Positions 1 through 64,000 of a DNA stretch of 64,000 bases are shown here, piece after piece. Below the pieces are notes generated by a model. The model saw only the letters and a program-made list of their open reading frames with translations. It made no database searches and was not told where the DNA came from. Both the position numbers and the translations under genes were made by a program. This DNA comes from Oscillospiraceae bacterium (GTDB lineage: Bacteria > Bacillota_A > Clostridia > Oscillospirales > Oscillospiraceae), in assembly GCA_021771675.1 (NCBI GenBank), contig JAETOP010000005.1, positions 3,629-67,628 of the forward strand, written 5' to 3'. How positions within the stretch are numbered: position 1 is the first letter of the stretch; every line of letters begins with the position of its first letter.

Positions 1-129
1 AAGTTGTACGGATATATCTCAGAGAAAGACAATGAACCAGATCCTGAAAGCATCATTGTGAAAAACTCAGATGGAATGCTTACCGAGCTTTTCACCGATG
101 AGATTGCGGGAATCGCTCTTGGTAACTAA
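1..129 (+). CDS. 3' end of an unknown protein (partial)
   Basis: The window opens inside an open frame that ends at TAA 127-129 and leaves 42 C-terminal residues rich in acidic and small residues (ending GIALGN). No domain can be recognised in so short a piece. A hairpin terminator follows 70 bp later. The function cannot be assigned from this fragment. Confidence 0.55.
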   Translation, partial: KLYGYISEKDNEPDPESIIVKNSDGMLTELFTDEIAGIALGN

Positions 130-200
130 CAAGGAAGCTGTATGTCAGACGAAGCTATCAAGTCCATTATACATAAGTGGGTACTGAATAAAATAAAAAT

Positions 201-226
201 CCCTAGAGCCGTTGAAACTCTAGGGG
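201..226. terminator. bidirectional intrinsic terminator
   Basis: A perfect 8-bp stem (CCCTAGAG / CTCTAGGG, loop CCGTTGAAA) has a T tract on the plus side (TTCTTTT) and an AT-rich T tract on the minus side. It can end both the partial gene on the left and the minus-strand tRNA-Arg. Confidence 0.8.
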
Positions 227-232
227 TTCTTT

Positions 233-309
233 TGGTACGCCCGACTGGATTCGAACCAGCGGCCTTCAGAGTCGGAGTCTGACGCGCTATCCAACTGCGC
301 CACGGGCGC
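233..309 (-). tRNA. tRNA-Arg (anticodon CCG)
   Basis: The minus strand folds as a full cloverleaf. The 7-bp acceptor pairs GCGCCCG with CGGGCGU, the anticodon stem pairs UCAGA with UCUGA, and the loop CUCCGAC gives anticodon CCG for CGG codons. The T arm carries GGTTCGAATCC and the 3' CCA is encoded. A terminator lies directly downstream at 201-226. Confidence 0.93.
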
Positions 310-407
310 ATAAACTCAAGATATGCTGTCTCACATATCCTTGCTTAGTATAGCAGAGTTTTGATTTGCTGTAAAGTGCTTTTCGGGAAAAATTTTTACA
401 AAAAAGA

Positions 408-448
408 TTGTTAAAAAAATTGACAAGTTAATCGATTTGGTCTAAACT
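408..448 (+). promoter_or_regulatory. rex promoter with Rex-box-like operator
   Basis: TTGACA at 420-425 and TAAACT at 443-448 (17-bp spacer) form a promoter. Bases 408-426 read TTGTTAA-5 nt-TTGACAA, close to the known Rex consensus TTGTTAA-N4-TTAACAA but with one extra spacer base and one mismatch. The box overlaps the -35, which would fit autorepression by Rex. The site is seen; the regulation is inferred. Confidence 0.6.
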
Positions 449-490
449 ATATTTGAGAATAATTTAACGATTTCAGTTTCTAAGGAGTGA

Positions 491-1126
491 ATGGTTTTGA
501 AGAAAGAGAACATCTCTGACGCTGTGATCCGCCGACTGCCCAGATATTATCGTCAATTGACAGATCTATGCAGCCGCGGAGTCATTCGGATATCCTCCCA
601 TTCGCTGGGCCAGGAAATGAATATCACCGCCTCACAGATCCGGCAGGATTTCAGCTGCTTTGGCGAATTTGGACAGCAGGGATATGGCTATAATGTGGAG
701 GAGTTGCGCTCTGAGATCGGTCACATTTTAGGCGTGGACAACAATCACCATCTGGTCATGATCGGCGTGGGCAATTTAGGCCATGCGCTGCTGCAGGGAT
801 TCCTGTTCTCCCAGACCGGCTTTACGGTGGACGCCGCTTTCGATGTGTCTCCGGCAGTCATCGGCACCACGGTGAATGGTGTGCCGATCTATTCCCTGAA
901 TGATTTGGAGACCTATATTCAGGAGCACAGTGTGGACGTGGTGGTGCTGACGATCCCCCAGTCTGTGGCGCAGGATACCGCCAACCGCCTGATGAACCTG
1001 GGCATCAAGGGCTTCTGGAATTTTACAAATGTGGAATTGAGCAGCAGCGATCCGGACGTGAAATTTGAGAACATCCACTTTGCGGACAGCCTGCTGACAC
1101 TCAGCTATCGGATCGCAAACCGCTGA
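491..1126 (+). CDS. rex: Redox-sensing transcriptional repressor Rex
   Basis: This 211-aa protein matches the Rex family in length and layout. An N-terminal winged helix (SDAVIRRLPRYYRQL, then the SASQIRQDFS-type recognition region around residues 45-60) is followed by a Rossmann domain with the NAD(H) glycine motif GVGNLGHAL near residue 93. Rex family members sense the NADH/NAD+ ratio and repress fermentation and respiration genes when NADH is low. AAGGAG at 482-487 lies only 3 nt from ATG 491 but 9 nt from the in-frame TTG at 497 (then KKEN), so TTG 497 may be the true start. A Rex-box-like site overlaps its promoter. Confidence 0.93.
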   Translation: MVLKKENISDAVIRRLPRYYRQLTDLCSRGVIRISSHSLGQEMNITASQIRQDFSCFGEFGQQGYGYNVEELRSEIGHILGVDNNHHLVMIGVGNLGHALLQGFLFSQTGFTVDAAFDVSPAVIGTTVNGVPIYSLNDLETYIQEHSVDVVVLTIPQSVAQDTANRLMNLGIKGFWNFTNVELSSSDPDVKFENIHFADSLLTLSYRIANR

Positions 1127-1177
1127 CACGCCGCCTCGGCACTGCCGCCAGGCTGACGAAAGGATACATACCCGCTT

Positions 1178-2266
1178 ATGATGAAAAAAATTGCCATTCT
1201 GCTCCCGGTCTGTGCTCTGCTGGCCGCCGCTGTATGGGGCTTCGCCGCGGGAGACACCGGTGATCCGCTGGCATCGCTGTCCTATCTCAACGGCACATTT
1301 GCCGAAGCGGTGGAAAAACAGGTCGAAAAACGGCTGGACGCCTCGGATGCTGCCCTCTTAGAGAGCGGCGGCAGCGGCGAAGGCTCTTCCGTCTCTGCCG
1401 CCACATGGATGGAGAAGCGCATGAAGCAGGAGGACAGCCTGACCGGCTATACCGGGACGAGTGTCATGCTGCTGGCCGGCGGCGTCCAGGTCACATATTC
1501 CGGAAGCGCCGTGGTGGATGTCACCACCGGCACAGTCGTGCCCAGCGGCGCCGCCCTGACAGCGAAGCACCGCTACATGGTGGCGGAGGACACCTCGGCA
1601 GCATTTACTGTCACCACCAAAACGGCGGTGGTGGATTATCAGGGCGATCATGCGTTCAGTGCTTCCAATACCACGGACTACAATGCCATGGCGGCTGCGC
1701 TGAAGACGCTGCACCTGTTCAAGGGCAGCTTTACCGGCTATGGCGAGGGCTTTGACCTGGAAGCGGCGCCCACACGGCTGCAGGCGCTCATCATGTTCAT
1801 CCGCGTCCTGGGCGAGGAGGAGCAGGCCCTGGCCTGGACCGGCACCATGCCCTTTACGGATATCGTCAGGGGCTCTGACGCGGAGAAGTATGTGGGCTAC
1901 GCGTACAGCATGGGCTATACCAACGGATACAGCGCCACCCAGTTCAAGCCCGCTGGGGCCGTGAATGCCTACCAGTACACGGAATTTGTCCTGCGGGCCA
2001 TGGGATACAGCTCCGCCGCCAATACGAATTTGGGGGATACCCTGTTCCGCGCCGAGGAGGCCGGTGTTCTGACAGCCGGGGAGGCCGCCATGCTCCAGCA
2101 GGACAAGTTCCTGCGGGCGGAGTTGGTCTACATCTCCTACTACGCGCTGGAGGCGGAGCTGCCGGACGGCAGCCAGACGCTGGGAGACCTGCTGTGTGAC
2201 AAGGGTGTGTTCACCAAGCGGGAATACCGGGACGCGGAGGATATGGTGACCAGCTGGCGGCTGTAA
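1178..2266 (+). CDS. Secreted protein with S-layer homology (SLH) region
   Basis: The 362-aa product starts with a signal peptide (MMKKIAILLPVCALLAAAVWGFAAG, cleavage probably after about residue 25 by eye). The middle is a low-complexity, Ser/Thr-rich region that may be a beta domain. From about residue 180 two SLH-like units are visible, with PTRLQALIMFIRVLG, PFTDI, YVGYAYSMGYTNGY and FKPAGAVNAYQYTEFVLRAMGY as signature pieces. SLH domains anchor proteins to the cell wall in Gram-positives. AAAGGA lies about 14 nt before ATG 1178 and the second Met (1181) is equally possible. The partner or enzymatic role of the N-terminal half is unknown. Confidence 0.75.
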   Translation: MMKKIAILLPVCALLAAAVWGFAAGDTGDPLASLSYLNGTFAEAVEKQVEKRLDASDAALLESGGSGEGSSVSAATWMEKRMKQEDSLTGYTGTSVMLLAGGVQVTYSGSAVVDVTTGTVVPSGAALTAKHRYMVAEDTSAAFTVTTKTAVVDYQGDHAFSASNTTDYNAMAAALKTLHLFKGSFTGYGEGFDLEAAPTRLQALIMFIRVLGEEEQALAWTGTMPFTDIVRGSDAEKYVGYAYSMGYTNGYSATQFKPAGAVNAYQYTEFVLRAMGYSSAANTNLGDTLFRAEEAGVLTAGEAAMLQQDKFLRAELVYISYYALEAELPDGSQTLGDLLCDKGVFTKREYRDAEDMVTSWRL

Positions 2267-2349
2267 ATCGGGAGGAACCAAGAGCACGGAGGCGCATACT
2301 ATGGATTGAGACCGCTTCGTTCGGTCTACATCTCATAGGAGGTCCCAAT

Positions 2350-2481
2350 ATGTGCAATAATGGTTTTGGCGGCGGCAACTGCTGCTGGATTATCATCCTG
2401 CTGATCATCATCTGGTGCTGCTGCGGCAACAACAGCTGGGGCGGCTGCAACAACGGCTGCAACAACAATTCCTGCTGCTGA
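2350..2481 (+). CDS. 43-aa Cys/Asn/Gly-rich membrane microprotein
   Basis: A strong Shine-Dalgarno AGGAGGT (2337-2343) precedes ATG 2350. The peptide begins MCNNGFGGGNCC, has one hydrophobic core (WIIILLIIIW, residues 13-22) and ends in a Cys/Asn/Gly tail with CCCGNNSWGGC and a terminal CC. It has its own terminator at 2501. Short YjcZ-like and high-cysteine peptides with this composition are known around spore coats in Firmicutes, so a sporulation or envelope role is a guess by composition only. It is too short for default gene callers. Confidence 0.6.
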   Translation: MCNNGFGGGNCCWIIILLIIIWCCCGNNSWGGCNNGCNNNSCC

Positions 2482-2500
2482 TTTCCTAAGATAACAAACA

Positions 2501-2533
2501 GCGCCCCGGGGCCAAAAGGCCCCGGGGCGCTTG
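2501..2533 (+). terminator. strong GC hairpin terminator
   Basis: A 13-bp perfect stem (GCGCCCCGGGGCC at 2501-2513, GGCCCCGGGGCGC at 2518-2530) closes an AAAA loop directly after the microprotein gene. The T tract is weak (TTGACT). Confidence 0.75.
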
Positions 2534-2598
2534 ACTCTACCTCCGGTCGATTGCGCGCAGAACTGCCGGATGGTAGAATACAGCCAGAGGTGAATGAA

Positions 2599-3507
2599 AT
2601 GGAGCAAAAGACCATCGGCACACTGATCCGGCAGGCGCGGCTGGCCTGCGGGCTGACACAGAAGGAACTGGCGGAGCGCCTCTACGTGACGGACAAGGCC
2701 GTGTCAAAATGGGAGCGGGATGTCTGCCGCCCGGATATCGCCCTGCTGGAGCCGCTGTCCCAGGAGCTGGGGCTGTCGATTTGGGACCTGTTAGGGGTGG
2801 AGGAGCCGGAGAGAGGCTTGCGGAACCTGGTGGACTATTCCGTGGCGGAGGTGCGCAGGAAAAAAGGACAGGTCAACCGAAGATGGGCGGGCCTGCTGGG
2901 AGCGCTGCTGCTGCTGGCGTGGGGCTGGCTGCTGATGTCGGGATACCGATTTTCCCCGGAGGCGGCGGCCAGATACCAACTGATGTTCCGGAACGGGGAG
3001 ACAGCGGAGGTGGTGCTGCGGGAGACGATTTACGATTATGATGCCTTCTTGTTCAACGCAGGAGACACGTACCACATGACCTTTGTGCGGAAAGCGGGAC
3101 CACTGTGGCAGCCCATGGGGGTGGATGCGTATGGCCCCAAGCGGGACGACCGGATCGAATATCTGGGCGGCGCCACATTTGAGGGTTCTTTTGGCTTCAT
3201 GCTTCTCCGCTGCCATGATCCGAACGTGGAGACCGTCACCGTCAACCTGGGCGGAAAGACAACCATCACCCAGGCGGTGGGGACAGACCAGATCGAGATT
3301 TTCCGCTGGCCTACGGAAATGCAGCGGCCCTGGAACAGCCTTCCCACGGCGGTGGCCTGTGACACGGATGGGGAGGTGCTGTACCATCTGGATATGCTCC
3401 AAACCAAAGAGAATTATGGTCTGCATGTCTATCCGGGTATCTATCACTGGTGGGAGGGCCCGGAGGGGACCTACCCCGGATATGAAGAGGATTTGAAAAA
3501 CCGATAG
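2599..3507 (+). CDS. Membrane-linked XRE-family regulator
   Basis: ATG 2599 follows AGAGGTG at 6 nt; an upstream in-frame start at 2551 has no such site. The 302-aa protein opens with a classical HTH_3 (IGTLIRQARLACGLTQKELAERLYV..KAVSKWERDVCRPD, residues 5-50). A linker leads to one transmembrane helix near residues 100-118 (WAGLLGALLLLAWGWLLMSG). The remaining 180 residues should be outside the membrane and show no recognisable domain. Such one-TM XRE proteins are common in Clostridia and may couple an outside signal to transcription. The ligand and targets are unknown. Confidence 0.75.
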   Translation: MEQKTIGTLIRQARLACGLTQKELAERLYVTDKAVSKWERDVCRPDIALLEPLSQELGLSIWDLLGVEEPERGLRNLVDYSVAEVRRKKGQVNRRWAGLLGALLLLAWGWLLMSGYRFSPEAAARYQLMFRNGETAEVVLRETIYDYDAFLFNAGDTYHMTFVRKAGPLWQPMGVDAYGPKRDDRIEYLGGATFEGSFGFMLLRCHDPNVETVTVNLGGKTTITQAVGTDQIEIFRWPTEMQRPWNSLPTAVACDTDGEVLYHLDMLQTKENYGLHVYPGIYHWWEGPEGTYPGYEEDLKNR

Positions 3508-3553
3508 GAGAGAGGGGCCGCACCGAAGGTCCCTTTTCTTTCCGTGTGCTATG

Positions 3554-3582
3554 GTGACAAATTCGGAAAGCTGTGGTATAAT
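3554..3582 (+). promoter_or_regulatory. mrnC-rqcH promoter
   Basis: GTGACA (3554-3559), a 17-bp spacer and a perfect TATAAT (3577-3582) with an extended TGG in front form a sigma-A promoter 35 nt before mrnC. Confidence 0.8.
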
Positions 3583-3616
3583 CCCTCTCAAACTGTGAAA
3601 AACACAGGAGGGACCT

Positions 3617-4018
3617 ATGGAAAATTATTTTGAGCCCCGCCTGGCCGATGACCAGCTCCGGGCCATCAGCTCCATCGGCCTGGCCCACATGGGAGACGCG
3701 GTTTTTGAGGTGTTGGTCCGGGCCTGGCTGTGCGCCCACGGCAAGGCCACCGGAAAGGGCCTGCACCAGGCCACCATCCGGCTGGTGTGCGCCGAGTCCC
3801 AGGCGGAGAAGGCGGAGCGCATCCTGCCCCTGCTGACTGGGGAGGAACTGGCGGTGTTCAAGCGGGGGCGCAACGCCCAGGTCCACACCGTTCCCGGCCA
3901 TGCCAGCCGCGCCCAATACGGCGAGGCCACAGCTTTGGAGGCCCTGCTGGGCTGGCTGTACCTGCGGGGAGAGAAAGACCGCATCAACGAACTGTTCTGC
4001 GGGATGATGGAGGAATGA
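3617..4018 (+). CDS. mrnC: Mini-ribonuclease III
   Basis: The 133-aa protein is an RNase III catalytic domain without a dsRNA-binding domain, which is the mark of Mini-III. The RNase III signature region reads IGLAHMGDAVFEVLVRAW (residues 17-34), and a second acidic motif lies in YGEATALEALLGWLYLRG near the C-terminus. In Bacillus, Mini-III matures 23S rRNA ends. AGGAGGG precedes ATG 3617. It is followed 3 bp later by rqcH, so the two are probably co-transcribed from the 3554 promoter. Confidence 0.9.
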   Translation: MENYFEPRLADDQLRAISSIGLAHMGDAVFEVLVRAWLCAHGKATGKGLHQATIRLVCAESQAEKAERILPLLTGEELAVFKRGRNAQVHTVPGHASRAQYGEATALEALLGWLYLRGEKDRINELFCGMMEE

Positions 4019-4021
4019 GCC

Positions 4022-5773
4022 ATGCCACTGGACGCGGTATGTTTACAAGCGATCGTGGAGGAGCTGCGGCCCCAGCTTCTGGGGCTGCGGATCGATAAGG
4101 TCCAGCAGCCGGCCCGGGACCAGGTGGTCCTGCTGCTGCGGGGAAACAAGCGGCTGCTGCTGAACGCGGGGGCCAACGCACCCCGTATCCAGCTGACGGA
4201 GCTCACCCGGGACAATCCGGCGGAGCCGCCCATGTTCTGCATGCTGCTGCGCAAGCATCTGGTGGGCGCCCGGGTGGCGGAGATCAGCCAGCCGCCTCTG
4301 GAGCGTCTGGTCCGTTTGGAACTGGACATCACCGATGACTTCGGCCAGCCTGGCAGGCGGACACTGGCGCTGGAGGCCATGGGCCGCCGGTCCAACCTGA
4401 TCCTGCTGGATGGGGAGGGGCGGATCATCGACTGTATGCGCCGGGTGGACGCGGACATGTCCGCCCAGCGGCAGGTTCTGCCGGGGCTTTACTACGAGCC
4501 GCCGGCCTCCACTGGCCGTCTGCCGGTGACGGAGGAGACGGCGGAGGGCTTCCGGGAGAAGCTGGCCGCCGCCAACCCGGAGCGGCAGCTGGACGCCTTT
4601 CTGCTGGACAGCTATTTCGGCATCTCCCCCCTGATGGCCCGGGAGCTGGCCTTCCGGACAGCCGGGGAGACGGACCGGCACATCTTTGAGCTGGACCAGG
4701 CCGGTGAGGACCGGCTTTGGGAGGAAGTTCAAGTGTTTACAACGGCTATACAGGAAAACCGCTTTACGCCGTACTGCCTGAAACAGGAGAGCCGTCCGGT
4801 GGAATTTGCCTGTGTTCCCATCGCCCAATATGGCGCCGCCATGGAGCTGGAGCGGTATGAGAGCTTCTCGGCCATGCTGGATGACTTTTACGAGGCACGA
4901 GAGCGGCAGGAGCGGGCACGCCAGCGGGGCGCGGACCTGCTCCGCACCGCAACCACCGCCCGGGACCGGCTGCGGCGGAAGCTGGCATTGCAGGAGAAGG
5001 ACTATGCCGCCACCCAAAATCGGGACGAACTGCGGGTCTGCGGCGATCTGATCACCGCCAACCTCTACCGGATGGAGCGGGGCCAGAGCGGGCTGACCTG
5101 CGAAAATTTCTATGACGAGAGCTGCGCCCCCATCACCATCCAGCTGGACCCGCTGCTGACGCCCCAGCAGAATGCCGCCAAGTACTACAAGCGCTACACC
5201 AAGGCCAAGACCGCCGAGAGGTATCTCCGGGAGCAGATGGAGATCGCCCGCCGGGATCTGGAGTATCTGGAGAGCGTGCTGGAGGAGATCGATCACGCGG
5301 AGACGGAGCAGGATTTTATCGACATCCGCGGCGAATTGAAGGACGCTGGGTTCCTGCGGAAGCAGGGGAAGGGGAAGAAGGAACTGAAGCGGACGGCAAA
5401 GCCCCGGGAGTTCCGCACCACCAGCGGCTTCCGGGTGCTGGTGGGCCGGAACAACCGCCAGAACGACAAGCTGACGCTGAAGGACGCGGACTACCGGGAC
5501 ATCTGGCTCCACACCCAGAAGATCCACGGCTCCCATGTCATCCTCTGCACCGAGGGACAGACGCCGGATGACGACACCATCGTGGAGGCCGCCAAGCTGG
5601 CCGCCTACTATTCCCGGGCACGGGAGAGCGGCAATGTGCCTGTGGACTATACCCAGGTGAAATATGTAAAAAAGCCAGCCGGAGCCCGCCCCGGCATGGT
5701 CATCTATCCGACGTACCAGACGGTAAACGTCACGCCGGACGAGGCGCTGGTGAAGCAGCTGCGGGTGAAGTAG
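4022..5773 (+). CDS. rqcH: Rqc2 homolog RqcH (NFACT family)
   Basis: The 583-aa protein has the NFACT arrangement. The N-terminal domain (MPLDAVCLQAIVEELRPQL, and later MFCMLLRKHLVGARV and the RxSNLILLD motif near residue 125) is followed by a long coiled coil (residues 290-430) and an NFACT-R domain (FRTTSGFRVLVGRNNRQND..DIWLHTQKIHGSHVIL, residues 465-510). RqcH binds stalled 50S subunits and recruits tRNA-Ala to add alanine tails to stuck chains. The older name is fibronectin-binding protein. Placement 3 bp after mrnC links ribosome maturation and rescue. Confidence 0.92.
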   Translation: MPLDAVCLQAIVEELRPQLLGLRIDKVQQPARDQVVLLLRGNKRLLLNAGANAPRIQLTELTRDNPAEPPMFCMLLRKHLVGARVAEISQPPLERLVRLELDITDDFGQPGRRTLALEAMGRRSNLILLDGEGRIIDCMRRVDADMSAQRQVLPGLYYEPPASTGRLPVTEETAEGFREKLAAANPERQLDAFLLDSYFGISPLMARELAFRTAGETDRHIFELDQAGEDRLWEEVQVFTTAIQENRFTPYCLKQESRPVEFACVPIAQYGAAMELERYESFSAMLDDFYEARERQERARQRGADLLRTATTARDRLRRKLALQEKDYAATQNRDELRVCGDLITANLYRMERGQSGLTCENFYDESCAPITIQLDPLLTPQQNAAKYYKRYTKAKTAERYLREQMEIARRDLEYLESVLEEIDHAETEQDFIDIRGELKDAGFLRKQGKGKKELKRTAKPREFRTTSGFRVLVGRNNRQNDKLTLKDADYRDIWLHTQKIHGSHVILCTEGQTPDDDTIVEAAKLAAYYSRARESGNVPVDYTQVKYVKKPAGARPGMVIYPTYQTVNVTPDEALVKQLRVK

Positions 5774-5793
5774 AGACTTTGTAAAGAAGCAGC

Positions 5794-5822
5794 GGAAAGG
5801 GGATGCTTGGCATCCCCTTTCC
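5794..5822. terminator. terminator between convergent rqcH and DUF378 genes
   Basis: A 13-bp perfect stem (GGAAAGGGGATGC / GCATCCCCTTTCC, loop TTG) sits between the two converging genes and can serve both. Confidence 0.8.
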
Positions 5823-5828
5823 ATTGTC

Positions 5829-6050
5829 TCAGGCCACGTGAGGCGCATGTCCGTTTTCCTCATCGGTGCGGAACAGCAGCGTGATGCACCACAGACCCGC
5901 CAGCCCCACCAGGGCATAGATGATCCGGGACAGGACGGCCATCTGGCCGCCGCACAGGAACGCCACCGTGTCGAAGCCGAACAGGCCGATGCCGCCCCAG
6001 TTCAGAGCGCCGATGATGGCCAATACCAGCGCGATCTTGTCGATTATCAT
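5829..6050 (-). CDS. DUF378 small membrane protein
   Basis: The 73-aa product starts MIIDKIALVLAIIGALNWG and has two hydrophobic helices (residues 4-24 and 40-62) around the motif LNWGGIGLFGFDTVAFL, which is typical for DUF378 (YuzA-like) proteins. A GGAGG about 8 nt upstream chooses ATG at 6050; an upstream in-frame ATG at 6068 lacks a site. Family function is unknown. It is transcribed toward rqcH. Confidence 0.82.
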   Translation of the reverse strand: MIIDKIALVLAIIGALNWGGIGLFGFDTVAFLCGGQMAVLSRIIYALVGLAGLWCITLLFRTDEENGHAPHVA

Positions 6051-6155
6051 GGTCAACCCTCCATTCAAACCCTTGGGCAGGGTTTTACAATAGGGTGTCC
6101 ATCCGCCGCCAAACTATGCGCAGAACAAATGATGCGGCGATTTTGCGGTTCTAAG

Positions 6156-6183
6156 TTGAAAAATTCAAAACAGATGTTATAAT
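6156..6183 (+). promoter_or_regulatory. thrH promoter
   Basis: TTGAAA (6156-6161), a 16-bp spacer and TATAAT (6178-6183) with extended TGT lie 46 nt before the thrH start. Confidence 0.75.
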
Positions 6184-6229
6184 AATCGACATACAAAACT
6201 CACAGTCAACTGCGGCAGGGGGAGAGTAT

Positions 6230-6829
6230 ATGAATATTGTATGTCTGGACATGGAGGGCGTTTTGACGCCGGAGATCTGGGTCGCGTTTGCCGAGGCCAG
6301 CGGGATCCCTGAACTGAAGCGGACAACACGGGACGAGCCTGACTATGACAAGCTGATGCGCTGGCGTATCGGCATTTTGAAAGAACATGGCCTGGGCCTG
6401 AAGGAGATCCAGGAGACGATCGCAAAGATCGATCCGCTTCCCGGAGCCAAGGCGTTTTTGGATGAGCTGCGCTCCATCACCCAGGTGGTCATCCTCAGCG
6501 ACACCTTTGAGGAGTTCGCAAGACCGCTGATGAAGAAGCTGGGCTGGCCCGCCATTTTCTGCAATTCCCTGGAAGTGGCCGAAAGCGGCGAGATCACCGG
6601 CTTCCGGATGCGCTGCCAGCAGTCCAAGCTGACCACGGTCAAGGGGCTGCAGGCCATCGGCTATGAGACCATTGCCAGCGGCGACAGCTACAATGATCTG
6701 GGCATGATCCAGGCCAGCAAGGCGGGCTTCCTGTTCCGCAGCACGGAGCAGATCAAGGCGGACCATCCGGAGATCCCGGCCTACGAGGAGTTTGACGAGC
6801 TGCTGGCCGCCATCAAGACGGTGCTGTGA
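6230..6829 (+). CDS. thrH: ThrH: phosphoserine phosphatase / homoserine phosphotransferase
   Basis: The 199-aa HAD-superfamily protein matches ThrH across its length. Motif I is CLDMEGVLTPEIW (residues 5-17), where the second acidic residue is Glu as in ThrH instead of the usual Asp. Motif II is VVILSDT, and motif III/IV is GDSYNDLGMI near residue 150. ThrH can hydrolyse phosphoserine and transfer its phosphate to homoserine. GGGGGAGAG precedes ATG 6230. The next full gene is DUF1015, a family often found beside serine biosynthesis genes, so a serine role is plausible. Confidence 0.88.
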   Translation: MNIVCLDMEGVLTPEIWVAFAEASGIPELKRTTRDEPDYDKLMRWRIGILKEHGLGLKEIQETIAKIDPLPGAKAFLDELRSITQVVILSDTFEEFARPLMKKLGWPAIFCNSLEVAESGEITGFRMRCQQSKLTTVKGLQAIGYETIASGDSYNDLGMIQASKAGFLFRSTEQIKADHPEIPAYEEFDELLAAIKTVL

Positions 6830-6859
6830 AAGGGAGGGACACCCCTGCATGATCCCATC

Positions 6860-6979
6860 ATGCGGATCTCCCTCGCGGTCAACGGTATGCTAACACGGTC
6901 GGCTTTGGGCTGGCTCCTCGCCTTGGCGGTGATCGCATATATCGCGGTAAAGACCATTCGGGAATTTCGTAAAAAGTGA
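6860..6979 (+). CDS. possible 39-aa single-TM peptide
   Basis: ATG 6860 opens a 39-codon frame giving one hydrophobic helix (LGWLLALAVIAYIAVKTI) and a basic end (REFRKK). It fills the gap between thrH and the DUF1015 gene. The only Shine-Dalgarno-like sequence (GGGAGGG, about 6831-6837) is more than 20 nt upstream, so translation is uncertain. It could be a spurious frame. Confidence 0.3.
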   Translation: MRISLAVNGMLTRSALGWLLALAVIAYIAVKTIREFRKK

Positions 6980-6998
6980 GCAGAAGGCAAGATCCTAT

Positions 6999-8282
6999 AT
7001 GAATGAGAACTTTCAAAGGCTGGGATTTTACCCGGCGGATATCCTGCTGCCTAAAGCGGGCGTGGACATGACAAAATGGGCCGTGGTGGCCTGCGACCAA
7101 TTCACCTCCCAGCCGGAGTACTGGCAGGCAGTGGAGAATACAGTGGGGGACGCACCCTCCACGCTGCGGCTGATCCTGCCGGAGGCCCGGCTCCACGATC
7201 CGGAGGTGGACCGCCATATCCGGCAGATCAATGCTGTCATGGAGCGATATTTGCGGCAGGGCGTGTTCCGGACACTGGAAAACGCAATGCTGTATATTGA
7301 GCGCACCCAGTCCGACGGAAAGGTGCGCCGCGGCCTGATCGGCATGGCGGACCTGGAGCAGTATGACTTTACCCCCGGCAGCGGCGCGCTGATCCGCGCC
7401 ACGGAGGGCACGGTCCTCTCCCGTATCCCGCCCCGTGTCCGGGTGCGGCGGGACGCGGCCTTGGAGCTGCCCCACGTCATGCTGCTGATCGACGACCCGG
7501 ATAAAACGGTCATCGAGCCGCTGACAGCCCAGAGCGCCGCCATGGAGCAGGTCTATGATTTTGACCTTCAGCAGGGCGGAGGCCATCTGACGGGCTGGAA
7601 GCTGACAGGGCCGCAGATGGATGCGGTGGCGAAGGCAATGGCGGGCCTTTGCACCACGGAGGAAATGGAGCGGAAATACGGTGTGAAGGGCATGGTGCCT
7701 CTGCTGTTCGCCGTGGGGGACGGCAACCACTCCCTTGCCGCGGCCAAGCGGTGCTACGAAGATCTGAAACGACATACCCCGGAGAGCGAGCGGGTCAGCC
7801 TGCCCGCCCGGTATGCCCTGGTGGAGGTGGTGAATGACCACGACGATGCCCTGGAATTCGAGCCGATCCACCGGGTGCTCTTCGGCGTGGAGCCGGAGCG
7901 GGTCCTGGAGGCCTTCCGGGCATTTTATCCCGGCGCCTGTGAGGGCCAGGGAGATGGACACACCATCGCTTACACGTATGAGGGCCGCACGGGCTTCCTC
8001 ACGGTGCCGGAGCCGCAGGGACAGCTGGCGGTGGGGACGCTTCAGAACTTCCTGGATGCCTACCTGGCGGAACACGGCGGCGAGATCGACTATGTCCATG
8101 GTGATGAAGCGGCGGATGAATTGGGAAGCCGGCCCGGCAGCATCGCCTTCAAACTGCCTGTCATGGGAAAAGAGCAGCTGTTTCAGACCATCATGGCCGA
8201 CGGCGTCCTGCCCCGCAAGACTTTTTCCATGGGCAATGCCCAGGATAAGCGCTACTATGTGGAGGCCCGAAAAATCAGATAG
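6999..8282 (+). CDS. DUF1015 domain protein
   Basis: The 427-aa protein starts MNENFQRLGFYPADILLPK and carries the DUF1015 hallmarks: WAVVACDQFTSQPEYW near residue 27, and the paired motif LLFAVGDGNHSLAAAKRCYE followed by ARYALVEVVNDHDDALEFEPIHRVLF (residues 230-290). The family is widespread in anaerobes with no proven enzyme activity; it is commonly found next to serA/serC. The thrH gene just upstream supports a link to phosphoserine metabolism, as inference. A hairpin terminator follows. Confidence 0.85.
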   Translation: MNENFQRLGFYPADILLPKAGVDMTKWAVVACDQFTSQPEYWQAVENTVGDAPSTLRLILPEARLHDPEVDRHIRQINAVMERYLRQGVFRTLENAMLYIERTQSDGKVRRGLIGMADLEQYDFTPGSGALIRATEGTVLSRIPPRVRVRRDAALELPHVMLLIDDPDKTVIEPLTAQSAAMEQVYDFDLQQGGGHLTGWKLTGPQMDAVAKAMAGLCTTEEMERKYGVKGMVPLLFAVGDGNHSLAAAKRCYEDLKRHTPESERVSLPARYALVEVVNDHDDALEFEPIHRVLFGVEPERVLEAFRAFYPGACEGQGDGHTIAYTYEGRTGFLTVPEPQGQLAVGTLQNFLDAYLAEHGGEIDYVHGDEAADELGSRPGSIAFKLPVMGKEQLFQTIMADGVLPRKTFSMGNAQDKRYYVEARKIR

Positions 8283-8301
8283 AGCGCGGAATACCGGTCC
8301 G

Positions 8302-8322
8302 GACTGTGACTTTTTCACAGTC
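8302..8322 (+). terminator. hairpin after DUF1015 gene
   Basis: An 8-bp perfect stem GACTGTGA / TCACAGTC closes a CTTTT loop 20 bp after the stop codon. The following T tract is short. Confidence 0.6.
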
Positions 8323-8326
8323 TGGG

Positions 8327-8356
8327 TTGTTTCATTTGCGAAGGATATGGTATAAT
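8327..8356 (+). promoter_or_regulatory. promoter at the left prophage boundary
   Basis: TTGTTT (8327-8332), an 18-bp spacer and TATAAT (8351-8356) form a plus-strand promoter that runs straight into a terminator hairpin at 8368. Before phage insertion it may have driven ispE, since the same 11 bases TATGGTATAAT occur at 53221 before ispE. That history is inference. Confidence 0.5.
8346..8356. repeat. candidate attL core A (TATGGTATAAT)
   Basis: These 11 bases recur exactly at 53221-53231 on the other side of the prophage. They could be the attachment core, but GGTATAAT is also a common extended -10 in this genome (3574, and a variant at 56263), so the match may only reflect two promoters. 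Confidence 0.35.
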
Positions 8357-8367
8357 AAAAACAGATG

Positions 8368-8406
8368 AAGCGGGAACCCTTGATTTTTCAGGGGTTCCCG
8401 CTTTTC
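8368..8406. terminator. terminator downstream of integrase
   Basis: A 16-bp stem with one G-T pair (8368-8383 with 8388-8403, loop TTTT) is followed by TTTTC on the plus strand. On the minus strand it lies downstream of int, where a T5 run occurs 10 nt later. It probably insulates the phage edge from host transcription. Confidence 0.75.
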
Positions 8407-8415
8407 TTGTTACTA
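8407..8415. repeat. candidate attL core B (TTGTTACTA)
   Basis: The nine bases TTGTTACTA recur at 53019-53027, 16 bp after the amidase stop. Their position between int and the host side suits an attachment core, but the match is short. Confidence 0.35.
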
Positions 8416-8451
8416 ATGCGTTTATAGTTCAGCGTTCAGCGGCTAAAATGT

Positions 8452-9468
8452 TCAACATTGTATCAGGGCCACAGTTGCTTTCAATTCATCAAGGGTTTTG
8501 TGATTATAGACCCGGTTTCCAGTGTCCTTGGACACATGGCCCATAAGAAGATCAATACATTTCCGGTTGGCCCCGGCGCTGTCCAACTGCGTTTCAAAGG
8601 TGTGGCGGCATTCGTGCGGGGTGTGGTTCATTTCCAGAGCCTTCATAATGTCCGCCCAAAATATCCGGTATTGGGTTTGATTACAGGGCCTTCCATTATA
8701 GCAGATCAGCCGTGGGCCACCTTCAGCAAGACGGGCTTCAATGAATGGCCTGATTTTGGAATGAATGGGAACCACCCGATCTTTACCAGCCTTTGTTTTG
8801 GTGCCGCCTTTCATCGTCCCGGCATGAAGATCAATATCTTCAGGTTTCAGGTTCAACAATTCACTGATCCGCCACCCGGAATAAATCAGGATCAGGACAG
8901 TATCAACCCAAGGATCAGACTGGTGTTCCCAAAGCTGTTTGATTTCATCCGTACTGAAAGGAAGGCGGCTTGTGGGCGGGATTGGATCAGAAGTCAGAAG
9001 ATCAGAGTAACAGCGGGTTATTATATCCAATTCAAGGGCGAACCTGTCAAGATGCCCCCAAAGGTTTTTGATTGCCGCTTGGGTGCTGTACCCTTTCCCA
9101 CAGTTATCAATGGTTTCTTGCATTTGGTATGAACGGATTTGCTTATAAGGTTTGTTCACCAACTTTGAACAATGGTTGAACGCTGAACAAAGTGAAGAAC
9201 GGTTGGATTCCCCCAGCTTGGGGGCCTTCTTTTCTTTCCATAGATCAAAAAGCTGTTGGAGGGTGATTTTCGCCCGGTCAACATCCCATGGATCACGGTT
9301 GTATTCTGCAAGCATGATGTTTCCCGCTTCACGGGTTTCCGCATAGCCGATTATATCATAGATCGGTTGGCGCTTTTCATTCCATCCAACGGTTTTCTTC
9401 ACTATGTATGGGCGGCGGCGCTTTCCTGATAGCTTCGCAACCGTTCCATAGCCGTTGGGATTTCGCAT
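8452..9468 (-). CDS. int: Tyrosine-family phage integrase
   Basis: The 338-aa protein has the usual layout: an N-terminal arm-binding part (residues 1-60), a core-binding helical domain (65-160) and a C-terminal catalytic domain. Catalytic residues are visible as R in SGWRISELL, HxxR in HECRHTF, H in LMGHVSK and the nucleophile Y in NRVYNHKT near the C-terminus. It catalyses site-specific integration and excision. It is transcribed leftward toward the phage end; AGGTGAT precedes ATG 9468. No excisionase gene is obvious; the HTH proteins at 10996 and 13263 are candidates. Confidence 0.93.
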   Translation of the reverse strand: MRNPNGYGTVAKLSGKRRRPYIVKKTVGWNEKRQPIYDIIGYAETREAGNIMLAEYNRDPWDVDRAKITLQQLFDLWKEKKAPKLGESNRSSLCSAFNHCSKLVNKPYKQIRSYQMQETIDNCGKGYSTQAAIKNLWGHLDRFALELDIITRCYSDLLTSDPIPPTSRLPFSTDEIKQLWEHQSDPWVDTVLILIYSGWRISELLNLKPEDIDLHAGTMKGGTKTKAGKDRVVPIHSKIRPFIEARLAEGGPRLICYNGRPCNQTQYRIFWADIMKALEMNHTPHECRHTFETQLDSAGANRKCIDLLMGHVSKDTGNRVYNHKTLDELKATVALIQC

Positions 9469-9534
9469 TATATCACCTGTCTTTCTTGGAAAAAGGGTAT
9501 GGCAAAGCTAAACCCCATGTGATATAATGTTCAA

Positions 9535-9618
9535 TGGTGGTTGAAACATTAACTTCAAAAGGGTTTGTTTCGCCTGACCGCTTCCGGTGTGCAAGACCGG
9601 GGGCGGTCATTTTTTTTT
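9535..9618 (+). ncRNA. candidate small RNA upstream of integrase
   Basis: An extended -10 (TGATATAAT, 9520-9528) with a weak -35 is followed about 85 nt later by a two-tier hairpin (TGACCGC 9575-9581 with GCGGTCA 9603-9609, inner CCGGT/ACCGG) and a run of nine T (9610-9618). No ORF with a ribosome site fits between. It reads away from int. Nothing is known about a target; expression is inferred from promoter plus terminator only. Confidence 0.5.
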
Positions 9619-9678
9619 GCTTATGTGTTCTGATCTGTTCTGCTGAAAATGCCTGAAATCTCTTGAAAATCTTTGAAT

Positions 9679-9780
9679 GGAACAGATGGAACAGATGCTA
9701 TATTATTCAAATCAAAATATAAAAAAAATATAAAATAATATATCAGAGATAGGAAAAATATCTGTTCTATCTGTTCTATT
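9679..9780. repeat. AT-rich element with inverted GAACAGAT iterons, copy 1
   Basis: Left arm GGAACAGATGGAACAGATG (9679-9697) and right arm TATCTGTTCTATCTGTTC (9759-9776) are inverted tandem iterons around about 61 bp of almost pure A/T. More units lie at 9626-9642 (TGTTCTGATCTGTTCTG). The same design recurs at 27009-27117. It resembles a replicator or a multi-site protein-binding region; see findings. Confidence 0.8.
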
Positions 9781-10154
9781 TACAATTCAATGGTTTCAGG
9801 TGAGCCGCCGAAAGAATATTGCAACTTCAGAAATTCATTGTATTCCTTGGCGGTTCCCCATACTGCAATCATGCCTTTGTCATAGGAGATCACCAAATAA
9901 TACTTCTGAATTCCTTTGGCCTTGGATGTGGAAAAGGCTTGTCCATGATACTTCAGCATGAAGGCCGCTTCACCCATTGCGCTGAAGGATTGGATTCTAT
10001 TCATGGGTAAAGTTACTGTGGTTTCTGGCTTCAGCCGTTTGATCACTAAAAGATCATCTTGAACTTCCAAGGTACAAGGATAGTCTGTGGCAAATCCTGT
10101 GATGCCTTCATAGTGCATAACCCGTATGGCGGAATTTTTCTTCTTTCCAAACAT
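9780..10154 (-). CDS. Phage protein next to the repressor, unknown
   Basis: The 124-aa product begins MFGKKKNSAIRVMHYEGI and is predicted by eye to be mostly beta strands (LEVQDDLLVIKRLKPETTVTLPMNRIQSF) with a short C-terminal helix (AKEYNEFLKLQYSF). That pattern resembles a PH-like barrel, but no family can be named with confidence. It lies 15 bp downstream of the repressor on the same strand, so it should be made in the lysogen and could have an immunity or superinfection role. Its stop codon overlaps the right arm of the AT-rich repeat element. Confidence 0.65.
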   Translation of the reverse strand: MFGKKKNSAIRVMHYEGITGFATDYPCTLEVQDDLLVIKRLKPETTVTLPMNRIQSFSAMGEAAFMLKYHGQAFSTSKAKGIQKYYLVISYDKGMIAVWGTAKEYNEFLKLQYSFGGSPETIEL

Positions 10155-10169
10155 GGCCTATAACCCCCT

Positions 10170-10811
10170 TTACTTTATATCGCTTTGGAACGCAACAGCT
10201 TTACCTATGATCCTGATGTGATCCAATTCTTCACCGCTGAAGCGCATGGTTTTATATTGCGGGTTTTCTGCGAAAAGCTGAAGAACCCCGGCTTCCTGAT
10301 CATAATAGACCCGCTTCAGCGTGGCTTCATCGTCAATGATAACAGCGGCAATTTCACCATCTTCAACCATGGGCTGTTTCCGAATGAAAACAATGTCACC
10401 ATCATATATTCTGGCCCCGATCATGGAATCGCCCTTTGCCTTCAGGCAGAAATCAGCCTGAATGTTAGCCCCGGCTTCCACATACAGATCAACTTCTTCA
10501 TTTGCCATGATCGGTTCCCCACAGGCAATGTTCCCCAACAGCGGGAACTTCTTTGTTTCGATCCTGAACAGGTTATCCACGGTAATTTCCCGGTGGGGTT
10601 CATCAATCCAGCCCATCAAATAGGCCGGGGTGGTGTGCAATGCTTTTGCAAGGGAAGCGATTTTATCCCGGCGCATATTGGCAATCATACCGGTTTCCCA
10701 TTTTCTGACCGTGCTTTTTCCAACGCCAACTTCATTGGCAACCTGTTCTAAAGTAAGATTCTGCGAAACCCGCAAATCCTTTATTCTTTGGGCCATATCT
10801 AACTCCGCCAT
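10170..10811 (-). CDS. Prophage repressor (XRE + S24 peptidase)
   Basis: The 213-aa protein has an N-terminal HTH (QRIKDLRVSQNLTLEQVANEVGVG..TVRKWE, residues 7-45) and a C-terminal LexA/CI-type S24 domain. The expected autocleavage site is in GNIACGEP, the nucleophile Ser in GDSMIGARI, and the general-base Lys in ATLKRVYY. Such repressors hold lysogeny and cut themselves after RecA activation. GAGGTG six nt before ATG 10811 sets the start; upstream GTG 10820 overlaps the ribosome site. It is divergent from the cro-like gene with shared operators between them. Confidence 0.92.
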   Translation of the reverse strand: MAELDMAQRIKDLRVSQNLTLEQVANEVGVGKSTVRKWETGMIANMRRDKIASLAKALHTTPAYLMGWIDEPHREITVDNLFRIETKKFPLLGNIACGEPIMANEEVDLYVEAGANIQADFCLKAKGDSMIGARIYDGDIVFIRKQPMVEDGEIAAVIIDDEATLKRVYYDQEAGVLQLFAENPQYKTMRFSGEELDHIRIIGKAVAFQSDIK

Positions 10812-10841
10812 GGTCAACACCTCTTTCCTGTTGTTACTACC

Positions 10842-10870
10842 AATATAGCATACTTGTGTCTTTTATGCAA
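10842..10870 (-). promoter_or_regulatory. repressor promoter (PRM-like)
   Basis: On the minus strand TTGCAT (10865-10870), a 17-bp spacer and TATATT (10842-10847) form a promoter 31 nt before the repressor start. A half operator GTGTC-TTTT (10856-10864) lies inside the spacer. Confidence 0.7.
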
Positions 10871-10895
10871 CATAAATTTCAAGAAAAATAAAAAA

Positions 10896-10911
10896 GTTTC
10901 TTTTAAGACAA
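10896..10911. promoter_or_regulatory. operator-like site, degenerate
   Basis: GTTTCTTTTAAGACAA resembles the palindrome at 10953 (GTGTCCTAAAGGACAC) in its outer bases and sits between the two divergent promoters. Confidence 0.5.
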
Positions 10912-10919
10912 AAAGGGTG

Positions 10920-10948
10920 TTGACAAGCTACACCGGGTATGGTAATAT
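10920..10948 (+). promoter_or_regulatory. early lytic promoter (PR-like)
   Basis: A perfect TTGACA (10920-10925), a 17-bp spacer and TAATAT (10943-10948) read toward the cro-like gene and the whole early operon. The main operator starts 5 bp after the -10. Confidence 0.85.
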
Positions 10949-10952
10949 GAGA

Positions 10953-10968
10953 GTGTCCTAAAGGACAC
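10953..10968. promoter_or_regulatory. main repressor/Cro operator
   Basis: GTGTCCTAAAGGACAC is a 7+2+7 perfect palindrome at the expected start point of the early promoter, so binding would block initiation. Confidence 0.8.
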
Positions 10969-10995
10969 AATGAAACTTTCAAAGGATGTGATGAA

Positions 10996-11202
10996 ATGAA
11001 CAAGGCCCGTCTGGAATACGAAATGAATCTGCGCCATGTCAGCAAGTCTGATATGTGCGCCATGCTTGGGATTTCCCGATCCGCCTTTTACCGTAAGTGT
11101 AACGGTGAATCGGAATTCACCCAAAGCGAGATTCAGAAGATCGTGGATTTCCTGAATCTTGACAGCCCCATGGGAATTTTTTTTACCGAAAAAGTGTCCT
11201 AA
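10996..11202 (+). CDS. Cro-like small HTH protein
   Basis: The 68-aa protein has one helix-turn-helix (HVSKSDMCAMLGISRSAFYRKCNGESEFTQ, residues 14-43) with no further domain. It is the first gene of the rightward early operon, directly after the early promoter and main operator. By position it should compete with the S24 repressor at the lysis-lysogeny switch. An additional operator copy overlaps its stop codon at 11194. Confidence 0.82.
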   Translation: MNKARLEYEMNLRHVSKSDMCAMLGISRSAFYRKCNGESEFTQSEIQKIVDFLNLDSPMGIFFTEKVS

Positions 11203-11209
11203 AAGACAC
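11194..11209. promoter_or_regulatory. second operator after cro-like gene
   Basis: GTGTCCTAAAAGACAC differs from the main operator palindrome by one base and lies across the cro stop codon, before the SprT-like gene. Confidence 0.65.
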
Positions 11210-11226
11210 GGAAGGGAGAACGCCAA

Positions 11227-11847
11227 ATGAGTGAAGCAAGCCTGAAGCCGGTAATTGCAGAACTTGAAACCTTGTTTTCAAAATTCAATGCCCGGTTCTT
11301 TGAAAACAAGCTGGAAAGCCCGGTGATCACCGTTTCCCCGGATCATACCCGTGGGGCTTACGGATGGTGTACCAGTTGGAAGGCTTGGCAGAATGGAGCC
11401 AAGGAAGGCGGGTTCTATGAAATCAACCTTTGCGCTGAATATCTGAACCGGCCCTATGAAGAAACCTGTGGAACCTTGCTTCATGAAATGGTTCATCTTC
11501 AGAACCTTCAGGATGGCGTTCAGGACACTTCCCGTTCTGGCACCTACCACAACAAGAAATTCAAGGAAACCGCTGAAGCCCACGGCCTGACCGTGGAGAA
11601 AGGCGAAAAGTACGGATGGCATAAAACCACCCTTTCCCCGGAAGCCCTTGAATTTGTTCAGAGCCTTGGAAAGCAAGGGTTCACCCTTGTAAGGCCCCGG
11701 CCACTTGGCCTGAAGGGTTCCAGCAAAAGCGGCGGATCATCTTCCAGAAAGTATGTTTGCCCCTGTTGCGGAACCATCATCCGGGCCACTAAAGAGGTTC
11801 ATGTGATCTGTGCCGAATGTGAAGTTGAATTTCAGGAGGAAATCTAA
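11227..11847 (+). CDS. SprT-like zinc metallopeptidase domain protein
   Basis: The 206-aa protein has the SprT layout. The HExxH motif is HEMVHLQ (residues 88-94) with a downstream His in TYHNKKFKETAEAHGL. A C-terminal zinc ribbon follows (CPCCGT..CAEC, residues 178-200). SprT/Spartan-type proteins in eukaryotes cut proteins crosslinked to DNA; in phages the role is unknown but DNA-related by analogy. GGAAGGGAG precedes ATG 11227. It is the second early gene. Confidence 0.85.
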   Translation: MSEASLKPVIAELETLFSKFNARFFENKLESPVITVSPDHTRGAYGWCTSWKAWQNGAKEGGFYEINLCAEYLNRPYEETCGTLLHEMVHLQNLQDGVQDTSRSGTYHNKKFKETAEAHGLTVEKGEKYGWHKTTLSPEALEFVQSLGKQGFTLVRPRPLGLKGSSKSGGSSSRKYVCPCCGTIIRATKEVHVICAECEVEFQEEI

Positions 11848-12009
11848 ATGAAGTTGATTAACGCCAAAGATTGGAAGGCCGTTCACTTTGAGAATCGAAC
11901 AATTTTGAAAAGTGATCGCAACCTGTACCCGGAAGCTGATTGGTGGGCGCTGATTTCTTCGGTGGATGTAGAACCGATGGATGAACCCGGCCATTACAAG
12001 GCTATCTAA
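11848..12009 (+). CDS. 53-aa phage protein
   Basis: ATG 11848 overlaps the TAA of the SprT-like gene and is preceded by CAGGAGGAAAT. The 53-residue acidic product (MKLINAKDWKAVHFEN..DWWALISSVDVEPMDEPGHY) has no recognisable domain. Tight packing in the early operon with good ribosome sites on both sides supports translation. Confidence 0.6.
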   Translation: MKLINAKDWKAVHFENRTILKSDRNLYPEADWWALISSVDVEPMDEPGHYKAI

Positions 12010-12025
12010 CAGGAGGTTTACCCCA

Positions 12026-12388
12026 ATGAATGTGAAGCTGACCAAAAGAACGGCGTGGGAACTGATCAGCCGGATTTGCCCCCGGCTGAATATCAGCAAA
12101 GACACCACCCCGCCTGATGTGGCAATCTTCCGGGCTTCCACCGGCCCCGCTGGTTTGGAAATCCGCTGTGAAAATGACTGGTTCAACCATAACGGGCGGA
12201 TCAGGTTGACCCTTTCCGATGGTGAGAACCAGATCATCCAGTATTATCACCCCGACACTCTGAACCGGGACTATGTGGCGGAACAGGCAGAAAAAGAAGA
12301 ATCCGCAAGAGAAGCCCGGAAAGATTGGGTTCAGTCAATGGGCTTGGAAATGGCCCACAAGCTGGTTGATCGTTATTGGGAGGGTTGA
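12026..12388 (+). CDS. hypothetical early phage protein
   Basis: AGGAGG at 12011-12016 points to ATG 12026, giving 120 aa; an upstream in-frame start lies within the previous gene. The sequence (MNVKLTKRTAWELISRICP) has a mixed N-terminal domain with a beta pattern (IRLTLSDGENQIIQYY) and a charged helix at the C-terminus (EQAEKEESAREARKDW). No family recognised. Confidence 0.6.
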   Translation: MNVKLTKRTAWELISRICPRLNISKDTTPPDVAIFRASTGPAGLEIRCENDWFNHNGRIRLTLSDGENQIIQYYHPDTLNRDYVAEQAEKEESAREARKDWVQSMGLEMAHKLVDRYWEG

Positions 12389-12390
12389 AG

Positions 12391-13248
12391 ATGTATGTGC
12401 CTAATACCCCCCCCCAACCTGAATATTGGGTTCTGTCCCTTTCAGGTGGTAAGGATTCCACGGCCCTTGGCCTTGAATGGCTGAAGCGCCACCAGCAAGA
12501 CCCCGTTACATATCCGCTGGATGAAGTGGTGTACTGTGACACATGGATGGAGTTTCCTGCCATGATGGAGCATATCAACCGCCTTGAACGGATTTTCAAG
12601 GAAGCCGGGATCAAGTTTACACGGGTTCAGAACCCTAAATCCTTTGAATGGTATATGTTCGATTATGACCCCAAACGCCACAATCCCAATCTTCAGGGAG
12701 TGAAAGACCAAAGCTGGCCGGGGCCAAAAGCCCGTTGGTGTACTGCTGAACTGAAAACCAGAATCATCAATAAGTATCTTGCCCAGCTTCGTGAACAGTA
12801 CACCGTTATTCAGTTAGTTGGCCTTGCCGCTGATGAAGAATACCGGTTGGAGCGGGAACACAATCAAGATCCCACACACCGCCACCCATTAGCAGAATGG
12901 GGGTGGACGGAAGCTGATTGTTTGAAATACTGCTATGATCACGGCTTTGATTGGGGCGGCTTATATGAGATTTTCCACCGGGTTTCTTGTTGGTGCTGTC
13001 CGTTGCAGAGCCTTGAAGAATTACGGAACTTGCGAAAACATTTCCCCGATCTGTGGGCAAAGCTGTTGGATATGGAACATCGAACTTGGCGAACCTTCCG
13101 GGCCGATTATTCGGTGGATCAGCTTGAAATCCGCTTTGCCTTTGAGGAAGAACGGTTGGCCGCTGGCCTTCCGATTAACCGAACCTGTGAATTTATGTCA
13201 GAACTTCGGAAACGGCTTGAAGAAGCCGGTTTCCCACAAAAACAATAG
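12391..13248 (+). CDS. PAPS-reductase-family PP-loop ATPase
   Basis: The 285-aa protein carries the PP-loop SGGKDST near residues 18-24, then EVVYCDTWMEFPAM, the ARWCTAELK motif typical of phage and DndC-like members, and CxC-type cysteines in VSCWCCPLQSLEELR. The family activates sulfate or other groups by adenylation; phage members are thought to act on DNA or tRNA modification rather than sulfate reduction, as no sulfite reductase partner is present. GGGAGGG precedes ATG 12391. A C9 tract at 12407-12415 lies in codons 6-9, so a one-base slip would destroy the gene. Confidence 0.85.
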   Translation: MYVPNTPPQPEYWVLSLSGGKDSTALGLEWLKRHQQDPVTYPLDEVVYCDTWMEFPAMMEHINRLERIFKEAGIKFTRVQNPKSFEWYMFDYDPKRHNPNLQGVKDQSWPGPKARWCTAELKTRIINKYLAQLREQYTVIQLVGLAADEEYRLEREHNQDPTHRHPLAEWGWTEADCLKYCYDHGFDWGGLYEIFHRVSCWCCPLQSLEELRNLRKHFPDLWAKLLDMEHRTWRTFRADYSVDQLEIRFAFEEERLAAGLPINRTCEFMSELRKRLEEAGFPQKQ

Positions 13249-13262
13249 GAGGTTGAGCAAGA

Positions 13263-13697
13263 ATGAAAACTTTTGCAGAGCGTTTGAAATACGCAATGGG
13301 TGAATCTGGCCTGAACCAATCCACCCTTTCTGAAAGGACTGGTGCTTCCAAGGCCGCTATCAGTCAGTATCTTTCCGGTAAGAACATCCCCGGCCCGGAG
13401 CGTGTGAAGGTGCTGGCCGATGCCACCGGCGTTTCCTTTGATTACCTGATGGGGTATGAAGCGCCCCCGGCCAAGGAACAGAAGGTTTCCGTGAAGAAGA
13501 TCACCACAGCAGATGCGGCCCGGTGCCTTGGGAAAAGCAAGCAGTTTGTAAGGATTGGCCTTCAGCGTGGCCTTCTTCCTTTTGGGAATGCGGTTCCCGG
13601 CGTGGGCGGTTCTTACAACTATTACATCAACCCCGCCAAATTCCGTGAGTATGTCGGAGCTGAACAGTTTGATGCCTTCTTTGGGTTGACGGCATGA
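13263..13697 (+). CDS. XRE HTH protein with second DNA-binding half
   Basis: The 144-aa protein has an N-terminal HTH_3 (FAERLKYAMGESGLNQSTLSERTGASKAAISQYL, residues 3-36) and a C-terminal helix-turn-helix-like part (TTADAARCLGKSKQFVRIGLQRGLLPFGNAV) that resembles excisionase or MerR-type N-termini. It may be a regulator of early genes or an excision factor. It overlaps the next gene by 4 bp (ATGA). Confidence 0.7.
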   Translation: MKTFAERLKYAMGESGLNQSTLSERTGASKAAISQYLSGKNIPGPERVKVLADATGVSFDYLMGYEAPPAKEQKVSVKKITTADAARCLGKSKQFVRIGLQRGLLPFGNAVPGVGGSYNYYINPAKFREYVGAEQFDAFFGLTA

Positions 13698-15043
13698 TCA
13701 CACTATTCCAGCACCAGCAAAAAGCCCTTGACCAAACAGAAGGTTACAACCGGTGTGCCTATTACCTTGATATGGGCCTTGGGAAAACTTTTGTTGGTTC
13801 AGAAAAAATGATGAAGCTGAACACCCGGATCAATCTGGTGGTTTGTCAGTGTTCCAAGGTTCAAGACTGGATTGAACATTTTCAGACCTATTACACCCGG
13901 AACTGTGTTTTTGACCTTACAAAACCCAAAACCTTCAAATGGTTTTTTGATCAGGTTCAATGTGAGGTTCCAACCCTGATGATTGGCGTGATCAACTATG
14001 AACTGACCTTCAGGCGGAAGATTCTGAAAACCTTGACCGGCTTCACGCTGATGTTAGATGAATCTTCCCTGATCCAGAATGAAAACGCCAAGCGTTCCAA
14101 TTTCATTCTTGGGCTTCACCCTGACAATGTAATTCTTCTTTCCGGTACACCAACCGGGGGCAAGTATGAAAAGCTGTGGAGCCAATGCCAACTGTTGGGG
14201 TGGAACATATCAAAAGAACTGTTCTGGAAGCAGTACATTGAAACAGAATGGGTTGAAGATGATGGTTTTTGGCGGAAGCAGATCACCGGCTATAAAAATG
14301 TTGACCGGCTGAAAAAGAAGCTGGCCGAACATGGGGCGGTGTTTATGACCACCGATGATGCCGGGATTGATCTTCCTGCAAAGAACATGATCCAAGTGAA
14401 AACCCGGCCTTCCCCGGAATATTGGAAATTCTGGCGTGAACGGGTTGTGACTATCGACACCACAAACCTTCAGGAATTTGAACTGGATTCTGATTTCTTC
14501 GGTTCCAATGAACACTGTAAGCGGGAATTGATTGGTGATACCAGCTTGACCCGCCGCCTGTATGCCCGTCAGCTTTGCGGCCTATATAACCCATACCGCT
14601 ATGAAGCCTTTCGGGATTTGGTGAACAGTACAGAAGATCGGCTGATCGTGTTCTATAACTTCACAGAAGAAATGGAACGCCTGAAGGGGATGGTGACAGC
14701 CATGAATCGCCCGGTTTCCATTCTATCCGGTGAAGTAAAAGATCTGAATGCCTATCAATACCAGAGCAATTCAGTTACTTTCATTCAGTATCAGGCCGGG
14801 GCCATGGGGGGCAACTTCCAAAAGGCCAACAAGATCATTTATTTCAGCCTTCCCCAAGGTTGGGAACTATGGGAGCAGAGCCAAAAGCGGATTCACAGGA
14901 TGGGCCAAGAACGCCCGTGCTTCTATTACCTTCTGATCTGCCCCGGAACGGTGGAAGAAGATATTCTGACCACCCTTCAAATGAGAAAGGACTATAACGA
15001 TGAACTATTCCGAAAATACGAGGAAAAGACAGAACGCAATTAA
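13694..15043 (+). CDS. SNF2-type DNA helicase
   Basis: The 449-aa protein shows SF2 motifs in order: motif I MGLGKT (residues 28-33, Walker A with DMGLGKTF), motif II LDESS (Walker B, in place of DEAH), motif III LLSGTP, and C-terminal motifs V/VI in SVTFIQYQAGAMGGNFQKA and QSQKRIHRMGQ. Length fits minimal phage SNF2 helicases used in replication or recombination. It overlaps the preceding HTH gene by 4 bp and the following 3D-domain gene by 44 bp. Confidence 0.88.
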   Translation: MITLFQHQQKALDQTEGYNRCAYYLDMGLGKTFVGSEKMMKLNTRINLVVCQCSKVQDWIEHFQTYYTRNCVFDLTKPKTFKWFFDQVQCEVPTLMIGVINYELTFRRKILKTLTGFTLMLDESSLIQNENAKRSNFILGLHPDNVILLSGTPTGGKYEKLWSQCQLLGWNISKELFWKQYIETEWVEDDGFWRKQITGYKNVDRLKKKLAEHGAVFMTTDDAGIDLPAKNMIQVKTRPSPEYWKFWRERVVTIDTTNLQEFELDSDFFGSNEHCKRELIGDTSLTRRLYARQLCGLYNPYRYEAFRDLVNSTEDRLIVFYNFTEEMERLKGMVTAMNRPVSILSGEVKDLNAYQYQSNSVTFIQYQAGAMGGNFQKANKIIYFSLPQGWELWEQSQKRIHRMGQERPCFYYLLICPGTVEEDILTTLQMRKDYNDELFRKYEEKTERN

Positions 15044-15563
15044 GCGCCAAAGGTGGTTCCGCCGTATGTTCACCGTGGCCCTTCTAATGGGCATTCTGAT
15101 TGGCTTTGTTCTTGGCCGTATTTCTGCCACCGCATTTGAGGACAAGCCAACCCCGGCACCGGAACCCACGGAAACCGCCTTTGTAATCAGCACCCCGGAG
15201 CCGGTGAATCTGGTTCAGGAAACCCCGGAACCTGTTCTGTTGGGTACATACAGGATCACCGCTTACTGTTCCTGTGAAAAGTGCTGTGGGGAATGGGCCA
15301 AGAACCGGCCTGATGGGATTGTTTATGGGGCTTCCGGTGAAGAACTGGTTGCCGGTGTTTCCTGTGCTTCCCCGTTGCCCTTTGGAACAGTTGTGGAGAT
15401 TGAAGGCTTGGGTGAATATGTCGTTCAGGACAGAACCGCCGCATGGGTGGTTGAAAAGTATGGTGAACAGCAGATTGATATTTACTTTGACAACCATGAA
15501 GCCGTCTGTGAATTTGGCCTGAAATATCTAAATGTTTATCTGAAAGGAGAACCAGAAACATGA
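15000..15563 (+). CDS. Membrane-anchored 3D-domain protein
   Basis: The 187-aa product has a basic N-terminus, one transmembrane helix (FTVALLMGILIGFVLGRI, residues 24-41), a Pro/Glu-rich spacer (PTPAPEPTE..STPEP) and a C-terminal 3D domain with YRITAYCSCEKCCG, ASPLPFGTVVEIEGLGEYVVQDRTA. In this fold the last Asp is part of the three-Asp motif. 3D domains occur in cell-wall lytic transglycosylases and resuscitation proteins. Its presence in the early rather than the lysis module is unusual. The start lies inside the helicase gene after GAAAGGA. Confidence 0.75.
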   Translation: MNYSENTRKRQNAIKRQRWFRRMFTVALLMGILIGFVLGRISATAFEDKPTPAPEPTETAFVISTPEPVNLVQETPEPVLLGTYRITAYCSCEKCCGEWAKNRPDGIVYGASGEELVAGVSCASPLPFGTVVEIEGLGEYVVQDRTAAWVVEKYGEQQIDIYFDNHEAVCEFGLKYLNVYLKGEPET

Positions 15564-16006
15564 TCAAGTGTACCAATGAATGCCCGCTTCAGCGGTTTTC
15601 CGGTTGTTGCCACAACTGCCCGGAATTTGACCACTGTGATGAAGCGTGTGAAGAAAACCCCAATGCCTGTGGGGAAGCCACCTTTGACGAGGAAACCGGC
15701 CTTTCTGAATTCAGGGCCACCCAGATTGCCACCCTGAACGCTATTGCTTCCCTGACCGCCCATAAAAAGGCCATTGAGGAACAGGAAAAGCAGATGAAAG
15801 CGGCCCTGTATGAAGCCATGGTGAAGTACGGGATCAAGAAATTTGAATCCGATGTTCTGAACCTTACCCTTGTGGAGCCTACCACCGCCACCAGCATTGA
15901 TTCCGCCAAGCTGAAGAAGAAATATCCTGATATTGCGGCGGAATGTTCCAAATCCAGCGCCAAGGCCGGGTATGTGAAGATCACGCTGAAGGAAGGTGGG
16001 CAGTAA
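15560..16006 (+). CDS. Cys-rich N-terminus, Gp157-like phage protein
   Basis: The 148-aa protein has a cysteine cluster (CTNECPLQRFSGCCHNCPEFDHCDEACEENPNAC, seven or more Cys in residues 4-38) that could bind zinc or an iron-sulfur cluster. A coiled helix follows (AHKKAIEEQEKQMKAALYEAMVKYG), then a beta part (KKFESDVLNLTLVEPT) like the C-terminus of siphophage Gp157 proteins. Its function is unknown. It overlaps both neighbours by 1-4 bp. Confidence 0.6.
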   Translation: MIKCTNECPLQRFSGCCHNCPEFDHCDEACEENPNACGEATFDEETGLSEFRATQIATLNAIASLTAHKKAIEEQEKQMKAALYEAMVKYGIKKFESDVLNLTLVEPTTATSIDSAKLKKKYPDIAAECSKSSAKAGYVKITLKEGGQ

Positions 16007-16311
16007 TGACCGTTGAACAGATCGAACTTCGGAAGATTTTAACCCAAATGCTGGCAGATAACGGGATCAACCGAGAAACCATCAAGGGCTTTGTGGAAGA
16101 AATTGTTTCTGAAAAAGTTGATCGGGCGATTGACCGGGTTATTCATGAAGCCAACATGGATTCTCTTGTGAGAAGAACGGTTCAGGACACTATCAAAACC
16201 ACCATTTCTGATGAAGTGTGTTGGAATGTTCGCCGGGTGCTTGGAAGTGTTTCAATTTCCATTGAAACCCACGGGAACTTCAGGGGTGGTGAAACTGATG
16301 GCGAGGGATGA
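16006..16311 (+). CDS. hypothetical helical phage protein
   Basis: ATG 16006 overlaps the previous TAA by one base. The 101-aa product is mainly helical (EQIELRKILTQMLADNGI, EEIVSEKVDRAIDRVIHEAN, RTVQDTIKTTISDEV) with a short Ser/Gly tail. No family recognised. Translational coupling to both neighbours supports it. Confidence 0.55.
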   Translation: MTVEQIELRKILTQMLADNGINRETIKGFVEEIVSEKVDRAIDRVIHEANMDSLVRRTVQDTIKTTISDEVCWNVRRVLGSVSISIETHGNFRGGETDGEG

Positions 16312-16570
16312 ATTTTGGGATACCCTGAAGGAACACGCCCACCAGAACCACAAAGAACGGGTTTCCAAGAACCCTGATCGGATTGCCTATGCTATTCAGC
16401 AATTTGAAGCCCATGGAATTGAATACCAACTGAAAAATGAGCAAACCGGCCATTTTCACTGTTGGCGGAAGTCTGATGATAAACTGTTCCAATTCTACGC
16501 TGGAACCGGGAAGATTCAGGGATTGGAAAACCGTGGTATTCACAACCTGATCCGAATTTTGGAGGGGTAA
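16298..16570 (+). CDS. hypothetical phage protein
   Basis: ATG 16298 (MARDEFWDTLKEHAHQNH) is preceded by GGGGTGGTGA and overlaps the previous gene by 14 bp. The 90-aa product has FEAHGIEYQLKNEQTGHFHCWRKSDDKLFQFYAGTGKI, a beta-rich fold sometimes seen in small phage proteins of the early region, but no function is known. The longer frame start at 16211 lies deep in the previous gene and is less likely. Confidence 0.6.
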   Translation: MARDEFWDTLKEHAHQNHKERVSKNPDRIAYAIQQFEAHGIEYQLKNEQTGHFHCWRKSDDKLFQFYAGTGKIQGLENRGIHNLIRILEG

Positions 16571-16574
16571 GCCC

Positions 16575-16916
16575 ATGATCATCAAATGGCACCCATGCCC
16601 CGGCCACCCCAATTATGAAATCAACCGATTAGCCCAAATTCGTTCAGTGAAAACCGGGAAGCTGTTGAAGCCTTATGACGATGGTTCCGGTTATTTGCGG
16701 GTGAAATTGGATGGGGAAAATTGCCGGTTACATATTCTTGTGGCGCTGGCCTTTATCCCAAACCCCGAAAACAAACCCGTGGTGAACCACAAGCACGGCA
16801 AAAAGCATGATTGCAGAGCTTCCCAACTGGAATGGGCAACCATTTCAGAGAACACAAAACACGCTTGGGATCATGGATTGATCCAGCGGGGGGGGGTGAA
16901 AAAACATGGCCGGTGA
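16575..16916 (+). CDS. NUMOD4/HNH homing-endonuclease-like protein
   Basis: The 113-aa protein opens with a NUMOD4-like segment (IKWHPCPGHPNYEINRLAQIRSVKTGKLLKP). The HNH_3 core follows: LHILVALAFIPNP, VVNHKHGKKHDCRASQLEWAT, ENTKHAWDHGL (residues 53-105). This is the arrangement of freestanding phage homing endonucleases. A G9 tract (16888-16896) lies in its last codons and also contributes the ribosome site of the next gene. Whether it is an active selfish gene is not known. Confidence 0.8.
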   Translation: MIIKWHPCPGHPNYEINRLAQIRSVKTGKLLKPYDDGSGYLRVKLDGENCRLHILVALAFIPNPENKPVVNHKHGKKHDCRASQLEWATISENTKHAWDHGLIQRGGVKKHGR

Positions 16917-17322
16917 AAAGAACTTTGAAAACCGCCTGAAGGACTGGTTGGAATCTGAAGGCATTTATCCTTTGGGGGAACCGGTTGACCGGATGAAGGC
17001 CCCGCCCTGTGGGTATTGGGAAAAACGGTGGGGCGGCGGAAGATATACAAAATCCGGTTTGCCCGATATGAAGATCACCATAAAAGGCATTTCCCTTGAA
17101 GTGGAACTGAAGGCTTCCAACGGAACCCCTTCAGAACTTCAAAAGCGAAACCTGAAACAGATCAACCAATCACAGTGTTTCGGTTTCATCCTGTACCCGG
17201 AAGGTTTTGAAGCCTTCAAGAACATTGTGAAAGGGGTGAAAGAATGCGAGTTTCCCACAGCCGGGTTGAAGTCTTTGATAGATGCCCATACAAATACCGC
17301 TTGCGATATGTGGAAGGGATAG
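16906..17322 (+). CDS. VRR-NUC nuclease
   Basis: The 138-aa protein carries the VRR-NUC core of the PD-(D/E)xK fold: SGLPDMKITIKGISLEVELKAS (D at about residue 50, ExK as ELK at residue 64-66) and the later QFGF-like QCFGFILYP. Family members cut branched or flap DNA and often flank phage helicases. ATG 16906 overlaps the HNH gene by 11 bp. Its end overlaps the next gene by 79 bp, which is long for this operon. Confidence 0.85.
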   Translation: MAGEKNFENRLKDWLESEGIYPLGEPVDRMKAPPCGYWEKRWGGGRYTKSGLPDMKITIKGISLEVELKASNGTPSELQKRNLKQINQSQCFGFILYPEGFEAFKNIVKGVKECEFPTAGLKSLIDAHTNTACDMWKG

Positions 17323-18791
17323 GCACAATCCCGAACACCGATCCTGACAATGCCTTGATCCTTGGAACGGCCCTTCACACCGGCATTGAAGAAGGGGTTG
17401 AACAGGCCCTTGAATTCTACCAGAACAGCTTCCCGATCCTGACGGATGATCATGTAAATGAAATGATGAAGTTGGAAGCCCTGATTCCAAAAGCCAAGGC
17501 CCTGTTGCCACCGGGCGGCAAGTTTGAACTTCCCATTGGGAACGCTGACTTCATCGGGTTCATGGATTACCTTGTTCCCATGGGATGGATGGCGAAAAAC
17601 GCCTTTAACAACCCGTGGGGTGAAGATGTTCAGGTTTTTGATCTGTATGATTTCAAGTATTCCAATAACGCCAAGACCTATGCCGTTTCCGGTCAGCTTC
17701 ATGAATACAAGTATTGGTATGAACTGACCCACCCCGGCCACAGGATCAGGAATATGTATTTCCTGATTGTTCCCAAGGTGAAGATCAAACAGAAGAAAAC
17801 AGAAACCCTTCTTCAATTCCGGGATCGGTTGCAGGACGCTTTGAAAGAAGCTGAACCAACGCTGATGCCGATCCGGTTTGACCCCATGAAGGTTGTTGGC
17901 TTCATGACCAATGTGAAGCACATGGTTGAAGCCGCAGAATTTCCCAAGAACCCAAACCACTTTTGCGGGTGGTGTGAGTATGAAGAATACTGTATGAAAG
18001 GATGGGATTATATGTTACTCCCCAAAAATGAACGGCGTGATCTGAACGCCACCAAAAAGAAGGTTGTTTGGCTGTATGGCGCACCCTTCAGCGGCAAGAC
18101 CTTCTTTGCCAACCAATTCCCTGATCCGCTGATGTTGAACACGGATGGCAACATCAAGTTTGTGGATGCCCCGTACATTTCCATCCGGGATGTGGTGACC
18201 GTGGAAGGCCGGTTGACCAAACGGAAGCTGGCCTATGAAGTGTTCGTGGAAGCTGTGGGCGAACTGGAAAAACAGCAGAATGATTTCAAAACCATTGTGG
18301 TTGATCTGCTGGAAGATGTCTATGAATCCTGCCGGGTTTACATCTGTGACCGTCAGGGCTGGAAGCATGAATCTGATGATTCTTTCCGGGCTTGGGATAT
18401 GGTCATAAGCGAATTCCTGAACACCCTGAAGCGGCTGATCAACATGGATTATGAAAATATCATTCTGATCAGCCATGAGGACAGAAGCCGGGATTTGACC
18501 CGAAAAGGCGGGGACAAGATCACATCTATTCGCCCCAATATGCGTGAGAAGATCGCCAACAAGGTTGCCGGTATGGTTGATCTTGTGGCCCGTATCGTGG
18601 CGGACGATGATGAACGGGTGCTGTCTTTCAAAACCTCTGAAGTGATCTTTGGCGGTGGGCGGCTGACTGTTCACAACAAGGAAATCCCGCTGGATTATGA
18701 AGCCTTTTGTGAAGTGTATGAGGAAGCCAACCAGAAGGCCGCAGGAGCCGTCAAGCGTGGCGGTGATGTAACTACTACCCCCCAAGCCTGA
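17244..18791 (+). CDS. Cas4/RecB-type nuclease fused to Sak4-type ATPase
   Basis: The 515-aa protein joins two domains. Residues 1-255 are a PD-(D/E)xK nuclease (SHSRVEVFDRCPYKYRLRYVEGI at the start, LILGTALHTGIEEG, and a C-terminal CxxC-like FCGWCEYEEYC cluster as in Cas4/AddB iron-sulfur nucleases). Residues 270-500 are a RecA-fold NTPase with Walker A YGAPFSGKTFFA, Walker B IVVDLLED and LISHEDRSRD, as in phage Sak4 annealing/recombination ATPases. Together they could resect ends and load single strands. The frame stops at TGA 18789, but a second open frame without start codon continues in +1; see the next entry. Confidence 0.82.
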   Translation: MRVSHSRVEVFDRCPYKYRLRYVEGIGTIPNTDPDNALILGTALHTGIEEGVEQALEFYQNSFPILTDDHVNEMMKLEALIPKAKALLPPGGKFELPIGNADFIGFMDYLVPMGWMAKNAFNNPWGEDVQVFDLYDFKYSNNAKTYAVSGQLHEYKYWYELTHPGHRIRNMYFLIVPKVKIKQKKTETLLQFRDRLQDALKEAEPTLMPIRFDPMKVVGFMTNVKHMVEAAEFPKNPNHFCGWCEYEEYCMKGWDYMLLPKNERRDLNATKKKVVWLYGAPFSGKTFFANQFPDPLMLNTDGNIKFVDAPYISIRDVVTVEGRLTKRKLAYEVFVEAVGELEKQQNDFKTIVVDLLEDVYESCRVYICDRQGWKHESDDSFRAWDMVISEFLNTLKRLINMDYENIILISHEDRSRDLTRKGGDKITSIRPNMREKIANKVAGMVDLVARIVADDDERVLSFKTSEVIFGGGRLTVHNKEIPLDYEAFCEVYEEANQKAAGAVKRGGDVTTTPQA

Positions 18792-19182
18792 AACCTCTGA
18801 CAGCGGCGAACAGCGGCCCACCAGACGGGCAAAAAAGGCTAAAGAGGAAACCCCGGCCCCGGAACCCGTCAATGATGATCATGATGCTGAAGGTTCGGAG
18901 GGGAGTGATCCCACCCCGGCCAACAATGGCACCACCGAAACCCCGCCTTGGGAGGGTGACGAGGACACCACCGATCTTCCGAAATGCCCGGACGTTGAAC
19001 GGATTTTCGCACAGAACCGGGAAAACCCTGAAATCCCGCTTTGCCCCAACATTGATGCCGGTCACCGGTGCCACAAGGAAGGCGGCCCCGATGTTTGCCC
19101 CCTGTGGGATCGACCCAAGGAAGAAGCGCCCAAGATGGATGTGAACCCGCCCCGGCGCACCCGGAAGAAGCGTGATGCCTGA
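18772..19182 (+). other. +1-frame C-terminal extension of the nuclease-Sak4 gene
   Basis: In the +1 frame a TAA at 18769-18771 is followed by an open frame to TGA 19180-19182 (about 136 codons) that has no ATG, GTG or TTG until near its end. It encodes an acidic, Pro/Thr-rich linker and a Cys cluster (PKCPDVER.., PLCPNIDAGHRCH, DVCPLWDRP). The only place where the upstream frame can enter is the C6 run at 18778-18783 (ACC CCC CAA). The parsimonious reading is one protein of about 650 aa broken by a one-base C insertion, or made through +1 frameshifting. Confidence 0.65.
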
Positions 19183-19517
19183 TGGCGGATGTGCTGATGA
19201 TTGCCGGGAAGCCTGAAACCATTTTCACCGCCCGTGATTTTGAATATCTGGTTGAAAAACACATGGGCCATGAAGCGGCAAAGTATTTCCGGGAATACGC
19301 AGAAAAAGCGGATGAAGAAGTAAGATCGGCCAAGGCCGGTGAAAACACAGACCTTGCTTCTTATGAAGCCGACCTTGAAAGCAATCACAGAGCCTTTCAG
19401 GATATTCAGACGGAAGCCGCCGTGATTATGGGGGTTCTTCAGGAAAAGCGGATCAACCGTGAGAAGATCGCCCATGCAGTAAGGGAAATTGGAAAGATAA
19501 TTTCCAACCAAATATAA
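19182..19517 (+). CDS. hypothetical helical phage protein
   Basis: ATG 19182 overlaps the TGA of the upstream extension (TGATG), which supports that the extension is translated. The 111-aa product is almost entirely helical (DFEYLVEKHMGHEAAKYFREYAEKADEEV..AFQDIQTEAAVIMGVLQEKRI). No family recognised. Confidence 0.6.
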   Translation: MADVLMIAGKPETIFTARDFEYLVEKHMGHEAAKYFREYAEKADEEVRSAKAGENTDLASYEADLESNHRAFQDIQTEAAVIMGVLQEKRINREKIAHAVREIGKIISNQI

Positions 19518-19530
19518 GGAGGAACCCAAC

Positions 19531-19917
19531 ATGAAAAACGATGCCCTGAACCATTTCAAAGAGGAAATGAACCGGCGTGGCCTGTTCCGCAAGATTCAGG
19601 TGTGCGCCAACCTGATCCCCCCCCCACCCGGTGCTGATGGTGAAACCCTGATCGAACTTCACCGTTCCGCCGCCAAGATCGCCATTCAGAATTACGCCGA
19701 ACATCATGAAGATTTCTGTGATGTGATGGCGGAAGCGGCCATTGATCATCTGCTGAACACCGTTCTTCCTGATGATCTGTTCATCCCCAATGGTGGTTTT
19801 TCCCCTACGAAAGAAGAAGTTGACAGCATGAACCGGGCCAAGGAAACGGCTGACAAAGCGGCCAAGATGCTTGATACCCTGTTCGGTGGGTTGGCTGACC
19901 TTCTGAAAACCCTTTAA
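19531..19917 (+). CDS. hypothetical phage protein
   Basis: AAGGAGG precedes ATG 19531. The 128-aa protein begins MKNDALNHFKEEMNRRGLF and has a Pro-run IPPPPGAD created by a C9 tract (19617-19625), then helices (AAIDHLLNTVLPDDLF, MNRAKETADKAAKMLDTLFGGL). Function unknown. It sits directly before the DUF669 gene and may belong to the recombination module. Confidence 0.6.
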   Translation: MKNDALNHFKEEMNRRGLFRKIQVCANLIPPPPGADGETLIELHRSAAKIAIQNYAEHHEDFCDVMAEAAIDHLLNTVLPDDLFIPNGGFSPTKEEVDSMNRAKETADKAAKMLDTLFGGLADLLKTL

Positions 19918-19944
19918 TAAATACATTTTTGGAGGTAAAAAACT

Positions 19945-20412
19945 ATGGCTATTGATTTTGACAAGATTGATCGTACCGTTGATCTGAAGGGCCTTCAGGC
20001 CGATGTGGAGGACGCCAAGAAGAATGGCGGCGGTGATTTCCCCACCATCCCCGCTGGCAAGTATGAAGCCAAGGTGGAAACCATGGAGATCAAAGGCACC
20101 AAGGCCGATCCCAACCGTCCCATGCTGGCTGTGTCCTTCAAGATTCTTTCCGGTGAGTACAAGAACCAGCGCCTGTTCATGAACCGTGTTCTGTACGGCA
20201 CCAAGAACGACAAGAACATGATCGCTTCCGCTATGGGCTTCCTTGAAAAGCTGGATTCCGGTATTCCCGTCAGCTTCACCAGCTATAAGCAGTTTGCCCA
20301 GCTTGTCCTTGACATTGCGGAAGCCATTGATGGCAAGCTGGAATATGCCGTGGACTACGATGATTCCCGCCTCAATTCCATCAAGATCACGGAAGTCTTT
20401 GACGCTAACTAA
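19945..20412 (+). CDS. DUF669 single-strand-binding-like protein
   Basis: The 155-aa protein matches DUF669: an N-terminal MAIDFDKIDRTVDLKGL, then PAGKYEAKVETMEIKGTKADPNRPMLAVSFKILSGEYKNQRLF, which forms an OB-like beta barrel, and a C-terminal acidic end. DUF669 genes stand next to Sak4 or Erf genes in many phages and are considered to be SSB-like. GGAGG precedes ATG 19945. The neighbouring nuclease-Sak4 fusion fits this. Confidence 0.8.
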   Translation: MAIDFDKIDRTVDLKGLQADVEDAKKNGGGDFPTIPAGKYEAKVETMEIKGTKADPNRPMLAVSFKILSGEYKNQRLFMNRVLYGTKNDKNMIASAMGFLEKLDSGIPVSFTSYKQFAQLVLDIAEAIDGKLEYAVDYDDSRLNSIKITEVFDAN

Positions 20413-20417
20413 TCTTC

Positions 20418-20490
20418 AACAGGCCGGGGGTGTGGGCGCAAGCCCCCCCCGGTTGGGCCTATGGTGAAGCCTTCCCGTGGCGGGCCTGTT
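20418..20490 (+). other. structured spacer before DNA polymerase
   Basis: AACAGGCC (20418-20425) pairs with GGCCTGTT (20483-20490), and inside lie GGGGG and C8 runs that can pair further. TTTTC follows. It may be a terminator or an attenuator between DUF669 and the polymerase. Confidence 0.4.
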
Positions 20491-20533
20491 TTCACTAATT
20501 CACCGAAAATTATTACAGAAAGTGGGTGAATTG

Positions 20534-22357
20534 ATGGTTTTTTATGATTTTGAGGTTTTCAAGTATGATTGGCTTGTGGTTCTGATTGATATTTACGCCA
20601 AAAAGGAAACCGTGATTATCAACAATCCCGCCGAACTTCTTCAATTCTATGAAGCCCACAAGGGTGACATTTGGGTTGGTTACAACAGCCGGAACTATGA
20701 CCAATACATCCTGAAGGCTATTCTTTGCGGGTTTGACCCCAAGAAGGTGAATGATTGGATTATTTTGCAGGACAAACCCGGATATAGATTTTCCAGCCTG
20801 TTCCGTGATTATCCGGTGATCAACTATGACGTGATGCCCAACCCGCCAATCAGCCTGAAAGCCCTGGAAGCGTTCATGGGCCATTCCATCAAGGAAACGT
20901 CCGTTCCCTTTGACATTAACCGGCCCCTGACTGAAGAAGAATTGGCTGAAACAGTGAAGTATTGCCGCCATGACGTGGAAGAAACTGTGGAAGTCTGGTT
21001 ACGGCGGAAGGAAGATGAATTCGATGCCCAAATGTCCCTTGTGAAAGCCTTCAACCTTCCCATTGGGGACATAGGACGTACCAAGGCCCAGCTATCCGCC
21101 AAAATCCTTGGAGCCGTTCAGCGGGATCACAATGATGAATTTGAAATTGAGATTCCAAAAACCTTGCGGATTGAACGATATTCAAGCGTTTTGAACTTCT
21201 ACAAGAACCCTTTGAACCGGGACTATTCCAAGACCCTTGCCCTGGATGTGGCCGGGGTTCCTCACGTCTTTGCATGGGGCGGGCTTCACGGGGCAATCCC
21301 CAAGTATTCCGGGGAAGGGTGGTATATCAATGTCGATGTGGCGAGTTATTACCCGTCCCTGATGCTGGAATACGGCTGGATCAGCCGCAACGTGAAAGAC
21401 CCGGCCCGGTATGCGGAAATTTACCACACCCGCCTGAAGCTGAAGGCGGAAAAGAACCCCATGCAACAGCCCTATAAAATCGTTCTGAATTCCACCTATG
21501 GCGCTATGAAAGACCGCCACAACGCCCTATTTGATCCCCGGCAAGCCAACAATGTTTGTGTGGGCGGGCAGTTGCTTCTTCTGGATTTGATTGAACGATT
21601 GGAAGATCACTGTGACATTATCCAAAGCAACACCGATGGCATTTTGGTGAAGTTGCGCCGGTATGAAGATTATGACCTGATAGATGATATTTGTTGGGAG
21701 TGGGAAAAGCGTACCGGGATGCGCCTTGAATTCGATGAATTCCACAAGGTTTTTCAGAAGGACGTGAACAATTATTTGATTGTCCCGGAAGGCCCGCTGT
21801 TCGATGAAAAGGGGAAGCCCCGGTGGAAATGCAAGGGGGCCTATGTGAAGAAGCTGTCTGATCTGGACTATGACCTTCCCATTGTGAACCGGGGGATCAT
21901 TGACTATTTTCTTCACGGCACCTTGCCGGAAGAAACCGTTGGAGCCTGTACCAGCTTGCGGGACTTTCAGAAGGTTGTGAAGGTTTCCAGCAAATACAAA
22001 TATGCCCTGTATTCCCCCACTATCGTCTATCAGAAAATCCGGGACGAAAAGGGCCGGTCAAAGACCGTGAAACGCTTCTATGGTGGAGAAATCCAGAAAG
22101 ATCAAACTTTCCGGGTGTTTGCTTCCACGGACACCCAAAAAGGCGGTTTGTTCAAAGTTTCCGGGAAGATCATTCGGGGCCGGGAAAAGAACCCGGAACA
22201 GTTTGCCAATACCCCTGAACACTGTTTCTTCATCAATGACGATGTAACCGGGTTGCCGATCCCGGCAGAACTGGACAAGGGCTACTATATCAAGATGATC
22301 TATGACCGGTTGGCAGATTTCGGCGTAACATTTGACACCTTGGGGGGGGGGCTTTAA
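20534..22357 (+). CDS. Family B DNA polymerase
   Basis: ATG 20534 gives 607 aa beginning MVFYDFEVFKYDW, which is the ExoI motif (DxE) of the 3'-5' proofreading domain; an upstream frame start at 20477 has no ribosome site. ExoII-like NSRNYDQY follows. Polymerase motif A is DVASYYPSLM (about residue 268), motif B is KIVLNSTYGAMKD (about 313-325) and motif C is SNTDGI (about 362). Size is small for the family, as in other phage enzymes. It probably replicates the phage together with the primase/helicase 3 bp downstream. A G10 run (22342-22351) forms its last Gly codons. Confidence 0.88.
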   Translation: MVFYDFEVFKYDWLVVLIDIYAKKETVIINNPAELLQFYEAHKGDIWVGYNSRNYDQYILKAILCGFDPKKVNDWIILQDKPGYRFSSLFRDYPVINYDVMPNPPISLKALEAFMGHSIKETSVPFDINRPLTEEELAETVKYCRHDVEETVEVWLRRKEDEFDAQMSLVKAFNLPIGDIGRTKAQLSAKILGAVQRDHNDEFEIEIPKTLRIERYSSVLNFYKNPLNRDYSKTLALDVAGVPHVFAWGGLHGAIPKYSGEGWYINVDVASYYPSLMLEYGWISRNVKDPARYAEIYHTRLKLKAEKNPMQQPYKIVLNSTYGAMKDRHNALFDPRQANNVCVGGQLLLLDLIERLEDHCDIIQSNTDGILVKLRRYEDYDLIDDICWEWEKRTGMRLEFDEFHKVFQKDVNNYLIVPEGPLFDEKGKPRWKCKGAYVKKLSDLDYDLPIVNRGIIDYFLHGTLPEETVGACTSLRDFQKVVKVSSKYKYALYSPTIVYQKIRDEKGRSKTVKRFYGGEIQKDQTFRVFASTDTQKGGLFKVSGKIIRGREKNPEQFANTPEHCFFINDDVTGLPIPAELDKGYYIKMIYDRLADFGVTFDTLGGGL

Positions 22358-22360
22358 GCC

Positions 22361-24259
22361 GTGGAATTGTTTAGGGGCTATGTCCTGACAAGGAATAAGG
22401 AGTGTTTAGAGAAATTCAAAGGTGTGAAACGCCTGAAAACCCTGGACGATGTGCGGGACGCTGATGAATTTGCCGCCATTCTTGGGGACGAAACCATTTT
22501 GATTGATGTGGACAATGGCCCAACGTCTGATATTCTGTTCAAAATGGTTCAAGACTTGGGCTTGAAGTGTAGAGTGTACGCCACCACCAGGGGAAAACAC
22601 TTCTACTTCAAGAACCCGGAAGGCACCGTGGAAAAAAGCTGGACAAAACAAACCCTTGCCGTGGGGATTACCACGGATGCCAAAGTGGGCCGGAACAACA
22701 GCTATGCCATTATGCGCTTTAATGGCGTGGATCGGGCCATTCTGCTGGATTGCCCGGAAGATGAAATTCAGGAGATTCCCAAGTGGCTGACCCCGGTGAA
22801 AACCAATCAGGACTTCTTGACCATGGAAGCCGGGGATGGACGGAACCAAAGCCTGTTCAACTACATTCTGACCCTTCAGAGCGAGGATTTCACAAAGGAA
22901 GAAGCCCGTGAAACCATCCGCCTGATCAACCGGTATGTTCTTTCCGATCCGCTGTCTGAACGGGAACTGGAAACCATTCTTCGGGATGATGCGTTCAAGA
23001 AGCCGGTGTTTTTCAAGGGTTCCACTTTCCTGTTTGATAAGTTTGCAACCTATCTGAAGAACAACAACCATATTGTGAAGATCAATGGTCAGCTTCACAT
23101 TTACAAGGATGGGATTTATGTTCCCGGCCATGCGGAAATTGAATCCCAAATGATCAAGCACATCCCCCATCTGAAGCGGGCCAACCGTTCTGAAGTGCTT
23201 GCCTATCTTGAAATCATGATTGATGGGGAAGCCAAGACCACCAACCCCAATGTGATTGCCTTCACCAATGGCCTTTACAACATCAAGGATGGTTCATTCA
23301 GGGACTTCACCCCGGATGTGGTGATCACAAATAAAATCCCGTGGCCCTACAATCCAGCCGCCTATTCGGAATTGCTGGATCACACCCTTGACCGGCTGGC
23401 CTGTAACGATCCTGAAGTTAGGGCCTTGCTGGAAGAAATGGTGGGCTATTGCCTGTACCGGCGCAATGAACTTGGAAAAGCCTTCATTCTGATTGGCGAT
23501 AAGAGCAACGGCAAATCCACCTTCCTTCATGTGGTGAAGAATATGCTTGGGGATTCCAACATTGCTTCCCTTGACCTGAAGGAACTTGGGGACAGGTTCA
23601 AAACCGCTGAACTGTTCGGAAAGCTGGCGAACATCGGTGATGATATTGGTGATGAATTTATTGCCAATGCTTCTGTGTTCAAGAAGCTGGTAACCGGTGA
23701 TCGGGTGAATGTGGAGCGGAAAGGCCAAGACCCGTTTGAATTCAACAACTATGCAAAATTCCTGTTCAGCGCCAATAACATCCCCCGCATGAAGGATAAA
23801 ACCGGAGCCGTTCAGCGGCGTTTGGTGATTGTCCCATTCGATGCAAAGTTTACCCCGAATGATCCCGATTTCCGCCCGTTCATCAAAGATGAACTTTGTG
23901 AACAGGATTCCATGGAATATCTGATTGTTTTGGGCCTGAAGGCTTTGAAATCTGTTTTGGGTAAAGCCCAATTCACCACTTCCAAGCGGGTTCAGGGGCA
24001 GTTGGATGAATATGAACAGAACAACAACCCCATCATTGGTTTCATTCAGGAAGTGGGCCTTGACGGGATTGTAAATGAAGCCACCAACACCGTTTACCGG
24101 CGCTATAAGGAATACTGTATTGCAAATAACTTCCAAGCCCTATCCGCCATTGAATTTTCAAGGCAGATTTGCAAGCGGTGTGGGTTTGTCACCGATGCAA
24201 AGTACATCAAGGGGAAGAAAACCCGTGTGTTCGTGGAAGGGACAGGTGGTGAAGAATGA
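22361..24259 (+). CDS. Primase / SF3 helicase (D5/P4-type)
   Basis: The 632-aa product starts at GTG 22361. The N-terminal 200 residues form a primase-like part (FAAILGDETILIDVDNGPTSD, TTRGKHFYFKN, VGRNNSYAIMRF) of the archaeo-eukaryotic type, then the D5_N linker. The C-terminal SF3 helicase has Walker A GDKSNGKST (about residue 381), Walker B-like NIGDDIGDEF and motif C KFLFSANNIPR. SF3 helicases load at origins and unwind. Neighbouring genes are the polymerase and a methyltransferase. It is a good candidate to act on the duplicated iteron elements. Confidence 0.88.
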   Translation: MELFRGYVLTRNKECLEKFKGVKRLKTLDDVRDADEFAAILGDETILIDVDNGPTSDILFKMVQDLGLKCRVYATTRGKHFYFKNPEGTVEKSWTKQTLAVGITTDAKVGRNNSYAIMRFNGVDRAILLDCPEDEIQEIPKWLTPVKTNQDFLTMEAGDGRNQSLFNYILTLQSEDFTKEEARETIRLINRYVLSDPLSERELETILRDDAFKKPVFFKGSTFLFDKFATYLKNNNHIVKINGQLHIYKDGIYVPGHAEIESQMIKHIPHLKRANRSEVLAYLEIMIDGEAKTTNPNVIAFTNGLYNIKDGSFRDFTPDVVITNKIPWPYNPAAYSELLDHTLDRLACNDPEVRALLEEMVGYCLYRRNELGKAFILIGDKSNGKSTFLHVVKNMLGDSNIASLDLKELGDRFKTAELFGKLANIGDDIGDEFIANASVFKKLVTGDRVNVERKGQDPFEFNNYAKFLFSANNIPRMKDKTGAVQRRLVIVPFDAKFTPNDPDFRPFIKDELCEQDSMEYLIVLGLKALKSVLGKAQFTTSKRVQGQLDEYEQNNNPIIGFIQEVGLDGIVNEATNTVYRRYKEYCIANNFQALSAIEFSRQICKRCGFVTDAKYIKGKKTRVFVEGTGGEE

Positions 24260-24837
24260 GAAATCAGAACAGCATATTCACCACCTTGGGCGCTTCCAAC
24301 CACGCCTTGGAAGAACGGGAACAGAATGATTATTATGCAACCGATCCAAAGGCCGTGGAACTGTTGCTGGAACTGGAACAGTTTGCCTCGGTGATATGGG
24401 AACCGGCCTGTGGGGAAGGCCACATTTCCAAGGTGCTTCAGGCCCACGGCTATGAAGTCATTTCCACAGATTTGATTTACCGTGGGTTTGGTGATCCTGA
24501 ACCGCTGGACTTCCTGACGGAAACCTTTGAAGGATTTGAAGGGGATATAATCACAAACCCGCCTTATTCAATGGGCCTTGAATTTGTTCAGAAGGCGCTT
24601 GAAAGCGTCAGGCCCGGTGGGAAAGTGGCTATGTTCCTGAAGGTTCAGTTTTTGGAGGGACAGAAGCGGGGGCTATTCTTCAAGAGTACCCCCCCCCGAA
24701 CAGTTTATATTTCCCGTTCCCGTCTGGCCTGTTATAAGAACGGGGATATGAGCAAAACAGATAGCGCCATAGCCTATGCGTGGTATGTATGGGAAAAAGG
24801 CTTCACCGGTGATCCGGTGATCAAATGGTTCAACTGA
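24256..24837 (+). CDS. Phage DNA adenine methyltransferase
   Basis: The 193-aa class I methyltransferase has motif I EPACGEGHIS (SAM binding, about residues 48-57), an acidic motif II (STDLIYRG) and motif IV NPPYS (about residue 100), which marks N6-adenine or N4-cytosine modification. No cognate restriction gene is beside it, so it is an orphan that could protect phage DNA or regulate. A C9 tract in codons 145-148 (24689-24697) makes phase variation possible. It overlaps the primase gene by 4 bp. Confidence 0.83.
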   Translation: MRNQNSIFTTLGASNHALEEREQNDYYATDPKAVELLLELEQFASVIWEPACGEGHISKVLQAHGYEVISTDLIYRGFGDPEPLDFLTETFEGFEGDIITNPPYSMGLEFVQKALESVRPGGKVAMFLKVQFLEGQKRGLFFKSTPPRTVYISRSRLACYKNGDMSKTDSAIAYAWYVWEKGFTGDPVIKWFN

Positions 24838-24850
24838 AAGGATGATTGTA

Positions 24851-25156
24851 ATGTTGCCAAAAACCAAAACGGAACGCCATGCCGACATTTGCAAGGAAAT
24901 CAACGCCTTGTATGCCCGGAAAAATCATGATTATGGGGACAGCTTCCACCAGACCTTCACAGAAGAAGGAATGGCAATGGTCCGGATCAGACTTGGGGAC
25001 AAACTGGCCCGGTTCAAGAGCCTGACGAAAAGCGGGGTTCAGGAAGTCAAAGATGAATCCATCCGGGACACCCTGATTGACCTTGCCAATTACGCCATTA
25101 TGACGGTTCTTGAAATGGATGATCTGAAGATGGAGGGAACCCCCAATGACCGGTAA
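24851..25156 (+). CDS. DUF1599 (nucleotide-modification-associated) protein
   Basis: AAAGGA eight nt upstream selects ATG 24851 (101 aa). The sequence matches DUF1599/Nmad1: EINALYARKNHDYGDSFHQTFTEEGMAMVRIRLGDKLARFKSL and DTLIDLANYAIMTVLEM. The family is predicted to belong to phage base-modification and nucleotide-metabolism sets. Adjacent MazG-like and ThyX genes fit this context. The exact reaction is unknown. Confidence 0.8.
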   Translation: MLPKTKTERHADICKEINALYARKNHDYGDSFHQTFTEEGMAMVRIRLGDKLARFKSLTKSGVQEVKDESIRDTLIDLANYAIMTVLEMDDLKMEGTPNDR

Positions 25157-25490
25157 CGAGTACCAGAAAGCCGCATTGAGAACGGCAAGCGGCATGAACT
25201 ATGAACATCATGGGATGTTGATGAACGGGGCCTTGGGCCTTTGCGGTGAATCCGGGGAAGTGGCTGATATTGTAAAGAAGGCCACTTTCCAAGGCCACCA
25301 GCTTGACACCGCCCACATTGCTGAAGAACTTGGTGATGTAGCGTGGTATCTGGCTATTTCTGCCAATGCGATTGGCTATGATCTTGACACCATTTTTGAA
25401 ATGAATGTGTCCAAACTGATGAAGCGTTACCCGGAAGGGTTTGATCCTGAAAAGAGCATTCACCGCCCGGAATATGAAAAAGGAGTGTAA
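25146..25490 (+). CDS. MazG-like nucleotide pyrophosphohydrolase
   Basis: The 114-aa single-domain protein has the MazG metal-binding pattern: ALGLCGESGEVADIVKKA (ExxE, residues 30-47) and ELGDVAWYLAISANAIG (ExxD, residues 60-76). Such enzymes split NTPs or ppGpp to NMPs. It overlaps DUF1599 by 11 bp and precedes thyX, forming a nucleotide module. HNH or other fusions are absent. Confidence 0.82.
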   Translation: MTGNEYQKAALRTASGMNYEHHGMLMNGALGLCGESGEVADIVKKATFQGHQLDTAHIAEELGDVAWYLAISANAIGYDLDTIFEMNVSKLMKRYPEGFDPEKSIHRPEYEKGV

Positions 25491-25493
25491 CCC

Positions 25494-26144
25494 ATGAAAA
25501 TTATTAAACCTGATGTGGAATTCATCACCCCTATTGACGGGGCCACCATTCTGAAGCGTCTGGAACAGTGTGGGCGGGTGTGCTATAAGTCTGAAGCCAA
25601 GATCACGGACACCAGCGCCCCGGCATTTGTGGCCGGTATCATCAAGCGGGGCCATGAAGCTGTTCTGGAACACTGTTCCTTCACGGTGAAGTTTATCTGT
25701 GATCGTGGTGTTTCCCATGAGATTGTTCGCCACCGGCTGGCCGCATATTGTCAGGAATCTACCCGCTATTGCAATTACAGCAAGGATGGGTTTGGGAATG
25801 AAATCACGGTGATTGCCCCTTGCTTTCTTGAACCTGATCCCTATGATCCTGAAAGCCTGTGGAGCCGCTGGAAAGAAGCCTGTTCTATTTCTGAAAAAGC
25901 ATATTTTGATCTTCTGGCCCATGGTTGCACCCCGCAGGAAGCCCGTTCTGTTCTTCCCAACAGCCTGAAAACTGAAGTGGTTATGACAGCCAACATTCGG
26001 GAATGACGGCATTTCCTGAAGTTGCGGTGTTCTCCCGCCGCACACCCGCAGATGCGGGAAGTGGCCTTGATCCTTCTGGAAAAGGTTCATGCCCTTATTC
26101 CGGTTTGCTTTGATGATATTTGGGAGGAATACCATGAACTTTAA
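25494..26144 (+). pseudogene. thyX: FAD-dependent thymidylate synthase, interrupted by in-frame TGA
   Basis: The frame carries the ThyX signature RHRLAAYCQESTRY (RHR-x7-S, residues 80-92) and other family pieces (GHEAVLEHCSFTVKF, CTPQEARSVLPNSLKTEVVMTANIRE). A TGA at 26004-26006 follows NIRE, exactly where family members have Trp (xxREWRHFxKLR). The frame continues intact (RHFLKLRCSPAAHPQMREVALIL..DDIWEEYHEL) to TAA 26142-26144, giving about 216 aa if read through. TGG to TGA is a single change. Either the gene is inactivated or TGA-C readthrough makes some full protein. ThyX makes dTMP from dUMP. Confidence 0.85.
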
Positions 26145-26481
26145 GAAGGCTGGCGGCAAAATCTTTGGCGTGGCCTTGAATAAGGCCGAACAAAGGGCCT
26201 TGGATCAGGAAATAAAAAAGCAGATAGTTGAAAACGATACCCAATTCAGCATTGACAATGATTCTTCCATCCTGTGGATGCTTCATGTTCATTTCGGGTT
26301 CGGCCCCAAGCGTTTGAAGAAGGCGTGGAAGCTGTTCTATGCCGAAAATATCAAATTGCGGGATCATTACCTGATGGATGCTGAAGATGGTGGTTGGCTT
26401 TGCCGCCAAAAGCTGAAAGGTATTGGGTGTGATGTAGAAGCATGGTATCAGGAAGAAAGGACGGTGAAACCCGATGCCTAA
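26134..26481 (+). CDS. hypothetical phage protein
   Basis: GGGAGG precedes ATG 26134, which overlaps the thyX 3' end by 11 bp. The 115-aa product has basic and aromatic helices (LNKAEQRALDQEIKKQIVEND, ILWMLHVHFGFGPKRLKKAWKLFY). No family recognised; the pattern resembles phage RinA/ArpU-adjacent small proteins. Overlap with thyX shows that translation originally reached the distal thyX end. Confidence 0.6.
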   Translation: MNFKKAGGKIFGVALNKAEQRALDQEIKKQIVENDTQFSIDNDSSILWMLHVHFGFGPKRLKKAWKLFYAENIKLRDHYLMDAEDGGWLCRQKLKGIGCDVEAWYQEERTVKPDA

Positions 26482-26680
26482 ACCTTGGGAAAATGCTGAA
26501 GGCTATAATGATCCTACGGCCTATCACGGCACAAAGAACATCATTCGGGAAGAAGATGAACAGCAGAAGCGGGTGAACACCCTGATCTTCGTCCTGAAGT
26601 ACATCATCCGTTTGGCTGGCTTTGAACTGCTGAACAGAATTGAAATTCGTGAACGCAAGAGCGGGAGGGAATACCGATGA
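26474..26680 (+). CDS. 68-aa phage protein
   Basis: The product (MPKPWENAEGYNDPTAYHGTKNIIREEDEQQKRVNTLIFVLKYI) begins with a polar, aromatic segment and has one amphipathic helix. It overlaps neighbours by 8 and 4 bp. Function unknown. Confidence 0.55.
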   Translation: MPKPWENAEGYNDPTAYHGTKNIIREEDEQQKRVNTLIFVLKYIIRLAGFELLNRIEIRERKSGREYR

Positions 26681-26907
26681 AGCCGGTTCACACAGAAACA
26701 GTCAACACAATCTTCACCGCTGAAGGGTGTTTTGATTTACCAGCAACCGTGATGCAATCCCCCGGTGATGCCCCGGTGGTTGAAACCTGTTGGGAGTTGT
26801 CACCGGAAGAATTGGCCGTGGTTCAGCAGACCGGCAAAGTTTACCTTTCGATTGTGGGAGGTCAGCCGCCCGTGTGCTTGTCTGTGGTCAGCTTGCAAGA
26901 ACCCTAA
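26677..26907 (+). CDS. 76-aa phage protein
   Basis: The product (MKPVHTETVNTIFTAEGCFDLPATV) appears to be a small beta-rich protein. It is coupled to the previous gene by a 4-bp overlap and is the last gene before the iteron-bearing intergenic region. Function unknown. Confidence 0.55.
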   Translation: MKPVHTETVNTIFTAEGCFDLPATVMQSPGDAPVVETCWELSPEELAVVQQTGKVYLSIVGGQPPVCLSVVSLQEP

Positions 26908-26930
26908 AATAGTTGTTGGGGTGGTGGGTG

Positions 26931-27172
26931 GAACGGATGCGGAACAGATGTTTTTGATATATCTGTGACGCTGGAAACCCTTAAAAACAGCGGGATTTCT
27001 ACATTATAGAACAGATGGAACAGATGTTATATTTCTTAAATATAAAATATAAAAAAATATATAAAGAAGTATAACTATATAAGAGAATGCAAAAGTATCT
27101 GTTCTATCTGTTCTATTCTCTGAAAATGCTGATAAATCAAGGGTTTTCCAATCCACCTGAACAGAACAGATG
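26931..27172. repeat. AT-rich element with inverted GAACAGAT iterons, copy 2
   Basis: The core has left arm GAACAGATGGAACAGATG (27009-27026), about 69 bp of A/T-rich sequence and right arm TATCTGTTCTATCTGTTCTATT (27096-27117). More units flank it: GAACGGATGCGGAACAGATG (26931-26950) and GAACAGAACAGATG (27159-27172). The inner A/T sequence shares runs such as AAAATATAAAAAAATATA with copy 1. The gap 26908-27194 holds no other gene. Confidence 0.8.
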
Positions 27173-27194
27173 TGCAGAAAGGATGTGTTACATA

Positions 27195-27665
27195 GTGACT
27201 GACAAAGAACTTTCCCAACGGGCCAAGGATTATTTTGCCCAAATCAGAAAAACAGATCGCTTGATCAAGCGGCTGACTGATACAGTGTTCACCTTGCGTT
27301 CCAGCTTGACTTCCCAAAGCTATGAACTGAACTCTGATAAGGTGCAGACTTCAGGCCCGAAAAATACCCTTGAAGAAACGGTTGCCAAGATCGTTGACCT
27401 TGAAGCCGATATTAACCGGCGCATTGATGAACTTGTTGATATGAAACAGGAAGCCTTCACCATGATCAACCGGATTCCTGATCTTGATCAGCAAAATATT
27501 CTGATCGGGCGCTATATCCAGTTGAAAAAGTGGGAAGATATTGCCCTTGAACTTAACTTTTCAATTCAATGGGTGTATGAACTTCACGGGAAAGGTTTGC
27601 TTGCTTTCTCCCAAGCGAACAGCGAGTTTTTCAGGAACAGAGAAAAACAGAGTGCCACCGCTTGA
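27195..27665 (+). CDS. DUF1492 sigma-like late regulator
   Basis: AGAAAGGATG at 27176-27185 puts GTG 27195 at proper distance; an in-frame ATG at 27183 overlaps the ribosome site. The 156-aa protein has a coiled N-terminus and a sigma-70 region-4-like helix-turn-helix at the C-terminus (NRIPDLDQQNILIGRYIQLKKWEDIALELNFSIQWVYELHGKGL). DUF1492/ArpU-type proteins stand before terminase genes and control late transcription. The iteron element lies just upstream. Confidence 0.8.
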   Translation: MTDKELSQRAKDYFAQIRKTDRLIKRLTDTVFTLRSSLTSQSYELNSDKVQTSGPKNTLEETVAKIVDLEADINRRIDELVDMKQEAFTMINRIPDLDQQNILIGRYIQLKKWEDIALELNFSIQWVYELHGKGLLAFSQANSEFFRNREKQSATA

Positions 27666-27705
27666 AAACAGAGTTTATTCTATGCGATAATCTATTTATG
27701 AAATT

Positions 27706-27732
27706 GCGCCTACGGGAAACCGGGGCGCTTTT
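27706..27732 (+). terminator. terminator before terminase genes
   Basis: GCGCC (27706-27710) pairs with GGCGC (27724-27728), an inner CGG-GAAA-CCG stem lies within, and TTTTCTT follows. Confidence 0.7.
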
Positions 27733-27762
27733 CTTATACCTGACAGAAAGGCGGTGAATACC

Positions 27763-28185
27763 TTGACCCCAAGACAGCAGAAGTTTTGTGATGAATACCT
27801 GATCAGCGGTAACGCCACGGAAGCGGCAATCAAGGCCGGGTATTCCCGCAAGACCGCAAAGCAGACAGGAAGCGAAAACCTTTCAAAACCTGACCTTCGT
27901 GCCTATATTGATGAACAGCTTGCCAAAATCCATTCCGCCAAGATCGCTGACGCTGAAGAAGTGATGAAATATCTTACTTCTGTCATGCGGGGTGAGCATA
28001 CCGAACAGGTTTTGAAGCTGGTTGGTGAAGGCGTTCAGACCGTCACGGATATTGATGTTTCTGCAAAAGAGCGCCTGAAGGCCGCTGAACTGATCGGCAA
28101 GCGTTATGGCCTGTTCACTGATAAAGTTGGACTTGAAGGCGCTGTTCCGGTGATCATTACGGGGGATGATCAGCTTGAAGATTGA
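27763..28185 (+). CDS. Terminase small subunit
   Basis: AAAGGCGG (27747-27754) is 8 nt before TTG 27763, which is favoured over GTG 27754. The roughly 140-aa product begins TPRQQKFCDEYLISGNATEAAIKAGYSRKTAKQTGSENL, the Terminase_2 helix-turn-helix that binds pac/cos. It precedes the large subunit with a 20-bp overlap. Confidence 0.88.
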   Translation: MTPRQQKFCDEYLISGNATEAAIKAGYSRKTAKQTGSENLSKPDLRAYIDEQLAKIHSAKIADAEEVMKYLTSVMRGEHTEQVLKLVGEGVQTVTDIDVSAKERLKAAELIGKRYGLFTDKVGLEGAVPVIITGDDQLED

Positions 28186-29497
28186 CCCCAAGGCAAAGGT
28201 GATCCGCCTTCCTGAAGTTGTGGGCAAAGGTTACGCCACCTTCTGGAACTTCAAAGGCCGTTACCGGGTGTGCAAGGGTTCCCGTGCTTCCAAGAAATCC
28301 AAAACCACGGCCCTGAACATCATCAAGCGAATGATGGAATACCCGGAAGCCAACACCCTTGTTGTTCGTAAGGTGTTCAGAACCTTGAAAGATTCCTGTT
28401 TTACTGAACTGAAATGGGCAATCAACCGGCTTGGGGTTCAGGCATATTGGGAGATCAAGGAAAGCCCCCTTGAAATGACCTATAAGCCAACCGGCCAAAA
28501 AATCTATTTCCGGGGCCTTGATGATCCCCTGAAGGTTACTTCCATCACCGTTGAAATCGGCTATCTGTGCTGGTGCTGGATTGAAGAAGCATACGAAATC
28601 ATGAATGAAGCTGATTTTGATATGCTGGATGAATCCATCCGTGGTGCTATCCCGGAAGAAACCGGCCTGTTCAAGCAAATCACGCTGACATTCAACCCGT
28701 GGAACGAAAAGCATTGGATCAGGAAACGCTTCTTCGGTGAAGTCACCGGCAAGGATGCCCAAGGGAACCCCACATACAAGTTCCATGATAGCTGGATCAG
28801 CCCGGATGGGCAGATTTACGCCACAACCACCAATTACCTGTGTAATGAATGGCTGGACACGGCGGATTTGAAGGTGTTCAACACCATGAAGGAAAACAAC
28901 CCCCGCCGCTACAAGGTGGCTGGCCTTGGTGGTTGGGGCATTGTGGATGGCCTGATTTTCGATAATTGGCGGGAAGAAGCCTTTGATTATCTGGCTATTT
29001 CCAAGAAGCCTGATGTGAAAAGCGCCTTCGGCCTTGACTTCGGTTATACCAACGATCCCACGGCCCTGTTCTGTGGGCTGGTGAGTGAGAAGGAAAGAAC
29101 CATTTGGGTTTTTGATGAACTATATGAAAAGGCCCTAACGAACCGGGCAATCTGTGACCGGATCACCGGCATGGGCTACGGTAAGGAACGGATCAAGGCC
29201 GATTGTGCAGAACCCAAGAGCATTGATGAATTGCGGAATGCTGGCCTTCATCGTATCAGAGCCGCCCGGAAGGGCAAGGACAGCGTGAACAACGGAATCC
29301 AGTACATTCAGGGTTACACCATCATTGTTCATCCCCGATGCGTGAACTTCATCACAGAGATTTCAAACTACACATGGGCAGAAGATAAGTTCGGGGCCAA
29401 GATCAATGTTCCCATTGATGATTTCAACCACCTTATGGACGCTATGCGTTACGGGCTGGAAGATATGTTGGTTGGCCCCGCCTTCAGCTTCGACTAA
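28166..29497 (+). CDS. Terminase large subunit (PBSX type)
   Basis: The 443-aa protein has the ATPase part with an adapted Walker A (CKGSRASKKSKTTA, residues 36-49), Walker B LCWCWIEEAYE and motif III ITLTFNPWN. The RuvC-like nuclease has Asp in AFGLDFGYTNDPTAL, IKADCAEP and FNHLMDAMRYGL near the end. This is the Terminase_3/PBSX layout. It packages DNA into proheads. Start ATG 28166; TTG 28175 is possible. Confidence 0.92.
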   Translation: MISLKIDPKAKVIRLPEVVGKGYATFWNFKGRYRVCKGSRASKKSKTTALNIIKRMMEYPEANTLVVRKVFRTLKDSCFTELKWAINRLGVQAYWEIKESPLEMTYKPTGQKIYFRGLDDPLKVTSITVEIGYLCWCWIEEAYEIMNEADFDMLDESIRGAIPEETGLFKQITLTFNPWNEKHWIRKRFFGEVTGKDAQGNPTYKFHDSWISPDGQIYATTTNYLCNEWLDTADLKVFNTMKENNPRRYKVAGLGGWGIVDGLIFDNWREEAFDYLAISKKPDVKSAFGLDFGYTNDPTALFCGLVSEKERTIWVFDELYEKALTNRAICDRITGMGYGKERIKADCAEPKSIDELRNAGLHRIRAARKGKDSVNNGIQYIQGYTIIVHPRCVNFITEISNYTWAEDKFGAKINVPIDDFNHLMDAMRYGLEDMLVGPAFSFD

Positions 29498-29524
29498 TAA
29501 CATGATAGTAACAAAACACACGAA

Positions 29525-29547
29525 AAACACACGGTTTCCGTGTGTTT
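29525..29547 (+). terminator. hairpin between terminase and portal
   Basis: A perfect 10-bp stem AAACACACGG / CCGTGTGTTT with a TTT loop is followed by GCGTTTATT. Confidence 0.65.
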
Positions 29548-29584
29548 GCGTTTATTAAGCAATGAAGAAAGGCGGTAAGTGAAT

Positions 29585-31069
29585 ATGTTTCTGGATAACG
29601 CTATGGAGCGTATCAACCGCCTGATCCTTCAGGGTGGGCGAACCGGCATGACTGAAAATCAGTTCTTCGCCGCTGAAATCAAGGAATGGAAGAATAGTCA
29701 GCGCCGCAAGGATCAGGTTATGGGTGATCTGTACTATGAAGGACAGCATGACATTCTTCAGCGTCAGCGCACAATAATTGGTGAAAACGGTCAACTTCAG
29801 GTGGTGACGAACCTTCCGAACAACCGCCTGATTGATAACCAATATGCCCTGATGGTGGATCAGAAAACCAACTACCTTGTGGGCAAGCCCTTCACCCTGA
29901 ACTGTCAGGATAAGGGTTACACGGATGCTTTGGGCAAGGTTTTCAACAAACGGTTTTACCGGCTTCTGAAATATGTCTGTGAAGATGCCCTGAACGGTGG
30001 CCTTGGCTGGCTTTATCCTTACTACAATGAAGCTGGTGAATTGTCCTTCAAGCATTTCCCGGCCTATGACATTCTTCCTTTTTGGGCTGACGATGATCAC
30101 ACCATCCTTGATTGTGCGATTCGTTACTACACCCAAGAAGTGTGGAACGGCTACCAAAAGGAAAAGGTGGAGAAGGTGGAAATCTTCAAAGCCGATGGCA
30201 TTTACCGGTATATCTATCAGAATGATATGCTGATTGCCGATGTGGAAGCCGGTGAACACGAAAACTATTTCATGGTTGAGGAAGAAGGCCAAGAACCCAA
30301 GGGGTTCAACTGGACAAGGATTCCGCTGGTTCCCTTCAAGTATAACAAACAGGAAATCCCCCTGATCCGCCGTGTGAAAACCCTTCAGGACGGAATCAAC
30401 ACCATGATTTCCGACTTTGAAAACAATATGCAAGAGGACGCACGGAACACCATTCTGGTTCTGAAGAACTATGACGGTGAAAACCTTGGTGAGTTCCGCC
30501 ACAACCTTTCCACCTATGGAGCCGTGAAGGTTCGTGAGGATGGCGGGGTTGAAACCCTTCAGGTTGAAATCAATGCAGAGAACTACAAGGGCATTTTGGA
30601 ACTTCTGAAGAAGTCCTTGATTGAAAATGCCCGTGGCTACGATGCCAAGGATGATCGTTTGAGTGGCAACCCCAATCAGATGAACATTCAATCCATGTAT
30701 TCTGACATTGACCTTGACGCAAACGGCATGGAAACCGAGTTCCAAGCGGCCTTTGAAGAACTGTTGTGGTTCATCAATCAGGATTTCAGCAACCGGGGCT
30801 TGGGCGATTATGAAGGCGCTGAACTTCAGATCGTGTTCAATCGTGACATTCTGATCAATGAAACGGAATCCATTGAAAACTGTTCCAAGTCTGTTGGTAT
30901 TCTGTCCACGGAAACCATTGTGGAACAGCACCCGTGGGTTACAGATGTTGAAGTGGAATTGGCCCGGTTGCGGAAGGAAAAGGAAGAAGCTATGGAACAG
31001 GCGCAGGAATACGCCGGGGCCTTCCAGACCGGCAACCCGAACCAAGGTGATAATGGTGGGGGCGAATAA
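29585..31069 (+). CDS. Portal protein (SPP1 gp6 family)
   Basis: GAAAGGCGG fits ATG 29585 (about 494 aa) better than GTG 29579. The sequence carries family features: YYEGQHDILQRQRT, LPNNRLIDNQYALMVDQKTNYLVGKPF, PFKYNKQEIPLIRRVKTLQDGINTMISDFENNM and a Glu-rich C-terminus. The portal is the dodecameric DNA gate of the head vertex. It follows terminase, as usual. Confidence 0.9.
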   Translation: MFLDNAMERINRLILQGGRTGMTENQFFAAEIKEWKNSQRRKDQVMGDLYYEGQHDILQRQRTIIGENGQLQVVTNLPNNRLIDNQYALMVDQKTNYLVGKPFTLNCQDKGYTDALGKVFNKRFYRLLKYVCEDALNGGLGWLYPYYNEAGELSFKHFPAYDILPFWADDDHTILDCAIRYYTQEVWNGYQKEKVEKVEIFKADGIYRYIYQNDMLIADVEAGEHENYFMVEEEGQEPKGFNWTRIPLVPFKYNKQEIPLIRRVKTLQDGINTMISDFENNMQEDARNTILVLKNYDGENLGEFRHNLSTYGAVKVREDGGVETLQVEINAENYKGILELLKKSLIENARGYDAKDDRLSGNPNQMNIQSMYSDIDLDANGMETEFQAAFEELLWFINQDFSNRGLGDYEGAELQIVFNRDILINETESIENCSKSVGILSTETIVEQHPWVTDVEVELARLRKEKEEAMEQAQEYAGAFQTGNPNQGDNGGGE

Positions 31070-31171
31070 CCCCCGCCGTTTCACAATATACGCCGGGGCA
31101 GACATTGAGTGTGGCGGGGTGCTATTACTCCTACCCGCCAAAGGGTGAAATTCCCTTCCCCGGCCCATCAT

Positions 31172-31246
31172 GGCCCGTTGGTCAAGCGGTCAAGACACCG
31201 CCCTTTCACGGCGGTAACGCCGGTTCGACCCCGGCACGGGCTACCA
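31172..31246 (+). tRNA. tRNA-Glu (anticodon UUC), phage-encoded
   Basis: A full cloverleaf: acceptor GGCCCGU with ACGGGCU, anticodon stem CCGCC/GGCGG around CUUUCAC (anticodon UUC), T arm GGTTCGACCCC, and an encoded CCA. It lies between portal and MuF genes. The 100 bp before it contain only a TGGCGGG/CCCGCCA hairpin (31112-31140). Confidence 0.92.
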
Positions 31247-31300
31247 GAATAGCGGTTGTATTCTTCGGAGTACAAGCGGGATGAAAACCCCCGCTTTCAT

Positions 31301-31386
31301 GCTGAAGTGGATGGAATAGGCAGACACGGCGGATTCAAAATCCGTTGCCGCAAGGCGTGTGGGTTCAAATCCCACCTTCAGCACCA
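31301..31386 (+). tRNA. tRNA-Leu (anticodon CAA), phage-encoded
   Basis: Class II tRNA with acceptor GCUGAAG / CUUCAGC, anticodon stem GCGGA/UCCGU around UUCAAAA (anticodon CAA), a long variable arm (UGCCGCAAGGCGU), T arm GGGTTCAAATCCC and encoded CCA. It reads UUG codons. Confidence 0.92.
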
Positions 31387-31411
31387 TTTTTCAGGATTGG
31401 AGGAACGGCCC

Positions 31412-33301
31412 ATGAGAAATGCGGACTATTGGCGTGGACGGTTTTCCATCTTGGAGGACGGCGCCCACCGAGAAGCCCAGCGAACCATTCAGGACATGGA
31501 AGAACTGTATTTGGATGCCCAGCGTTCAGTTCAGAAGGAAATTGAAAGCTGGTATGCCCGTTTTGCGGTGAACAACCAAATCAGCCTGACCGATGCCCGA
31601 AAATGGCTGACCGCTGGACAGCTTGAAGAATTTCATTGGAGCGTTGAACAGTATATCAAGATCGGTGAACAGGCCGGGTTGGATGCGGCATGGCTGAAGA
31701 AGCTGGAAAATGCGTCCGCCCGGTTCCACATTTCCCGCCTTGAAGCTGTTCAGACAGGTATTCAGCAACAGCTTGAATTGCTGTATGGCAATCAGGTTGA
31801 TAGTCTGGATGCCCTGTTGAAGAAAGTTGTGGGCAATGGCTACACTCACACGGCCTTTGAGGTTCAGAAGGGCGTGGGCCTTGGTTGGGATATTACCGGG
31901 CTGGATCAAAAGAAACTTGAAACCTTGCTTTCAAAGCCTTGGACAACGGACGGACGAACCTTCCGGGATCGCTGTTGGTTGAACAAGAATGATCTGGTTG
32001 GTTCGGTCAGTAAGAGCCTGACACAAGGGCTTCTTCGGGGTGATTCCCCGGCCAAGATCACCACGGCCATTCAGAAGCAGTTTGGGGTTCATCGGTATAA
32101 GGCAGGGCGGTTGGTCAACACCGAAACCACCTATTTCAATGCCGTTGCCACCAAGGAATGTTACAAGGATTTGGATGTTGAAATGGTGGAAATCATTGAA
32201 ACGCTGGATTCCCATACCTGTTCCATTTGTGGTGGGCTTGATGGTAAGGTGATCCCCATTTCCCAATATGAACCCGGCGTGACTGTGCCGCCCTTCCACC
32301 CCAACTGTCGAGGAACCACGGCCCCGGCCATTGATCCCAAGTATGCCGGTGAGAGAGCCGCCCGGAACGCTGATGGGGATGTGTACTATGTTCCCGCCAA
32401 CATGAAATATGCCGATTGGGTTCAAACCTTCGTGAACGGCGGTTCCAAGACTGGCCTGACCATTGCAACCGGGGCCGGTGTTGTCAAAACGCTTCGTGAT
32501 TATAACAGCGAGTTTGGAAAGAAGTTCGGCAAAGACCACTATGATCAGATTCGTGACCATGTGGACGCTTGCCCAAGCCCTGACCTTCAGGCTACTTGGG
32601 ATAAGTACGAAACCAAAATCAAAGTTGCAAAGGCGAACCATCAAGGCGGTGCATACTGTCAGGGCAACAGCATTTATGTGAACATTGATGCTGACGGAAA
32701 AGGCCGTTCTTGGAGCGCCCCCTATGCAACCACTTTCCATGAAAGCGGTCACGCCATTGATGGCCTTGCGGCCCAGCTTGGAAGCCCAAATGGGCAATGG
32801 CATTTTTCTTCTACCTATAAGGGCGGGGCTTTCCCCCAAACCATCAAGGATGAAGTGAATGATTGGGTGGATCGGATTCTTGCCGACATGAAGGCCCACA
32901 AAGATGATTTCCCGTATTGGGTACAAAAAGGCTGGATGTCGCAAAACACCGCTGATTTCTACATCAAGTATGGTGGATTCAAGGTTAAAAAATCCTATGC
33001 TTATGCCGCTGTTCAAGCGGAAGTAAAAGCATTGACCCCGTTGCAGTACGGTGATCTTTCTGATATATTGGAAGGTGCTACCCGTGGTAAAATCCGCTGT
33101 GGCATTGGTCATGGCGGTGGTTCCTACTGGACAACCCGAACTTATAACGGGATTGATTGGGGCCTTGGAACTGAAGCCTTTGCGGAAATGACTTCCGCAA
33201 CCATGACTTCCCCGGAAAGTTTAGCAACCATCAAGAAATATCTTCCCAAATCCTATGCCATGTATGAAGATATGTTGAAGGTGATTGCAAATCAGCCGTG
33301 A
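31412..33301 (+). CDS. MuF head morphogenesis protein fused to a zinc metallopeptidase
   Basis: TTGGAGGAACG precedes ATG 31412; the longer frame crosses the tRNA-Leu gene and is wrong. The 629-aa protein has an N-terminal SPP1 gp7/MuF part with the MuF signature (SHTCSICGGLDGKVIP and VPPFHPNCRGTTAP, residues 265-300). After a linker a second domain begins near residue 350 and contains a zincin motif HESGHAID (about residue 442) with a distal Glu in TEAFAEMTSA (about 588). MuF proteins enter the capsid, and MuF-linked toxins are a known class in temperate phages. The target is unknown. A 54-aa gene follows 15 bp later. Confidence 0.85.
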   Translation: MRNADYWRGRFSILEDGAHREAQRTIQDMEELYLDAQRSVQKEIESWYARFAVNNQISLTDARKWLTAGQLEEFHWSVEQYIKIGEQAGLDAAWLKKLENASARFHISRLEAVQTGIQQQLELLYGNQVDSLDALLKKVVGNGYTHTAFEVQKGVGLGWDITGLDQKKLETLLSKPWTTDGRTFRDRCWLNKNDLVGSVSKSLTQGLLRGDSPAKITTAIQKQFGVHRYKAGRLVNTETTYFNAVATKECYKDLDVEMVEIIETLDSHTCSICGGLDGKVIPISQYEPGVTVPPFHPNCRGTTAPAIDPKYAGERAARNADGDVYYVPANMKYADWVQTFVNGGSKTGLTIATGAGVVKTLRDYNSEFGKKFGKDHYDQIRDHVDACPSPDLQATWDKYETKIKVAKANHQGGAYCQGNSIYVNIDADGKGRSWSAPYATTFHESGHAIDGLAAQLGSPNGQWHFSSTYKGGAFPQTIKDEVNDWVDRILADMKAHKDDFPYWVQKGWMSQNTADFYIKYGGFKVKKSYAYAAVQAEVKALTPLQYGDLSDILEGATRGKIRCGIGHGGGSYWTTRTYNGIDWGLGTEAFAEMTSATMTSPESLATIKKYLPKSYAMYEDMLKVIANQP

Positions 33302-33316
33302 AAGGGGTGTTGAAAA

Positions 33317-33481
33317 ATGGCTGAACTGATTGAACAGTATCTTGAACGATTCCATGAGAACTTCCCCCTGTTCGCCCTGATGGGTGTTGAGGAAGCGGAA
33401 GTGGAAGCCATTATTCAGGATTGTTTGGATAAGGGAACTCCTTACCGGCCACCTGAACTGGATGAAAAATCCCTATATTGA
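33317..33481 (+). CDS. 54-aa acidic protein after the MuF-peptidase
   Basis: AAAGGGGTG precedes ATG 33317. The product (MAELIEQYLERFHENFPLFALMGVEEAEVEAIIQDCLDKG) is small, helical and strongly acidic, and a terminator follows directly. By position it could be an immunity protein or a MuF partner; small proteins of this look commonly follow MuF genes. No family can be confirmed. Confidence 0.6.
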   Translation: MAELIEQYLERFHENFPLFALMGVEEAEVEAIIQDCLDKGTPYRPPELDEKSLY

Positions 33482-33488
33482 TGATCTG

Positions 33489-33521
33489 ACCACCCCGGCC
33501 TTTGGCCGGTGGTGGTTTTTT
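33489..33521 (+). terminator. terminator after head morphogenesis genes
   Basis: ACCACCCCGGCC (33489-33500) pairs with GGCCGGTGGTGGT (33504-33516) and is followed by T6. Confidence 0.85.
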
Positions 33522-33620
33522 CATACCATTTTCGCCGTTTCCCGGTGGTGGGCGGTAAACAGAACCGGGAAAAATCGTGGTTCCTAACCCACGGTAAAAA
33601 AGGATTTGGAGGTAACAACA

Positions 33621-34247
33621 ATGACTAAGGAAAAGCTGTTGGAATGGGGCCTGACTGAAGAACAGGCCACAAAGGTTATGGAGGGCCTGAACGGTTCCTT
33701 CGTCACCAAGGCCCGGTTCAATGAGGTCAACACCGAACTGACCGCCGCCAAGAACACCATCAAAGAGCGTGACACCCAGCTTGAAACGCTGAAGAAGGCT
33801 TCTGGTGACACCAAGGCCCTTCAGGATCAGATCACCCAGCTTCAGGCCGATAACAAGAAGAAGGACGCAGATCACGCCGCTGAACTGAAGAATCTGAAGA
33901 TCAGCAATGCGGTTGAACTGGCCCTGACCGGCGCAAAGGCCAAGAACAACACCGCTGTCAAGGCGCTGTTGGCTGACTTTATCGGCAAGGCTGAATTGGC
34001 GGAGGATGGAACCGTCAAGGGCCTTGATGATGAAGTCAAGAAGCTGGTGGAAGGCAAGGACACGGCTTTTCTTTTTGAGAAGTCCAGCGGCACCAAGTTC
34101 AAGGGAGCCAAATCCGCTGAAAAGGGTGATGGCGCTGAAGGCGGCATGACCCTTGAAAAGCTGAAGGCCATGAACCCCTTGGATCGCTACAACTATTCCG
34201 TCAACCATCCTGACGAATACAAAGAACTTTATGGAGGTAATGAGTAA
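33621..34247 (+). CDS. Phage scaffold protein (GP20 family)
   Basis: GGAGG at 33607-33611 fits ATG 33621 (208 aa). The sequence has the scaffold layout: LEWGLTEEQATKVMEGLN, a long Lys/Glu/Ala coiled coil (ELTAAKNTIKERDTQLETLKK, LQADNKKKDADHAAEL), and a basic C-terminus. It is placed directly before the major capsid gene and overlaps it by one base. It assists prohead assembly. Confidence 0.85.
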   Translation: MTKEKLLEWGLTEEQATKVMEGLNGSFVTKARFNEVNTELTAAKNTIKERDTQLETLKKASGDTKALQDQITQLQADNKKKDADHAAELKNLKISNAVELALTGAKAKNNTAVKALLADFIGKAELAEDGTVKGLDDEVKKLVEGKDTAFLFEKSSGTKFKGAKSAEKGDGAEGGMTLEKLKAMNPLDRYNYSVNHPDEYKELYGGNE

Positions 34248-35167
34248 TGGCAAACACTGTCTATGATAATTTTTTCCTGTCCAATGAAATTGAAGATCAG
34301 TACCAGAGCCACCTTGATCTTCAGCAGTTTTGCACCGTGGACAACAACCTGACCGGCGTTGCTGGCATGGTTCGCAAGATTCACAAGTACAAGGCCACCG
34401 ATGGCACCGAGAAACTGACGATGGGCAACGGCAACACCAAGACCATTGAAGCCGGTTACACCGAGAAGGAATACCGGATTCAGATGGCACAGAACCGTTT
34501 CCAGTATTATGACGAGGAAGCCATGACCGATCCTATGGTGATCACCACCGGCACCCGTCACGCTGGTACGGATATGTTCAACACCGTGAACGCTGACATT
34601 TTCAGCGCTTTCAACGAGGCCACCATGACCATTGTGACCACCGCCCTTGGCTTTGATGCCTTTGTGGATGGTGCGGCCATGCTGAATCTGGAAAACCTTG
34701 AAGGTGTGACCATCTTCGGCTTCGTCAACCCCGCTGATATGGCGAAACTTCGCAAGGCCCTGAAGGACGATCTGAAGTATGTGGAAGCATACGCCAAGCA
34801 GGGCTATGTTGGCACCGTGGGTGGTATCAACATCTACACCAAGAAGAACGCCGAAACCGGCAAAGTGGTCATTGCCACCAAGGAAGCTGTTACCCTGTTC
34901 AACAAGAAGGGTACGGAAGTGGAACAGGAGCGTGAAGGCAACATCCGCCGTAACACGGTTTATTCCCGCAAGTATTACCTTGCGGCCATGACCAATGAAG
35001 CCAAGGCGGTTATGATCATCACCGGTTCTGCCGCTGTCACGACTGATGAAACCGTTACCAGTTCCAAGACCTACTATGCCAAGAGCGGTATTGGCTATGT
35101 CAAGGTCACGCCCGGAAAGAACGATAACCCCAAGACCAAGGGTTGGTACGAGATCACGGCGGCGTAA
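34247..35167 (+). CDS. Major capsid protein
   Basis: The 306-aa protein follows scaffold and is of the HK97-like type used by Gram-positive myophages (MANTVYDNFFLSNEIEDQYQSHL, FCTVDNNLTGVAGMVRKIHKY, AQNRFQYYDEEAM). A C-terminal 40-residue tail (TDETVTSSKTYYAKSGIGYVKVTPG) may be a small surface beta domain. Position and size are as expected; the call rests mainly on context. Confidence 0.82.
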   Translation: MANTVYDNFFLSNEIEDQYQSHLDLQQFCTVDNNLTGVAGMVRKIHKYKATDGTEKLTMGNGNTKTIEAGYTEKEYRIQMAQNRFQYYDEEAMTDPMVITTGTRHAGTDMFNTVNADIFSAFNEATMTIVTTALGFDAFVDGAAMLNLENLEGVTIFGFVNPADMAKLRKALKDDLKYVEAYAKQGYVGTVGGINIYTKKNAETGKVVIATKEAVTLFNKKGTEVEQEREGNIRRNTVYSRKYYLAAMTNEAKAVMIITGSAAVTTDETVTSSKTYYAKSGIGYVKVTPGKNDNPKTKGWYEITAA

Positions 35168-35185
35168 GGAAGGCGGTGAACCCCG

Positions 35186-35566
35186 TTGCGTGATAAAGCG
35201 GTTGCAATGCTAACGGCCCTTGGCGTGGCGGGGGCCGCTGATGATCCGCTGTTGGATATGGTTTTGAACAATGTTCAATGGCGGATCAAAAATCTTTCCA
35301 ACCTTTCCGAAATCCCGGAGGGGTTGGAAAGTCTGGCCGTTTCTATGGCCGTGGGCGAATACCTGAACATGAAGAAGTGTTCTGGACAGCTTGAAGGGTT
35401 TGATTTGGATGCGGCGGTGAAATCCATTCAGGAAGGTGACACCAACATTACCTTTGCCCTTGGTGAAGGGAGTTCAACCCCTGAACAGAGGTTGAACAGC
35501 CTGATTGATTATATGATCAACGGGCGCATTGGTGAAATCTACCGTTATAGGCGGTTGGTATGGTAA
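35186..35566 (+). CDS. Head-tail connector protein (gp6-like)
   Basis: Start TTG 35186 follows AGGAAGGCGG. The 126-aa helical product (KAVAMLTALGV..DDPLLDMVLNNVQWRIKNLSNL..LAVSMAVGEYLNMKK) fits the DNA-packaging/connector family found right after major capsid genes. It would join portal to tail. Confidence 0.78.
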   Translation: MRDKAVAMLTALGVAGAADDPLLDMVLNNVQWRIKNLSNLSEIPEGLESLAVSMAVGEYLNMKKCSGQLEGFDLDAAVKSIQEGDTNITFALGEGSSTPEQRLNSLIDYMINGRIGEIYRYRRLVW

Positions 35567-35931
35567 ATAAGGCCGTGCGAACCGCCTTGGAACGGTTGTG
35601 GAAGGATCGGTGTTCTATCTTCATCCGTGAGGAAGTCACCGATCCTGTCACCCACCTGACGGATTCTGAAGAAAAGCCGCTTCTTCAGGATCAGCCGTGC
35701 AAGCTGTCTTTTGAAACATTAACTTCAACCAATGGGGATGAAGTGGCAACCGCCCAACAGGTGGTGAAGCTGTTCCTTTCCCCGGATGTGAAGGTTCCCG
35801 CAGGATGCAAGATCATTGTCACCCGTCCAAATGATGTGGAACGAACCTTCATCTATTCCCGTTCCGGTGAACCGGGCGTGTTTTCCAACCATCAAGAAAT
35901 CATGCTTGAACCCTTCAGGGGGTGGGCCTGA
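35560..35931 (+). CDS. Head-tail adaptor protein
   Basis: The 123-aa beta-rich protein (RCSIFIREEVTDP..EKPLLQDQPCKLSFETLTSTNG, KLFLSPDVKVPAGCKIIVTR) resembles SPP1 gp16-type stoppers. It overlaps its neighbours by 7 and 1 bp. Confidence 0.7.
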   Translation: MVNKAVRTALERLWKDRCSIFIREEVTDPVTHLTDSEEKPLLQDQPCKLSFETLTSTNGDEVATAQQVVKLFLSPDVKVPAGCKIIVTRPNDVERTFIYSRSGEPGVFSNHQEIMLEPFRGWA

Positions 35932-36425
35932 TGGGAAGATGGGGCCGGTGTGATTACCGGGAATTGAAGAAGCTGGATGAACGCCTTCAACAGCTTTCGG
36001 AAGTTGACATGGATCGGCTTTGCCGGGATGCCGCCAAGAAGATTGCCCAAATCCTTCTGAACAAGGTGAAGAAAAGAACCCCCGTTGGTGTGGTTCCGCC
36101 GTATGCTACGGATGAAGCCAAGGAAGAATATTGGCCCGGTTATCGTGGCGGTTCCTTGCGTGACGCTTGGACAATCCTTCCCATTGAAAAACATGGGGAG
36201 CAGTACACTGTGACCATCATCAACAATTTGGAATATGCGTCCTATGTGGAATACGGCCACCGGCAAACACCGGGGCGCTATGTTCCCGCCTTGGGTAAGA
36301 CCCTGAAGGCAAGTTGGGTGAAGGGGCGGTTCATGCTGACTATTTCCGAACAGGAAGTGAAAACCTTGGCCCCGTCCATTCTGAATGATATGTTGTATGA
36401 CGCTTTGAAGGGGGTGTTCAGTTGA
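35931..36425 (+). CDS. HK97 gp10-type tail protein
   Basis: AGGGGG before ATG 35931 sets the start (164 aa), one base into the previous stop. The family features are RDAAKKIAQILLNKVKKRTPVGVVPP, GGSLRDAWTI and NNLEYASYVEYGHRQTPGRYVPA. It completes the neck between connector and tail. Confidence 0.85.
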   Translation: MGRWGRCDYRELKKLDERLQQLSEVDMDRLCRDAAKKIAQILLNKVKKRTPVGVVPPYATDEAKEEYWPGYRGGSLRDAWTILPIEKHGEQYTVTIINNLEYASYVEYGHRQTPGRYVPALGKTLKASWVKGRFMLTISEQEVKTLAPSILNDMLYDALKGVFS

Positions 36426-36850
36426 TCAATGAAATCATCAAAGGTGTTTCCATGAAGCTGAACGCCACCTTTGGAGCCGGGTACAAAATCTATCAGAATG
36501 ATGTGGAACAGGGTTTCAAAGAACCCTGTTTTTTCATTGCCGTTCTGAAGCCCGACATTTCCCCGTTGCAGAAGAACCGGTTCATGAACCGGAACCCGCT
36601 GGATGTTCACTATTTCCCCACCAGCGGGAGGAACAACACCGAATTGTTCACGGTGGCCGGGGATTTGATGGAATGTTTGGAGTTCATCACCCTTCCCAAT
36701 GGGGATGTGCTTCACGGAACTTCCATGAGTTATGAAGTGCAAGACGGGGTTCTTCACTTCTTCGTGAACTACAATTTGACGCTTCGCCGCCCGTCCGAGG
36801 AAACCCCGATGGAAGAATTGGATGTGAATGTGGAGCCAAAGAAAGGGTGA
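36422..36850 (+). CDS. Tail terminator-like protein (DUF6838)
   Basis: Start is TTG 36422 overlapping the previous stop. The 142-aa protein (INEIIKGVSMKLNATFGAGYKIYQNDVEQGFKEPCFFI..NPLDVHYFPT) has the layout of DUF6838, found at tail-terminator position in Gram-positive myophages. Confidence 0.78.
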   Translation: MINEIIKGVSMKLNATFGAGYKIYQNDVEQGFKEPCFFIAVLKPDISPLQKNRFMNRNPLDVHYFPTSGRNNTELFTVAGDLMECLEFITLPNGDVLHGTSMSYEVQDGVLHFFVNYNLTLRRPSEETPMEELDVNVEPKKG

Positions 36851-36854
36851 TTGA

Positions 36855-37058
36855 ATGGCTACCAGAAAGAAAGCCGCCACCGCACAGGAACCGACCATCA
36901 CGGCCCCGGTGGTATTCCCGAAAGAACGGGTGTTGACCTTCAGGCGTTACGCTGACCGGCGTGATCTTCTGTCTGTCCTTTTGGAAGATGGGAAGGAATA
37001 CACCTTCGATCAGATTGATGGGCTGATCAATGACTTTATGAAAGGTAAGGTGAAATAA
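36855..37058 (+). CDS. 67-aa phage protein before the sheath gene
   Basis: The product (MATRKKAATAQEPTITAPVVFPKERVLTFRRYADRRDLLSVLL) has a flexible basic N-terminus and a short domain. Such small genes commonly precede the sheath gene in these phages, with no known function. AAAGGGTGA precedes ATG 36855. Confidence 0.65.
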   Translation: MATRKKAATAQEPTITAPVVFPKERVLTFRRYADRRDLLSVLLEDGKEYTFDQIDGLINDFMKGKVK

Positions 37059-37059
37059 T

Positions 37060-38376
37060 ATGGCCCTTGGCGGCGGCACCTTCTTGGTGCAGAACAAAGT
37101 TCTGCCCGGTGCATATATCAACTTCATTTCTGTGGCGCAGGCAAGCGCCACCCTTTCTGACCGTGGCATTGTCACCATCCCCCTTGCTATGAATTGGGGG
37201 CCTGAAGGCAAGATTTTCACGGTGGAACAGGCTGACTTTATCAAGAACAGTCAGAAAATTTTCGGCTATGCGTACACGGCGGATGAACTGAAGCCTATGC
37301 GTGAAATCTTCCTTCACGCCAAAACCGTTCATTTCTTCCGCCTTGGCACCAGCGGCGTGAAGGCGGCTAACACCTACGCAACGGCCAAATACCCCGGCAC
37401 CCGTGGTAATGATCTTCGTACCGTTATCACGGCGAATGAAAACACCACAGAACAGAAGCCGCTGTTCGATGTGGCAACCTTCTTGGGAACCATTCAGGTT
37501 GATCTTCAGGAAGGTGTGGCCGCTATCACCGATCTGAAGGCCAATGCCTATGTGGATTGGAAGTCCAGCGGAACCCTTTCTTTGACCGCTTCCTTGCCCC
37601 TGACGGGCGGCACCAATGGCACCGTGGCCGATTCCGACTATCAGACCTATCTTGATCAGGCGGAAGCGTACACCTTCAACGCTATGGGTTGCACCGAGAG
37701 CAAGGCCACCATCACCGCCCTGTTTGCGGCCTTCGCAAAGCGGATGCGTGATGATGTGGGCAAGAAGTTTCAGGTGGTTCTTTTCCGCAAGCTGGCCGAT
37801 TATGAAGGCGTTGTGAGCGTCAAGAACGGCCTGACTTCCGACAAGACTTCCACCGCTCTGATCCCTTGGGTTACGGGCGTGATCGGCGGAACGGCGGTCA
37901 ATAAGAGCGCCACCAACATGACCTATGATGGTGAATATGATGTTGATGCCGATTTCACGCAGACCCAGCTTGAAAACGGTATCAAGGAAGGTTCCTTCAT
38001 GTTCCATCGTGTGGATGAAGCGGTGTGTGTCCTGACTGACATTAACAGTTTCATTTCCATCACGGATGAAAAGTCCAGCGACTTTTCCAGCAACCAGACG
38101 ATCCGAGTTTTGGATCAGATCGCCAATGATATTGCCGTTCTGTTCGGCAAGAAGTATCTTGGCAAGGTTCCCAATGATGCCGCTGGCCGGATTTCCCTTT
38201 GGAACGATATTGTGAAGCACCACACGGAACTTCAGGATATTCGGGCCATTGAGAACTTCAGCGGCGAAAATGTGACGGTTGAAAAGGGCGATATCAAGAA
38301 ATCCGTGGTGGTTACTGATTATGTGACCCCCGTGAACGCTATGGAACAGCTTTATATGACCGTCTATGTTCAGTAA
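37060..38376 (+). CDS. Tail sheath protein
   Basis: The 438-aa protein is a phage sheath of the XkdK/PBSX group: LPGAYINFISVAQASATLSDRGIVTIPLAMNWGP at the N-terminus, YAYTADELKPMREIFLHAKTVHFFRLG, and VPNDAAGRISLWNDIVKHHTELQDI near the C-terminal domain. The sheath contracts to drive the tube, so the phage is a myovirus. It is one base after the preceding gene. Confidence 0.92.
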   Translation: MALGGGTFLVQNKVLPGAYINFISVAQASATLSDRGIVTIPLAMNWGPEGKIFTVEQADFIKNSQKIFGYAYTADELKPMREIFLHAKTVHFFRLGTSGVKAANTYATAKYPGTRGNDLRTVITANENTTEQKPLFDVATFLGTIQVDLQEGVAAITDLKANAYVDWKSSGTLSLTASLPLTGGTNGTVADSDYQTYLDQAEAYTFNAMGCTESKATITALFAAFAKRMRDDVGKKFQVVLFRKLADYEGVVSVKNGLTSDKTSTALIPWVTGVIGGTAVNKSATNMTYDGEYDVDADFTQTQLENGIKEGSFMFHRVDEAVCVLTDINSFISITDEKSSDFSSNQTIRVLDQIANDIAVLFGKKYLGKVPNDAAGRISLWNDIVKHHTELQDIRAIENFSGENVTVEKGDIKKSVVVTDYVTPVNAMEQLYMTVYVQ

Positions 38377-38391
38377 GGAGGTACAACCATC

Positions 38392-38868
38392 ATGGCAGAT
38401 AGAACCATCATGAACGCCAAGGATGCTGTTTCCGCTTCCTTGGCTGAATGTTTCGTGACCATCGGGGATAACCGTTACAACTTCATGCAGGCGATCAACC
38501 TTGAAGCCAACTTTGAGAAGAACAAAACGGAAGTTCCCATTTTGGGCAAGACCGGCAAGGGCAATAAGGCCACCGGCTGGAAGGGTACGGGTTCCGCCAC
38601 CTTCCACTATAACACTTCCATCTTCCGTGAGCTGATGAAGCGTTATAAGGACACCGGCGAGGATGTCTATTTTGACATTCAGGTGACAAATGAAGATCCC
38701 ACTTCTTCTGTGGGCCGTCAGACCGTGATCCTGAAGGATTGCAATATGGATGGCGGCTTGCTTGCCAAGTTTGATGCTGATGCGGAATACTTGGATGAAG
38801 ATATGGACTTCACCTTTGAAGATTTCGAGATGCCCGAAACCTTCAGCCTTTTGGCCGGTATGCAGTAA
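38392..38868 (+). CDS. Tail tube protein (XkdM-like)
   Basis: The 158-aa protein (IMNAKDAVSASLAECFVTIGDNRYNFMQAINLEAN, TEVPILGKTGKGNKATGWKGTGSATFHYNT) matches the XkdM tube family. It follows the sheath gene with GGAGG before ATG 38392. Confidence 0.9.
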   Translation: MADRTIMNAKDAVSASLAECFVTIGDNRYNFMQAINLEANFEKNKTEVPILGKTGKGNKATGWKGTGSATFHYNTSIFRELMKRYKDTGEDVYFDIQVTNEDPTSSVGRQTVILKDCNMDGGLLAKFDADAEYLDEDMDFTFEDFEMPETFSLLAGMQ

Positions 38869-38875
38869 GCAGAGC

Positions 38876-38913
38876 GCCCCGGCCTTACTTCGGTAGGGGC
38901 CGGGGCCTTTTTT
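38876..38913 (+). terminator. terminator after tail tube gene
   Basis: CCCCGGCC and GGCCGGGG arms close an inner TTAC-TTCG-GTAG hairpin with a UUCG tetraloop; T6 follows. It may reduce transcription after the abundant sheath/tube genes. Confidence 0.85.
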
Positions 38914-38943
38914 CGTATCAAAATATAGGAGGAAAAAAAAACA

Positions 38944-39369
38944 ATGAGCCTGTCCGCTTTTTTGGCTGAAAACGCCGTTCCCGTTGAGAACATCAAGTTT
39001 GTTGCTTCTAAACGCTTCTTGGGTGAGGATGGCAACCCCATTCCTTGGGAGATCAAGACCATCACCGGCACCGAGGATGAAGCCCTTCGGAAGTCCTGTG
39101 CCAAGCGTGTTCCGGTTCCCGGCAAGAAGAACCAGTATCAGAAGGAAACCGACTATGATCTTTACCTTGGTAAGCTGGCCGTGGCTTGTACCGTGTTCCC
39201 CAATCTGAATGATAAGGAACTTCAGGACAGCTACAAGGTCATGGGCGCTGATGCCCTTCTGAAAACCATGCTGACCCCCGGCGAATATGCCGAATACCTG
39301 ACCAAGATTCAGGAAGTGTGTGGTTTTGATACCACCATGCAGGATGAGGTTGATGAAGCAAAAAACTAA
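38944..39369 (+). CDS. Tail assembly chaperone, short form
   Basis: The 141-aa protein (MSLSAFLAENAVPVENIKFVASKRFLGEDGNPIPWEIKTI, KETDYDLYLGKLAVACTVFPNLNDKELQDSYKVMGADALL) is the XkdN-type chaperone placed between tube and tape measure. It ends GCA AAA AAC TAA, where the A AAA AAC heptamer is a canonical -1 slippery site. A long form with the extension at 39366-39563 is expected. Confidence 0.88.
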   Translation: MSLSAFLAENAVPVENIKFVASKRFLGEDGNPIPWEIKTITGTEDEALRKSCAKRVPVPGKKNQYQKETDYDLYLGKLAVACTVFPNLNDKELQDSYKVMGADALLKTMLTPGEYAEYLTKIQEVCGFDTTMQDEVDEAKN

Positions 39370-39563
39370 TCTGTGAAGGTGATGGTGAAGCGAACATTGC
39401 TTACTATTGCCTTCACGAACTTCATTTGACACCTTCCGCCTTTTATGCTTTGCCCCGCCGTGAACGGGCCTTCATTATTGCGGCCATTGATGTTCGGGTG
39501 GAAGCCGAAAAGAAGAAGCAGAAGGAAATTGAACGAAAACAGCGCCGGGGCCGCCACCATTAA
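39366..39563 (+). other. -1 frameshift extension of the tail assembly chaperone
   Basis: After a -1 slip at 39360-39366 the frame reads 65 more codons (LICEGDGEANIAYYCLHELH.., ending QRRGRHH) to TAA 39561-39563; it has no good start of its own and fills the gap before the tape measure gene. A 7-bp stem (GTGAAGG 39373-39379, CCTTCAC 39410-39416) starts 6 nt after the slippery site. Both tail chaperone forms by -1 frameshift are an established feature of long-tailed phages. Confidence 0.88.
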
Positions 39564-39602
39564 GGCCCCGGCTTCTATTCTCCAAGAAAGGTGGTGATCC
39601 CT

Positions 39603-41735
39603 GTGGGAAATATCCGGGCCGCTATTGCCCTTTATGATGGTGTTACCAGCCCCCTTCAGAGTATGCACAAGGCGATGGGGGTTGTGCTGAACACCTTTGA
39701 AGCCATGCAACAGGCTTCCGGTAGAGCCGTTGACACGGCGGCAATCCGGGAAGCCCGTGAAGAATGGGCGAGAGCGGGAACCGCCTTTGATACCATTGAA
39801 GGAAACATCAGGAACGCCAACAACGAACAGCAGAATTTCAACAATTCCATCCGTGGGGGTAGCAATTCCGCCAACGGGCTTCTGTCCATCATCAAGAAAG
39901 TTGCCATTGCCGCTGGCGGTATTGCCGGGATCAATAAGGCGCTGAATATTTCGGATGAATTGGCAAGCACCAAGGCCCGATTGAATTTGCTTGTGGATGA
40001 TGGCGGTTCCGTTGAAGCCTTGGAACAGAAGATCATGGCTTCCGCCCAGCGTTCCCGATCCGTTTATTTTGACACAGCTTCCGCCGTTGCGAAACTTGGC
40101 CTGAACGCTGGTAACGCCTTCGATGGCAATATGGATCAGGTCATTGCCTTCATGGAACAGGTGAACAAGCAGTTCGTTATTGGCGGCGCTACGGCCCAAG
40201 AACAGAGCAACGCCATGATCCAGCTTACACAGGCAATGGCGGCGGGTGCGCTTCGTGGTGAAGAACTAAATTCCATTCTGGATGGTGCGCCGGGTATCGC
40301 AAGAGCCATTGAAAAATATATGGGCATTGCGGAAGGTTCCATCAAGACGGTTGCACAGGAAGGCAAGGTAACGGCTGAAGTGGTGAAGAACGCCATGTTT
40401 GCTATGGCGGACGAAACCAACGCAAAGTTCGATTCCATGCCCAAGACTTGGGCGCAGATTTGGGCCGGGATGAAGAATCAGGCCCTTTCCATGTTTGCCC
40501 CGATCTTGACCAAGATCAACCAGATTGCTAACAGCACCAAGTTCCAGCAAGTCACCACAGCCCTGATCAATGGGCTTGCCGGGGTTGCCAATATCGCTTC
40601 TTCGGTGCTGGATATTCTGATTTCCATTTCTTCTGTGATCGTTGATAATTGGAGTTGGATTCAGCCTATTATCATGGGCATTGTGGCCGCTATGCTGATC
40701 TATAACGGTGTGGCGTTGGCAACGAATATCATCATGGGTATTCAGGCAACCGCCAAGGCCGTTCATGCGGCGGCAACCGCTATGGAAGCGGGAGCCACTT
40801 TCACGGCTACTGTGGCCCAGCAGGGCCTAAATGCGGCGCTTTTGGCTTGCCCCCTTACATGGATTATCCTTCTGATTATCGCCGTAATTGCGGCAATCTA
40901 TGCGGCGTGTGCGGCAGTTGCCAAGTTCACCGGAATTGCAAATAGCGGCTTCGGTGTGATTTGTGGCGGAATCATGGTGGTAATTGCCTTCTTCAAAAAC
41001 CTTGGCCTGTCCGTGGCAAATATCGCCTTGGGTATCTGGAACGCTTTGGGGGCCTGTGCTTCCAACATCGGAACGGCCTTCCACAATGTCATTTCCAATG
41101 TTCAGGGTTGGTTTTACAACCTTCTTTCCACAGCCCTTACCGTTGTGGCCGGTATCTGTGAAGCCCTGAACAAGTTGCCCTTTGTCGAGTTTGATTATTC
41201 CGGTATCACCAGCAAAGCAAGCGAATATGCGGCTAAATCCGCTGAAGCCTATGGCAATGTAGAGGAATACAAGAGCGTTGCCGATGCCTTCAATGAAGGA
41301 ATGTCCACCTTTGACACCTTCCAAGATGGTTGGGCCGCTGATGCCTTTGCTTCCGGTGCCGCTTGGGGTGATGGCGTGGCCGATAAGGTTTCCGGTATGT
41401 TTGATTTTTCCGCCTTAGATTCTATGGGGGCTGATTCTTTGGATGCCTTCAACCTTGGCAATGATCTTGATAGCATTTACGGGAACACCGGCGATATTGC
41501 AAACAACACAGCGGCCACCGCTGATGCCTTGGATATTGCTGAAGAAGATTTGGCCTATCTTCGTGACATTGCGGAGCGTGAAGCAATCAACCGGTTCACT
41601 ACCGCTGAAATCAAGGTTGAACAGCACAATGAAAACCACATTTCCAAAGATGCTGATTTGGATGGGATCATGGATGCTTGGGCCAATGACTTTGCTGAAA
41701 AGCTGGAAGTTTCTGAAGAAGGGGTGCATGAGTAA
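39603..41735 (+). CDS. Tape measure protein
   Basis: AAAGGTGG is 9 nt before GTG 39603 (710 aa). The N-terminal third has the tape-measure domain (AQRSRSVYFDTASAVAKLGLNAGNAF, AQEQSNAMIQLTQAMAAGALRGEELNSI..PGIARAIEKYMG). The middle has several hydrophobic helices (ILLIIAVIAAIYAACAAVAKF), and the C-terminal is Ala/Asp/Gly-rich. It sets tail length and is ejected at infection; length fits a tail of roughly 100 nm by the usual rule of 0.15 nm per residue. Confidence 0.92.
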   Translation: MGNIRAAIALYDGVTSPLQSMHKAMGVVLNTFEAMQQASGRAVDTAAIREAREEWARAGTAFDTIEGNIRNANNEQQNFNNSIRGGSNSANGLLSIIKKVAIAAGGIAGINKALNISDELASTKARLNLLVDDGGSVEALEQKIMASAQRSRSVYFDTASAVAKLGLNAGNAFDGNMDQVIAFMEQVNKQFVIGGATAQEQSNAMIQLTQAMAAGALRGEELNSILDGAPGIARAIEKYMGIAEGSIKTVAQEGKVTAEVVKNAMFAMADETNAKFDSMPKTWAQIWAGMKNQALSMFAPILTKINQIANSTKFQQVTTALINGLAGVANIASSVLDILISISSVIVDNWSWIQPIIMGIVAAMLIYNGVALATNIIMGIQATAKAVHAAATAMEAGATFTATVAQQGLNAALLACPLTWIILLIIAVIAAIYAACAAVAKFTGIANSGFGVICGGIMVVIAFFKNLGLSVANIALGIWNALGACASNIGTAFHNVISNVQGWFYNLLSTALTVVAGICEALNKLPFVEFDYSGITSKASEYAAKSAEAYGNVEEYKSVADAFNEGMSTFDTFQDGWAADAFASGAAWGDGVADKVSGMFDFSALDSMGADSLDAFNLGNDLDSIYGNTGDIANNTAATADALDIAEEDLAYLRDIAEREAINRFTTAEIKVEQHNENHISKDADLDGIMDAWANDFAEKLEVSEEGVHE

Positions 41736-42406
41736 TGGCGTATAAACTGTATATGGCGGGAACGCTTATGCCCATCACCCCTTCCAAGGTGACGGTAAAG
41801 ATCAATAACCAGAACAAAACCATGACCCTGATCAACGGGGAAGAAATCAACATTCTGAAGGCCGCTGGCCTTTCGGATGTGTCCTTTGAATTGGTTCTTC
41901 CCCAAGTGTCCTATCCCTTCAGCAACGGTGGAGCGCAAAGCGCCGCCTATTACCTGTCCTTGTTTGAACGGCTGAAGGTGAGCAAGACCCCGTTCCAATT
42001 CATTCTGAACCGGCAGAAGCCCGGTGGCGGGATGTTCCATTACACCAATTTGACTGTTGGCCTTGAAACCTATGAAATCACCGATGATGCCGGTGAAGGC
42101 TTTGATGTGAAGGTGAAGATCAACCTGAAACAGTACAGAGCCTATGGCACCAAGACCGTGACCGTGCAACCGGCCAAGACTTCCAGGGGAACCGCCACCG
42201 CAACGGTTAAGGCGGCACCCCGGCCCACCACAACGGCCCCGAAAGCCGCCACCTATACGGTGAAATCTGGTGATTGCCTTTGGAACATTGCCAAGAAGCA
42301 GTTGGGCAACGGGGCCGATTACACGAAAATCTATAATCTGAACAAGGACAAAATCAAGAACCCGAACCTGATCTATCCCGGTCAGGTTCTTACTTTGCCT
42401 TCCTGA
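41735..42406 (+). CDS. LysM-containing baseplate protein (XkdP-like)
   Basis: The 223-aa protein has an N-terminal domain of XkdP type (KLYMAGTLMPITPSKVTVKINNQNKTMTLINGEEINIL, YYLSLFERLKVSKTPFQFIL), a Thr/Ala/Pro linker and a C-terminal LysM (YTVKSGDCLWNIAKKQLG..YNLNKDKIKNPNLIYPGQVLTLP, residues 172-222). It binds peptidoglycan under the baseplate. It overlaps the tape gene by one base. Confidence 0.9.
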   Translation: MAYKLYMAGTLMPITPSKVTVKINNQNKTMTLINGEEINILKAAGLSDVSFELVLPQVSYPFSNGGAQSAAYYLSLFERLKVSKTPFQFILNRQKPGGGMFHYTNLTVGLETYEITDDAGEGFDVKVKINLKQYRAYGTKTVTVQPAKTSRGTATATVKAAPRPTTTAPKAATYTVKSGDCLWNIAKKQLGNGADYTKIYNLNKDKIKNPNLIYPGQVLTLPS

Positions 42407-42421
42407 AAGGGGTGATTCCGT

Positions 42422-43381
42422 TTGGCAGTTGAATTGTTCATCCAGCATAACAGCACCATCCAATTCCCCGTTGTCAAGGAAGGCGCACGGCTGACCTTGG
42501 AGCGCAAGGGAACCCCCGGCAAGTTGGAGTTCACCGTTGTCAAGGGGCCGGGGCTGAACTTTGCTGAAGGTGATCCGGTGAAGCTGACTGTGAACGGAAC
42601 CGCCATGTTCTATGGGTTTGTGTTCAAGAAAAAGCGTGACAAGGGCGGCACCATTGATGTTGTGGCCTATGATCAGTTGCGTTATTTGAAGAATAAGGAC
42701 ACCATCACGGAAGAAGGGCTGAAGGCTTCTGACCTTCTGAAGCGCATTGCAACAGATTTCCGGTTGAACCTTGGCACGGTGGAAGATACCGGTTATACCC
42801 TTGAAACCATCGTGGAAGAAAACCAAACCCTGTTTGATATGATCCAGAGCGCCCTTGATGAAACCCTGATGAATACCAAACAGCTTTATGTTCTATATGA
42901 TGATGCCGGGAAGCTGACCCTGAAGAACATCAATACCATGAAGCTGAACCTTCTGATCGATGAAGAAACCGGGGAAAACTTCAGCTATGAATCCAGTATT
43001 GATGAACAGACCTATAACAAGATTAAGCTGGCCTATAACAATGAAAAAACCGGTAAGCGGGAATTGTTCATTGCACAGGACGGGGCGAAAATGAACCAAT
43101 GGGGTGTTCTTCAATATTTTGAAGAAGTTCAGACCAAAACGGGCGCTTCCGCCAAGGCGGATGCCCTGTTGAAGCTGTACGATCAGAAAACCCGCAAGCT
43201 GACCATTCAGAACGCTTTCGGTGATGTGCGGGTTCGTGCTGGAAGCGCCGTGGTGGTGGCCCTGAACCTTGGCGATATTGTCACCAACAATTACATGGTG
43301 GTGAACAAAGTCACTCATACCTTCAGGGGTGATGAACACATGATGGAACTTGACCTGATCGGGGGTGAATTTATTGCCTAA
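42422..43381 (+). CDS. Baseplate hub protein (XkdQ-like)
   Basis: TTG 42422 after AAAGGGGTGATT starts a 319-aa protein with hub features (RLTLERKGTPGKLEFTVVKGPGLNFAEGDPVKLTVNG, FYGFVFKKKRDKGGTIDVVAYDQLRYLKNKDT). This XkdQ/YqbQ family is the counterpart of T4 gp27 and gpD. Confidence 0.88.
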   Translation: MAVELFIQHNSTIQFPVVKEGARLTLERKGTPGKLEFTVVKGPGLNFAEGDPVKLTVNGTAMFYGFVFKKKRDKGGTIDVVAYDQLRYLKNKDTITEEGLKASDLLKRIATDFRLNLGTVEDTGYTLETIVEENQTLFDMIQSALDETLMNTKQLYVLYDDAGKLTLKNINTMKLNLLIDEETGENFSYESSIDEQTYNKIKLAYNNEKTGKRELFIAQDGAKMNQWGVLQYFEEVQTKTGASAKADALLKLYDQKTRKLTIQNAFGDVRVRAGSAVVVALNLGDIVTNNYMVVNKVTHTFRGDEHMMELDLIGGEFIA

Positions 43382-43754
43382 TCCTGTTGAAGTGGTGAAA
43401 CGGGCGGCGGTGGAAGCTGTGGAAGCCGGGAAACCGGTGAACATCCTGTTTGGAACCGTTCTTTCCGCTTCGCCCTTGAAAATTCAGGTGGATCAGAAAT
43501 CCATCTACACTTCCAAAATGCTGATTCTGACCCGGAATGTGACTGATTTTGAAGTTGATATGACGGTGAACCACAGCACCGAGGACAAGGGCGGCGGTTC
43601 TGGTGCGGCGGCTTATGAAGCCCACAAACACGCCTATGTTGGCAAGAAAACCTTCAAGGTTCACAACGCTTTGAAGGCCGGTGAAAAGGTGCTTCTGATC
43701 CGGGTTCAGCAAGGAAAGAAATTCGTGGTCATTGACCGAGTAAAGGGGGCTTGA
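43374..43754 (+). CDS. DUF2577 baseplate protein (XkdR-like)
   Basis: TTG 43374 (PNPVEVVKRAAVEAVEAGKPVNILFGTVLS) is favoured by the GGGGGTG upstream; GTG 43365 also fits. The 126-aa protein has the DUF2577 OB-like core (PLKIQVDQKSIYTSKMLILTRNVTDF) and an EAHKHAYVG loop. It overlaps the hub gene by 8 bp. Confidence 0.85.
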   Translation: MPNPVEVVKRAAVEAVEAGKPVNILFGTVLSASPLKIQVDQKSIYTSKMLILTRNVTDFEVDMTVNHSTEDKGGGSGAAAYEAHKHAYVGKKTFKVHNALKAGEKVLLIRVQQGKKFVVIDRVKGA

Positions 43755-43756
43755 TG

Positions 43757-44158
43757 ATGATTCCGCAAGTGCAGGATGATATTAAACAGGATTTCACCAT
43801 TGAAACCCTTCCAAGCCGTACTTTCAGGATGAACCACAACAATCTGACCATCATCGGCACCATTGATGAAATCCAAGCTGTGGAACAGGCGGTTTTTCTG
43901 ATCCTGAACACAGAACGCTATGAATGGTTGATTCATTCTTGGGATTATGGGGTTGAACTTCATAATCTGATCGGGAAAGATGTGGAATACTGTATTCCCG
44001 AAATTGAACGCCGGGTTCGTGAAGCCTTGCTTCAGGATGATAGGATCACGGCGGTTCAGAACTTTGAATTTACGGTGAACAAAAAGAAAGTGCTGACTAC
44101 CTTCACGGTGGTCAGCATTTTTGGTGAAATCAATGCAGAATTGGGGGTTGAAATCTGA
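43757..44158 (+). CDS. DUF2634 baseplate wedge protein (XkdS-like)
   Basis: AAAGGGGG is 7 nt before ATG 43757. The protein (133 aa) matches DUF2634/gp25-like: LPSRTFRMNHNNLTIIGTIDEIQAVEQAVFLILNTERYEWLIHSWDYGVELHNLIG. It forms part of the baseplate wedge. It overlaps the next gene by one base. Confidence 0.88.
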   Translation: MIPQVQDDIKQDFTIETLPSRTFRMNHNNLTIIGTIDEIQAVEQAVFLILNTERYEWLIHSWDYGVELHNLIGKDVEYCIPEIERRVREALLQDDRITAVQNFEFTVNKKKVLTTFTVVSIFGEINAELGVEI

Positions 44159-45390
44159 TGTATGAAGCACAGACCTATGAAGAAATCCTTTCCCGGATGC
44201 TTCAGAAGGCGCTTTCCATCAATGGCAATTTGGACACCCGTGAAGGTTCGTTGGTTTGGTGCGGTGATGCCCCCGCCGCCGTGGAATTGCAGAACCTTTA
44301 TATTGCCCTTGATACGGTGCTGAATGAAACCTTTGCGGACACCGCAACCCGCCCTTATCTCATTTTGAGGGCGGCAGAAAGGGGCCTGAAACCGCAACCG
44401 GCAAGCCCCGCCGTGTTGCAGTTGAGCATTACACCAACCACCTTGCACCTTCCCATGAACACCCGCTTTTCCATCGGGGAACTGAACTATTATGTTTCGG
44501 CTGACCGTGGAAGCGGCAAATATGAAATCACCTGTGAAACCGCTGGTGAAGCCGGTAATGATTACACCGGAACGGTGATTCCCATTGAATATGTGGACGG
44601 GCTTGAAACCTGTTCCATTTCCGCCGTGGTGATCCCCGGTGAGGATGAAGAAGATACCGAGGTTTTCAGACAGCGTTACATGGATAGCCTAAACGCCCAA
44701 GCCTTCGGCGGCAACCGTGCGGATTATCTGGAAAAGGTGAACGCCATTCCCGGCGTTGGCGGTGTGAAGGTATATCGGGTTTGGAACAGCGATTTGAACC
44801 CGGCCAAGCTGATCCCGCCCACGGGAACCGACACTTGGATCAGCGGCCTTTCCGGTGTGTCCGAGGAAATCAAGGCGTGGCTGGATGCCGTGTATGTGGC
44901 GGGAGCCAATAGCAAGCTGACTGTGGGCGGAACCGTGAAGCTGGTGATCATCAACAGTTCCTTCAAGAAGCCTTCGGAAACCCTTGTGGATCAGGTGCAG
45001 ACAGCAGTTGACCCCCTTCAGAACGCTGGTGAAGGTGTGGGCATTGCCCCCATCGGCCATGTGGTGAGGGTTGAAGGTGTGGGTGAAGATACCATCAACC
45101 TTTCCTTCGATTTGTACTATCAGCGGGAATGGAGTTGGGATGATGTTTCCGCCTATGTCACGGAAGCAATCAACGGTTACTTCTTGGAACTGGCCCAAAG
45201 TTGGGCAGACCAGAATGAAGCCCTTGTGGTTCGTATCAGTCAGGTGGAAAGCCGCCTGTTGGGGATCACCGGTATTCTGGATATTGCCAACACCAAAATC
45301 AACGGTGAAGCGGCGAACTGTACCCTGACCCTTGACCACATCCCGGTTTTGGGAACCATTGAGCCGGGAACCATCGTGATCAACGGATAA
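44158..45390 (+). CDS. Baseplate J-like protein (XkdT)
   Basis: The 410-aa protein is a baseplate J/gp47 member (LQNLYIALDTVLNETFADTATRPYLILRAAERGLKP, GEDEEDTEVFRQRYMDSLNAQAFGGNRADYLEKVNAIPGVGGVKVY). It builds the wedge ring with the DUF2634 and DUF2313 proteins at either side. Confidence 0.92.
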   Translation: MYEAQTYEEILSRMLQKALSINGNLDTREGSLVWCGDAPAAVELQNLYIALDTVLNETFADTATRPYLILRAAERGLKPQPASPAVLQLSITPTTLHLPMNTRFSIGELNYYVSADRGSGKYEITCETAGEAGNDYTGTVIPIEYVDGLETCSISAVVIPGEDEEDTEVFRQRYMDSLNAQAFGGNRADYLEKVNAIPGVGGVKVYRVWNSDLNPAKLIPPTGTDTWISGLSGVSEEIKAWLDAVYVAGANSKLTVGGTVKLVIINSSFKKPSETLVDQVQTAVDPLQNAGEGVGIAPIGHVVRVEGVGEDTINLSFDLYYQREWSWDDVSAYVTEAINGYFLELAQSWADQNEALVVRISQVESRLLGITGILDIANTKINGEAANCTLTLDHIPVLGTIEPGTIVING

Positions 45391-45403
45391 GGGGGCCGGG
45401 AGC

Positions 45404-45955
45404 ATGGAACGCAAACTGATTGATTATCTTCCCTATGTCATTCGTGATTATGCGGAGTTTCAGGGGATCATGGGGAGCGAACAGCCGGAAATTGAAAAGG
45501 CGTGGAACACCACGGATGATCTTCTTGATAACCAGTTCATTCCCACCGCTGGAAACATGGGCCTTTCCCGATGGGAAAAGATTTTGGGGATCACCCCCAA
45601 AGGCACGGACAGTCTTGAAGATCGCCGGTTCCGTATTCTGACCCGGATCAATGAAGAACTTCCGTACACCTTGCCCCAGCTTCGGAACATCCTTGAAACG
45701 CTGTGCGGGAAGGGAAACTATTCCGCTGATGTGGAAGAAGGCACCTATCAACTTCTTGTGAAAATCGGGTTGGCCGCAAAGAACAACTTCAATGATGTTG
45801 AATCTTTGCTGAACCGGGTTGTTCCCCAAAACATGGTTGTGACCTTGCTTCAGCTTTATAACACCCATGCGGAACTTGGGCGGTTTACCCATGCCCAGCT
45901 TGCCGCCTATACCCATAATCAGTTGAGAAACGAGGTTTTGAAGAATGGCGAATAA
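45404..45955 (+). CDS. DUF2313 baseplate protein (XkdU-like)
   Basis: The 183-aa protein matches DUF2313 (tail protein I-like): LIDYLPYVIRDYAEFQGIMGSEQPEIEKAWNTTDDLLDNQFI, GLSRWEKILGI, SLEDRRFRILTRINEELPYTLPQLRNIL. It overlaps the tail-fibre gene by 11 bp. It should link fibre to baseplate. Confidence 0.9.
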   Translation: MERKLIDYLPYVIRDYAEFQGIMGSEQPEIEKAWNTTDDLLDNQFIPTAGNMGLSRWEKILGITPKGTDSLEDRRFRILTRINEELPYTLPQLRNILETLCGKGNYSADVEEGTYQLLVKIGLAAKNNFNDVESLLNRVVPQNMVVTLLQLYNTHAELGRFTHAQLAAYTHNQLRNEVLKNGE

Positions 45956-47795
45956 AACAACCAACTACAAGCTGACTAAACCCCTTGAATCTGAATTTTA
46001 TGATGTAGGGGTTCAGAATGAAAACATGGATAAGATTGATACCCAAATGAAGGCCAATGCGGATGCCATTGAAGCCCTTCAGGAAGGTCAATCCGGGAAG
46101 GCTGATCTGGTGGGCGGCAAGGTTCCCGCCGAACAGCTTCCCAACATGAACTATGATCCCAAAGGTACGGCCCAAAACAAGGTGAGCGAACACAACCTTG
46201 ATCAGACCGCCCACCCGTATCTGTTGAACCAGATCGGAACCTGTGTGGAAGCCGCACAGAACGCACAGGATGCCGCAAATGCGGCCTTGGATGCTGTGTC
46301 CGGTATCGTCTATACCATCAATGTTCTTCCTTCGCAGAATGGCACCCTGACCTATAACGGACAGGCCCAAAGCCCTTCTTGGAACGCTTATAACCCCGAT
46401 GCGCTGACCTTGGGCGGCGTGACTACCGGCACCAATGCGGGAACTTACACGGCCACTTTCACGCCGAAAGGGAAGTATAAGTGGGCAGACGGCACACAGA
46501 CCGCCAAGGAAGTGACTTGGACGATCAACGCCGCCACCATGACGATCCCCACGCAGAACAACAGCCTTACTTATACCGGTTCGGCCCAAAGCCCCACTTG
46601 GAACAACTATGACAGCGGGAAAATGACGCTTGGAGGAACTACCAGCGGCACGAACGCCGGTTCCTACAATGCCACCTTCACGCCGAAAACGAACTACAAG
46701 TGGGCCGATGGAAGCACCGGGGCCAAAACGGTTGCTTGGAGCATTGCCAAGGCCGCTGGTAGTTTGTCTTTGAATAAGACTTCCATCAAACTGACCGCCG
46801 CAAAGACCACGGACACCATCACCGTGACAAGAGCCGGTAACGGCACAATCACGGCCACTTCCAGCGCCCCCACGGTGGCTTCTGTGAGTGTTTCCGGTTC
46901 GGTGGTAACTGTTACCGCCAAGACCAAAGGAAGCGCTACAATCACCGTCAGCGTGGGCGCTGGCACCAACCACACGGCCCCGGCCAATAAGACCTGTTCC
47001 GTTGAAGTGACATTGCCCACCAAGGTTCTGAACGATAACAGTTGGGCAACCATCCGGGAAGTCAGTTCCGCAGGTTTGGGGGCCAACTATTGGGCCGTTG
47101 GTGATGTGAAATCCATCGTTTTGAATGGCACCGTGAGGAATTACACTTTCAGCAACTTGACCGTGAACGCCTTTATTTTGGGCTTCAACCACAATTCCGC
47201 CAAGGAAGGTGCGAACAAGATTCACTTCCAGATCGGGAAGATCGGTTCCACGGCAGTTGCTTTGTGTGATAGCAATTATAACAACACCGGTGATGGTTTC
47301 CGCATGAATACCAGTCAGACGAACAACGGCGGTTGGAACGCTTCACACATGAGAAAAACCGTATTGGGCAATAGTAACACCCCCACAAGCCCGTTGGCGA
47401 ATAGCTTGATGGCGGCGCTTCCCGCCGATTTGAGGGCGGTTATGCAACCCGTGACCAAGTACACAGATAATACCGCCAACGGTGGCGGCAATGTTCAGAA
47501 TTATGTAACGGCCACCACCGATTACTTGTTCTTGCTTGCTGAATTTGAAGTGTTCGGAACAAGAAGCTATGCAAATAGCTATGAACAGAATTATCAGGCA
47601 CAATACGATTACTACAAAGCCGGTAATAGTAGAGTAGCCTATAATCATTCCGCCGTGTCCACGGCGGTGTGGTGGTGGCTTCGTTCCCCTTATTACGGCA
47701 GCGGCCGTAGTTTCCAGAATGTCAACACGGATGGCAACGGCAGCGGTAGCTATGCCTATTACTGTGCTGGTGTGCGCCCCGGCTTTGCCGCCTAA
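45945..47795 (+). CDS. Tail fibre with DGR variable C-terminus
   Basis: The 616-aa protein has an N-terminal baseplate-attachment part with XkdV-type repeats (TNYKLTKPLESEFYDVGVQNENMDKID). Two Ig-like repeats of about 75 residues follow (NGTLTYNGQAQSP.., NSLTYTGSAQSP.., residues 130-275) and a Big_2-like domain (residues 275-355). The last 250 residues are a DUF6273-like / C-type-lectin-like ligand-binding domain ending in WWWLRSPYYGSG..YYCAGVRPGFAA. The codons for this end are the variable repeat (47663-47786). This is the display protein diversified by the retroelement and presumably the receptor binder. Confidence 0.93.
   Translation: MANKTTNYKLTKPLESEFYDVGVQNENMDKIDTQMKANADAIEALQEGQSGKADLVGGKVPAEQLPNMNYDPKGTAQNKVSEHNLDQTAHPYLLNQIGTCVEAAQNAQDAANAALDAVSGIVYTINVLPSQNGTLTYNGQAQSPSWNAYNPDALTLGGVTTGTNAGTYTATFTPKGKYKWADGTQTAKEVTWTINAATMTIPTQNNSLTYTGSAQSPTWNNYDSGKMTLGGTTSGTNAGSYNATFTPKTNYKWADGSTGAKTVAWSIAKAAGSLSLNKTSIKLTAAKTTDTITVTRAGNGTITATSSAPTVASVSVSGSVVTVTAKTKGSATITVSVGAGTNHTAPANKTCSVEVTLPTKVLNDNSWATIREVSSAGLGANYWAVGDVKSIVLNGTVRNYTFSNLTVNAFILGFNHNSAKEGANKIHFQIGKIGSTAVALCDSNYNNTGDGFRMNTSQTNNGGWNASHMRKTVLGNSNTPTSPLANSLMAALPADLRAVMQPVTKYTDNTANGGGNVQNYVTATTDYLFLLAEFEVFGTRSYANSYEQNYQAQYDYYKAGNSRVAYNHSAVSTAVWWWLRSPYYGSGRSFQNVNTDGNGSGSYAYYCAGVRPGFAA
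47663..47786 (+). repeat. DGR variable repeat (VR)
   Basis: A 124-bp region aligns without gaps to the template repeat 1,050 bp downstream. 16 differences all lie where the template has A (two clusters of codons at 47691-47710 and 47729-47741), and two more, a G and an A in the template, lie at the 3' end (47777, 47783), as expected for the IMH boundary. It encodes the last 41 or so residues of the fibre. Confidence 0.95.
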
Positions 47796-47823
47796 TCCCC
47801 CGCAGGATGATCCCGCCCCCATC

Positions 47824-47843
47824 CCGCCGCCGAAAGGCGGCGG
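47824..47843 (+). other. hairpin downstream of VR (GAAA tetraloop)
   Basis: Stem CCGCCGCC with GGCGGCGG closes a GAAA loop, 37 bp after the VR. In the Bordetella phage DGR a hairpin/cruciform of 8 bp with a GRNA loop after VR is needed for target recognition; this one has the same shape. A second hairpin (GGTTCC/GGAACC) follows at 47842-47858. Confidence 0.7.
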
Positions 47844-47876
47844 TTCCGGGAGGGAACCCCAAACAAAAATAATAAT

Positions 47877-47909
47877 GGCGGCGTAAGCCGCCCGACGATT
47901 TTTTTTTTG
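47877..47909 (+). terminator. terminator after tail fibre gene
   Basis: GGCGGC-GTAA-GCCGCC (47877-47892) followed shortly by a run of at least ten T (47899 on). It separates the late structural transcript from the DGR accessory genes. Confidence 0.85.
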
Positions 47910-47979
47910 AAAATGGGGGTTTTCCGGTAAAGTGCTATCATTTGACTGTCATTTGAGTGCATACACCGGACAAAATCAG

Positions 47980-48022
47980 CCATACAATATCCATAAGCCT
48001 GTTTGAAGGGGGTATTGTATGG
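47980..48022 (+). promoter_or_regulatory. inverted repeat over the start of the RHH gene
   Basis: CCATACAATA (47980-47989) and TATTGTATGG (48013-48022) are perfect 10-bp inverted repeats. The second arm contains the ATG (48019) and the loop contains the ribosome site AAGGGGG. It could be an operator for the RHH protein or an RNA hairpin that hides the start codon. Confidence 0.6.
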
Positions 48023-48207
48023 CAACAAACAAGCGTGTTTTCACCTTGCGCCTATCGGATGAAGTCTTTGACAAGATCGGGGCGCTTGCAACCCGTGAAC
48101 ACCGATCTATCACCAATTACATTGAATTTGTTCTTCTGAAACACTTGGAAGAAGTGGAAAAGGCGGAAGGAACGATCAATGTCGATAATTCACCCAAAGG
48201 GGTATAA
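48019..48207 (+). CDS. Ribbon-helix-helix protein in the DGR locus
   Basis: The 62-aa protein (KRVFTLRLSDEVFDKIGALATREHRSITNYIEFVLLKHLEEVEK) is an RHH/Arc-type DNA-binding protein: beta strand VFTLRLS followed by two helices. No toxin gene follows, so an antitoxin role is unlikely. It lies between the tail fibre and the DGR accessory gene and may regulate the retroelement. A perfect inverted repeat covers its start codon. Confidence 0.8.
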   Translation: MATNKRVFTLRLSDEVFDKIGALATREHRSITNYIEFVLLKHLEEVEKAEGTINVDNSPKGV

Positions 48208-48213
48208 CTGAAA

Positions 48214-48366
48214 ATGTCTGTCCTGAAGCAAAAGAGAACCACAAGCAAGGCCGAGTTCATCAACACGGCCAATCAGATTTATGTTGAAACCCCTGAACTT
48301 CCTGACCCGTCTTTCGGCCCGGTATTCCCGTCTGATTGCGGAGCCGGTGTCAAAGCTGGCCGGTGA
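48214..48366 (+). other. frame-shifted 5' part of the avd gene
   Basis: AAAGGGG is 11 nt before ATG 48214, which opens MSVLKQKRTTSKAEFINTAN..IYVET and then, after the C4 run 48290-48293, runs out of family sequence to TGA 48364-48366. Moving to the +1 frame at ACC CCT continues smoothly into the Avd helix LNFLTRLSARYSRL. So the 5' end and the main body of avd lie in different frames. Confidence 0.65.
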
Positions 48367-48676
48367 GATCATCGACCATGCGGAGAAGGCTAACAGTATC
48401 TTTCCTTCGGACAACCAGCGCATTGAAATGAGGAAGGCCCATCTTCTTGAAGCACGGGCTTCCCTGATGGCGCTGGATGTTCGCTTGACCCATGTTTACC
48501 TGATTCTGAACCAGAACCCGGAAGGGCCCTTTACCACTTCCAAGGGGAACCCGGTGAAGTCACAGGATGCAATGGAAAAGCTGGATAAGATGGCCCAAAA
48601 CTTGGGTGAACTGATCGACAAAGAAAACGAACTTCTGAAAGGAGCAATCAAAAATGTAACAGCAAAACAGAAATAA
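48281..48676 (+). CDS. avd: DGR accessory protein Avd-like
   Basis: The open frame 48281-48676 (131 aa) is a helical bundle protein: LNFLTRLSARYSRLIAEPVSKLAGEIIDHAEKANSI, KAHLLEARASLMALDVRLTHVYLIL, AMEKLDKMAQNLGELIDKENELL. Length, basic charge and placement just upstream of the template repeat fit the Avd family, whose pentamer binds the reverse transcriptase and template RNA. No ribosome site precedes ATG 48281; the natural start is probably ATG 48214 in another frame, so the gene needs +1 frameshifting or is damaged by one extra C. Confidence 0.75.
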   Translation: MLKPLNFLTRLSARYSRLIAEPVSKLAGEIIDHAEKANSIFPSDNQRIEMRKAHLLEARASLMALDVRLTHVYLILNQNPEGPFTTSKGNPVKSQDAMEKLDKMAQNLGELIDKENELLKGAIKNVTAKQK

Positions 48677-48712
48677 TTTCCCATTAGGTGTGCAACTGAT
48701 AATGAGCCTGTT

Positions 48713-48836
48713 GGCGGTGTGGTGGTGGCTTCGTTCCCCTAATTACAACAACAACAATAATTTCCAGAATGTCAACACGGATGGCAACAACAACAATAAC
48801 AATGCCTATTACTGTGCTGGTGTGCGGCCCGGATTT
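48713..48836 (+). repeat. DGR template repeat (TR)
   Basis: The template copy lies between avd and the reverse transcriptase and is not in a gene. The diversified codons are AAC or AAT (two Asn runs at 48741-48760 and 48785-48802), which is the optimal design for adenine mutagenesis because AAY codons can give many residues but no stop codon. The 3' end (GTGCGGCCCGGA) differs from VR at two positions. Confidence 0.95.
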
Positions 48837-49076
48837 TGCAAATATACACGGTCAAATGTAGTAACAGAAGGCGAACGGCTTTTCAGGTGAAAGACGACCG
48901 ATGTAAAAGGAGTTGTACTTCCTTGGGTTTCAATCCCTAAAACTGCCCTTTGATGCCCTTACACGGACGCTTCTTGCATGGTGGGTGAATGTGTCATAGC
49001 CCATTTCATGTGTAAGGACAAAGCAGATTAGATGGCACCCTACAACGCATTTGTACGAGGGGCGAATACTTTTATT
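48837..49076 (+). ncRNA. spacer of the DGR template RNA
   Basis: The 240 bp between TR and the reverse transcriptase start contain no credible gene. In studied DGRs this spacer is part of the template RNA and primes cDNA synthesis. The TR-spacer RNA is inferred from this organisation; no promoter is clear. Confidence 0.55.
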
Positions 49077-50249
49077 ATGACAAGCCAAGAACGGCATGAA
49101 GCGAGGTTCCAGCGCCGCAGAGCAAAGCGGCAGGAACGGAAACAGGCCCGGTGTGACAGCCTTGGGCCGATGAATAAAGTCTTTTCCTATCGGAAGATGT
49201 TCTTCTACGGGAAAAAGTGCTGTAACGGGGTGCGGTGGAAGCAGAGTGTTCAGAACTTTGAAGGCCACCTTTTTTCCGGTACGGCAACACGGCGGCGAAT
49301 GGTGTTGGAACAGAATTGGAAACCAAAAGCCTGTTCCCATTTCACCCTTCGGGAACGGGGCAAAATCCGCCCGATAGATGCCCCGCACATTACGGATCGA
49401 CAAATCCATAAAACCCTTTGCAATGAAGTTCTAATCCCGCTGTATTCACCTTCGATGATCTATGACAACGGGGCAAGTCAGCGGGGAAAGGGCCTTCATT
49501 GGCAGTTCAAGCGGATCAAACAACAGCTTGGATGGCATTACCGGCGCTATGGCCGTGAAGGTGCCGTGTTGCTGTTGGATTTGAAGGGGTTCTTCCCAAA
49601 TGCTTCCCACGCCCTGTTATACCAGCGGCACCGGGAATTGATTTTGAACCCTGAACTTCAAAACTTGGCTGATACGATCATTCGGTTTTCCCCATGCCCA
49701 ACACCGGGCCGGGGCTTGCCTTTGGGTGTGGAGCCTTCCCAACAGGAAATGGTGGCCTTGCCCAGCAAGATTGACCAATGGATCAAGTGTCAGGCCCATG
49801 TTCATTGCGCCGGTCATTACATGGATGATTACTATGCTTTCTTCCCCACGGTGGATGAAGCAAAATTGATGGGCCATGAAATTGTACGGCGTTTTGAAGC
49901 CGCTGGAATCCGAGTGAACAAACGCAAGTGTAAGGTGATCCCGCTTACAAAGCCATTCCGGTTCTGCAAGGCCCGGTTCACACTTACCGAAACCGGCAAG
50001 ATCAAGGTGAATGGAAGCCGGGATGGAGTGAAACGGGCAAGGCGAAAACTGAAGCTGTTTCACAGGGAGTTCAAAGAGGGAAAACGATCCTTCTTTGACA
50101 TAGAACAATACATGGAGTGCCAAAGCGCCTATTACCGGAACTTCAACGATCATGGCCGGTTGCTACGGTTGCGGCGGCTTTACCATGCAATCTTTTTCGG
50201 AGGTGGACAATGTTTAGAATCATCAAAGCCGGGGCCGGTATCGGCCTGA
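49077..50249 (+). CDS. DGR reverse transcriptase
   Basis: ATG 49077 (MTSQERHEARFQRRRAKRQERK) follows GAGGGGCGA; the earlier ATG 49032 has no ribosome site. The 390-aa protein has RT motifs in order: KIRPIDAPHITDRQIHKTL, AVLLLDLKGFFPN (motif A with catalytic Asp), LPLGVEPSQ near residue 214, and HYMDDYYAF with the YxDD catalytic pair near residue 247. The LGxxxSQ in place of QGxxxSP is the hallmark of DGR enzymes and correlates with A-specific infidelity. Frame ends 40 bp into the next gene. It copies TR RNA to cDNA that replaces VR. Confidence 0.95.
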   Translation: MTSQERHEARFQRRRAKRQERKQARCDSLGPMNKVFSYRKMFFYGKKCCNGVRWKQSVQNFEGHLFSGTATRRRMVLEQNWKPKACSHFTLRERGKIRPIDAPHITDRQIHKTLCNEVLIPLYSPSMIYDNGASQRGKGLHWQFKRIKQQLGWHYRRYGREGAVLLLDLKGFFPNASHALLYQRHRELILNPELQNLADTIIRFSPCPTPGRGLPLGVEPSQQEMVALPSKIDQWIKCQAHVHCAGHYMDDYYAFFPTVDEAKLMGHEIVRRFEAAGIRVNKRKCKVIPLTKPFRFCKARFTLTETGKIKVNGSRDGVKRARRKLKLFHREFKEGKRSFFDIEQYMECQSAYYRNFNDHGRLLRLRRLYHAIFFGGGQCLESSKPGPVSA

Positions 50250-50827
50250 CCGAGAACCTGAACTACATCAAAAAAGCCGAAAATGGTTGCTACATCCTTT
50301 GCCCGGAGCATGACGCTTCGGGCATTGTTTTTGAGGGTGTGGCTTACCATTTGTTGGGCCGTGCCGCTATGGACGAACTGGAAACCGTGAGTTTGGAGGA
50401 AACGGACGCAGGAACCGAGATCACCAAAGCCACAGAAGCCGGTGGAATCGTCTTTGTCACCTTGGCGGAAGCCGGGAGCATTGACGCTGAAACGGCGGCG
50501 GAACACGCTGATTTGTTCGCTGAATGGGCCTATCCTATCGCCTACAAAACCGGCCAAATCCGCCGTTTTGGTGGGGTGCTTTACAAGTGCGTTCAGGATC
50601 ACACTTCCCAAGCTGACTGGACACCGGACACCGCTTCCAGCCTGTGGAGCCTGACCGCCAATCCCGCTGAAGAATGGCCCGCTTGGGCACAGCCGGTGGG
50701 GGCGCATGATGCCTATTCCAGCGGGGCGAAAGTTGCCCACAATGAAAAGCATTGGGTTTCCACCGTGGATAACAATGTTTGGGAACCGGGTGTGTATGGT
50801 TGGGAGGAAGTAACCGATGCAGTATAA
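50210..50827 (+). CDS. Carbohydrate-binding (CBM5/12-like) phage protein
   Basis: CGGAGGTGG precedes ATG 50210 (205 aa), 40 bp inside the RT gene end. The N-terminal half (FRIIKAGAGIGLTENLNYIKKAENGCYILC) is a known tail-associated segment. The C-terminal half has two CBM5/12-type units (YKTGQIRRFGGVLYKCVQDHTSQADWTPDTASSLW and SGAKVAHNEKHWVSTVDNNVWEPGVYGWEEV). It may bind cell-surface sugar at the tail tip. Confidence 0.75.
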   Translation: MFRIIKAGAGIGLTENLNYIKKAENGCYILCPEHDASGIVFEGVAYHLLGRAAMDELETVSLEETDAGTEITKATEAGGIVFVTLAEAGSIDAETAAEHADLFAEWAYPIAYKTGQIRRFGGVLYKCVQDHTSQADWTPDTASSLWSLTANPAEEWPAWAQPVGAHDAYSSGAKVAHNEKHWVSTVDNNVWEPGVYGWEEVTDAV

Positions 50828-51215
50828 AAATTATCTGTGCCGAAAACGGGCAAGGTTTGACGGCATTTCAGGCCAAGTGAATATTCCCTATGGAACCGCC
50901 CTGATCTGTCAGGACGGTTTTTTGATGCACCAGAACAAACCGCTTTGCGGGATCACCAGCCAAAACGCCTATGATTTCTTCAGTCAGAATGATGATGGGA
51001 TGGGCCGGGAACGGGGTGATCTGGTTGGACGCATTCTTTCCAAACTGCAAAAGCGGGATTCCGGGTATCAGGCCCGGTGGAACAAGGTTTGGGAGGATGC
51101 CCGGTGCCAAAAGTACAAGCGCCCGGAGCATGAAGATCATTGGATTTGGAACTTTGACTTCTACAATGGGCCTGTGGAGGATTTGCGCCATATCGCTGGT
51201 TTGATCGGAGCATAA
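50817..51215 (+). CDS. hypothetical late phage protein
   Basis: The 132-aa protein (MQYKNYLCRKRARFDGISGQVNIPYGTALICQDGFLMHQNKPLC) is known as a conserved hypothetical position gene in phages with this late layout, but its role is not known. It overlaps the previous gene by 11 bp and precedes the lysis genes. DHWIWNFDFYNGPVEDLRHIAGLIG forms its end. Confidence 0.6.
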   Translation: MQYKNYLCRKRARFDGISGQVNIPYGTALICQDGFLMHQNKPLCGITSQNAYDFFSQNDDGMGRERGDLVGRILSKLQKRDSGYQARWNKVWEDARCQKYKRPEHEDHWIWNFDFYNGPVEDLRHIAGLIGA

Positions 51216-51236
51216 GACAAGGGAGGAAGAATAGAA

Positions 51237-51548
51237 ATGACGGTTTATCAATGGTTGTGCTTGTTCAGCGTCCCGGCCCTGATTCTGATGATCGTGAAGT
51301 ATATGCTGAACCAGATCAAGCAGAACAGGAAGGACACGGAAGCGGTGAAATTGGGCCTTCAGGCCCTTCTCAGAAGCCAAATGATTTCAGACTATAACAA
51401 GTATTCTGAAAAAGGCTTTGCCCCTGTCTATGCACGGGATAATTTTGAAAACTGCTGGAAACAGTATCATTCTTTGGGGGCCAATGGTGTGATGGATGAT
51501 CTACATGAAAAATTCCTTGATCTTCCCACAGAAGCCCCCAACAGATGA
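51237..51548 (+). CDS. Membrane-anchored lysis-region protein
   Basis: The 103-aa protein has one N-terminal helix (YQWLCLFSVPALILMIVKYML, residues 4-24) and a cytoplasmic coiled part. It opens the lysis module and may act as an antiholin or XhlA-type partner. GGGAGGAAG precedes ATG 51237. It overlaps the next gene by 4 bp. Confidence 0.6.
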   Translation: MTVYQWLCLFSVPALILMIVKYMLNQIKQNRKDTEAVKLGLQALLRSQMISDYNKYSEKGFAPVYARDNFENCWKQYHSLGANGVMDDLHEKFLDLPTEAPNR

Positions 51549-51811
51549 AGCGGGTGCAAAAAGCCAAGCGGGAATTTTCAAAAACCATATTGATGTTCAT
51601 TGGGGCGGTTACCGTTGTGGTAACCGCTTTCACTTTAATCATGATTTGGAGAACCAATGACCTTTCCCCTTTGGCTTATTTGATCCCCGCCGTTTTTGCC
51701 GAACTTGCCACCGGAACCGGATTTTACTATTCCAAGGCCAAGGCCGAAAACCGGATCAAGTTGCGGAAGCTGTACGGCCCTGAAATCTACAATGACGCAA
51801 AAGAACCCTAA
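51545..51811 (+). CDS. Two-TM holin-like protein
   Basis: The 88-aa protein has two hydrophobic helices (TILMFIGAVTVVVTAFTLIMIW and LSPLAYLIPAVFAELATGTGFYY) with charged ends. Size and place in the lysis module suggest a holin component. No named family is recognised. Confidence 0.65.
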   Translation: MKRVQKAKREFSKTILMFIGAVTVVVTAFTLIMIWRTNDLSPLAYLIPAVFAELATGTGFYYSKAKAENRIKLRKLYGPEIYNDAKEP

Positions 51812-51838
51812 ATTACAACACAGAAAGGAAAATGAAAC

Positions 51839-52207
51839 ATGAACACCGAACAGATTATTTCTCTGATCGTGGCCCTTTTGAGCGGCCTTGCCACCTGTAT
51901 TCCTCTGGCCTATAAACTGGTGCAGTATGTCCAGAAGGCCGCACAGGAAAAGAATTGGAACGCCCTGTTGGGTTTGGTCATTGACCTGATGGAACAGGCG
52001 GAAAAGAAATTCACCGATGGTGCCACCCGTAAGGAATGGGTGATGGCTATGGTGCAGACTTCCGCCGAATACATCAATTACCCGGTGGACAGCGTAGCCC
52101 TTGGCAAACTGATTGATACCCTGTGTGATATGTCCAAGATTGTAAACTATGACGGTGCACCGGCCATTGAGCCTGAACAGGTGAAGGGAGATGGGGAAAA
52201 TGAGTAA
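51839..52207 (+). CDS. Phage holin (LL-H type)
   Basis: The 122-aa protein has one N-terminal helix (IISLIVALLSGLATCIPLAYKLV) and an amphipathic part (NWNALLGLVIDLMEQAEKKFTDGATRKEWVMAMVQ), as in Phage_holin_6 (LL-H). It overlaps the amidase by 8 bp. It forms pores to release or activate the lysin. Confidence 0.8.
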   Translation: MNTEQIISLIVALLSGLATCIPLAYKLVQYVQKAAQEKNWNALLGLVIDLMEQAEKKFTDGATRKEWVMAMVQTSAEYINYPVDSVALGKLIDTLCDMSKIVNYDGAPAIEPEQVKGDGENE

Positions 52208-53003
52208 TTCCCCGCTTGCGACCTATACCCAGATCACAAAGAATAAAACCAGCCCCCGGAACCATACCATTGACACCATCACAATTCACTGTATAGTTGG
52301 GCAATGGACAGCAAAACAGGGGTGTGATTATTTCGCCACCACAGACCGGCAATGTTCCGCCAACTATGTTGTTGGTAAGGATGGTTCCATTGGCCTTTCC
52401 GTGGATGAAAAGGATCGTTCTTGGTGTTCCAGCAACAGCGCCAATGACAACCGGGCAATCACCATTGAAGTTGCTTCTGACACCACACACCCCTATGCCG
52501 TAACGGATGCCGCCTTTGCCACCCTTCTTAATTTGGTGGAAGATATTTGCCGCCGCAACGGGATCAAGAAGCTGGTTTGGAGTACGAACAAGAATGATCG
52601 TGTGAATCACCTGAACGGGTGTAACATGACCGTTCATCGGGACTACGCAAACAAGGCTTGTCCCGGTGATTATCTTTACAACCGGCATGGAGAGATTGCC
52701 GCAGAAGTCAACAGGCGGCTTCAGGGCGCTTCTTCTGGTGGTGGGGTAGTAGTTACACCCCCGGCCACAGAAAAGCCCACAGACGGCGGCACAGGGGCCA
52801 CAGCAACGCCTTATTTGGTGCGGGTGACAATCTCTGATCTGTATATCAGAAAAGGCCCCGGCACCAACTACGGGAAGAATGGCTTCATCAAGCCGGGTGT
52901 TTACACCATCGTGGCGGAAAGCACCGGCACCGGGGCCACCAAATGGGGCAAGCTGAAAAGCGGTGCCGGTTGGATTTCCCTTGACTACGCAAAACGGGTG
53001 TGA
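52200..53003 (+). CDS. N-acetylmuramoyl-L-alanine amidase (endolysin)
   Basis: AAGGGAGAT precedes ATG 52200 (267 aa). Residues 1-175 are an Amidase_2/PGRP domain: TIDTITIHCIVGQW, SANYVVGKDGSIGLSVDEKDRSWCSS, NRAITIEVASD, and WSTNKNDRVNHLNGCNMTVHRDYANKACPG with the zinc ligands. A Gly/Thr/Pro linker leads to a C-terminal SH3 domain (TISDLYIRKGPGTNYGKNGFIKPGVYTIV..GWISLDYAKRV). No signal peptide, so holin is needed. It is the last phage gene. Confidence 0.93.
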   Translation: MSNSPLATYTQITKNKTSPRNHTIDTITIHCIVGQWTAKQGCDYFATTDRQCSANYVVGKDGSIGLSVDEKDRSWCSSNSANDNRAITIEVASDTTHPYAVTDAAFATLLNLVEDICRRNGIKKLVWSTNKNDRVNHLNGCNMTVHRDYANKACPGDYLYNRHGEIAAEVNRRLQGASSGGGVVVTPPATEKPTDGGTGATATPYLVRVTISDLYIRKGPGTNYGKNGFIKPGVYTIVAESTGTGATKWGKLKSGAGWISLDYAKRV

Positions 53004-53018
53004 TAGCGTGTTACTATG

Positions 53019-53027
53019 TTGTTACTA
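53019..53027. repeat. candidate attR core B (TTGTTACTA)
   Basis: Nine-base match to 8407-8415, directly after the amidase gene. A further GTTACTATG unit overlaps at 53010. Confidence 0.35.
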
Positions 53028-53114
53028 TCCCTTTGGGTTTCACCGGGTTCCTGTGACCTGAAAATTCAGTAAATTCAGCCCATTGGGGCCTACAAAAACT
53101 CAAAAATTCATGGT

Positions 53115-53148
53115 AAAATAGCCGCAAAAAGCGGCTATTTTACTCTTT
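53115..53148 (+). terminator. terminator at the right prophage end
   Basis: AAAATAGCCGC (53115-53125) pairs with GCGGCTATTTT (53131-53141) around AAAAA, followed by ACTCTTTTA. It ends the late phage transcript before ispE. Confidence 0.85.
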
Positions 53149-53155
53149 TATCGCC

Positions 53156-53231
53156 ATTTTCCTCTCCGGCTTCGCCGGAAACCGGAAAATACGGCTGCAT
53201 GATACCATTTCGCTCCGCTTTATGGTATAAT
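53156..53231 (+). promoter_or_regulatory. hairpins and promoter before ispE
   Basis: ATTTTCC/GGAAAAT (53156-53190) encloses CCGGC-TTC-GCCGG. A second inverted repeat ATACCAT/ATGGTAT (53202-53228) overlaps the extended -10 TATGGTATAAT (53221-53231), which is candidate attachment core A. The gap 53004-53263 has no gene. Confidence 0.6.
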
Positions 53232-53263
53232 CAAACGGAAAAAGAGCGACAGGGGAGCGGCTG

Positions 53264-54127
53264 ATGAAGCGTATGACACAACAGGCCCCGGCAAAGGTGA
53301 ATCTGGCCCTGGACATCCTGGGCCGGCGGCCGGACGGCTATCATGATATGCGGATGGTGATGCAGGCGGTGTCGCTCTGCGACACGGTCACCGCGGAGGA
53401 GACAGAGGGAGGATTTGCCCTGCACACCGGCGGAGATTTCATTCCAGCTGGCAAAAAGACCTTGGAGCAGCGGGCGGCAGAGGCGTTTTTTGCCGCTATC
53501 GGACAGCCTGTGCCGGGCCTTGCGGTGACATTGGAAAAGGTAACGCCAGCATACGCGGGCCTGGGGGGCGGCAGCGCGGATGTGGCGGCCCTGCTTCGCA
53601 TCCTGCGCCGGGCGTATGCGCCGGATATGCCCACGGCGGAACTGGAGCGGATCGGCTTGGCGGTTGGCAGCGACATGCCCTTCTGCGTCCGGGGGGGCAC
53701 CGCCCTGGCGGAGGGCAGAGGGGAGGTACTGACGGACCTGCGGCCCCTGCCGGACTGCTTTTTTGTCATCTGCAAGCCGGACTTCGGCATTCCCACGCCC
53801 ACCCTCTTTGCCCGGGTGGACGGTGGAGAGTTTGGCTGCCGCCCCGACATTGAAGGGATGTGTCGTGCCCTGGAACAGGGAGACCTGACCGGCGTGACCG
53901 CCCGGCTGGGGAATGTGTTCGAGGCGGTCCTGCCGGAGGAGTACCATGCGGTGTTTGCCATCAAGCGGCGTTTGCTGGACCTGGGTGCGCTGAACGCCGC
54001 CATGAGCGGCTCCGGCCCCGCGGTGTTCGGCATCTTTCGGGCGCGGCAGACAGCGGAGGCAGCGGCAAGGGCGCTGAAAGAGACTTATGCCCAGACCTTT
54101 TTGGCGGAGCCGCTGAAAAAATTTTAG
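53264..54127 (+). CDS. ispE: 4-diphosphocytidyl-2-C-methyl-D-erythritol kinase
   Basis: The 287-aa GHMP kinase has the IspE N-terminus APAKVNLALDILGRRPDGYHDMRMVMQAVSL, the ATP loop PAYAGLGGGSADVAALLRIL (residues 93-112) and motif 3 NAAMSGSGPAVFGIF. It phosphorylates CDP-ME in the MEP isoprenoid pathway. It is preceded by GGGGAG and read from the promoter beside the phage end, so insertion may have changed its upstream control. Confidence 0.95.
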   Translation: MKRMTQQAPAKVNLALDILGRRPDGYHDMRMVMQAVSLCDTVTAEETEGGFALHTGGDFIPAGKKTLEQRAAEAFFAAIGQPVPGLAVTLEKVTPAYAGLGGGSADVAALLRILRRAYAPDMPTAELERIGLAVGSDMPFCVRGGTALAEGRGEVLTDLRPLPDCFFVICKPDFGIPTPTLFARVDGGEFGCRPDIEGMCRALEQGDLTGVTARLGNVFEAVLPEEYHAVFAIKRRLLDLGALNAAMSGSGPAVFGIFRARQTAEAAARALKETYAQTFLAEPLKKF

Positions 54128-54207
54128 AAAACAGGAATAAAATCAAAGTTTTCCGTCCATGATTTTCCAAAAGGCGCACAGCCTACATAGAAAAGGATGG
54201 AAATCAA

Positions 54208-54840
54208 ATGAAAACAACTGTAAAGCCCGCAAACCGGCTGAAAATATTGGAGATCGCGCTGTTGATCGGAATGGCGGTGTTCCTGGCCTCCGGGGCCATG
54301 GCCCTGCGGACGCAGGACGATCTGGCGGCCAAGGTGGTGCGGCTCCATGTGCTGGCCAACTCCGACTCCGAAGAGGATCAGGCGCTGAAGCTGCGGGTCC
54401 GGGATGTGGTGCTGGAACGGGCAACGGAGCTTCTGAAGCAGTCGGCGGACCGCCAGGAGGCCGAGCACCTGCTTCGGGGGGACCTGAAAGAGCTGGAACG
54501 CATCGCGGCGGAGGAGATCCGGGCCCGCGGCTATGCGTACCCCGTCGCCGTGGAACTGGAGGCCGCGGAGTTCCCCACCAGGGAATACGACGGCTTCACC
54601 CTGCCCGCCGGGGAATACCTGGCCCTGCGGGTCCTGATCGGGGAGGCCAGGGGACAGAACTGGTGGTGCGTGGTGTTCCCGCCGCTGTGCACCGCCGCGT
54701 CGGCGGATGTGCCTGCCTCCGCGCTGGCGGCGGGCTTTTCCCGGGAGGAAGTCAGCCTGATCACAGAGGAAAATGAGGGCTATGTGTTAAAATTCAAGAC
54801 GGTGGAATTTTGGGAGGAGCTGCAGAAGAGATGGAACTGA
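54208..54840 (+). CDS. spoIIR: Stage II sporulation protein R
   Basis: The 210-aa protein has an N-terminal membrane segment (ILEIALLIGMAVFLASGAMAL), then SpoIIR core pieces: VVRLHVLANSDSEEDQALKLRVRDVVL and YLALRVLIGEARGQNWWCVVFPPLC. SpoIIR is secreted from the forespore and triggers SpoIIGA to activate sigma-E in the mother cell. It shows that the host is a spore former. AAAGGA precedes ATG 54208. Confidence 0.93.
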   Translation: MKTTVKPANRLKILEIALLIGMAVFLASGAMALRTQDDLAAKVVRLHVLANSDSEEDQALKLRVRDVVLERATELLKQSADRQEAEHLLRGDLKELERIAAEEIRARGYAYPVAVELEAAEFPTREYDGFTLPAGEYLALRVLIGEARGQNWWCVVFPPLCTAASADVPASALAAGFSREEVSLITEENEGYVLKFKTVEFWEELQKRWN

Positions 54841-55310
54841 GAGCAGGAGGACTGCTGTTTGTGGTCCGGGATTTGAAGAAGTCCCTGGAATTTTATCAAC
54901 AGGTGCTGGGGCTGGAGATCGTCAACGACTTTGGCGCCAACGTGGTTTTGAACGGCGGGCTGTCCCTCCAGACATTGGACAGCTGGACGGGATTTTTGGG
55001 AAAGAGGCAGTCGGAGATCGGCTTTGGCGGCAATGACGCCGAGCTGTACTACGAGGCCGATGACTTTGACGCATTTTTAAAGCTTCTGGACAAACATCCG
55101 GAGGTAGAGCTGGTGCATCCCGCCCAGGAGCACGGCTGGGGCCAGCGGGCCGTGCGGCTGTATGATCCGGACCGCCACATCATCGAAGTGGGGGAGAGCA
55201 TGGTCAAGGTGGCAAAGCGATTCCGGGACAGCGGCCTGAACGAGGAGGGCGTGGCCCGGAGAATGGATATCAGCCTGGAATACGCGAAGGAACTGCTGAA
55301 GCAGGCATAG
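54831..55310 (+). CDS. VOC/glyoxalase-fold protein
   Basis: GGGAGGAG precedes ATG 54831, 10 bp inside spoIIR. The 159-aa protein is a single VOC unit (GGLLFVVRDLKKSLEFYQQVLGLEIVNDFG, AELYYEADDFDAFLKLLDKH, GQRAVRLYDPDRHIIEVGESM) with a C-terminal 40-residue helix-turn-helix-like tail (FRDSGLNEEGVARRMDISLEYAKELL). The ligand is unknown. A tandem duplication of a 13-base unit including the stop follows (55306-55336). Confidence 0.85.
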   Translation: MELRAGGLLFVVRDLKKSLEFYQQVLGLEIVNDFGANVVLNGGLSLQTLDSWTGFLGKRQSEIGFGGNDAELYYEADDFDAFLKLLDKHPEVELVHPAQEHGWGQRAVRLYDPDRHIIEVGESMVKVAKRFRDSGLNEEGVARRMDISLEYAKELLKQA

Positions 55311-55340
55311 AAGAGGGCATAATAGAAGAGGGCATAAGAG

Positions 55341-55371
55341 ACCGCCGCCGGAATTTCCGGCGGCGGTTTTT
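55341..55371. terminator. terminator between convergent genes
   Basis: ACCGCCGCCGGAA (55341-55353) pairs with TTCCGGCGGCGGT (55355-55367), followed by TTTT on the plus strand. Confidence 0.88.
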
Positions 55372-55982
55372 CAGCGGTCCAGATAGGCGTGAATATCAAA
55401 TTCCAGCAGCTTTGTGTCCCCCTTCAGATACAGCGGATGGTGCGGGTGGCCGGACTTCAGCAGGGGACCCGCTGTATACCACCTGGCACCCGCGGCCTCG
55501 CCATCCGTCAGGAGATCCCGCATACAGTCCATGAGGTAATCCCTCTTTTCGATGATATTGCCCCAGGCGGCCCAGACGGCAGGGGATCTGGACAGGGACA
55601 GCAGGTAGCGGAAGGCCTTCCGGTTTTCCGCGTGGAGCCGGGGGTTGAGGACCTGCTCCATGTCGTCGGGCCGGGTGGCCCGCTGGGCGTAGACATTGAA
55701 CATCAGGAAGCTGTCATACCCGTTGGACAGGGCGATGCGCTGGGCGGACTGGAGGGTGGGGTCCAGGGCGTCCGGCGCGGCGGTGGAGGGGTTGATGCCG
55801 ATGCAGATCAGCGGCTTTTGGCCCCGGGTGCCCAGAATGTAGCGGTATTCGGAATAGGCGTTGGGAACATACAGCCAGCGGCTGACGTCATAGTCCGGCG
55901 AGGGCAGCAGAGCGGCCTCCAGCGCCGGTCCAAACAGCTCCAGCGGAATGGCATCCGTGGTCCCCTGGGGAATGTGAGGCAT
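55371..55982 (-). CDS. DUF1643 protein
   Basis: AGGAGGG on the minus strand fits ATG 55982 (203 aa, MPHIPQGTTDAIPLELFG). DUF1643 features are RYILGTRGQKPLICIGINPSTAAPDALDPTLQSAQRIALSNGYDSFLMFNVYAQRAT, HAENRKAF, AVWAAWGNII. The fold is unknown, distant to nucleoside-processing enzymes in prediction. It is convergent with the VOC gene. Confidence 0.85.
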   Translation of the reverse strand: MPHIPQGTTDAIPLELFGPALEAALLPSPDYDVSRWLYVPNAYSEYRYILGTRGQKPLICIGINPSTAAPDALDPTLQSAQRIALSNGYDSFLMFNVYAQRATRPDDMEQVLNPRLHAENRKAFRYLLSLSRSPAVWAAWGNIIEKRDYLMDCMRDLLTDGEAAGARWYTAGPLLKSGHPHHPLYLKGDTKLLEFDIHAYLDR

Positions 55983-56262
55983 CGTTTGGCCCTCCTGTTT
56001 CGACATTTTTTTCAGAATAACACAAGATAGCAAGAAAGGCAATGGATAGGGGCGGTCCCGGCGGGGGCGGCTCCATTTCACTGTCCATGGGACAAAGCCG
56101 CAGGAGCCGCTCCGTGCCCGCCGCCTTCAGAGAGATATGCGCGACGCCCCGCATTCTGTCATGTTCATTACCGTTTTTATATCATACTGCGCGCCTTTTT
56201 ACAAGCTGTGGGGAGAGCGGAAAACGCAGTCTGAAAAAGAGGGTGCGCGGAAGTGTGGAATA

Positions 56263-56271
56263 TGGTATGAT
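56263..56271 (+). promoter_or_regulatory. promoter for the addBA leader
   Basis: Extended -10 TGGTATGAT within TATGGTATGATA, upstream of the hairpin array. The -35 is not clear. Confidence 0.5.
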
Positions 56272-56286
56272 ATAGTCGGCACACTT

Positions 56287-56443
56287 GAAAATCGGTAAAT
56301 ACCGATTTTCTTACAGCGGCAGAGCCGCTGTCGGGCGCCGCCCGTGTGCTGCTATGAAGTCTGACGCAAGGCCGCTCTGCGGCCTTGTGGGGTGAGATGT
56401 CTCTCCCCACAAGTTGAAAAGAAGTTTTTATTTCTTTTCAACT
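56287..56443 (+). repeat. array of six hairpins upstream of addB
   Basis: Six adjacent perfect stems: GAAAATCGGT/ACCGATTTTC (56287-56310), ACAGCGGC/GCCGCTGT (56313-56331), CGGGC/GCCCG (56332-56344), CAAGGCCGC/GCGGCCTTG (56367-56387), TTGTGGGG/CCCCACAA with inner GAGA/TCTC (56385-56412), and AGTTGAAAAGAA/TTCTTTTCAACT (56412-56443). The 500-bp gap 55983-56491 contains no gene. It may be a host repeat element or a structured leader. Confidence 0.7.
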
Positions 56444-56491
56444 GCGTCAACTATAAGCAGGAAACGCACGAAGAAACAAGGAGGCACCGCC

Positions 56492-59400
56492 ATGCTGCAT
56501 ATATTGATCGGCCGGGCCAAAACGGGAAAATCGGATACAGTCCTGCGCCGTATCGCGGAGCTGGGGGACGCGGGCAGGCAGATCCTGCTGGTGCCGGAGC
56601 ACGCCTCCCATCAGGCGGAGGTGGACCTCTGCCGGGTATGCGGCCCCACGGCAAGCCGGCATGCGGAGGTGCTGAGCTTCCGCCAGCTGAGCAGCCGGGT
56701 GCTGAGTATCACCGGCGGCATCGCCCAGGTGACACTGGACGCCGGCGGCAAGCTGCTGACACTGCAAAAGGCCCTGCTGGAGGTGGCACCGGAGCTGACG
56801 GTATACCGCCGCCCCTCCCAGAAGTCCTCCTTTTTGCAGCAGCTTTTGGACCTGTTTGACGAGCTGCGCTGCTATGAGGTGACGCCGGAGACGCTCTATG
56901 CCCAGTCTCGGGACATCTCCGGCGCCACCCGCGACAAGCTCCGGGACCTCAGCCTGCTGTATGGCGCCTACGAGGCCCGGCTCAAGCGGCCCGGCCTGGA
57001 TGCCAGGGACCGGATGACCAGGCTGTGCGACAATTTGGAGGCATCCGGCTACGCCTGCGGGAAGGATATCTTCATCGACGGATTTACATACTTCAACGCC
57101 CAGGAGCGGCGGGCGCTTGGCATGCTCCTGCGGCAGGCCCGCTCCGTCACCGTGACCTTGCTGGGAGAGCTGAACAGCCGGGAGGAGATCTTCGAGGCAA
57201 GCCTCAAGACACTGGGACAGCTGCGCCGTCTGGCGGAGGAGAACGGGTGCCGGGCGGAAGTCCGGGAGCTGACGGCGGCGGACGAGACGCCGCTGGGCCA
57301 TGTGGAGCGGTATTTCTTCGGCGATACGGTGCCCTTCCCGGGAGACAGCGGCGCGGTCCGCGTCCGGGAGGCGGACACGGTGTTCTCCGAGGTGGAGCAG
57401 ACGGCGGCGGACATCCGGCGGCTGGCGGCGGAGGGGAAGTGCCGCTACCGGGACATCACCGTGGCGGCTCGGAACATGGGGGACTACGAGGGCGTCATTG
57501 AGACCGTCTTTGAGCGGTACAACATCCCGGCGTATCTCAGCCGCCGCAGCGATATTCTGGAAAAGCCGGTCCTGAGCCTGCTGACAGGCGTGCTGTCCGC
57601 CATCGGCAACGGATATGAGTACGACGATATGTTCCGCTGGCTGAAGACCGGCCTGGCGGGGCTGACGGCGGAGGAGAGCGACCTGCTGGAAAACTATGTC
57701 ATCCGCTGGGAGATCCACGGCCAGATGTGGCTGCGGGACGTGGACTGGACGGAGAACCCCAGCGGCTACGGCGCGCCCTGGAATGAGGAACGGCAGGCCC
57801 GGCTGACACGGGTCAACGAGCTGCGGAAGCGGGTCCGTGGACCGCTGCTGCGATTGGCGGAGGGGCTGAAAGCCGGTGAGACCGCGGGGGAAAAAGTGGA
57901 TGCCCTTTACAGCTTTATGGAGGAACTGAACCTCCAGGGCGCCCTGGAGACACAGCTGCGCGCCCAGGGGGCGGCGGGACGGCTCCAGGACGCGGAGGAG
58001 ACTGCCCAGCTGTGGGAGATCCTCTGCGGTGTGCTGGACCAGTTTGTGGAGATCCTTGGGGAGGAGCCCATGGGGCTGGACGAGTTCACCCGTCTGTTCC
58101 GCCAGGTGCTGACGCAGTACAGCGTGGGAACGATCCCCGTGTCCCTGGACCAGGTCAGCGTCAGCGAGATCACCCGAAACGACCGCCATACGGCGAAATA
58201 CCTGTTTTTGCTGGGGGCCAACGATCATGTGCTGCCGGATCCCGGACAGGGCGGCGGCATTCTGAACGAGGATGACCGGGACGAACTGGCCCAGCGTGGC
58301 GTCGAGCTGGCGCCCACCGGCATGGAGCGGATGGGCATCGAACTGCAGAACCTCTACGCCGCCCTGGCCCAGCCCACCGAGGGGCTGACGGTCAGCTACC
58401 CGGTGACGGATGTCTCCGGCACCGAGCTGCGGCCCGCCTTTGTGGTGGACCGCCTGCGGGCGCTGTTTCCGGAATTAAAAGTCGAAAAAGAGGGGAATGA
58501 CAAGGAATACCGCTTAACAGCAGCGATTCCGGCGCTGGAGGCCGCGGGACAGGCTCCCGGCGGGAAGCTGTGGCGCTATTTCCAGTCAGAGCCTATGTTC
58601 CAGGTCCGTATTTCCGCTATGGAGCGGGCGGCCGCGCTGAAGCGCGGCTCTCTGTCCCGGACGGCGGTGCGGGCGCTGTACGGCGACCGTGTCACCATGT
58701 CCGCCTCCCGGCTGGAGCGGCTGCGGTCCTGCCACTTCGCCTATTTCATGGAGTATGGCCTCCGGGCACAGCCCCGGGAGCCCGCGGCCTTTGACGCGCC
58801 CCAGATCGGCACGTTTCTGCACTTCCTGCTGGAAAATGTCACCCGGGATGTGCTGACACGAGGCGGCTTTGCCCAGGTGGACGAAGAGGCGCTCCATGCC
58901 CTGGTGCGGCAGTACATCGACCGATACGTGGCTCAGGAGCTGCACAATTTCCAGGAGAAAAACGCCCGGTTCCGGTATCTCTTCGCCCGCCTGCGGAACA
59001 CCGCCTATGCCATCGTCGACCAGGTGGCGGAAGAGATGCGGCACTCGGATTTCATCCCCCTGGAGTTCGAGCTGTCCTTTGGGGACCACGGCGCGCTGCC
59101 CTCGGTGGTGATCTCTGAACCGGACGCCGAGCTACGCATCGGCGGCAAGGTGGACCGGGTGGACGGCTGGATCAAGGACGATAAGCTGTATCTGCGGGTG
59201 GTGGACTACAAGTCCGGCAAAAAGAAATTCGACCTGGCATCGGTGCGGATGGGCCTGGATATCCAGATGTTGTTGTACCTGTTTGCCCTGCAAAAGGCGG
59301 GCAAGGCCCATTTCGGAAGGGAGATCGAGCCGGCGGGCGTGCTGTATCTGCCCGCGCGGGACGAAATCCTTCCGGCGGAGCGGAACATCCCTGCGGAAAA

Positions 59401-59803
59401 ACTGCAAAGCGAGCGGGAAAAGCAGCTGAAGCGCTCCGGCCTTCTGCTGGCGGAGCCGGAGGTCCTGCAGGCCATGGAGCATGAGGCATTGCGGGAGCCT
59501 CATTACCTGCCCCTGCGGGTGGGGCGGGACGGCAGCCTCTCCGGCAGCATCGCCTCGGCTGCCCAGCTGGGGAAGCTGGGGCAGTATGTGGAAAGGCTGC
59601 TGCATCAGATCGCCCAGGAGCTGCGCCAGGGCAACATCGACGCGGACCCCTGCTGTCACAGCGAGGACGACAGCTTCTGCCAGTACTGTGACTGGGCCGA
59701 TGCCTGCCACTTTCAGGACGGCCGGGACGGCGACCATCTGCGCTATATCCTGCCGGTGAAAGCGGAGGAATTTTGGAGAATGCTGGAGGAGGGAGAGAAC
59801 TGA
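56492..59803 (+). CDS. addB: ATP-dependent helicase/nuclease subunit B
   Basis: ACAAGGAGG precedes ATG 56492 (1,103 aa); an earlier in-frame ATG at 56414 lies in the hairpin array. The N-terminus has the AddB Walker-like loop GRAKTGKSDTVLRR. The C-terminal nuclease has VVDYKSGKKKFDLASVRMG and the iron-sulfur cysteines CCHSEDDSFCQYCDWADAC near the end. AddAB resects double-strand breaks to Chi and supports RecA loading. It is 1 bp before addA. Confidence 0.94.
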   Translation: MLHILIGRAKTGKSDTVLRRIAELGDAGRQILLVPEHASHQAEVDLCRVCGPTASRHAEVLSFRQLSSRVLSITGGIAQVTLDAGGKLLTLQKALLEVAPELTVYRRPSQKSSFLQQLLDLFDELRCYEVTPETLYAQSRDISGATRDKLRDLSLLYGAYEARLKRPGLDARDRMTRLCDNLEASGYACGKDIFIDGFTYFNAQERRALGMLLRQARSVTVTLLGELNSREEIFEASLKTLGQLRRLAEENGCRAEVRELTAADETPLGHVERYFFGDTVPFPGDSGAVRVREADTVFSEVEQTAADIRRLAAEGKCRYRDITVAARNMGDYEGVIETVFERYNIPAYLSRRSDILEKPVLSLLTGVLSAIGNGYEYDDMFRWLKTGLAGLTAEESDLLENYVIRWEIHGQMWLRDVDWTENPSGYGAPWNEERQARLTRVNELRKRVRGPLLRLAEGLKAGETAGEKVDALYSFMEELNLQGALETQLRAQGAAGRLQDAEETAQLWEILCGVLDQFVEILGEEPMGLDEFTRLFRQVLTQYSVGTIPVSLDQVSVSEITRNDRHTAKYLFLLGANDHVLPDPGQGGGILNEDDRDELAQRGVELAPTGMERMGIELQNLYAALAQPTEGLTVSYPVTDVSGTELRPAFVVDRLRALFPELKVEKEGNDKEYRLTAAIPALEAAGQAPGGKLWRYFQSEPMFQVRISAMERAAALKRGSLSRTAVRALYGDRVTMSASRLERLRSCHFAYFMEYGLRAQPREPAAFDAPQIGTFLHFLLENVTRDVLTRGGFAQVDEEALHALVRQYIDRYVAQELHNFQEKNARFRYLFARLRNTAYAIVDQVAEEMRHSDFIPLEFELSFGDHGALPSVVISEPDAELRIGGKVDRVDGWIKDDKLYLRVVDYKSGKKKFDLASVRMGLDIQMLLYLFALQKAGKAHFGREIEPAGVLYLPARDEILPAERNIPAEKLQSEREKQLKRSGLLLAEPEVLQAMEHEALREPHYLPLRVGRDGSLSGSIASAAQLGKLGQYVERLLHQIAQELRQGNIDADPCCHSEDDSFCQYCDWADACHFQDGRDGDHLRYILPVKAEEFWRMLEEGEN

Positions 59804-59804
59804 T

Positions 59805-62800
59805 ATGGCAAAACTGACTCTGACGCCCCAGCAGCAGGCTGTGGTGGAGAACCGGGGCGGCAGCCTGCTGGTCTCCGCCGCCGCAGGCTCCGGCAAGACG
59901 AAGGTCCTGGTGGAGCGCCTCTTCCGCTATGTGACGGAGGAGCGCTGCAATGTGGACGACTTCCTGATCATCACCTATACCAAGGCCGCCGCCGCGGAGC
60001 TGCGGAGCAAGATCGCCTCGGAGCTTTCCAAGCGCCTGGCGGAGACGCCCGGTGACCCGCATTTGAAGCGGCAGCTTCTGCGGGTGTATCAGGCGGACAT
60101 CAAGACGGTGGATGCCTTCTGCACGGCGCTGCTGCGGGAGAACACCCACCTGCTGGCCCGGGAGGGGGACCGCCACGCCCTGACGCCGGATTTCCGGGTG
60201 CTGGACGACGGCGACGCCAGACTGCTCCGCCAGCGGGTGCTGGGCCGTGTGCTGGAGGACTTCTACGACGCCCTGGACGAGGGCCGGGCACAGCTGGCGG
60301 ACACCCTGGGGGCTGGACGGGACGACCGCGCCCTGGCGGAGCTGGTGCTGGAGCTGTATGACAAATTGCAGAGCCACGCCTATCCGGACCGCTGGCTGGC
60401 GGAGAACAAGGCGGCCTGGGGCGGCCTGAATGGCGATTTCGATGAAACGCCCTATGCCCGGGAGCTGTTGGCTGTGGTGCGCCGGAAAGCGGGCCACTGG
60501 GCGGCTCTCCTCCGGCAGGCGGCGGAGCGGACCGAGGGCGACGCGGCGCTGTCCGTGGGCTATGGCGAAAAATTTTTGACCGCCGCCCAGGGCTTCCGGC
60601 ACTTAGAGGAGTCAGGCGGCTGGGAGGAGGCTCGCCAGGCGGCGGAGCAGATCGAATTTCCCCGGCTGAACACCCCCAGAGGCCGAAAGGACGAGCCCAT
60701 CGTGGCCTCGCTGAAACAGGTGTGGGACAGCTGTAAGGACGAGATGAAGAAGCTGAACAGCCTGCTGGACGTCAGCGGGGAGGAGGCCATGGAGGACCTG
60801 CGGCTGATGGCCCCTGCCATGGAGGCCCTGCTGGACCTGACGGCGGACTTTGGCCGGGCCTACCGGGCGGAGAAGCTGCGGCTGAACGGGGCGGACTTCT
60901 CCGACCAGGAGCATTTGGCCCTTGCGCTGCTGGTCCGGGAGGACGGGGCCCCCACGGAGCTGGGAGAGCAGATCGCCGCCCGGTATCAGGAGGTCCTGGT
61001 GGACGAATACCAGGACACCAATGAGGTCCAGAACGCCATTTTCCGGGCGGTCTCCAAGCATGGTCAAAATATCTTTACCGTGGGTGATGTGAAGCAGAGC
61101 ATCTACCGCTTCCGGCTGGCGGACCCCACGATTTTCCTGGGAAAATACGACCGCTTCAAGTCCTATGAGGACGCCGCGGACGGCGAAGAGCGGAAGATCC
61201 TGCTGTCCAAGAACTTCCGCTCCCGGCGGGAGATCCTGGATGCCGCCAACTTCGTCTTTGAGAATATCCTCTCCGTGGAGATGGGGGAGATGGCCTACGG
61301 CGACGACGAAGCCCTCCACTTCGGCGCGGAGTATTACCCGGAGCGCCAGGACTGCGGCACGGAATTCCACCTCATCACCGCCCGGCAGAAGTCGGCGGAG
61401 AACGAGCACCCTGTGAAAAAGCTGACGGCGGAGGCCCGGTTCGTGGCCCGGCGCATCCGCCGGCTGCTGGACGAGGGATACCCCGTCACCGACGCCGACG
61501 GCGCCCTGCGCCCCTGCCGTCCGGAGGACATCGTGATCCTGATGCGCTCCCCCGGCAGCCGGACGGCGGCCTTTGCCGAGGCCCTGGCGGAGCGGGACAT
61601 CCCCTGCTCCTTTGAGGAGAGCGGCGACTTTTTCCACACCATGGAGGTCTCCGTGATGCTGTCCCTGCTGGAGCTGGTGGACAATCCCCGGCAGGACGTG
61701 CCGCTGATCTCCGTTCTCCGGTCTCCCGTGTTCGGCTTCACACCGGACCGGCTGGCGGAGATGCGGGGAAAGCACCCCTCCGGTGACTTTTACGATGCCG
61801 TGACGGCGGACGGCGGGGAGGACTGCGGCGCCTTCCTGGAAACGCTGGCGGGGTTCCGCATGGCGGCACGGGACATGAGCGTCCACCGTCTGGTGTGGCA
61901 CATCTACAACACGCTGAACCTCCTGGGCATCTTCGGCGCCATGGACCACGGGGCGGAGCGCCGGGAGAATCTGATCGCCTTCAGCCGCCACGCGGAGAAA
62001 TTTGAGAGCGGCGGCTGCCGGGGCCTGTTCGCCTTTGTGACACAGCTGCGGCGGCTGCTGGATTCCGATCAGGCCCCGGCCACCAAGAGCGCGGCGGCGG
62101 TGAACGGCGTGCGGCTCATGAGCATTCACAAGTCCAAGGGCCTGGAATTTCCCATTGTCATCCTGGCGGACCTGGACCATGCCTTTTCCCGGCAGGATTT
62201 CGACACCCCGGTGCTGGTCCATCCCAGCATGGGCCTGGGGCCCCGGTGCATTGATCTGAAACGGAAGATCAAATATCCCACCCTGGCAAGGCTCGCCATT
62301 GAGGAGAAGCTGCGGCGGGAGAACCTGTCGGAGGAACAGCGCATCCTATACGTGGCCATGACGCGCCCCAAGGAGAAGCTGATTTTGGTGGACTCCATGT
62401 ACCACGCGGCGGGCCGCCTGCAGAAGCTGGCCGCTGTGGCCGCCTGCCCGGTGCGGCCAGAGACGGTGGCGGCGGGAAAGACCTTTGGCGACTGGCTGCT
62501 GCTGCCGCTGCTGTGCCGTCCGGAGGCGGCGCCGCTGAGGGCCTGTGCCGATGTGGAGGTGGAAACACTGTATACAGGAGACACCAGCCCATGGCAAGTG
62601 TTTTTACATGACAGCGAGGACTACCGCGAGCGGCCCGCCCGGTCCAGCTTAACGGCGGAGGAAACTGCGGAGGAAACGGCTTTTGACCCCGCTGTGCTGG
62701 AATTCGTCTATCCGTACAGCCGGGAGACAGGGCTTCCCGCCAAGGTGACGGCCACCCAGCTGAAGGGGCGGACGCTGGACGAGGAGATCGCGGAGCACGC

Positions 62801-63365
62801 CGCCCACACGCCCTATATCCGGCCCCTGTCCCAGCCGAAATTCCGGCAGGAGCGCCGCGGCCTGACGCCGGCGGAGCGGGGCACCGCCACCCATCTGGTC
62901 CTGCAATATCTGGACTTCGCGGACCGGGATGTGGCAGGGCAGGTGGAGACCCTGCGGGACCACGATCTGCTGACGGCCGAACAGGCCGATGCGGTGGACG
63001 TCCGGGGCCTGGAGCGCTTTTTGGCGTCGCCTCTGGCGGAGGAGATCCGGCAGGGAAGCAATGTCCTGCGGGAGTATCGTTTCACGCTGCTGATGGATGC
63101 CCGGGACTACGACCCGGCGGCCTCGGAGCGGGATTCCATCCTGCTCCAGGGCGTGGTGGACTGCTGCTTTGAAACGGACGCGGGCCTGACCGTGGTGGAC
63201 TTCAAGACCGACCATGTGCGGACGGCGGAGGAGGTCGCCCAGCGGGCGGAGCAGTACCGGCCCCAGCTGGCGGCGTACAGCCTGGCGTTGGAAAAGGTGC
63301 TGGAAAGGCCGGTGGTCCGGCGGGCGCTGTATTTTCTGAACGCCGGTGAGACGGTGGAGATATGA
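59805..63365 (+). CDS. addA: ATP-dependent helicase/nuclease subunit A
   Basis: The 1,186-aa UvrD-type helicase has motif Q LTPQQQAVVENRGGSLLVSAAAGSGKTKVL with Walker A AGSGKT, motif II VLVDEYQDTN, motif III VGDVKQSIYRFR, VRLMSIHKSKGLEFPIV and YVAMTRPKEKL. The C-terminal RecB nuclease has LLQGVVDCCF and VVDFKTDH. It partners AddB. The stop is 13 bp before the SRPBCC gene. Confidence 0.95.
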   Translation: MAKLTLTPQQQAVVENRGGSLLVSAAAGSGKTKVLVERLFRYVTEERCNVDDFLIITYTKAAAAELRSKIASELSKRLAETPGDPHLKRQLLRVYQADIKTVDAFCTALLRENTHLLAREGDRHALTPDFRVLDDGDARLLRQRVLGRVLEDFYDALDEGRAQLADTLGAGRDDRALAELVLELYDKLQSHAYPDRWLAENKAAWGGLNGDFDETPYARELLAVVRRKAGHWAALLRQAAERTEGDAALSVGYGEKFLTAAQGFRHLEESGGWEEARQAAEQIEFPRLNTPRGRKDEPIVASLKQVWDSCKDEMKKLNSLLDVSGEEAMEDLRLMAPAMEALLDLTADFGRAYRAEKLRLNGADFSDQEHLALALLVREDGAPTELGEQIAARYQEVLVDEYQDTNEVQNAIFRAVSKHGQNIFTVGDVKQSIYRFRLADPTIFLGKYDRFKSYEDAADGEERKILLSKNFRSRREILDAANFVFENILSVEMGEMAYGDDEALHFGAEYYPERQDCGTEFHLITARQKSAENEHPVKKLTAEARFVARRIRRLLDEGYPVTDADGALRPCRPEDIVILMRSPGSRTAAFAEALAERDIPCSFEESGDFFHTMEVSVMLSLLELVDNPRQDVPLISVLRSPVFGFTPDRLAEMRGKHPSGDFYDAVTADGGEDCGAFLETLAGFRMAARDMSVHRLVWHIYNTLNLLGIFGAMDHGAERRENLIAFSRHAEKFESGGCRGLFAFVTQLRRLLDSDQAPATKSAAAVNGVRLMSIHKSKGLEFPIVILADLDHAFSRQDFDTPVLVHPSMGLGPRCIDLKRKIKYPTLARLAIEEKLRRENLSEEQRILYVAMTRPKEKLILVDSMYHAAGRLQKLAAVAACPVRPETVAAGKTFGDWLLLPLLCRPEAAPLRACADVEVETLYTGDTSPWQVFLHDSEDYRERPARSSLTAEETAEETAFDPAVLEFVYPYSRETGLPAKVTATQLKGRTLDEEIAEHAAHTPYIRPLSQPKFRQERRGLTPAERGTATHLVLQYLDFADRDVAGQVETLRDHDLLTAEQADAVDVRGLERFLASPLAEEIRQGSNVLREYRFTLLMDARDYDPAASERDSILLQGVVDCCFETDAGLTVVDFKTDHVRTAEEVAQRAEQYRPQLAAYSLALEKVLERPVVRRALYFLNAGETVEI

Positions 63366-63378
63366 AAGGAGCGGAAAG

Positions 63379-63783
63379 ATGACGGAAATGACTGTCAGCA
63401 CCATGGAGACGATGGTGTTCCAGCCCCGGGAAGCGGTCTGGGCCGTTGTGACGGATTTGGACAACTGGCAGTGGCGCAGTGATCTGGAGGGATTGGAGCA
63501 GACCGGGCCGGACAGCTTTGTGGAATACGGAAAGGGCGGCTTCGCCACCCATTTTACCGTCACCTGCCGCCAAGAGCCTGAAAGATGGGCCTTCGATTTG
63601 GTGAACGCCAGCATGGAGGGCACCTGGACCGGGGAGTTTCAGGTGGTGCCGGAGGGAACGAAGATCACTTTCACCGAGCGGCTGGCCCCAAAAAAGAAGT
63701 GGATGAGGCTTCTGATGAAAGGGTATCTCCGCAGGCAGCAGACACGGTATTTCGCGGACCTGAAGCGTGCGCTGGAAAAATAG
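63379..63783 (+). CDS. SRPBCC (START-like) protein
   Basis: AAAGGAGCGG precedes ATG 63379 (134 aa). The fold signature is VFQPREAVWAVVTDLDNWQWRSDLEGLEQ, followed by a grip of strands (FATHFTVTCRQEPERWAFDLVNASMEGTWTGEFQVV) and a C-terminal helix (KGYLRRQQTRYFADLKRAL). SRPBCC proteins bind hydrophobic ligands; this one has no known ligand. It probably shares the addAB transcript. Confidence 0.85.
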   Translation: MTEMTVSTMETMVFQPREAVWAVVTDLDNWQWRSDLEGLEQTGPDSFVEYGKGGFATHFTVTCRQEPERWAFDLVNASMEGTWTGEFQVVPEGTKITFTERLAPKKKWMRLLMKGYLRRQQTRYFADLKRALEK

Positions 63784-63815
63784 GGGAAAAACGCGAAAAG
63801 AAATCAGAAAAATAC

Positions 63816-63844
63816 TTGCATTTGAGAAAATACCGTGTTATACT
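63816..63844 (+). promoter_or_regulatory. rpmE promoter
   Basis: TTGCAT (63816-63821), a 17-bp spacer and TATACT (63839-63844) with extended TGT form a strong promoter before the L31 gene. Confidence 0.8.
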
Positions 63845-63911
63845 GATTAACGCCTTTGCGAGGTGAAAGCTTCAAGGGGTAGTTTGGATCAGAAAGAGGT
63901 GAACGAGAGCA

Positions 63912-64000
63912 ATGAAGGAAGGAATCCATCCCAATTATCAGCAGACTACGATTACTTGCGCCTGCGGTAATGTGATTGAGACAGGTTCTACCAAGAAGGA
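63912..64000 (+). CDS. rpmE: 50S ribosomal protein L31 (5' part)
   Basis: ATG 63912 after AGAGGTGA opens [29 protein letters not shown], the start of L31 with the CxC half of its zinc motif (residues 16-18). The frame runs off the window. L31 of the Cys-containing type is used in zinc-sufficient cells. Confidence 0.93.

What the first reader, a model, noticed from the sequence alone, without database searches (positions are those of the whole stretch)
47663..50249. Complete-looking diversity-generating retroelement acting on the prophage tail fibre
A 124-bp repeat at the 3' end of the tail-fibre gene aligns without gaps to a second copy 1,050 bp downstream. I count 18 differences: 16 are inside the repeat and every one is A in the downstream copy, and two lie in the last 10 bases. 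The downstream copy has AAC/AAT runs. It is followed by a reverse transcriptase with YMDD and LGxxxSQ motifs, and preceded by an Avd-type gene. This is the known DGR design. The displayed residues are about 11 codons in a lectin-like C-terminal domain, so the phage can change its receptor binding.
Basis: partly seen in the sequence, partly recalled or inferred. Interest (0 to 1): 0.95.

Follow-up and report, generated by a model that had tools for sequence, protein, structure and literature searches.

The report
Phage fibre hypermutator with split helper
A virus integrated in a bacterial chromosome carries a known type of gene-diversifying cassette that has likely rewritten the end of its predicted tail-fibre gene, while the cassette's predicted helper gene is split across two reading frames in this copy, so the cassette may no longer work here.

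Summary
VR 47663-47786 and TR 48713-48836 differ at 18 of 124 sites; all 16 in the body fall on template adenines. With the reverse transcriptase (YMDD, LGxxxSQ), a GAAA hairpin after VR and Rfam RNA RT-2 after TR, this is a diversity-generating retroelement (DGR), inside a prophage whose empty site is seen in a related genome. Relatives show it at work: four pairs with one TR and 0 of 400 upstream bases changed differ at 70 VR sites, 69 on template A. The type is known from Faecalibacterium phages (PMC5883640, PMC11792537). In an intact relative that accessory is a predicted Avd-like four-helix bundle, although the 2018 paper detected Avd homologues only in two other phages. The diversified domain is a predicted C-type-lectin-like fold.

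The parts
45945..47795 (+). DGR target: predicted tail-fibre protein, 616 aa, with a Big_2 Ig-like domain and a C-terminal DUF6273 domain
   Evidence: Pfam PF19789 E 2.3e-16, residues 454-614; phrog_37900 over full length, weaker match to a tail protein family; last 263 aa modelled at pLDDT 96.7, C-type-lectin-like matches
47663..47786 (+). Variable repeat (VR), within the last 45 codons of the fibre gene
   Evidence: 16 of 16 body differences on template A
47771..47790 (+). IMH-like 3' end of VR (differences from TR at 47777 and 47783; then homology ends)
   Evidence: TR A against VR C at the CGGA/CCGA motif in 77 of 84 loci, the other 7 lacking that exact motif in the stretch searched
47824..47843 (+). 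Hairpin/cruciform CCGCCGCC[GAAA]GGCGGCGG after VR
   Evidence: perfect stem of 6 bp or more within 80 nt after VR in 69 of 84 loci, after TR in 9 of 84, shuffle expectation 7.2; 64 of the 69 have a 4-nt G..A loop, 44 fit GRNA
48019..48207 (+). Small ribbon-helix-helix (Arc/RelB-like) protein gene between VR and the accessory gene
   Evidence: PHROG Arc-like repressor E 4.7e-6; detected in 24 of 84 loci, all with VR-TR spacing of 1031 or more
48214..48363 (+). First piece of the accessory gene (about 26 codons resemble relatives, then this frame diverges)
   Evidence: 26 of 26 residues identical in L001 and L045
48281..48676 (+). Second piece of the accessory gene, in another frame (131 aa)
   Evidence: phrog_30516 E 1.2e-75, aligned from profile position 26 of 154; 94 of 97 loci have both pieces in one frame
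48713..48836 (+). Template repeat (TR) with AAC/AAT runs
48847..49083 (+). Structured RNA, Rfam RT-2 (RF03077), likely the DGR spacer part of the template RNA
   Evidence: 162.8 bits against a gathering score of 40; 26 of 26 relatives searched have it between TR and RT
49077..50249 (+). Reverse transcriptase (YMDD, LGVEPSQ); the ATG at 49032 is also open
   Evidence: Pfam RVT_1 E 9.6e-12; phrog_1423 E 3.1e-70; PDB chain 8ub7_A, a DGR reverse transcriptase, E 2.5e-6
8358..53109 (.). Prophage (approximate ends; imperfect 11-bp repeat ATGGTATAATA / ATGGTAAAATA at the junctions)
   Evidence: genome G001 contig C105 runs through: window 5000-8357 at 63609-66960, window 53110 onward from 66950; junction letters; integrase 8452-9468 and terminase, sheath and tape measure, baseplate J

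Best explanation
This is a diversity-generating retroelement in a prophage: RNA of the template repeat is likely copied by the reverse transcriptase with errors opposite adenines, and the altered copy would replace the variable repeat at the 3' end of the predicted tail-fibre gene, while the predicted helper gene is split across two frames in this copy, which would likely leave it impaired. Shown by the sequence: the A-only body differences, the RT, the hairpin, the IMH-like end, the RNA family next to TR, and the frame split. Shown in relatives: the same design, with VR changing at template A while TR and upstream DNA stay the same. Inferred from BPP-1: the RT-2 RNA recruits the RT and helper and primes cDNA synthesis; the hairpin raises homing; the 11 changed codons lie on the binding face of a C-type-lectin-like domain and change what the phage binds. 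Inferred: without a whole helper this copy is probably frozen at its present VR, unless the split is a sequencing error or is bypassed.
For: Template-A bias 16 of 16, P 3e-10. Base-blind scoring of 84 loci: 1,386 of 1,413 mismatches at template A; 49% of A changed against 0.2-0.6% of other bases. Four pairs with the same TR and 0 of 400 upstream differences (L033/L099, L054/L055, L058/L061, L084/L098) differ at 70 VR sites, 69 at template A; over all 15 same-TR pairs 257 of 264 VR differences are at A. RT aligns with a DGR reverse transcriptase of known structure through YMDD. Hairpin after VR in 69 of 84 loci, after TR in 9. RT-2 in the window and 26 of 26 relatives searched. Split helper: 94 of 97 loci have one frame, the window does not; avd nonsense mutations drop homing to about 1e-9 in a reconstituted BPP-1 system (PMC12875486, passages).
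Against: No expression, read-level or functional data. The window VR carries 16 A changes, so homing worked at some time. The window's own assembly is not held, so the frame split may be a sequencing or assembly error; the exact split sequence is in 0 viral contigs. The hairpin starts 37 nt after VR, just beyond the 4-34 bp reported for other phages (PMC3240598), and 20 of 64 G..A loops in the clade do not fit GRNA. 28 of 112 sequences gave no VR/TR pair. Foldseek alone gave the accessory model no match at E 0.001.
Confidence: 0.9

Rival explanations
1. The DGR is fully working in this lysogen: the frame split is a sequencing or assembly error, or ribosomes shift frame, or another phage supplies the helper.
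For: The rest of the cassette is intact and VR is heavily diversified. Close relatives L001 and L045 keep the gene in one frame. The exact window sequence at the split was found in 0 viral contigs, as an error would give.
Against: Two other loci are split as well: L034 further along the gene, and L061 by a different change with bases missing, so loss does occur, if those are not errors too. A conserved programmed frameshift is unlikely, because 94 of 97 loci need none. could miss near-identical records, which may be left out of the collection.
Confidence: 0.4
2. The reverse transcriptase belongs to another retroelement (group II intron, retron, antiviral RT) and the repeats are an old duplication that decayed.
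For: NCBIfam's best hit is a group II intron RT model.
Against: That hit scores 45.8 bits against a cut-off of 300. A decayed duplication would not differ only at A of one copy, and TR stays fixed while VR changes in relatives.
Confidence: 0.01
3. The hairpin after VR is only a transcription terminator and has no part in homing.
For: It lies 28 nt after the fibre stop codon, as terminators do.
Against: No T run follows it directly (next T run at 47900). A hairpin at this place recurs in 69 of 84 loci, but after TR in only 9; 64 of the 69 have a 4-nt G..A loop. The window's GAAA fits the GRNA rule tested in BPP-1 (PMC3240598, passages).
Confidence: 0.1

Closest known systems
DGRs of Faecalibacterium phages Taranis, Pioen and Roos
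   Same: Same gene order (DUF6273 target, RHH gene, accessory, TR, RT; RT-2 was tested in Taranis only). About 66% DNA identity over 73-75% of the 5.4-kb query; RT 69% identical; pieces. The Taranis record notes 'DGR target'.
   Different: Accessory gene in one frame there and split here; VR differs. The rest of the phage genomes was not compared.
BPP-1 DGR of Bordetella phage (bRT, Avd, mtd)
   Same: A-specific VR/TR, IMH, hairpin with GAAA loop, accessory upstream of TR, structured RNA between TR and RT, C-type-lectin-like target (PMC3240598 and PMC12875486, passages).
   Different: Accessory not recognisable by sequence; target is a DUF6273 protein; an extra RHH gene; helper split here.
DUF6273 targets (tentaclins and tgt2) of gut phages nd4 and nd12
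   Same: DUF6273 domain diversified by a DGR and modelled as a C-type lectin fold (PMC10743442, passages).
   Different: Tentaclins have the DUF6273 domain at the N-terminus; here it is C-terminal after an Ig-like domain.
Rfam RT-2 RNA (RF03077)
   Same: Full-length match, 162.8 bits, directly after TR.
   Different: No difference found; its tie to DGRs is not stated in the passage of the one held paper that names the accession.

Membership tests
Diversity-generating retroelement | VR and TR differing almost only at template adenines | tested here: met
   16 of 16 body differences; 1,386 of 1,413 over 84 loci
Diversity-generating retroelement | VR at the 3' end of a protein-coding gene | tested here: met
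   VR ends 6 bases before the stop codon at 47793-47795
Diversity-generating retroelement | Reverse transcriptase with catalytic YxDD and the SQ motif | tested here: met
   YMDD, LGVEPSQ; 8ub7_A E 2.5e-6. That SQ marks DGR RTs is recalled
Diversity-generating retroelement | IMH/IMH* mismatches at the 3' end | tested here: met
   two end differences; TR A against VR C at the same motif in 77 of 84 loci
Diversity-generating retroelement | GC-rich hairpin with GRNA loop after VR | tested here: met
   8-bp stem, loop GAAA, 37 nt after VR; rule from PMC3240598 gives 4-34 bp
Diversity-generating retroelement | VR changes while TR stays fixed | tested here: met
   in relatives: 15 same-TR pairs, 257 of 264 VR differences at A. 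Not tested for this prophage itself
Working DGR (activity, not membership) | Accessory gene whole in this copy | tested here: not met
   both pieces present but in two frames; Avd is needed in BPP-1 (PMC12875486, passages)
Working DGR (activity, not membership) | New VR variants arising from this prophage | not testable with these tools
   no reads held
Avd / S23 four-helix family | Four-helix bundle matching solved Avd | tested here: met
   [not shown]
Avd / S23 four-helix family | Sequence match to a named Avd family | tested here: not met
   no Avd-named model among the matches of 44 members in Pfam or NCBIfam; no PDB sequence below E 0.2. So I say Avd-like by fold, not a member by sequence
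Avd / S23 four-helix family | Pentamer binding RT and RNA (recalled) | not testable with these tools
   none
C-type lectin fold | Structural match of the diversified domain | tested here: met
   [not shown]
Rfam RT-2 (RF03077) | Covariance model score above gathering | tested here: met
   162.8 bits against 40

The most novel reading that the evidence does not exclude
In this clade the helper gene is a switch: frame-splitting changes turn hypermutation off in some lineages and leave a phage with a fixed, already selected fibre, while the RNA family RT-2, for which I found no stated role, is the guide and primer RNA of the whole clade.
Probability: 0.12. Interest if true: 0.55.

Novelty: new member of a known kind. 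Interest (0 to 1): 0.33.

Why it matters
It ties three loose ends for a DGR clade found in gut phages. First, the 2018 Faecalibacterium paper detected Avd homologues only in Mushu and Lagaffe and suggested another small protein elsewhere, Taranis included (PMC5883640, passages); the small protein of this clade has a predicted Avd-like fold. Second, Rfam RT-2 sits where the DGR spacer RNA should be in the window and in 26 of 26 relatives searched. Third, a copy with a split helper beside many whole ones gives a natural test of whether the helper is needed in this clade. None of this changes the DGR mechanism as known.

Tried and rejected
A conserved programmed frameshift in the accessory gene: rejected, 94 of 97 loci have one frame. 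A G-rich VR as a sign of altered mutagenesis: 13 of 16 changes are A>G, the highest share of the 79 loci with 8 or more changes, but P is 0.003 before correcting for 79 loci, so no claim. More VRs of the same phage from viral contigs: exact patterns gave 0, 4 and 0 stretches; 3 of the 4 lie on contigs already held and the fourth, L137, was not studied. A second VR in the window: none. Accessory relatives by sequence in Pfam, NCBIfam and PDB: only chance-level hits. Foldseek alone for the accessory: nothing at E 0.001. The target domain by sequence in PDB: nothing below E 0.3. The RT in the nearest held genome G001: not detected, and the tool warns that an empty answer without a positive control shows little. 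Literature link of RT-2 to DGRs: one search listed 0 papers, none to the point among 10 listed of 24, one (the Rfam 15 paper, where RT-2 stands in a table). The paper that described the RT motifs was not seen and is recalled only. An exact att repeat: the longest exact repeat near the two ends is 7 bp, so the 11-bp repeat is imperfect.

Loci without a VR/TR pair in my finder: 28 of 112; some are contigs cut near the RT. L004 has VR identical to TR over 120 bases and so shows no mismatch. The 84 with pairs include duplicates between collections; 65 distinct sets of 115 nt or more were used.
Full report
WHAT WAS CHECKED. The finding gives a 124-bp repeat at 47663 with a second copy 1,050 bp downstream. 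Both are there: 47663-47786 (VR) and 48713-48836 (TR), gap-free. Of 18 differences, 16 lie in the body and all 16 are A in TR; the other two lie in the last 10 bases. The chance of 16 of 16 falling on the 34 adenines among 110 body positions is 3e-10; changes fall on codon positions 1 and 2 (7 and 9), and 18 of the 34 adenines are unchanged. Eleven codons change in the body, all AAC or AAT in TR. No other place in the window, on either strand, resembles TR at more than 48% of its non-A positions.

WHERE IT LIES. The window holds a prophage. In the nearest held genome, G001, contig C105 runs through the insertion: window 5000-8357 matches 63609-66960 and window 53110 onward matches from 66950. 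The prophage is therefore about 8358-53109, with an imperfect 11-bp repeat at its ends (letters). It carries an integrase and terminase, a Mu-F-like protein, contractile sheath and tape measure and baseplate J. The RT was not detected in G001.

THE CASSETTE. In order: fibre gene 45945-47795 with Big_2 and DUF6273 domains; VR at its 3' end; hairpin 47824-47843; a small ribbon-helix-helix gene 48019-48207; the accessory gene from 48214; TR; the RNA RT-2 at 48847-49083; and the reverse transcriptase, likely from 49077, to 50249. The RT is Pfam RVT_1, and its only PDB relative at E 1e-5 or better is 8ub7_A; entries of that set are titled DGR ribonucleoprotein reverse transcriptase, from BPP-1 as I recall. 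It has YMDD and LGVEPSQ.

RELATIVES. Scans with the RT gave 24 genome loci and 80 viral-contig loci (80 is the cap, 96 encoded a relative); seven regions of phage records were added. With the window that makes 112 sequences. A VR/TR pair was found in 84 of 112. Scored without regard to base on those diagonals, 1,386 of 1,413 mismatches are at template A: 49% of adenines are changed, against 0.2-0.6% of the other bases; A>G 585, A>T 427, A>C 374.

EVIDENCE OF ACTIVITY IN THE CLADE. Fifteen pairs of loci share the same TR over the compared stretch. Their VRs differ at 257 template-A sites and 7 others. Eight pairs have 400 upstream bases held: four have 0 of 400 differences (L033/L099 with 16 VR differences, L054/L055 with 18, L084/L098 with 16, all at A; L058/L061 with 20, 19 at A); the others have 2 (L012/L058), 2 (L012/L061), 3 (L076/L077) and 16 (L105/L109) of 400. 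One pair, L085/L098, has identical VRs. L004 has VR equal to TR over 120 bases. Where two TRs differ at non-A letters, each VR follows its own TR in 3,607 of 3,630 cases over 324 overlapping pairs; since VR/TR pairs were found by similarity, this is supporting only. For the window's own near kin (L001, L045) the VRs differ, but so do their TRs.

CIS ELEMENTS. A perfect stem of 6 bp or more lies within 80 nt after VR in 69 of 84 loci, after TR in 9 of 84, with 7.2 expected from shuffles. Of the 69, 64 have a 4-nt G..A loop and 44 fit GRNA. The window's stem is 8 bp with loop GAAA. Guo et al. (PMC3240598, passages) describe 7-10 bp GC-rich stems with a GRNA loop 4-34 bp after VR in phage DGRs; here it starts 37 nt after VR. 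At the 3' end, the A of the CGGA/CCGA motif in TR is C in VR in 77 of 84 loci; the other 7 lacked that exact motif in the stretch searched. A fixed A>C at one place is the mark of an IMH boundary rather than of random mutation.

THE RNA. RT-2 (RF03077) matches full length right after TR at 162.8 bits. All 26 relatives searched have it between TR and RT (14, 12; 26 of 111 relatives held). Searching 394 genomes of the order for RT-2 gave 15 matches, 11 over the cut-off; all 15 lie beside an RT-like frame and 12 of 15 (11 of 11 over the cut-off, 1 of 4 below) have a VR/TR pair within the 3.2 kb held. Some of these look like the same strains as earlier loci. In BPP-1 the RNA between TR and RT recruits the RT-Avd complex and primes cDNA (PMC12875486, passages). 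RT-2 is thus likely the spacer RNA of this DGR clade. I found no held paper saying so; that does not show it is unpublished.

VERDICT. A real DGR in a prophage, a new member of a known kind, whose helper gene is split in this copy.

Noticed in passing
window 48019-48207: An Arc/RelB-like ribbon-helix-helix gene sits inside the DGR cassette in 24 of 84 loci; those 24 have VR-TR spacing of 1031-1119, the 60 in which it was not detected 645-924. It may regulate the cassette.
   Followed up: partly
window 56268-56456: A ~190-bp stretch just before the AddB-like gene recurs at 28 or so long places in genome G001 at 85-96% identity (which scored 40 of 180 candidates): a dispersed repeat of the host.
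   Followed up: no
window 53111-53231: A ~120-bp stretch at the right prophage junction recurs at three further places in G001 at 75-94% identity.
   Followed up: no
[not shown]
   Followed up: no
window 47691-47753: 13 of 16 VR body changes are A>G, the highest share among 79 loci (P 0.003 uncorrected).
   Followed up: partly
L004 3835-3954: VR is identical to TR over 120 bases, an undiversified state.
   Followed up: no
L011 9570-9658: Type II hammerhead ribozyme match, minus strand, 40.9 bits.
   Followed up: no
L032 439-500: The RHH gene's first 19 codons run almost directly into RT residue 76 (counted from 49077) near the start of a viral contig: a deletion or an assembly join.
   Followed up: no
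window 50117-50827: The frame after the RT overlaps its end and carries a CBM_5_12 carbohydrate-binding module.
   Followed up: no
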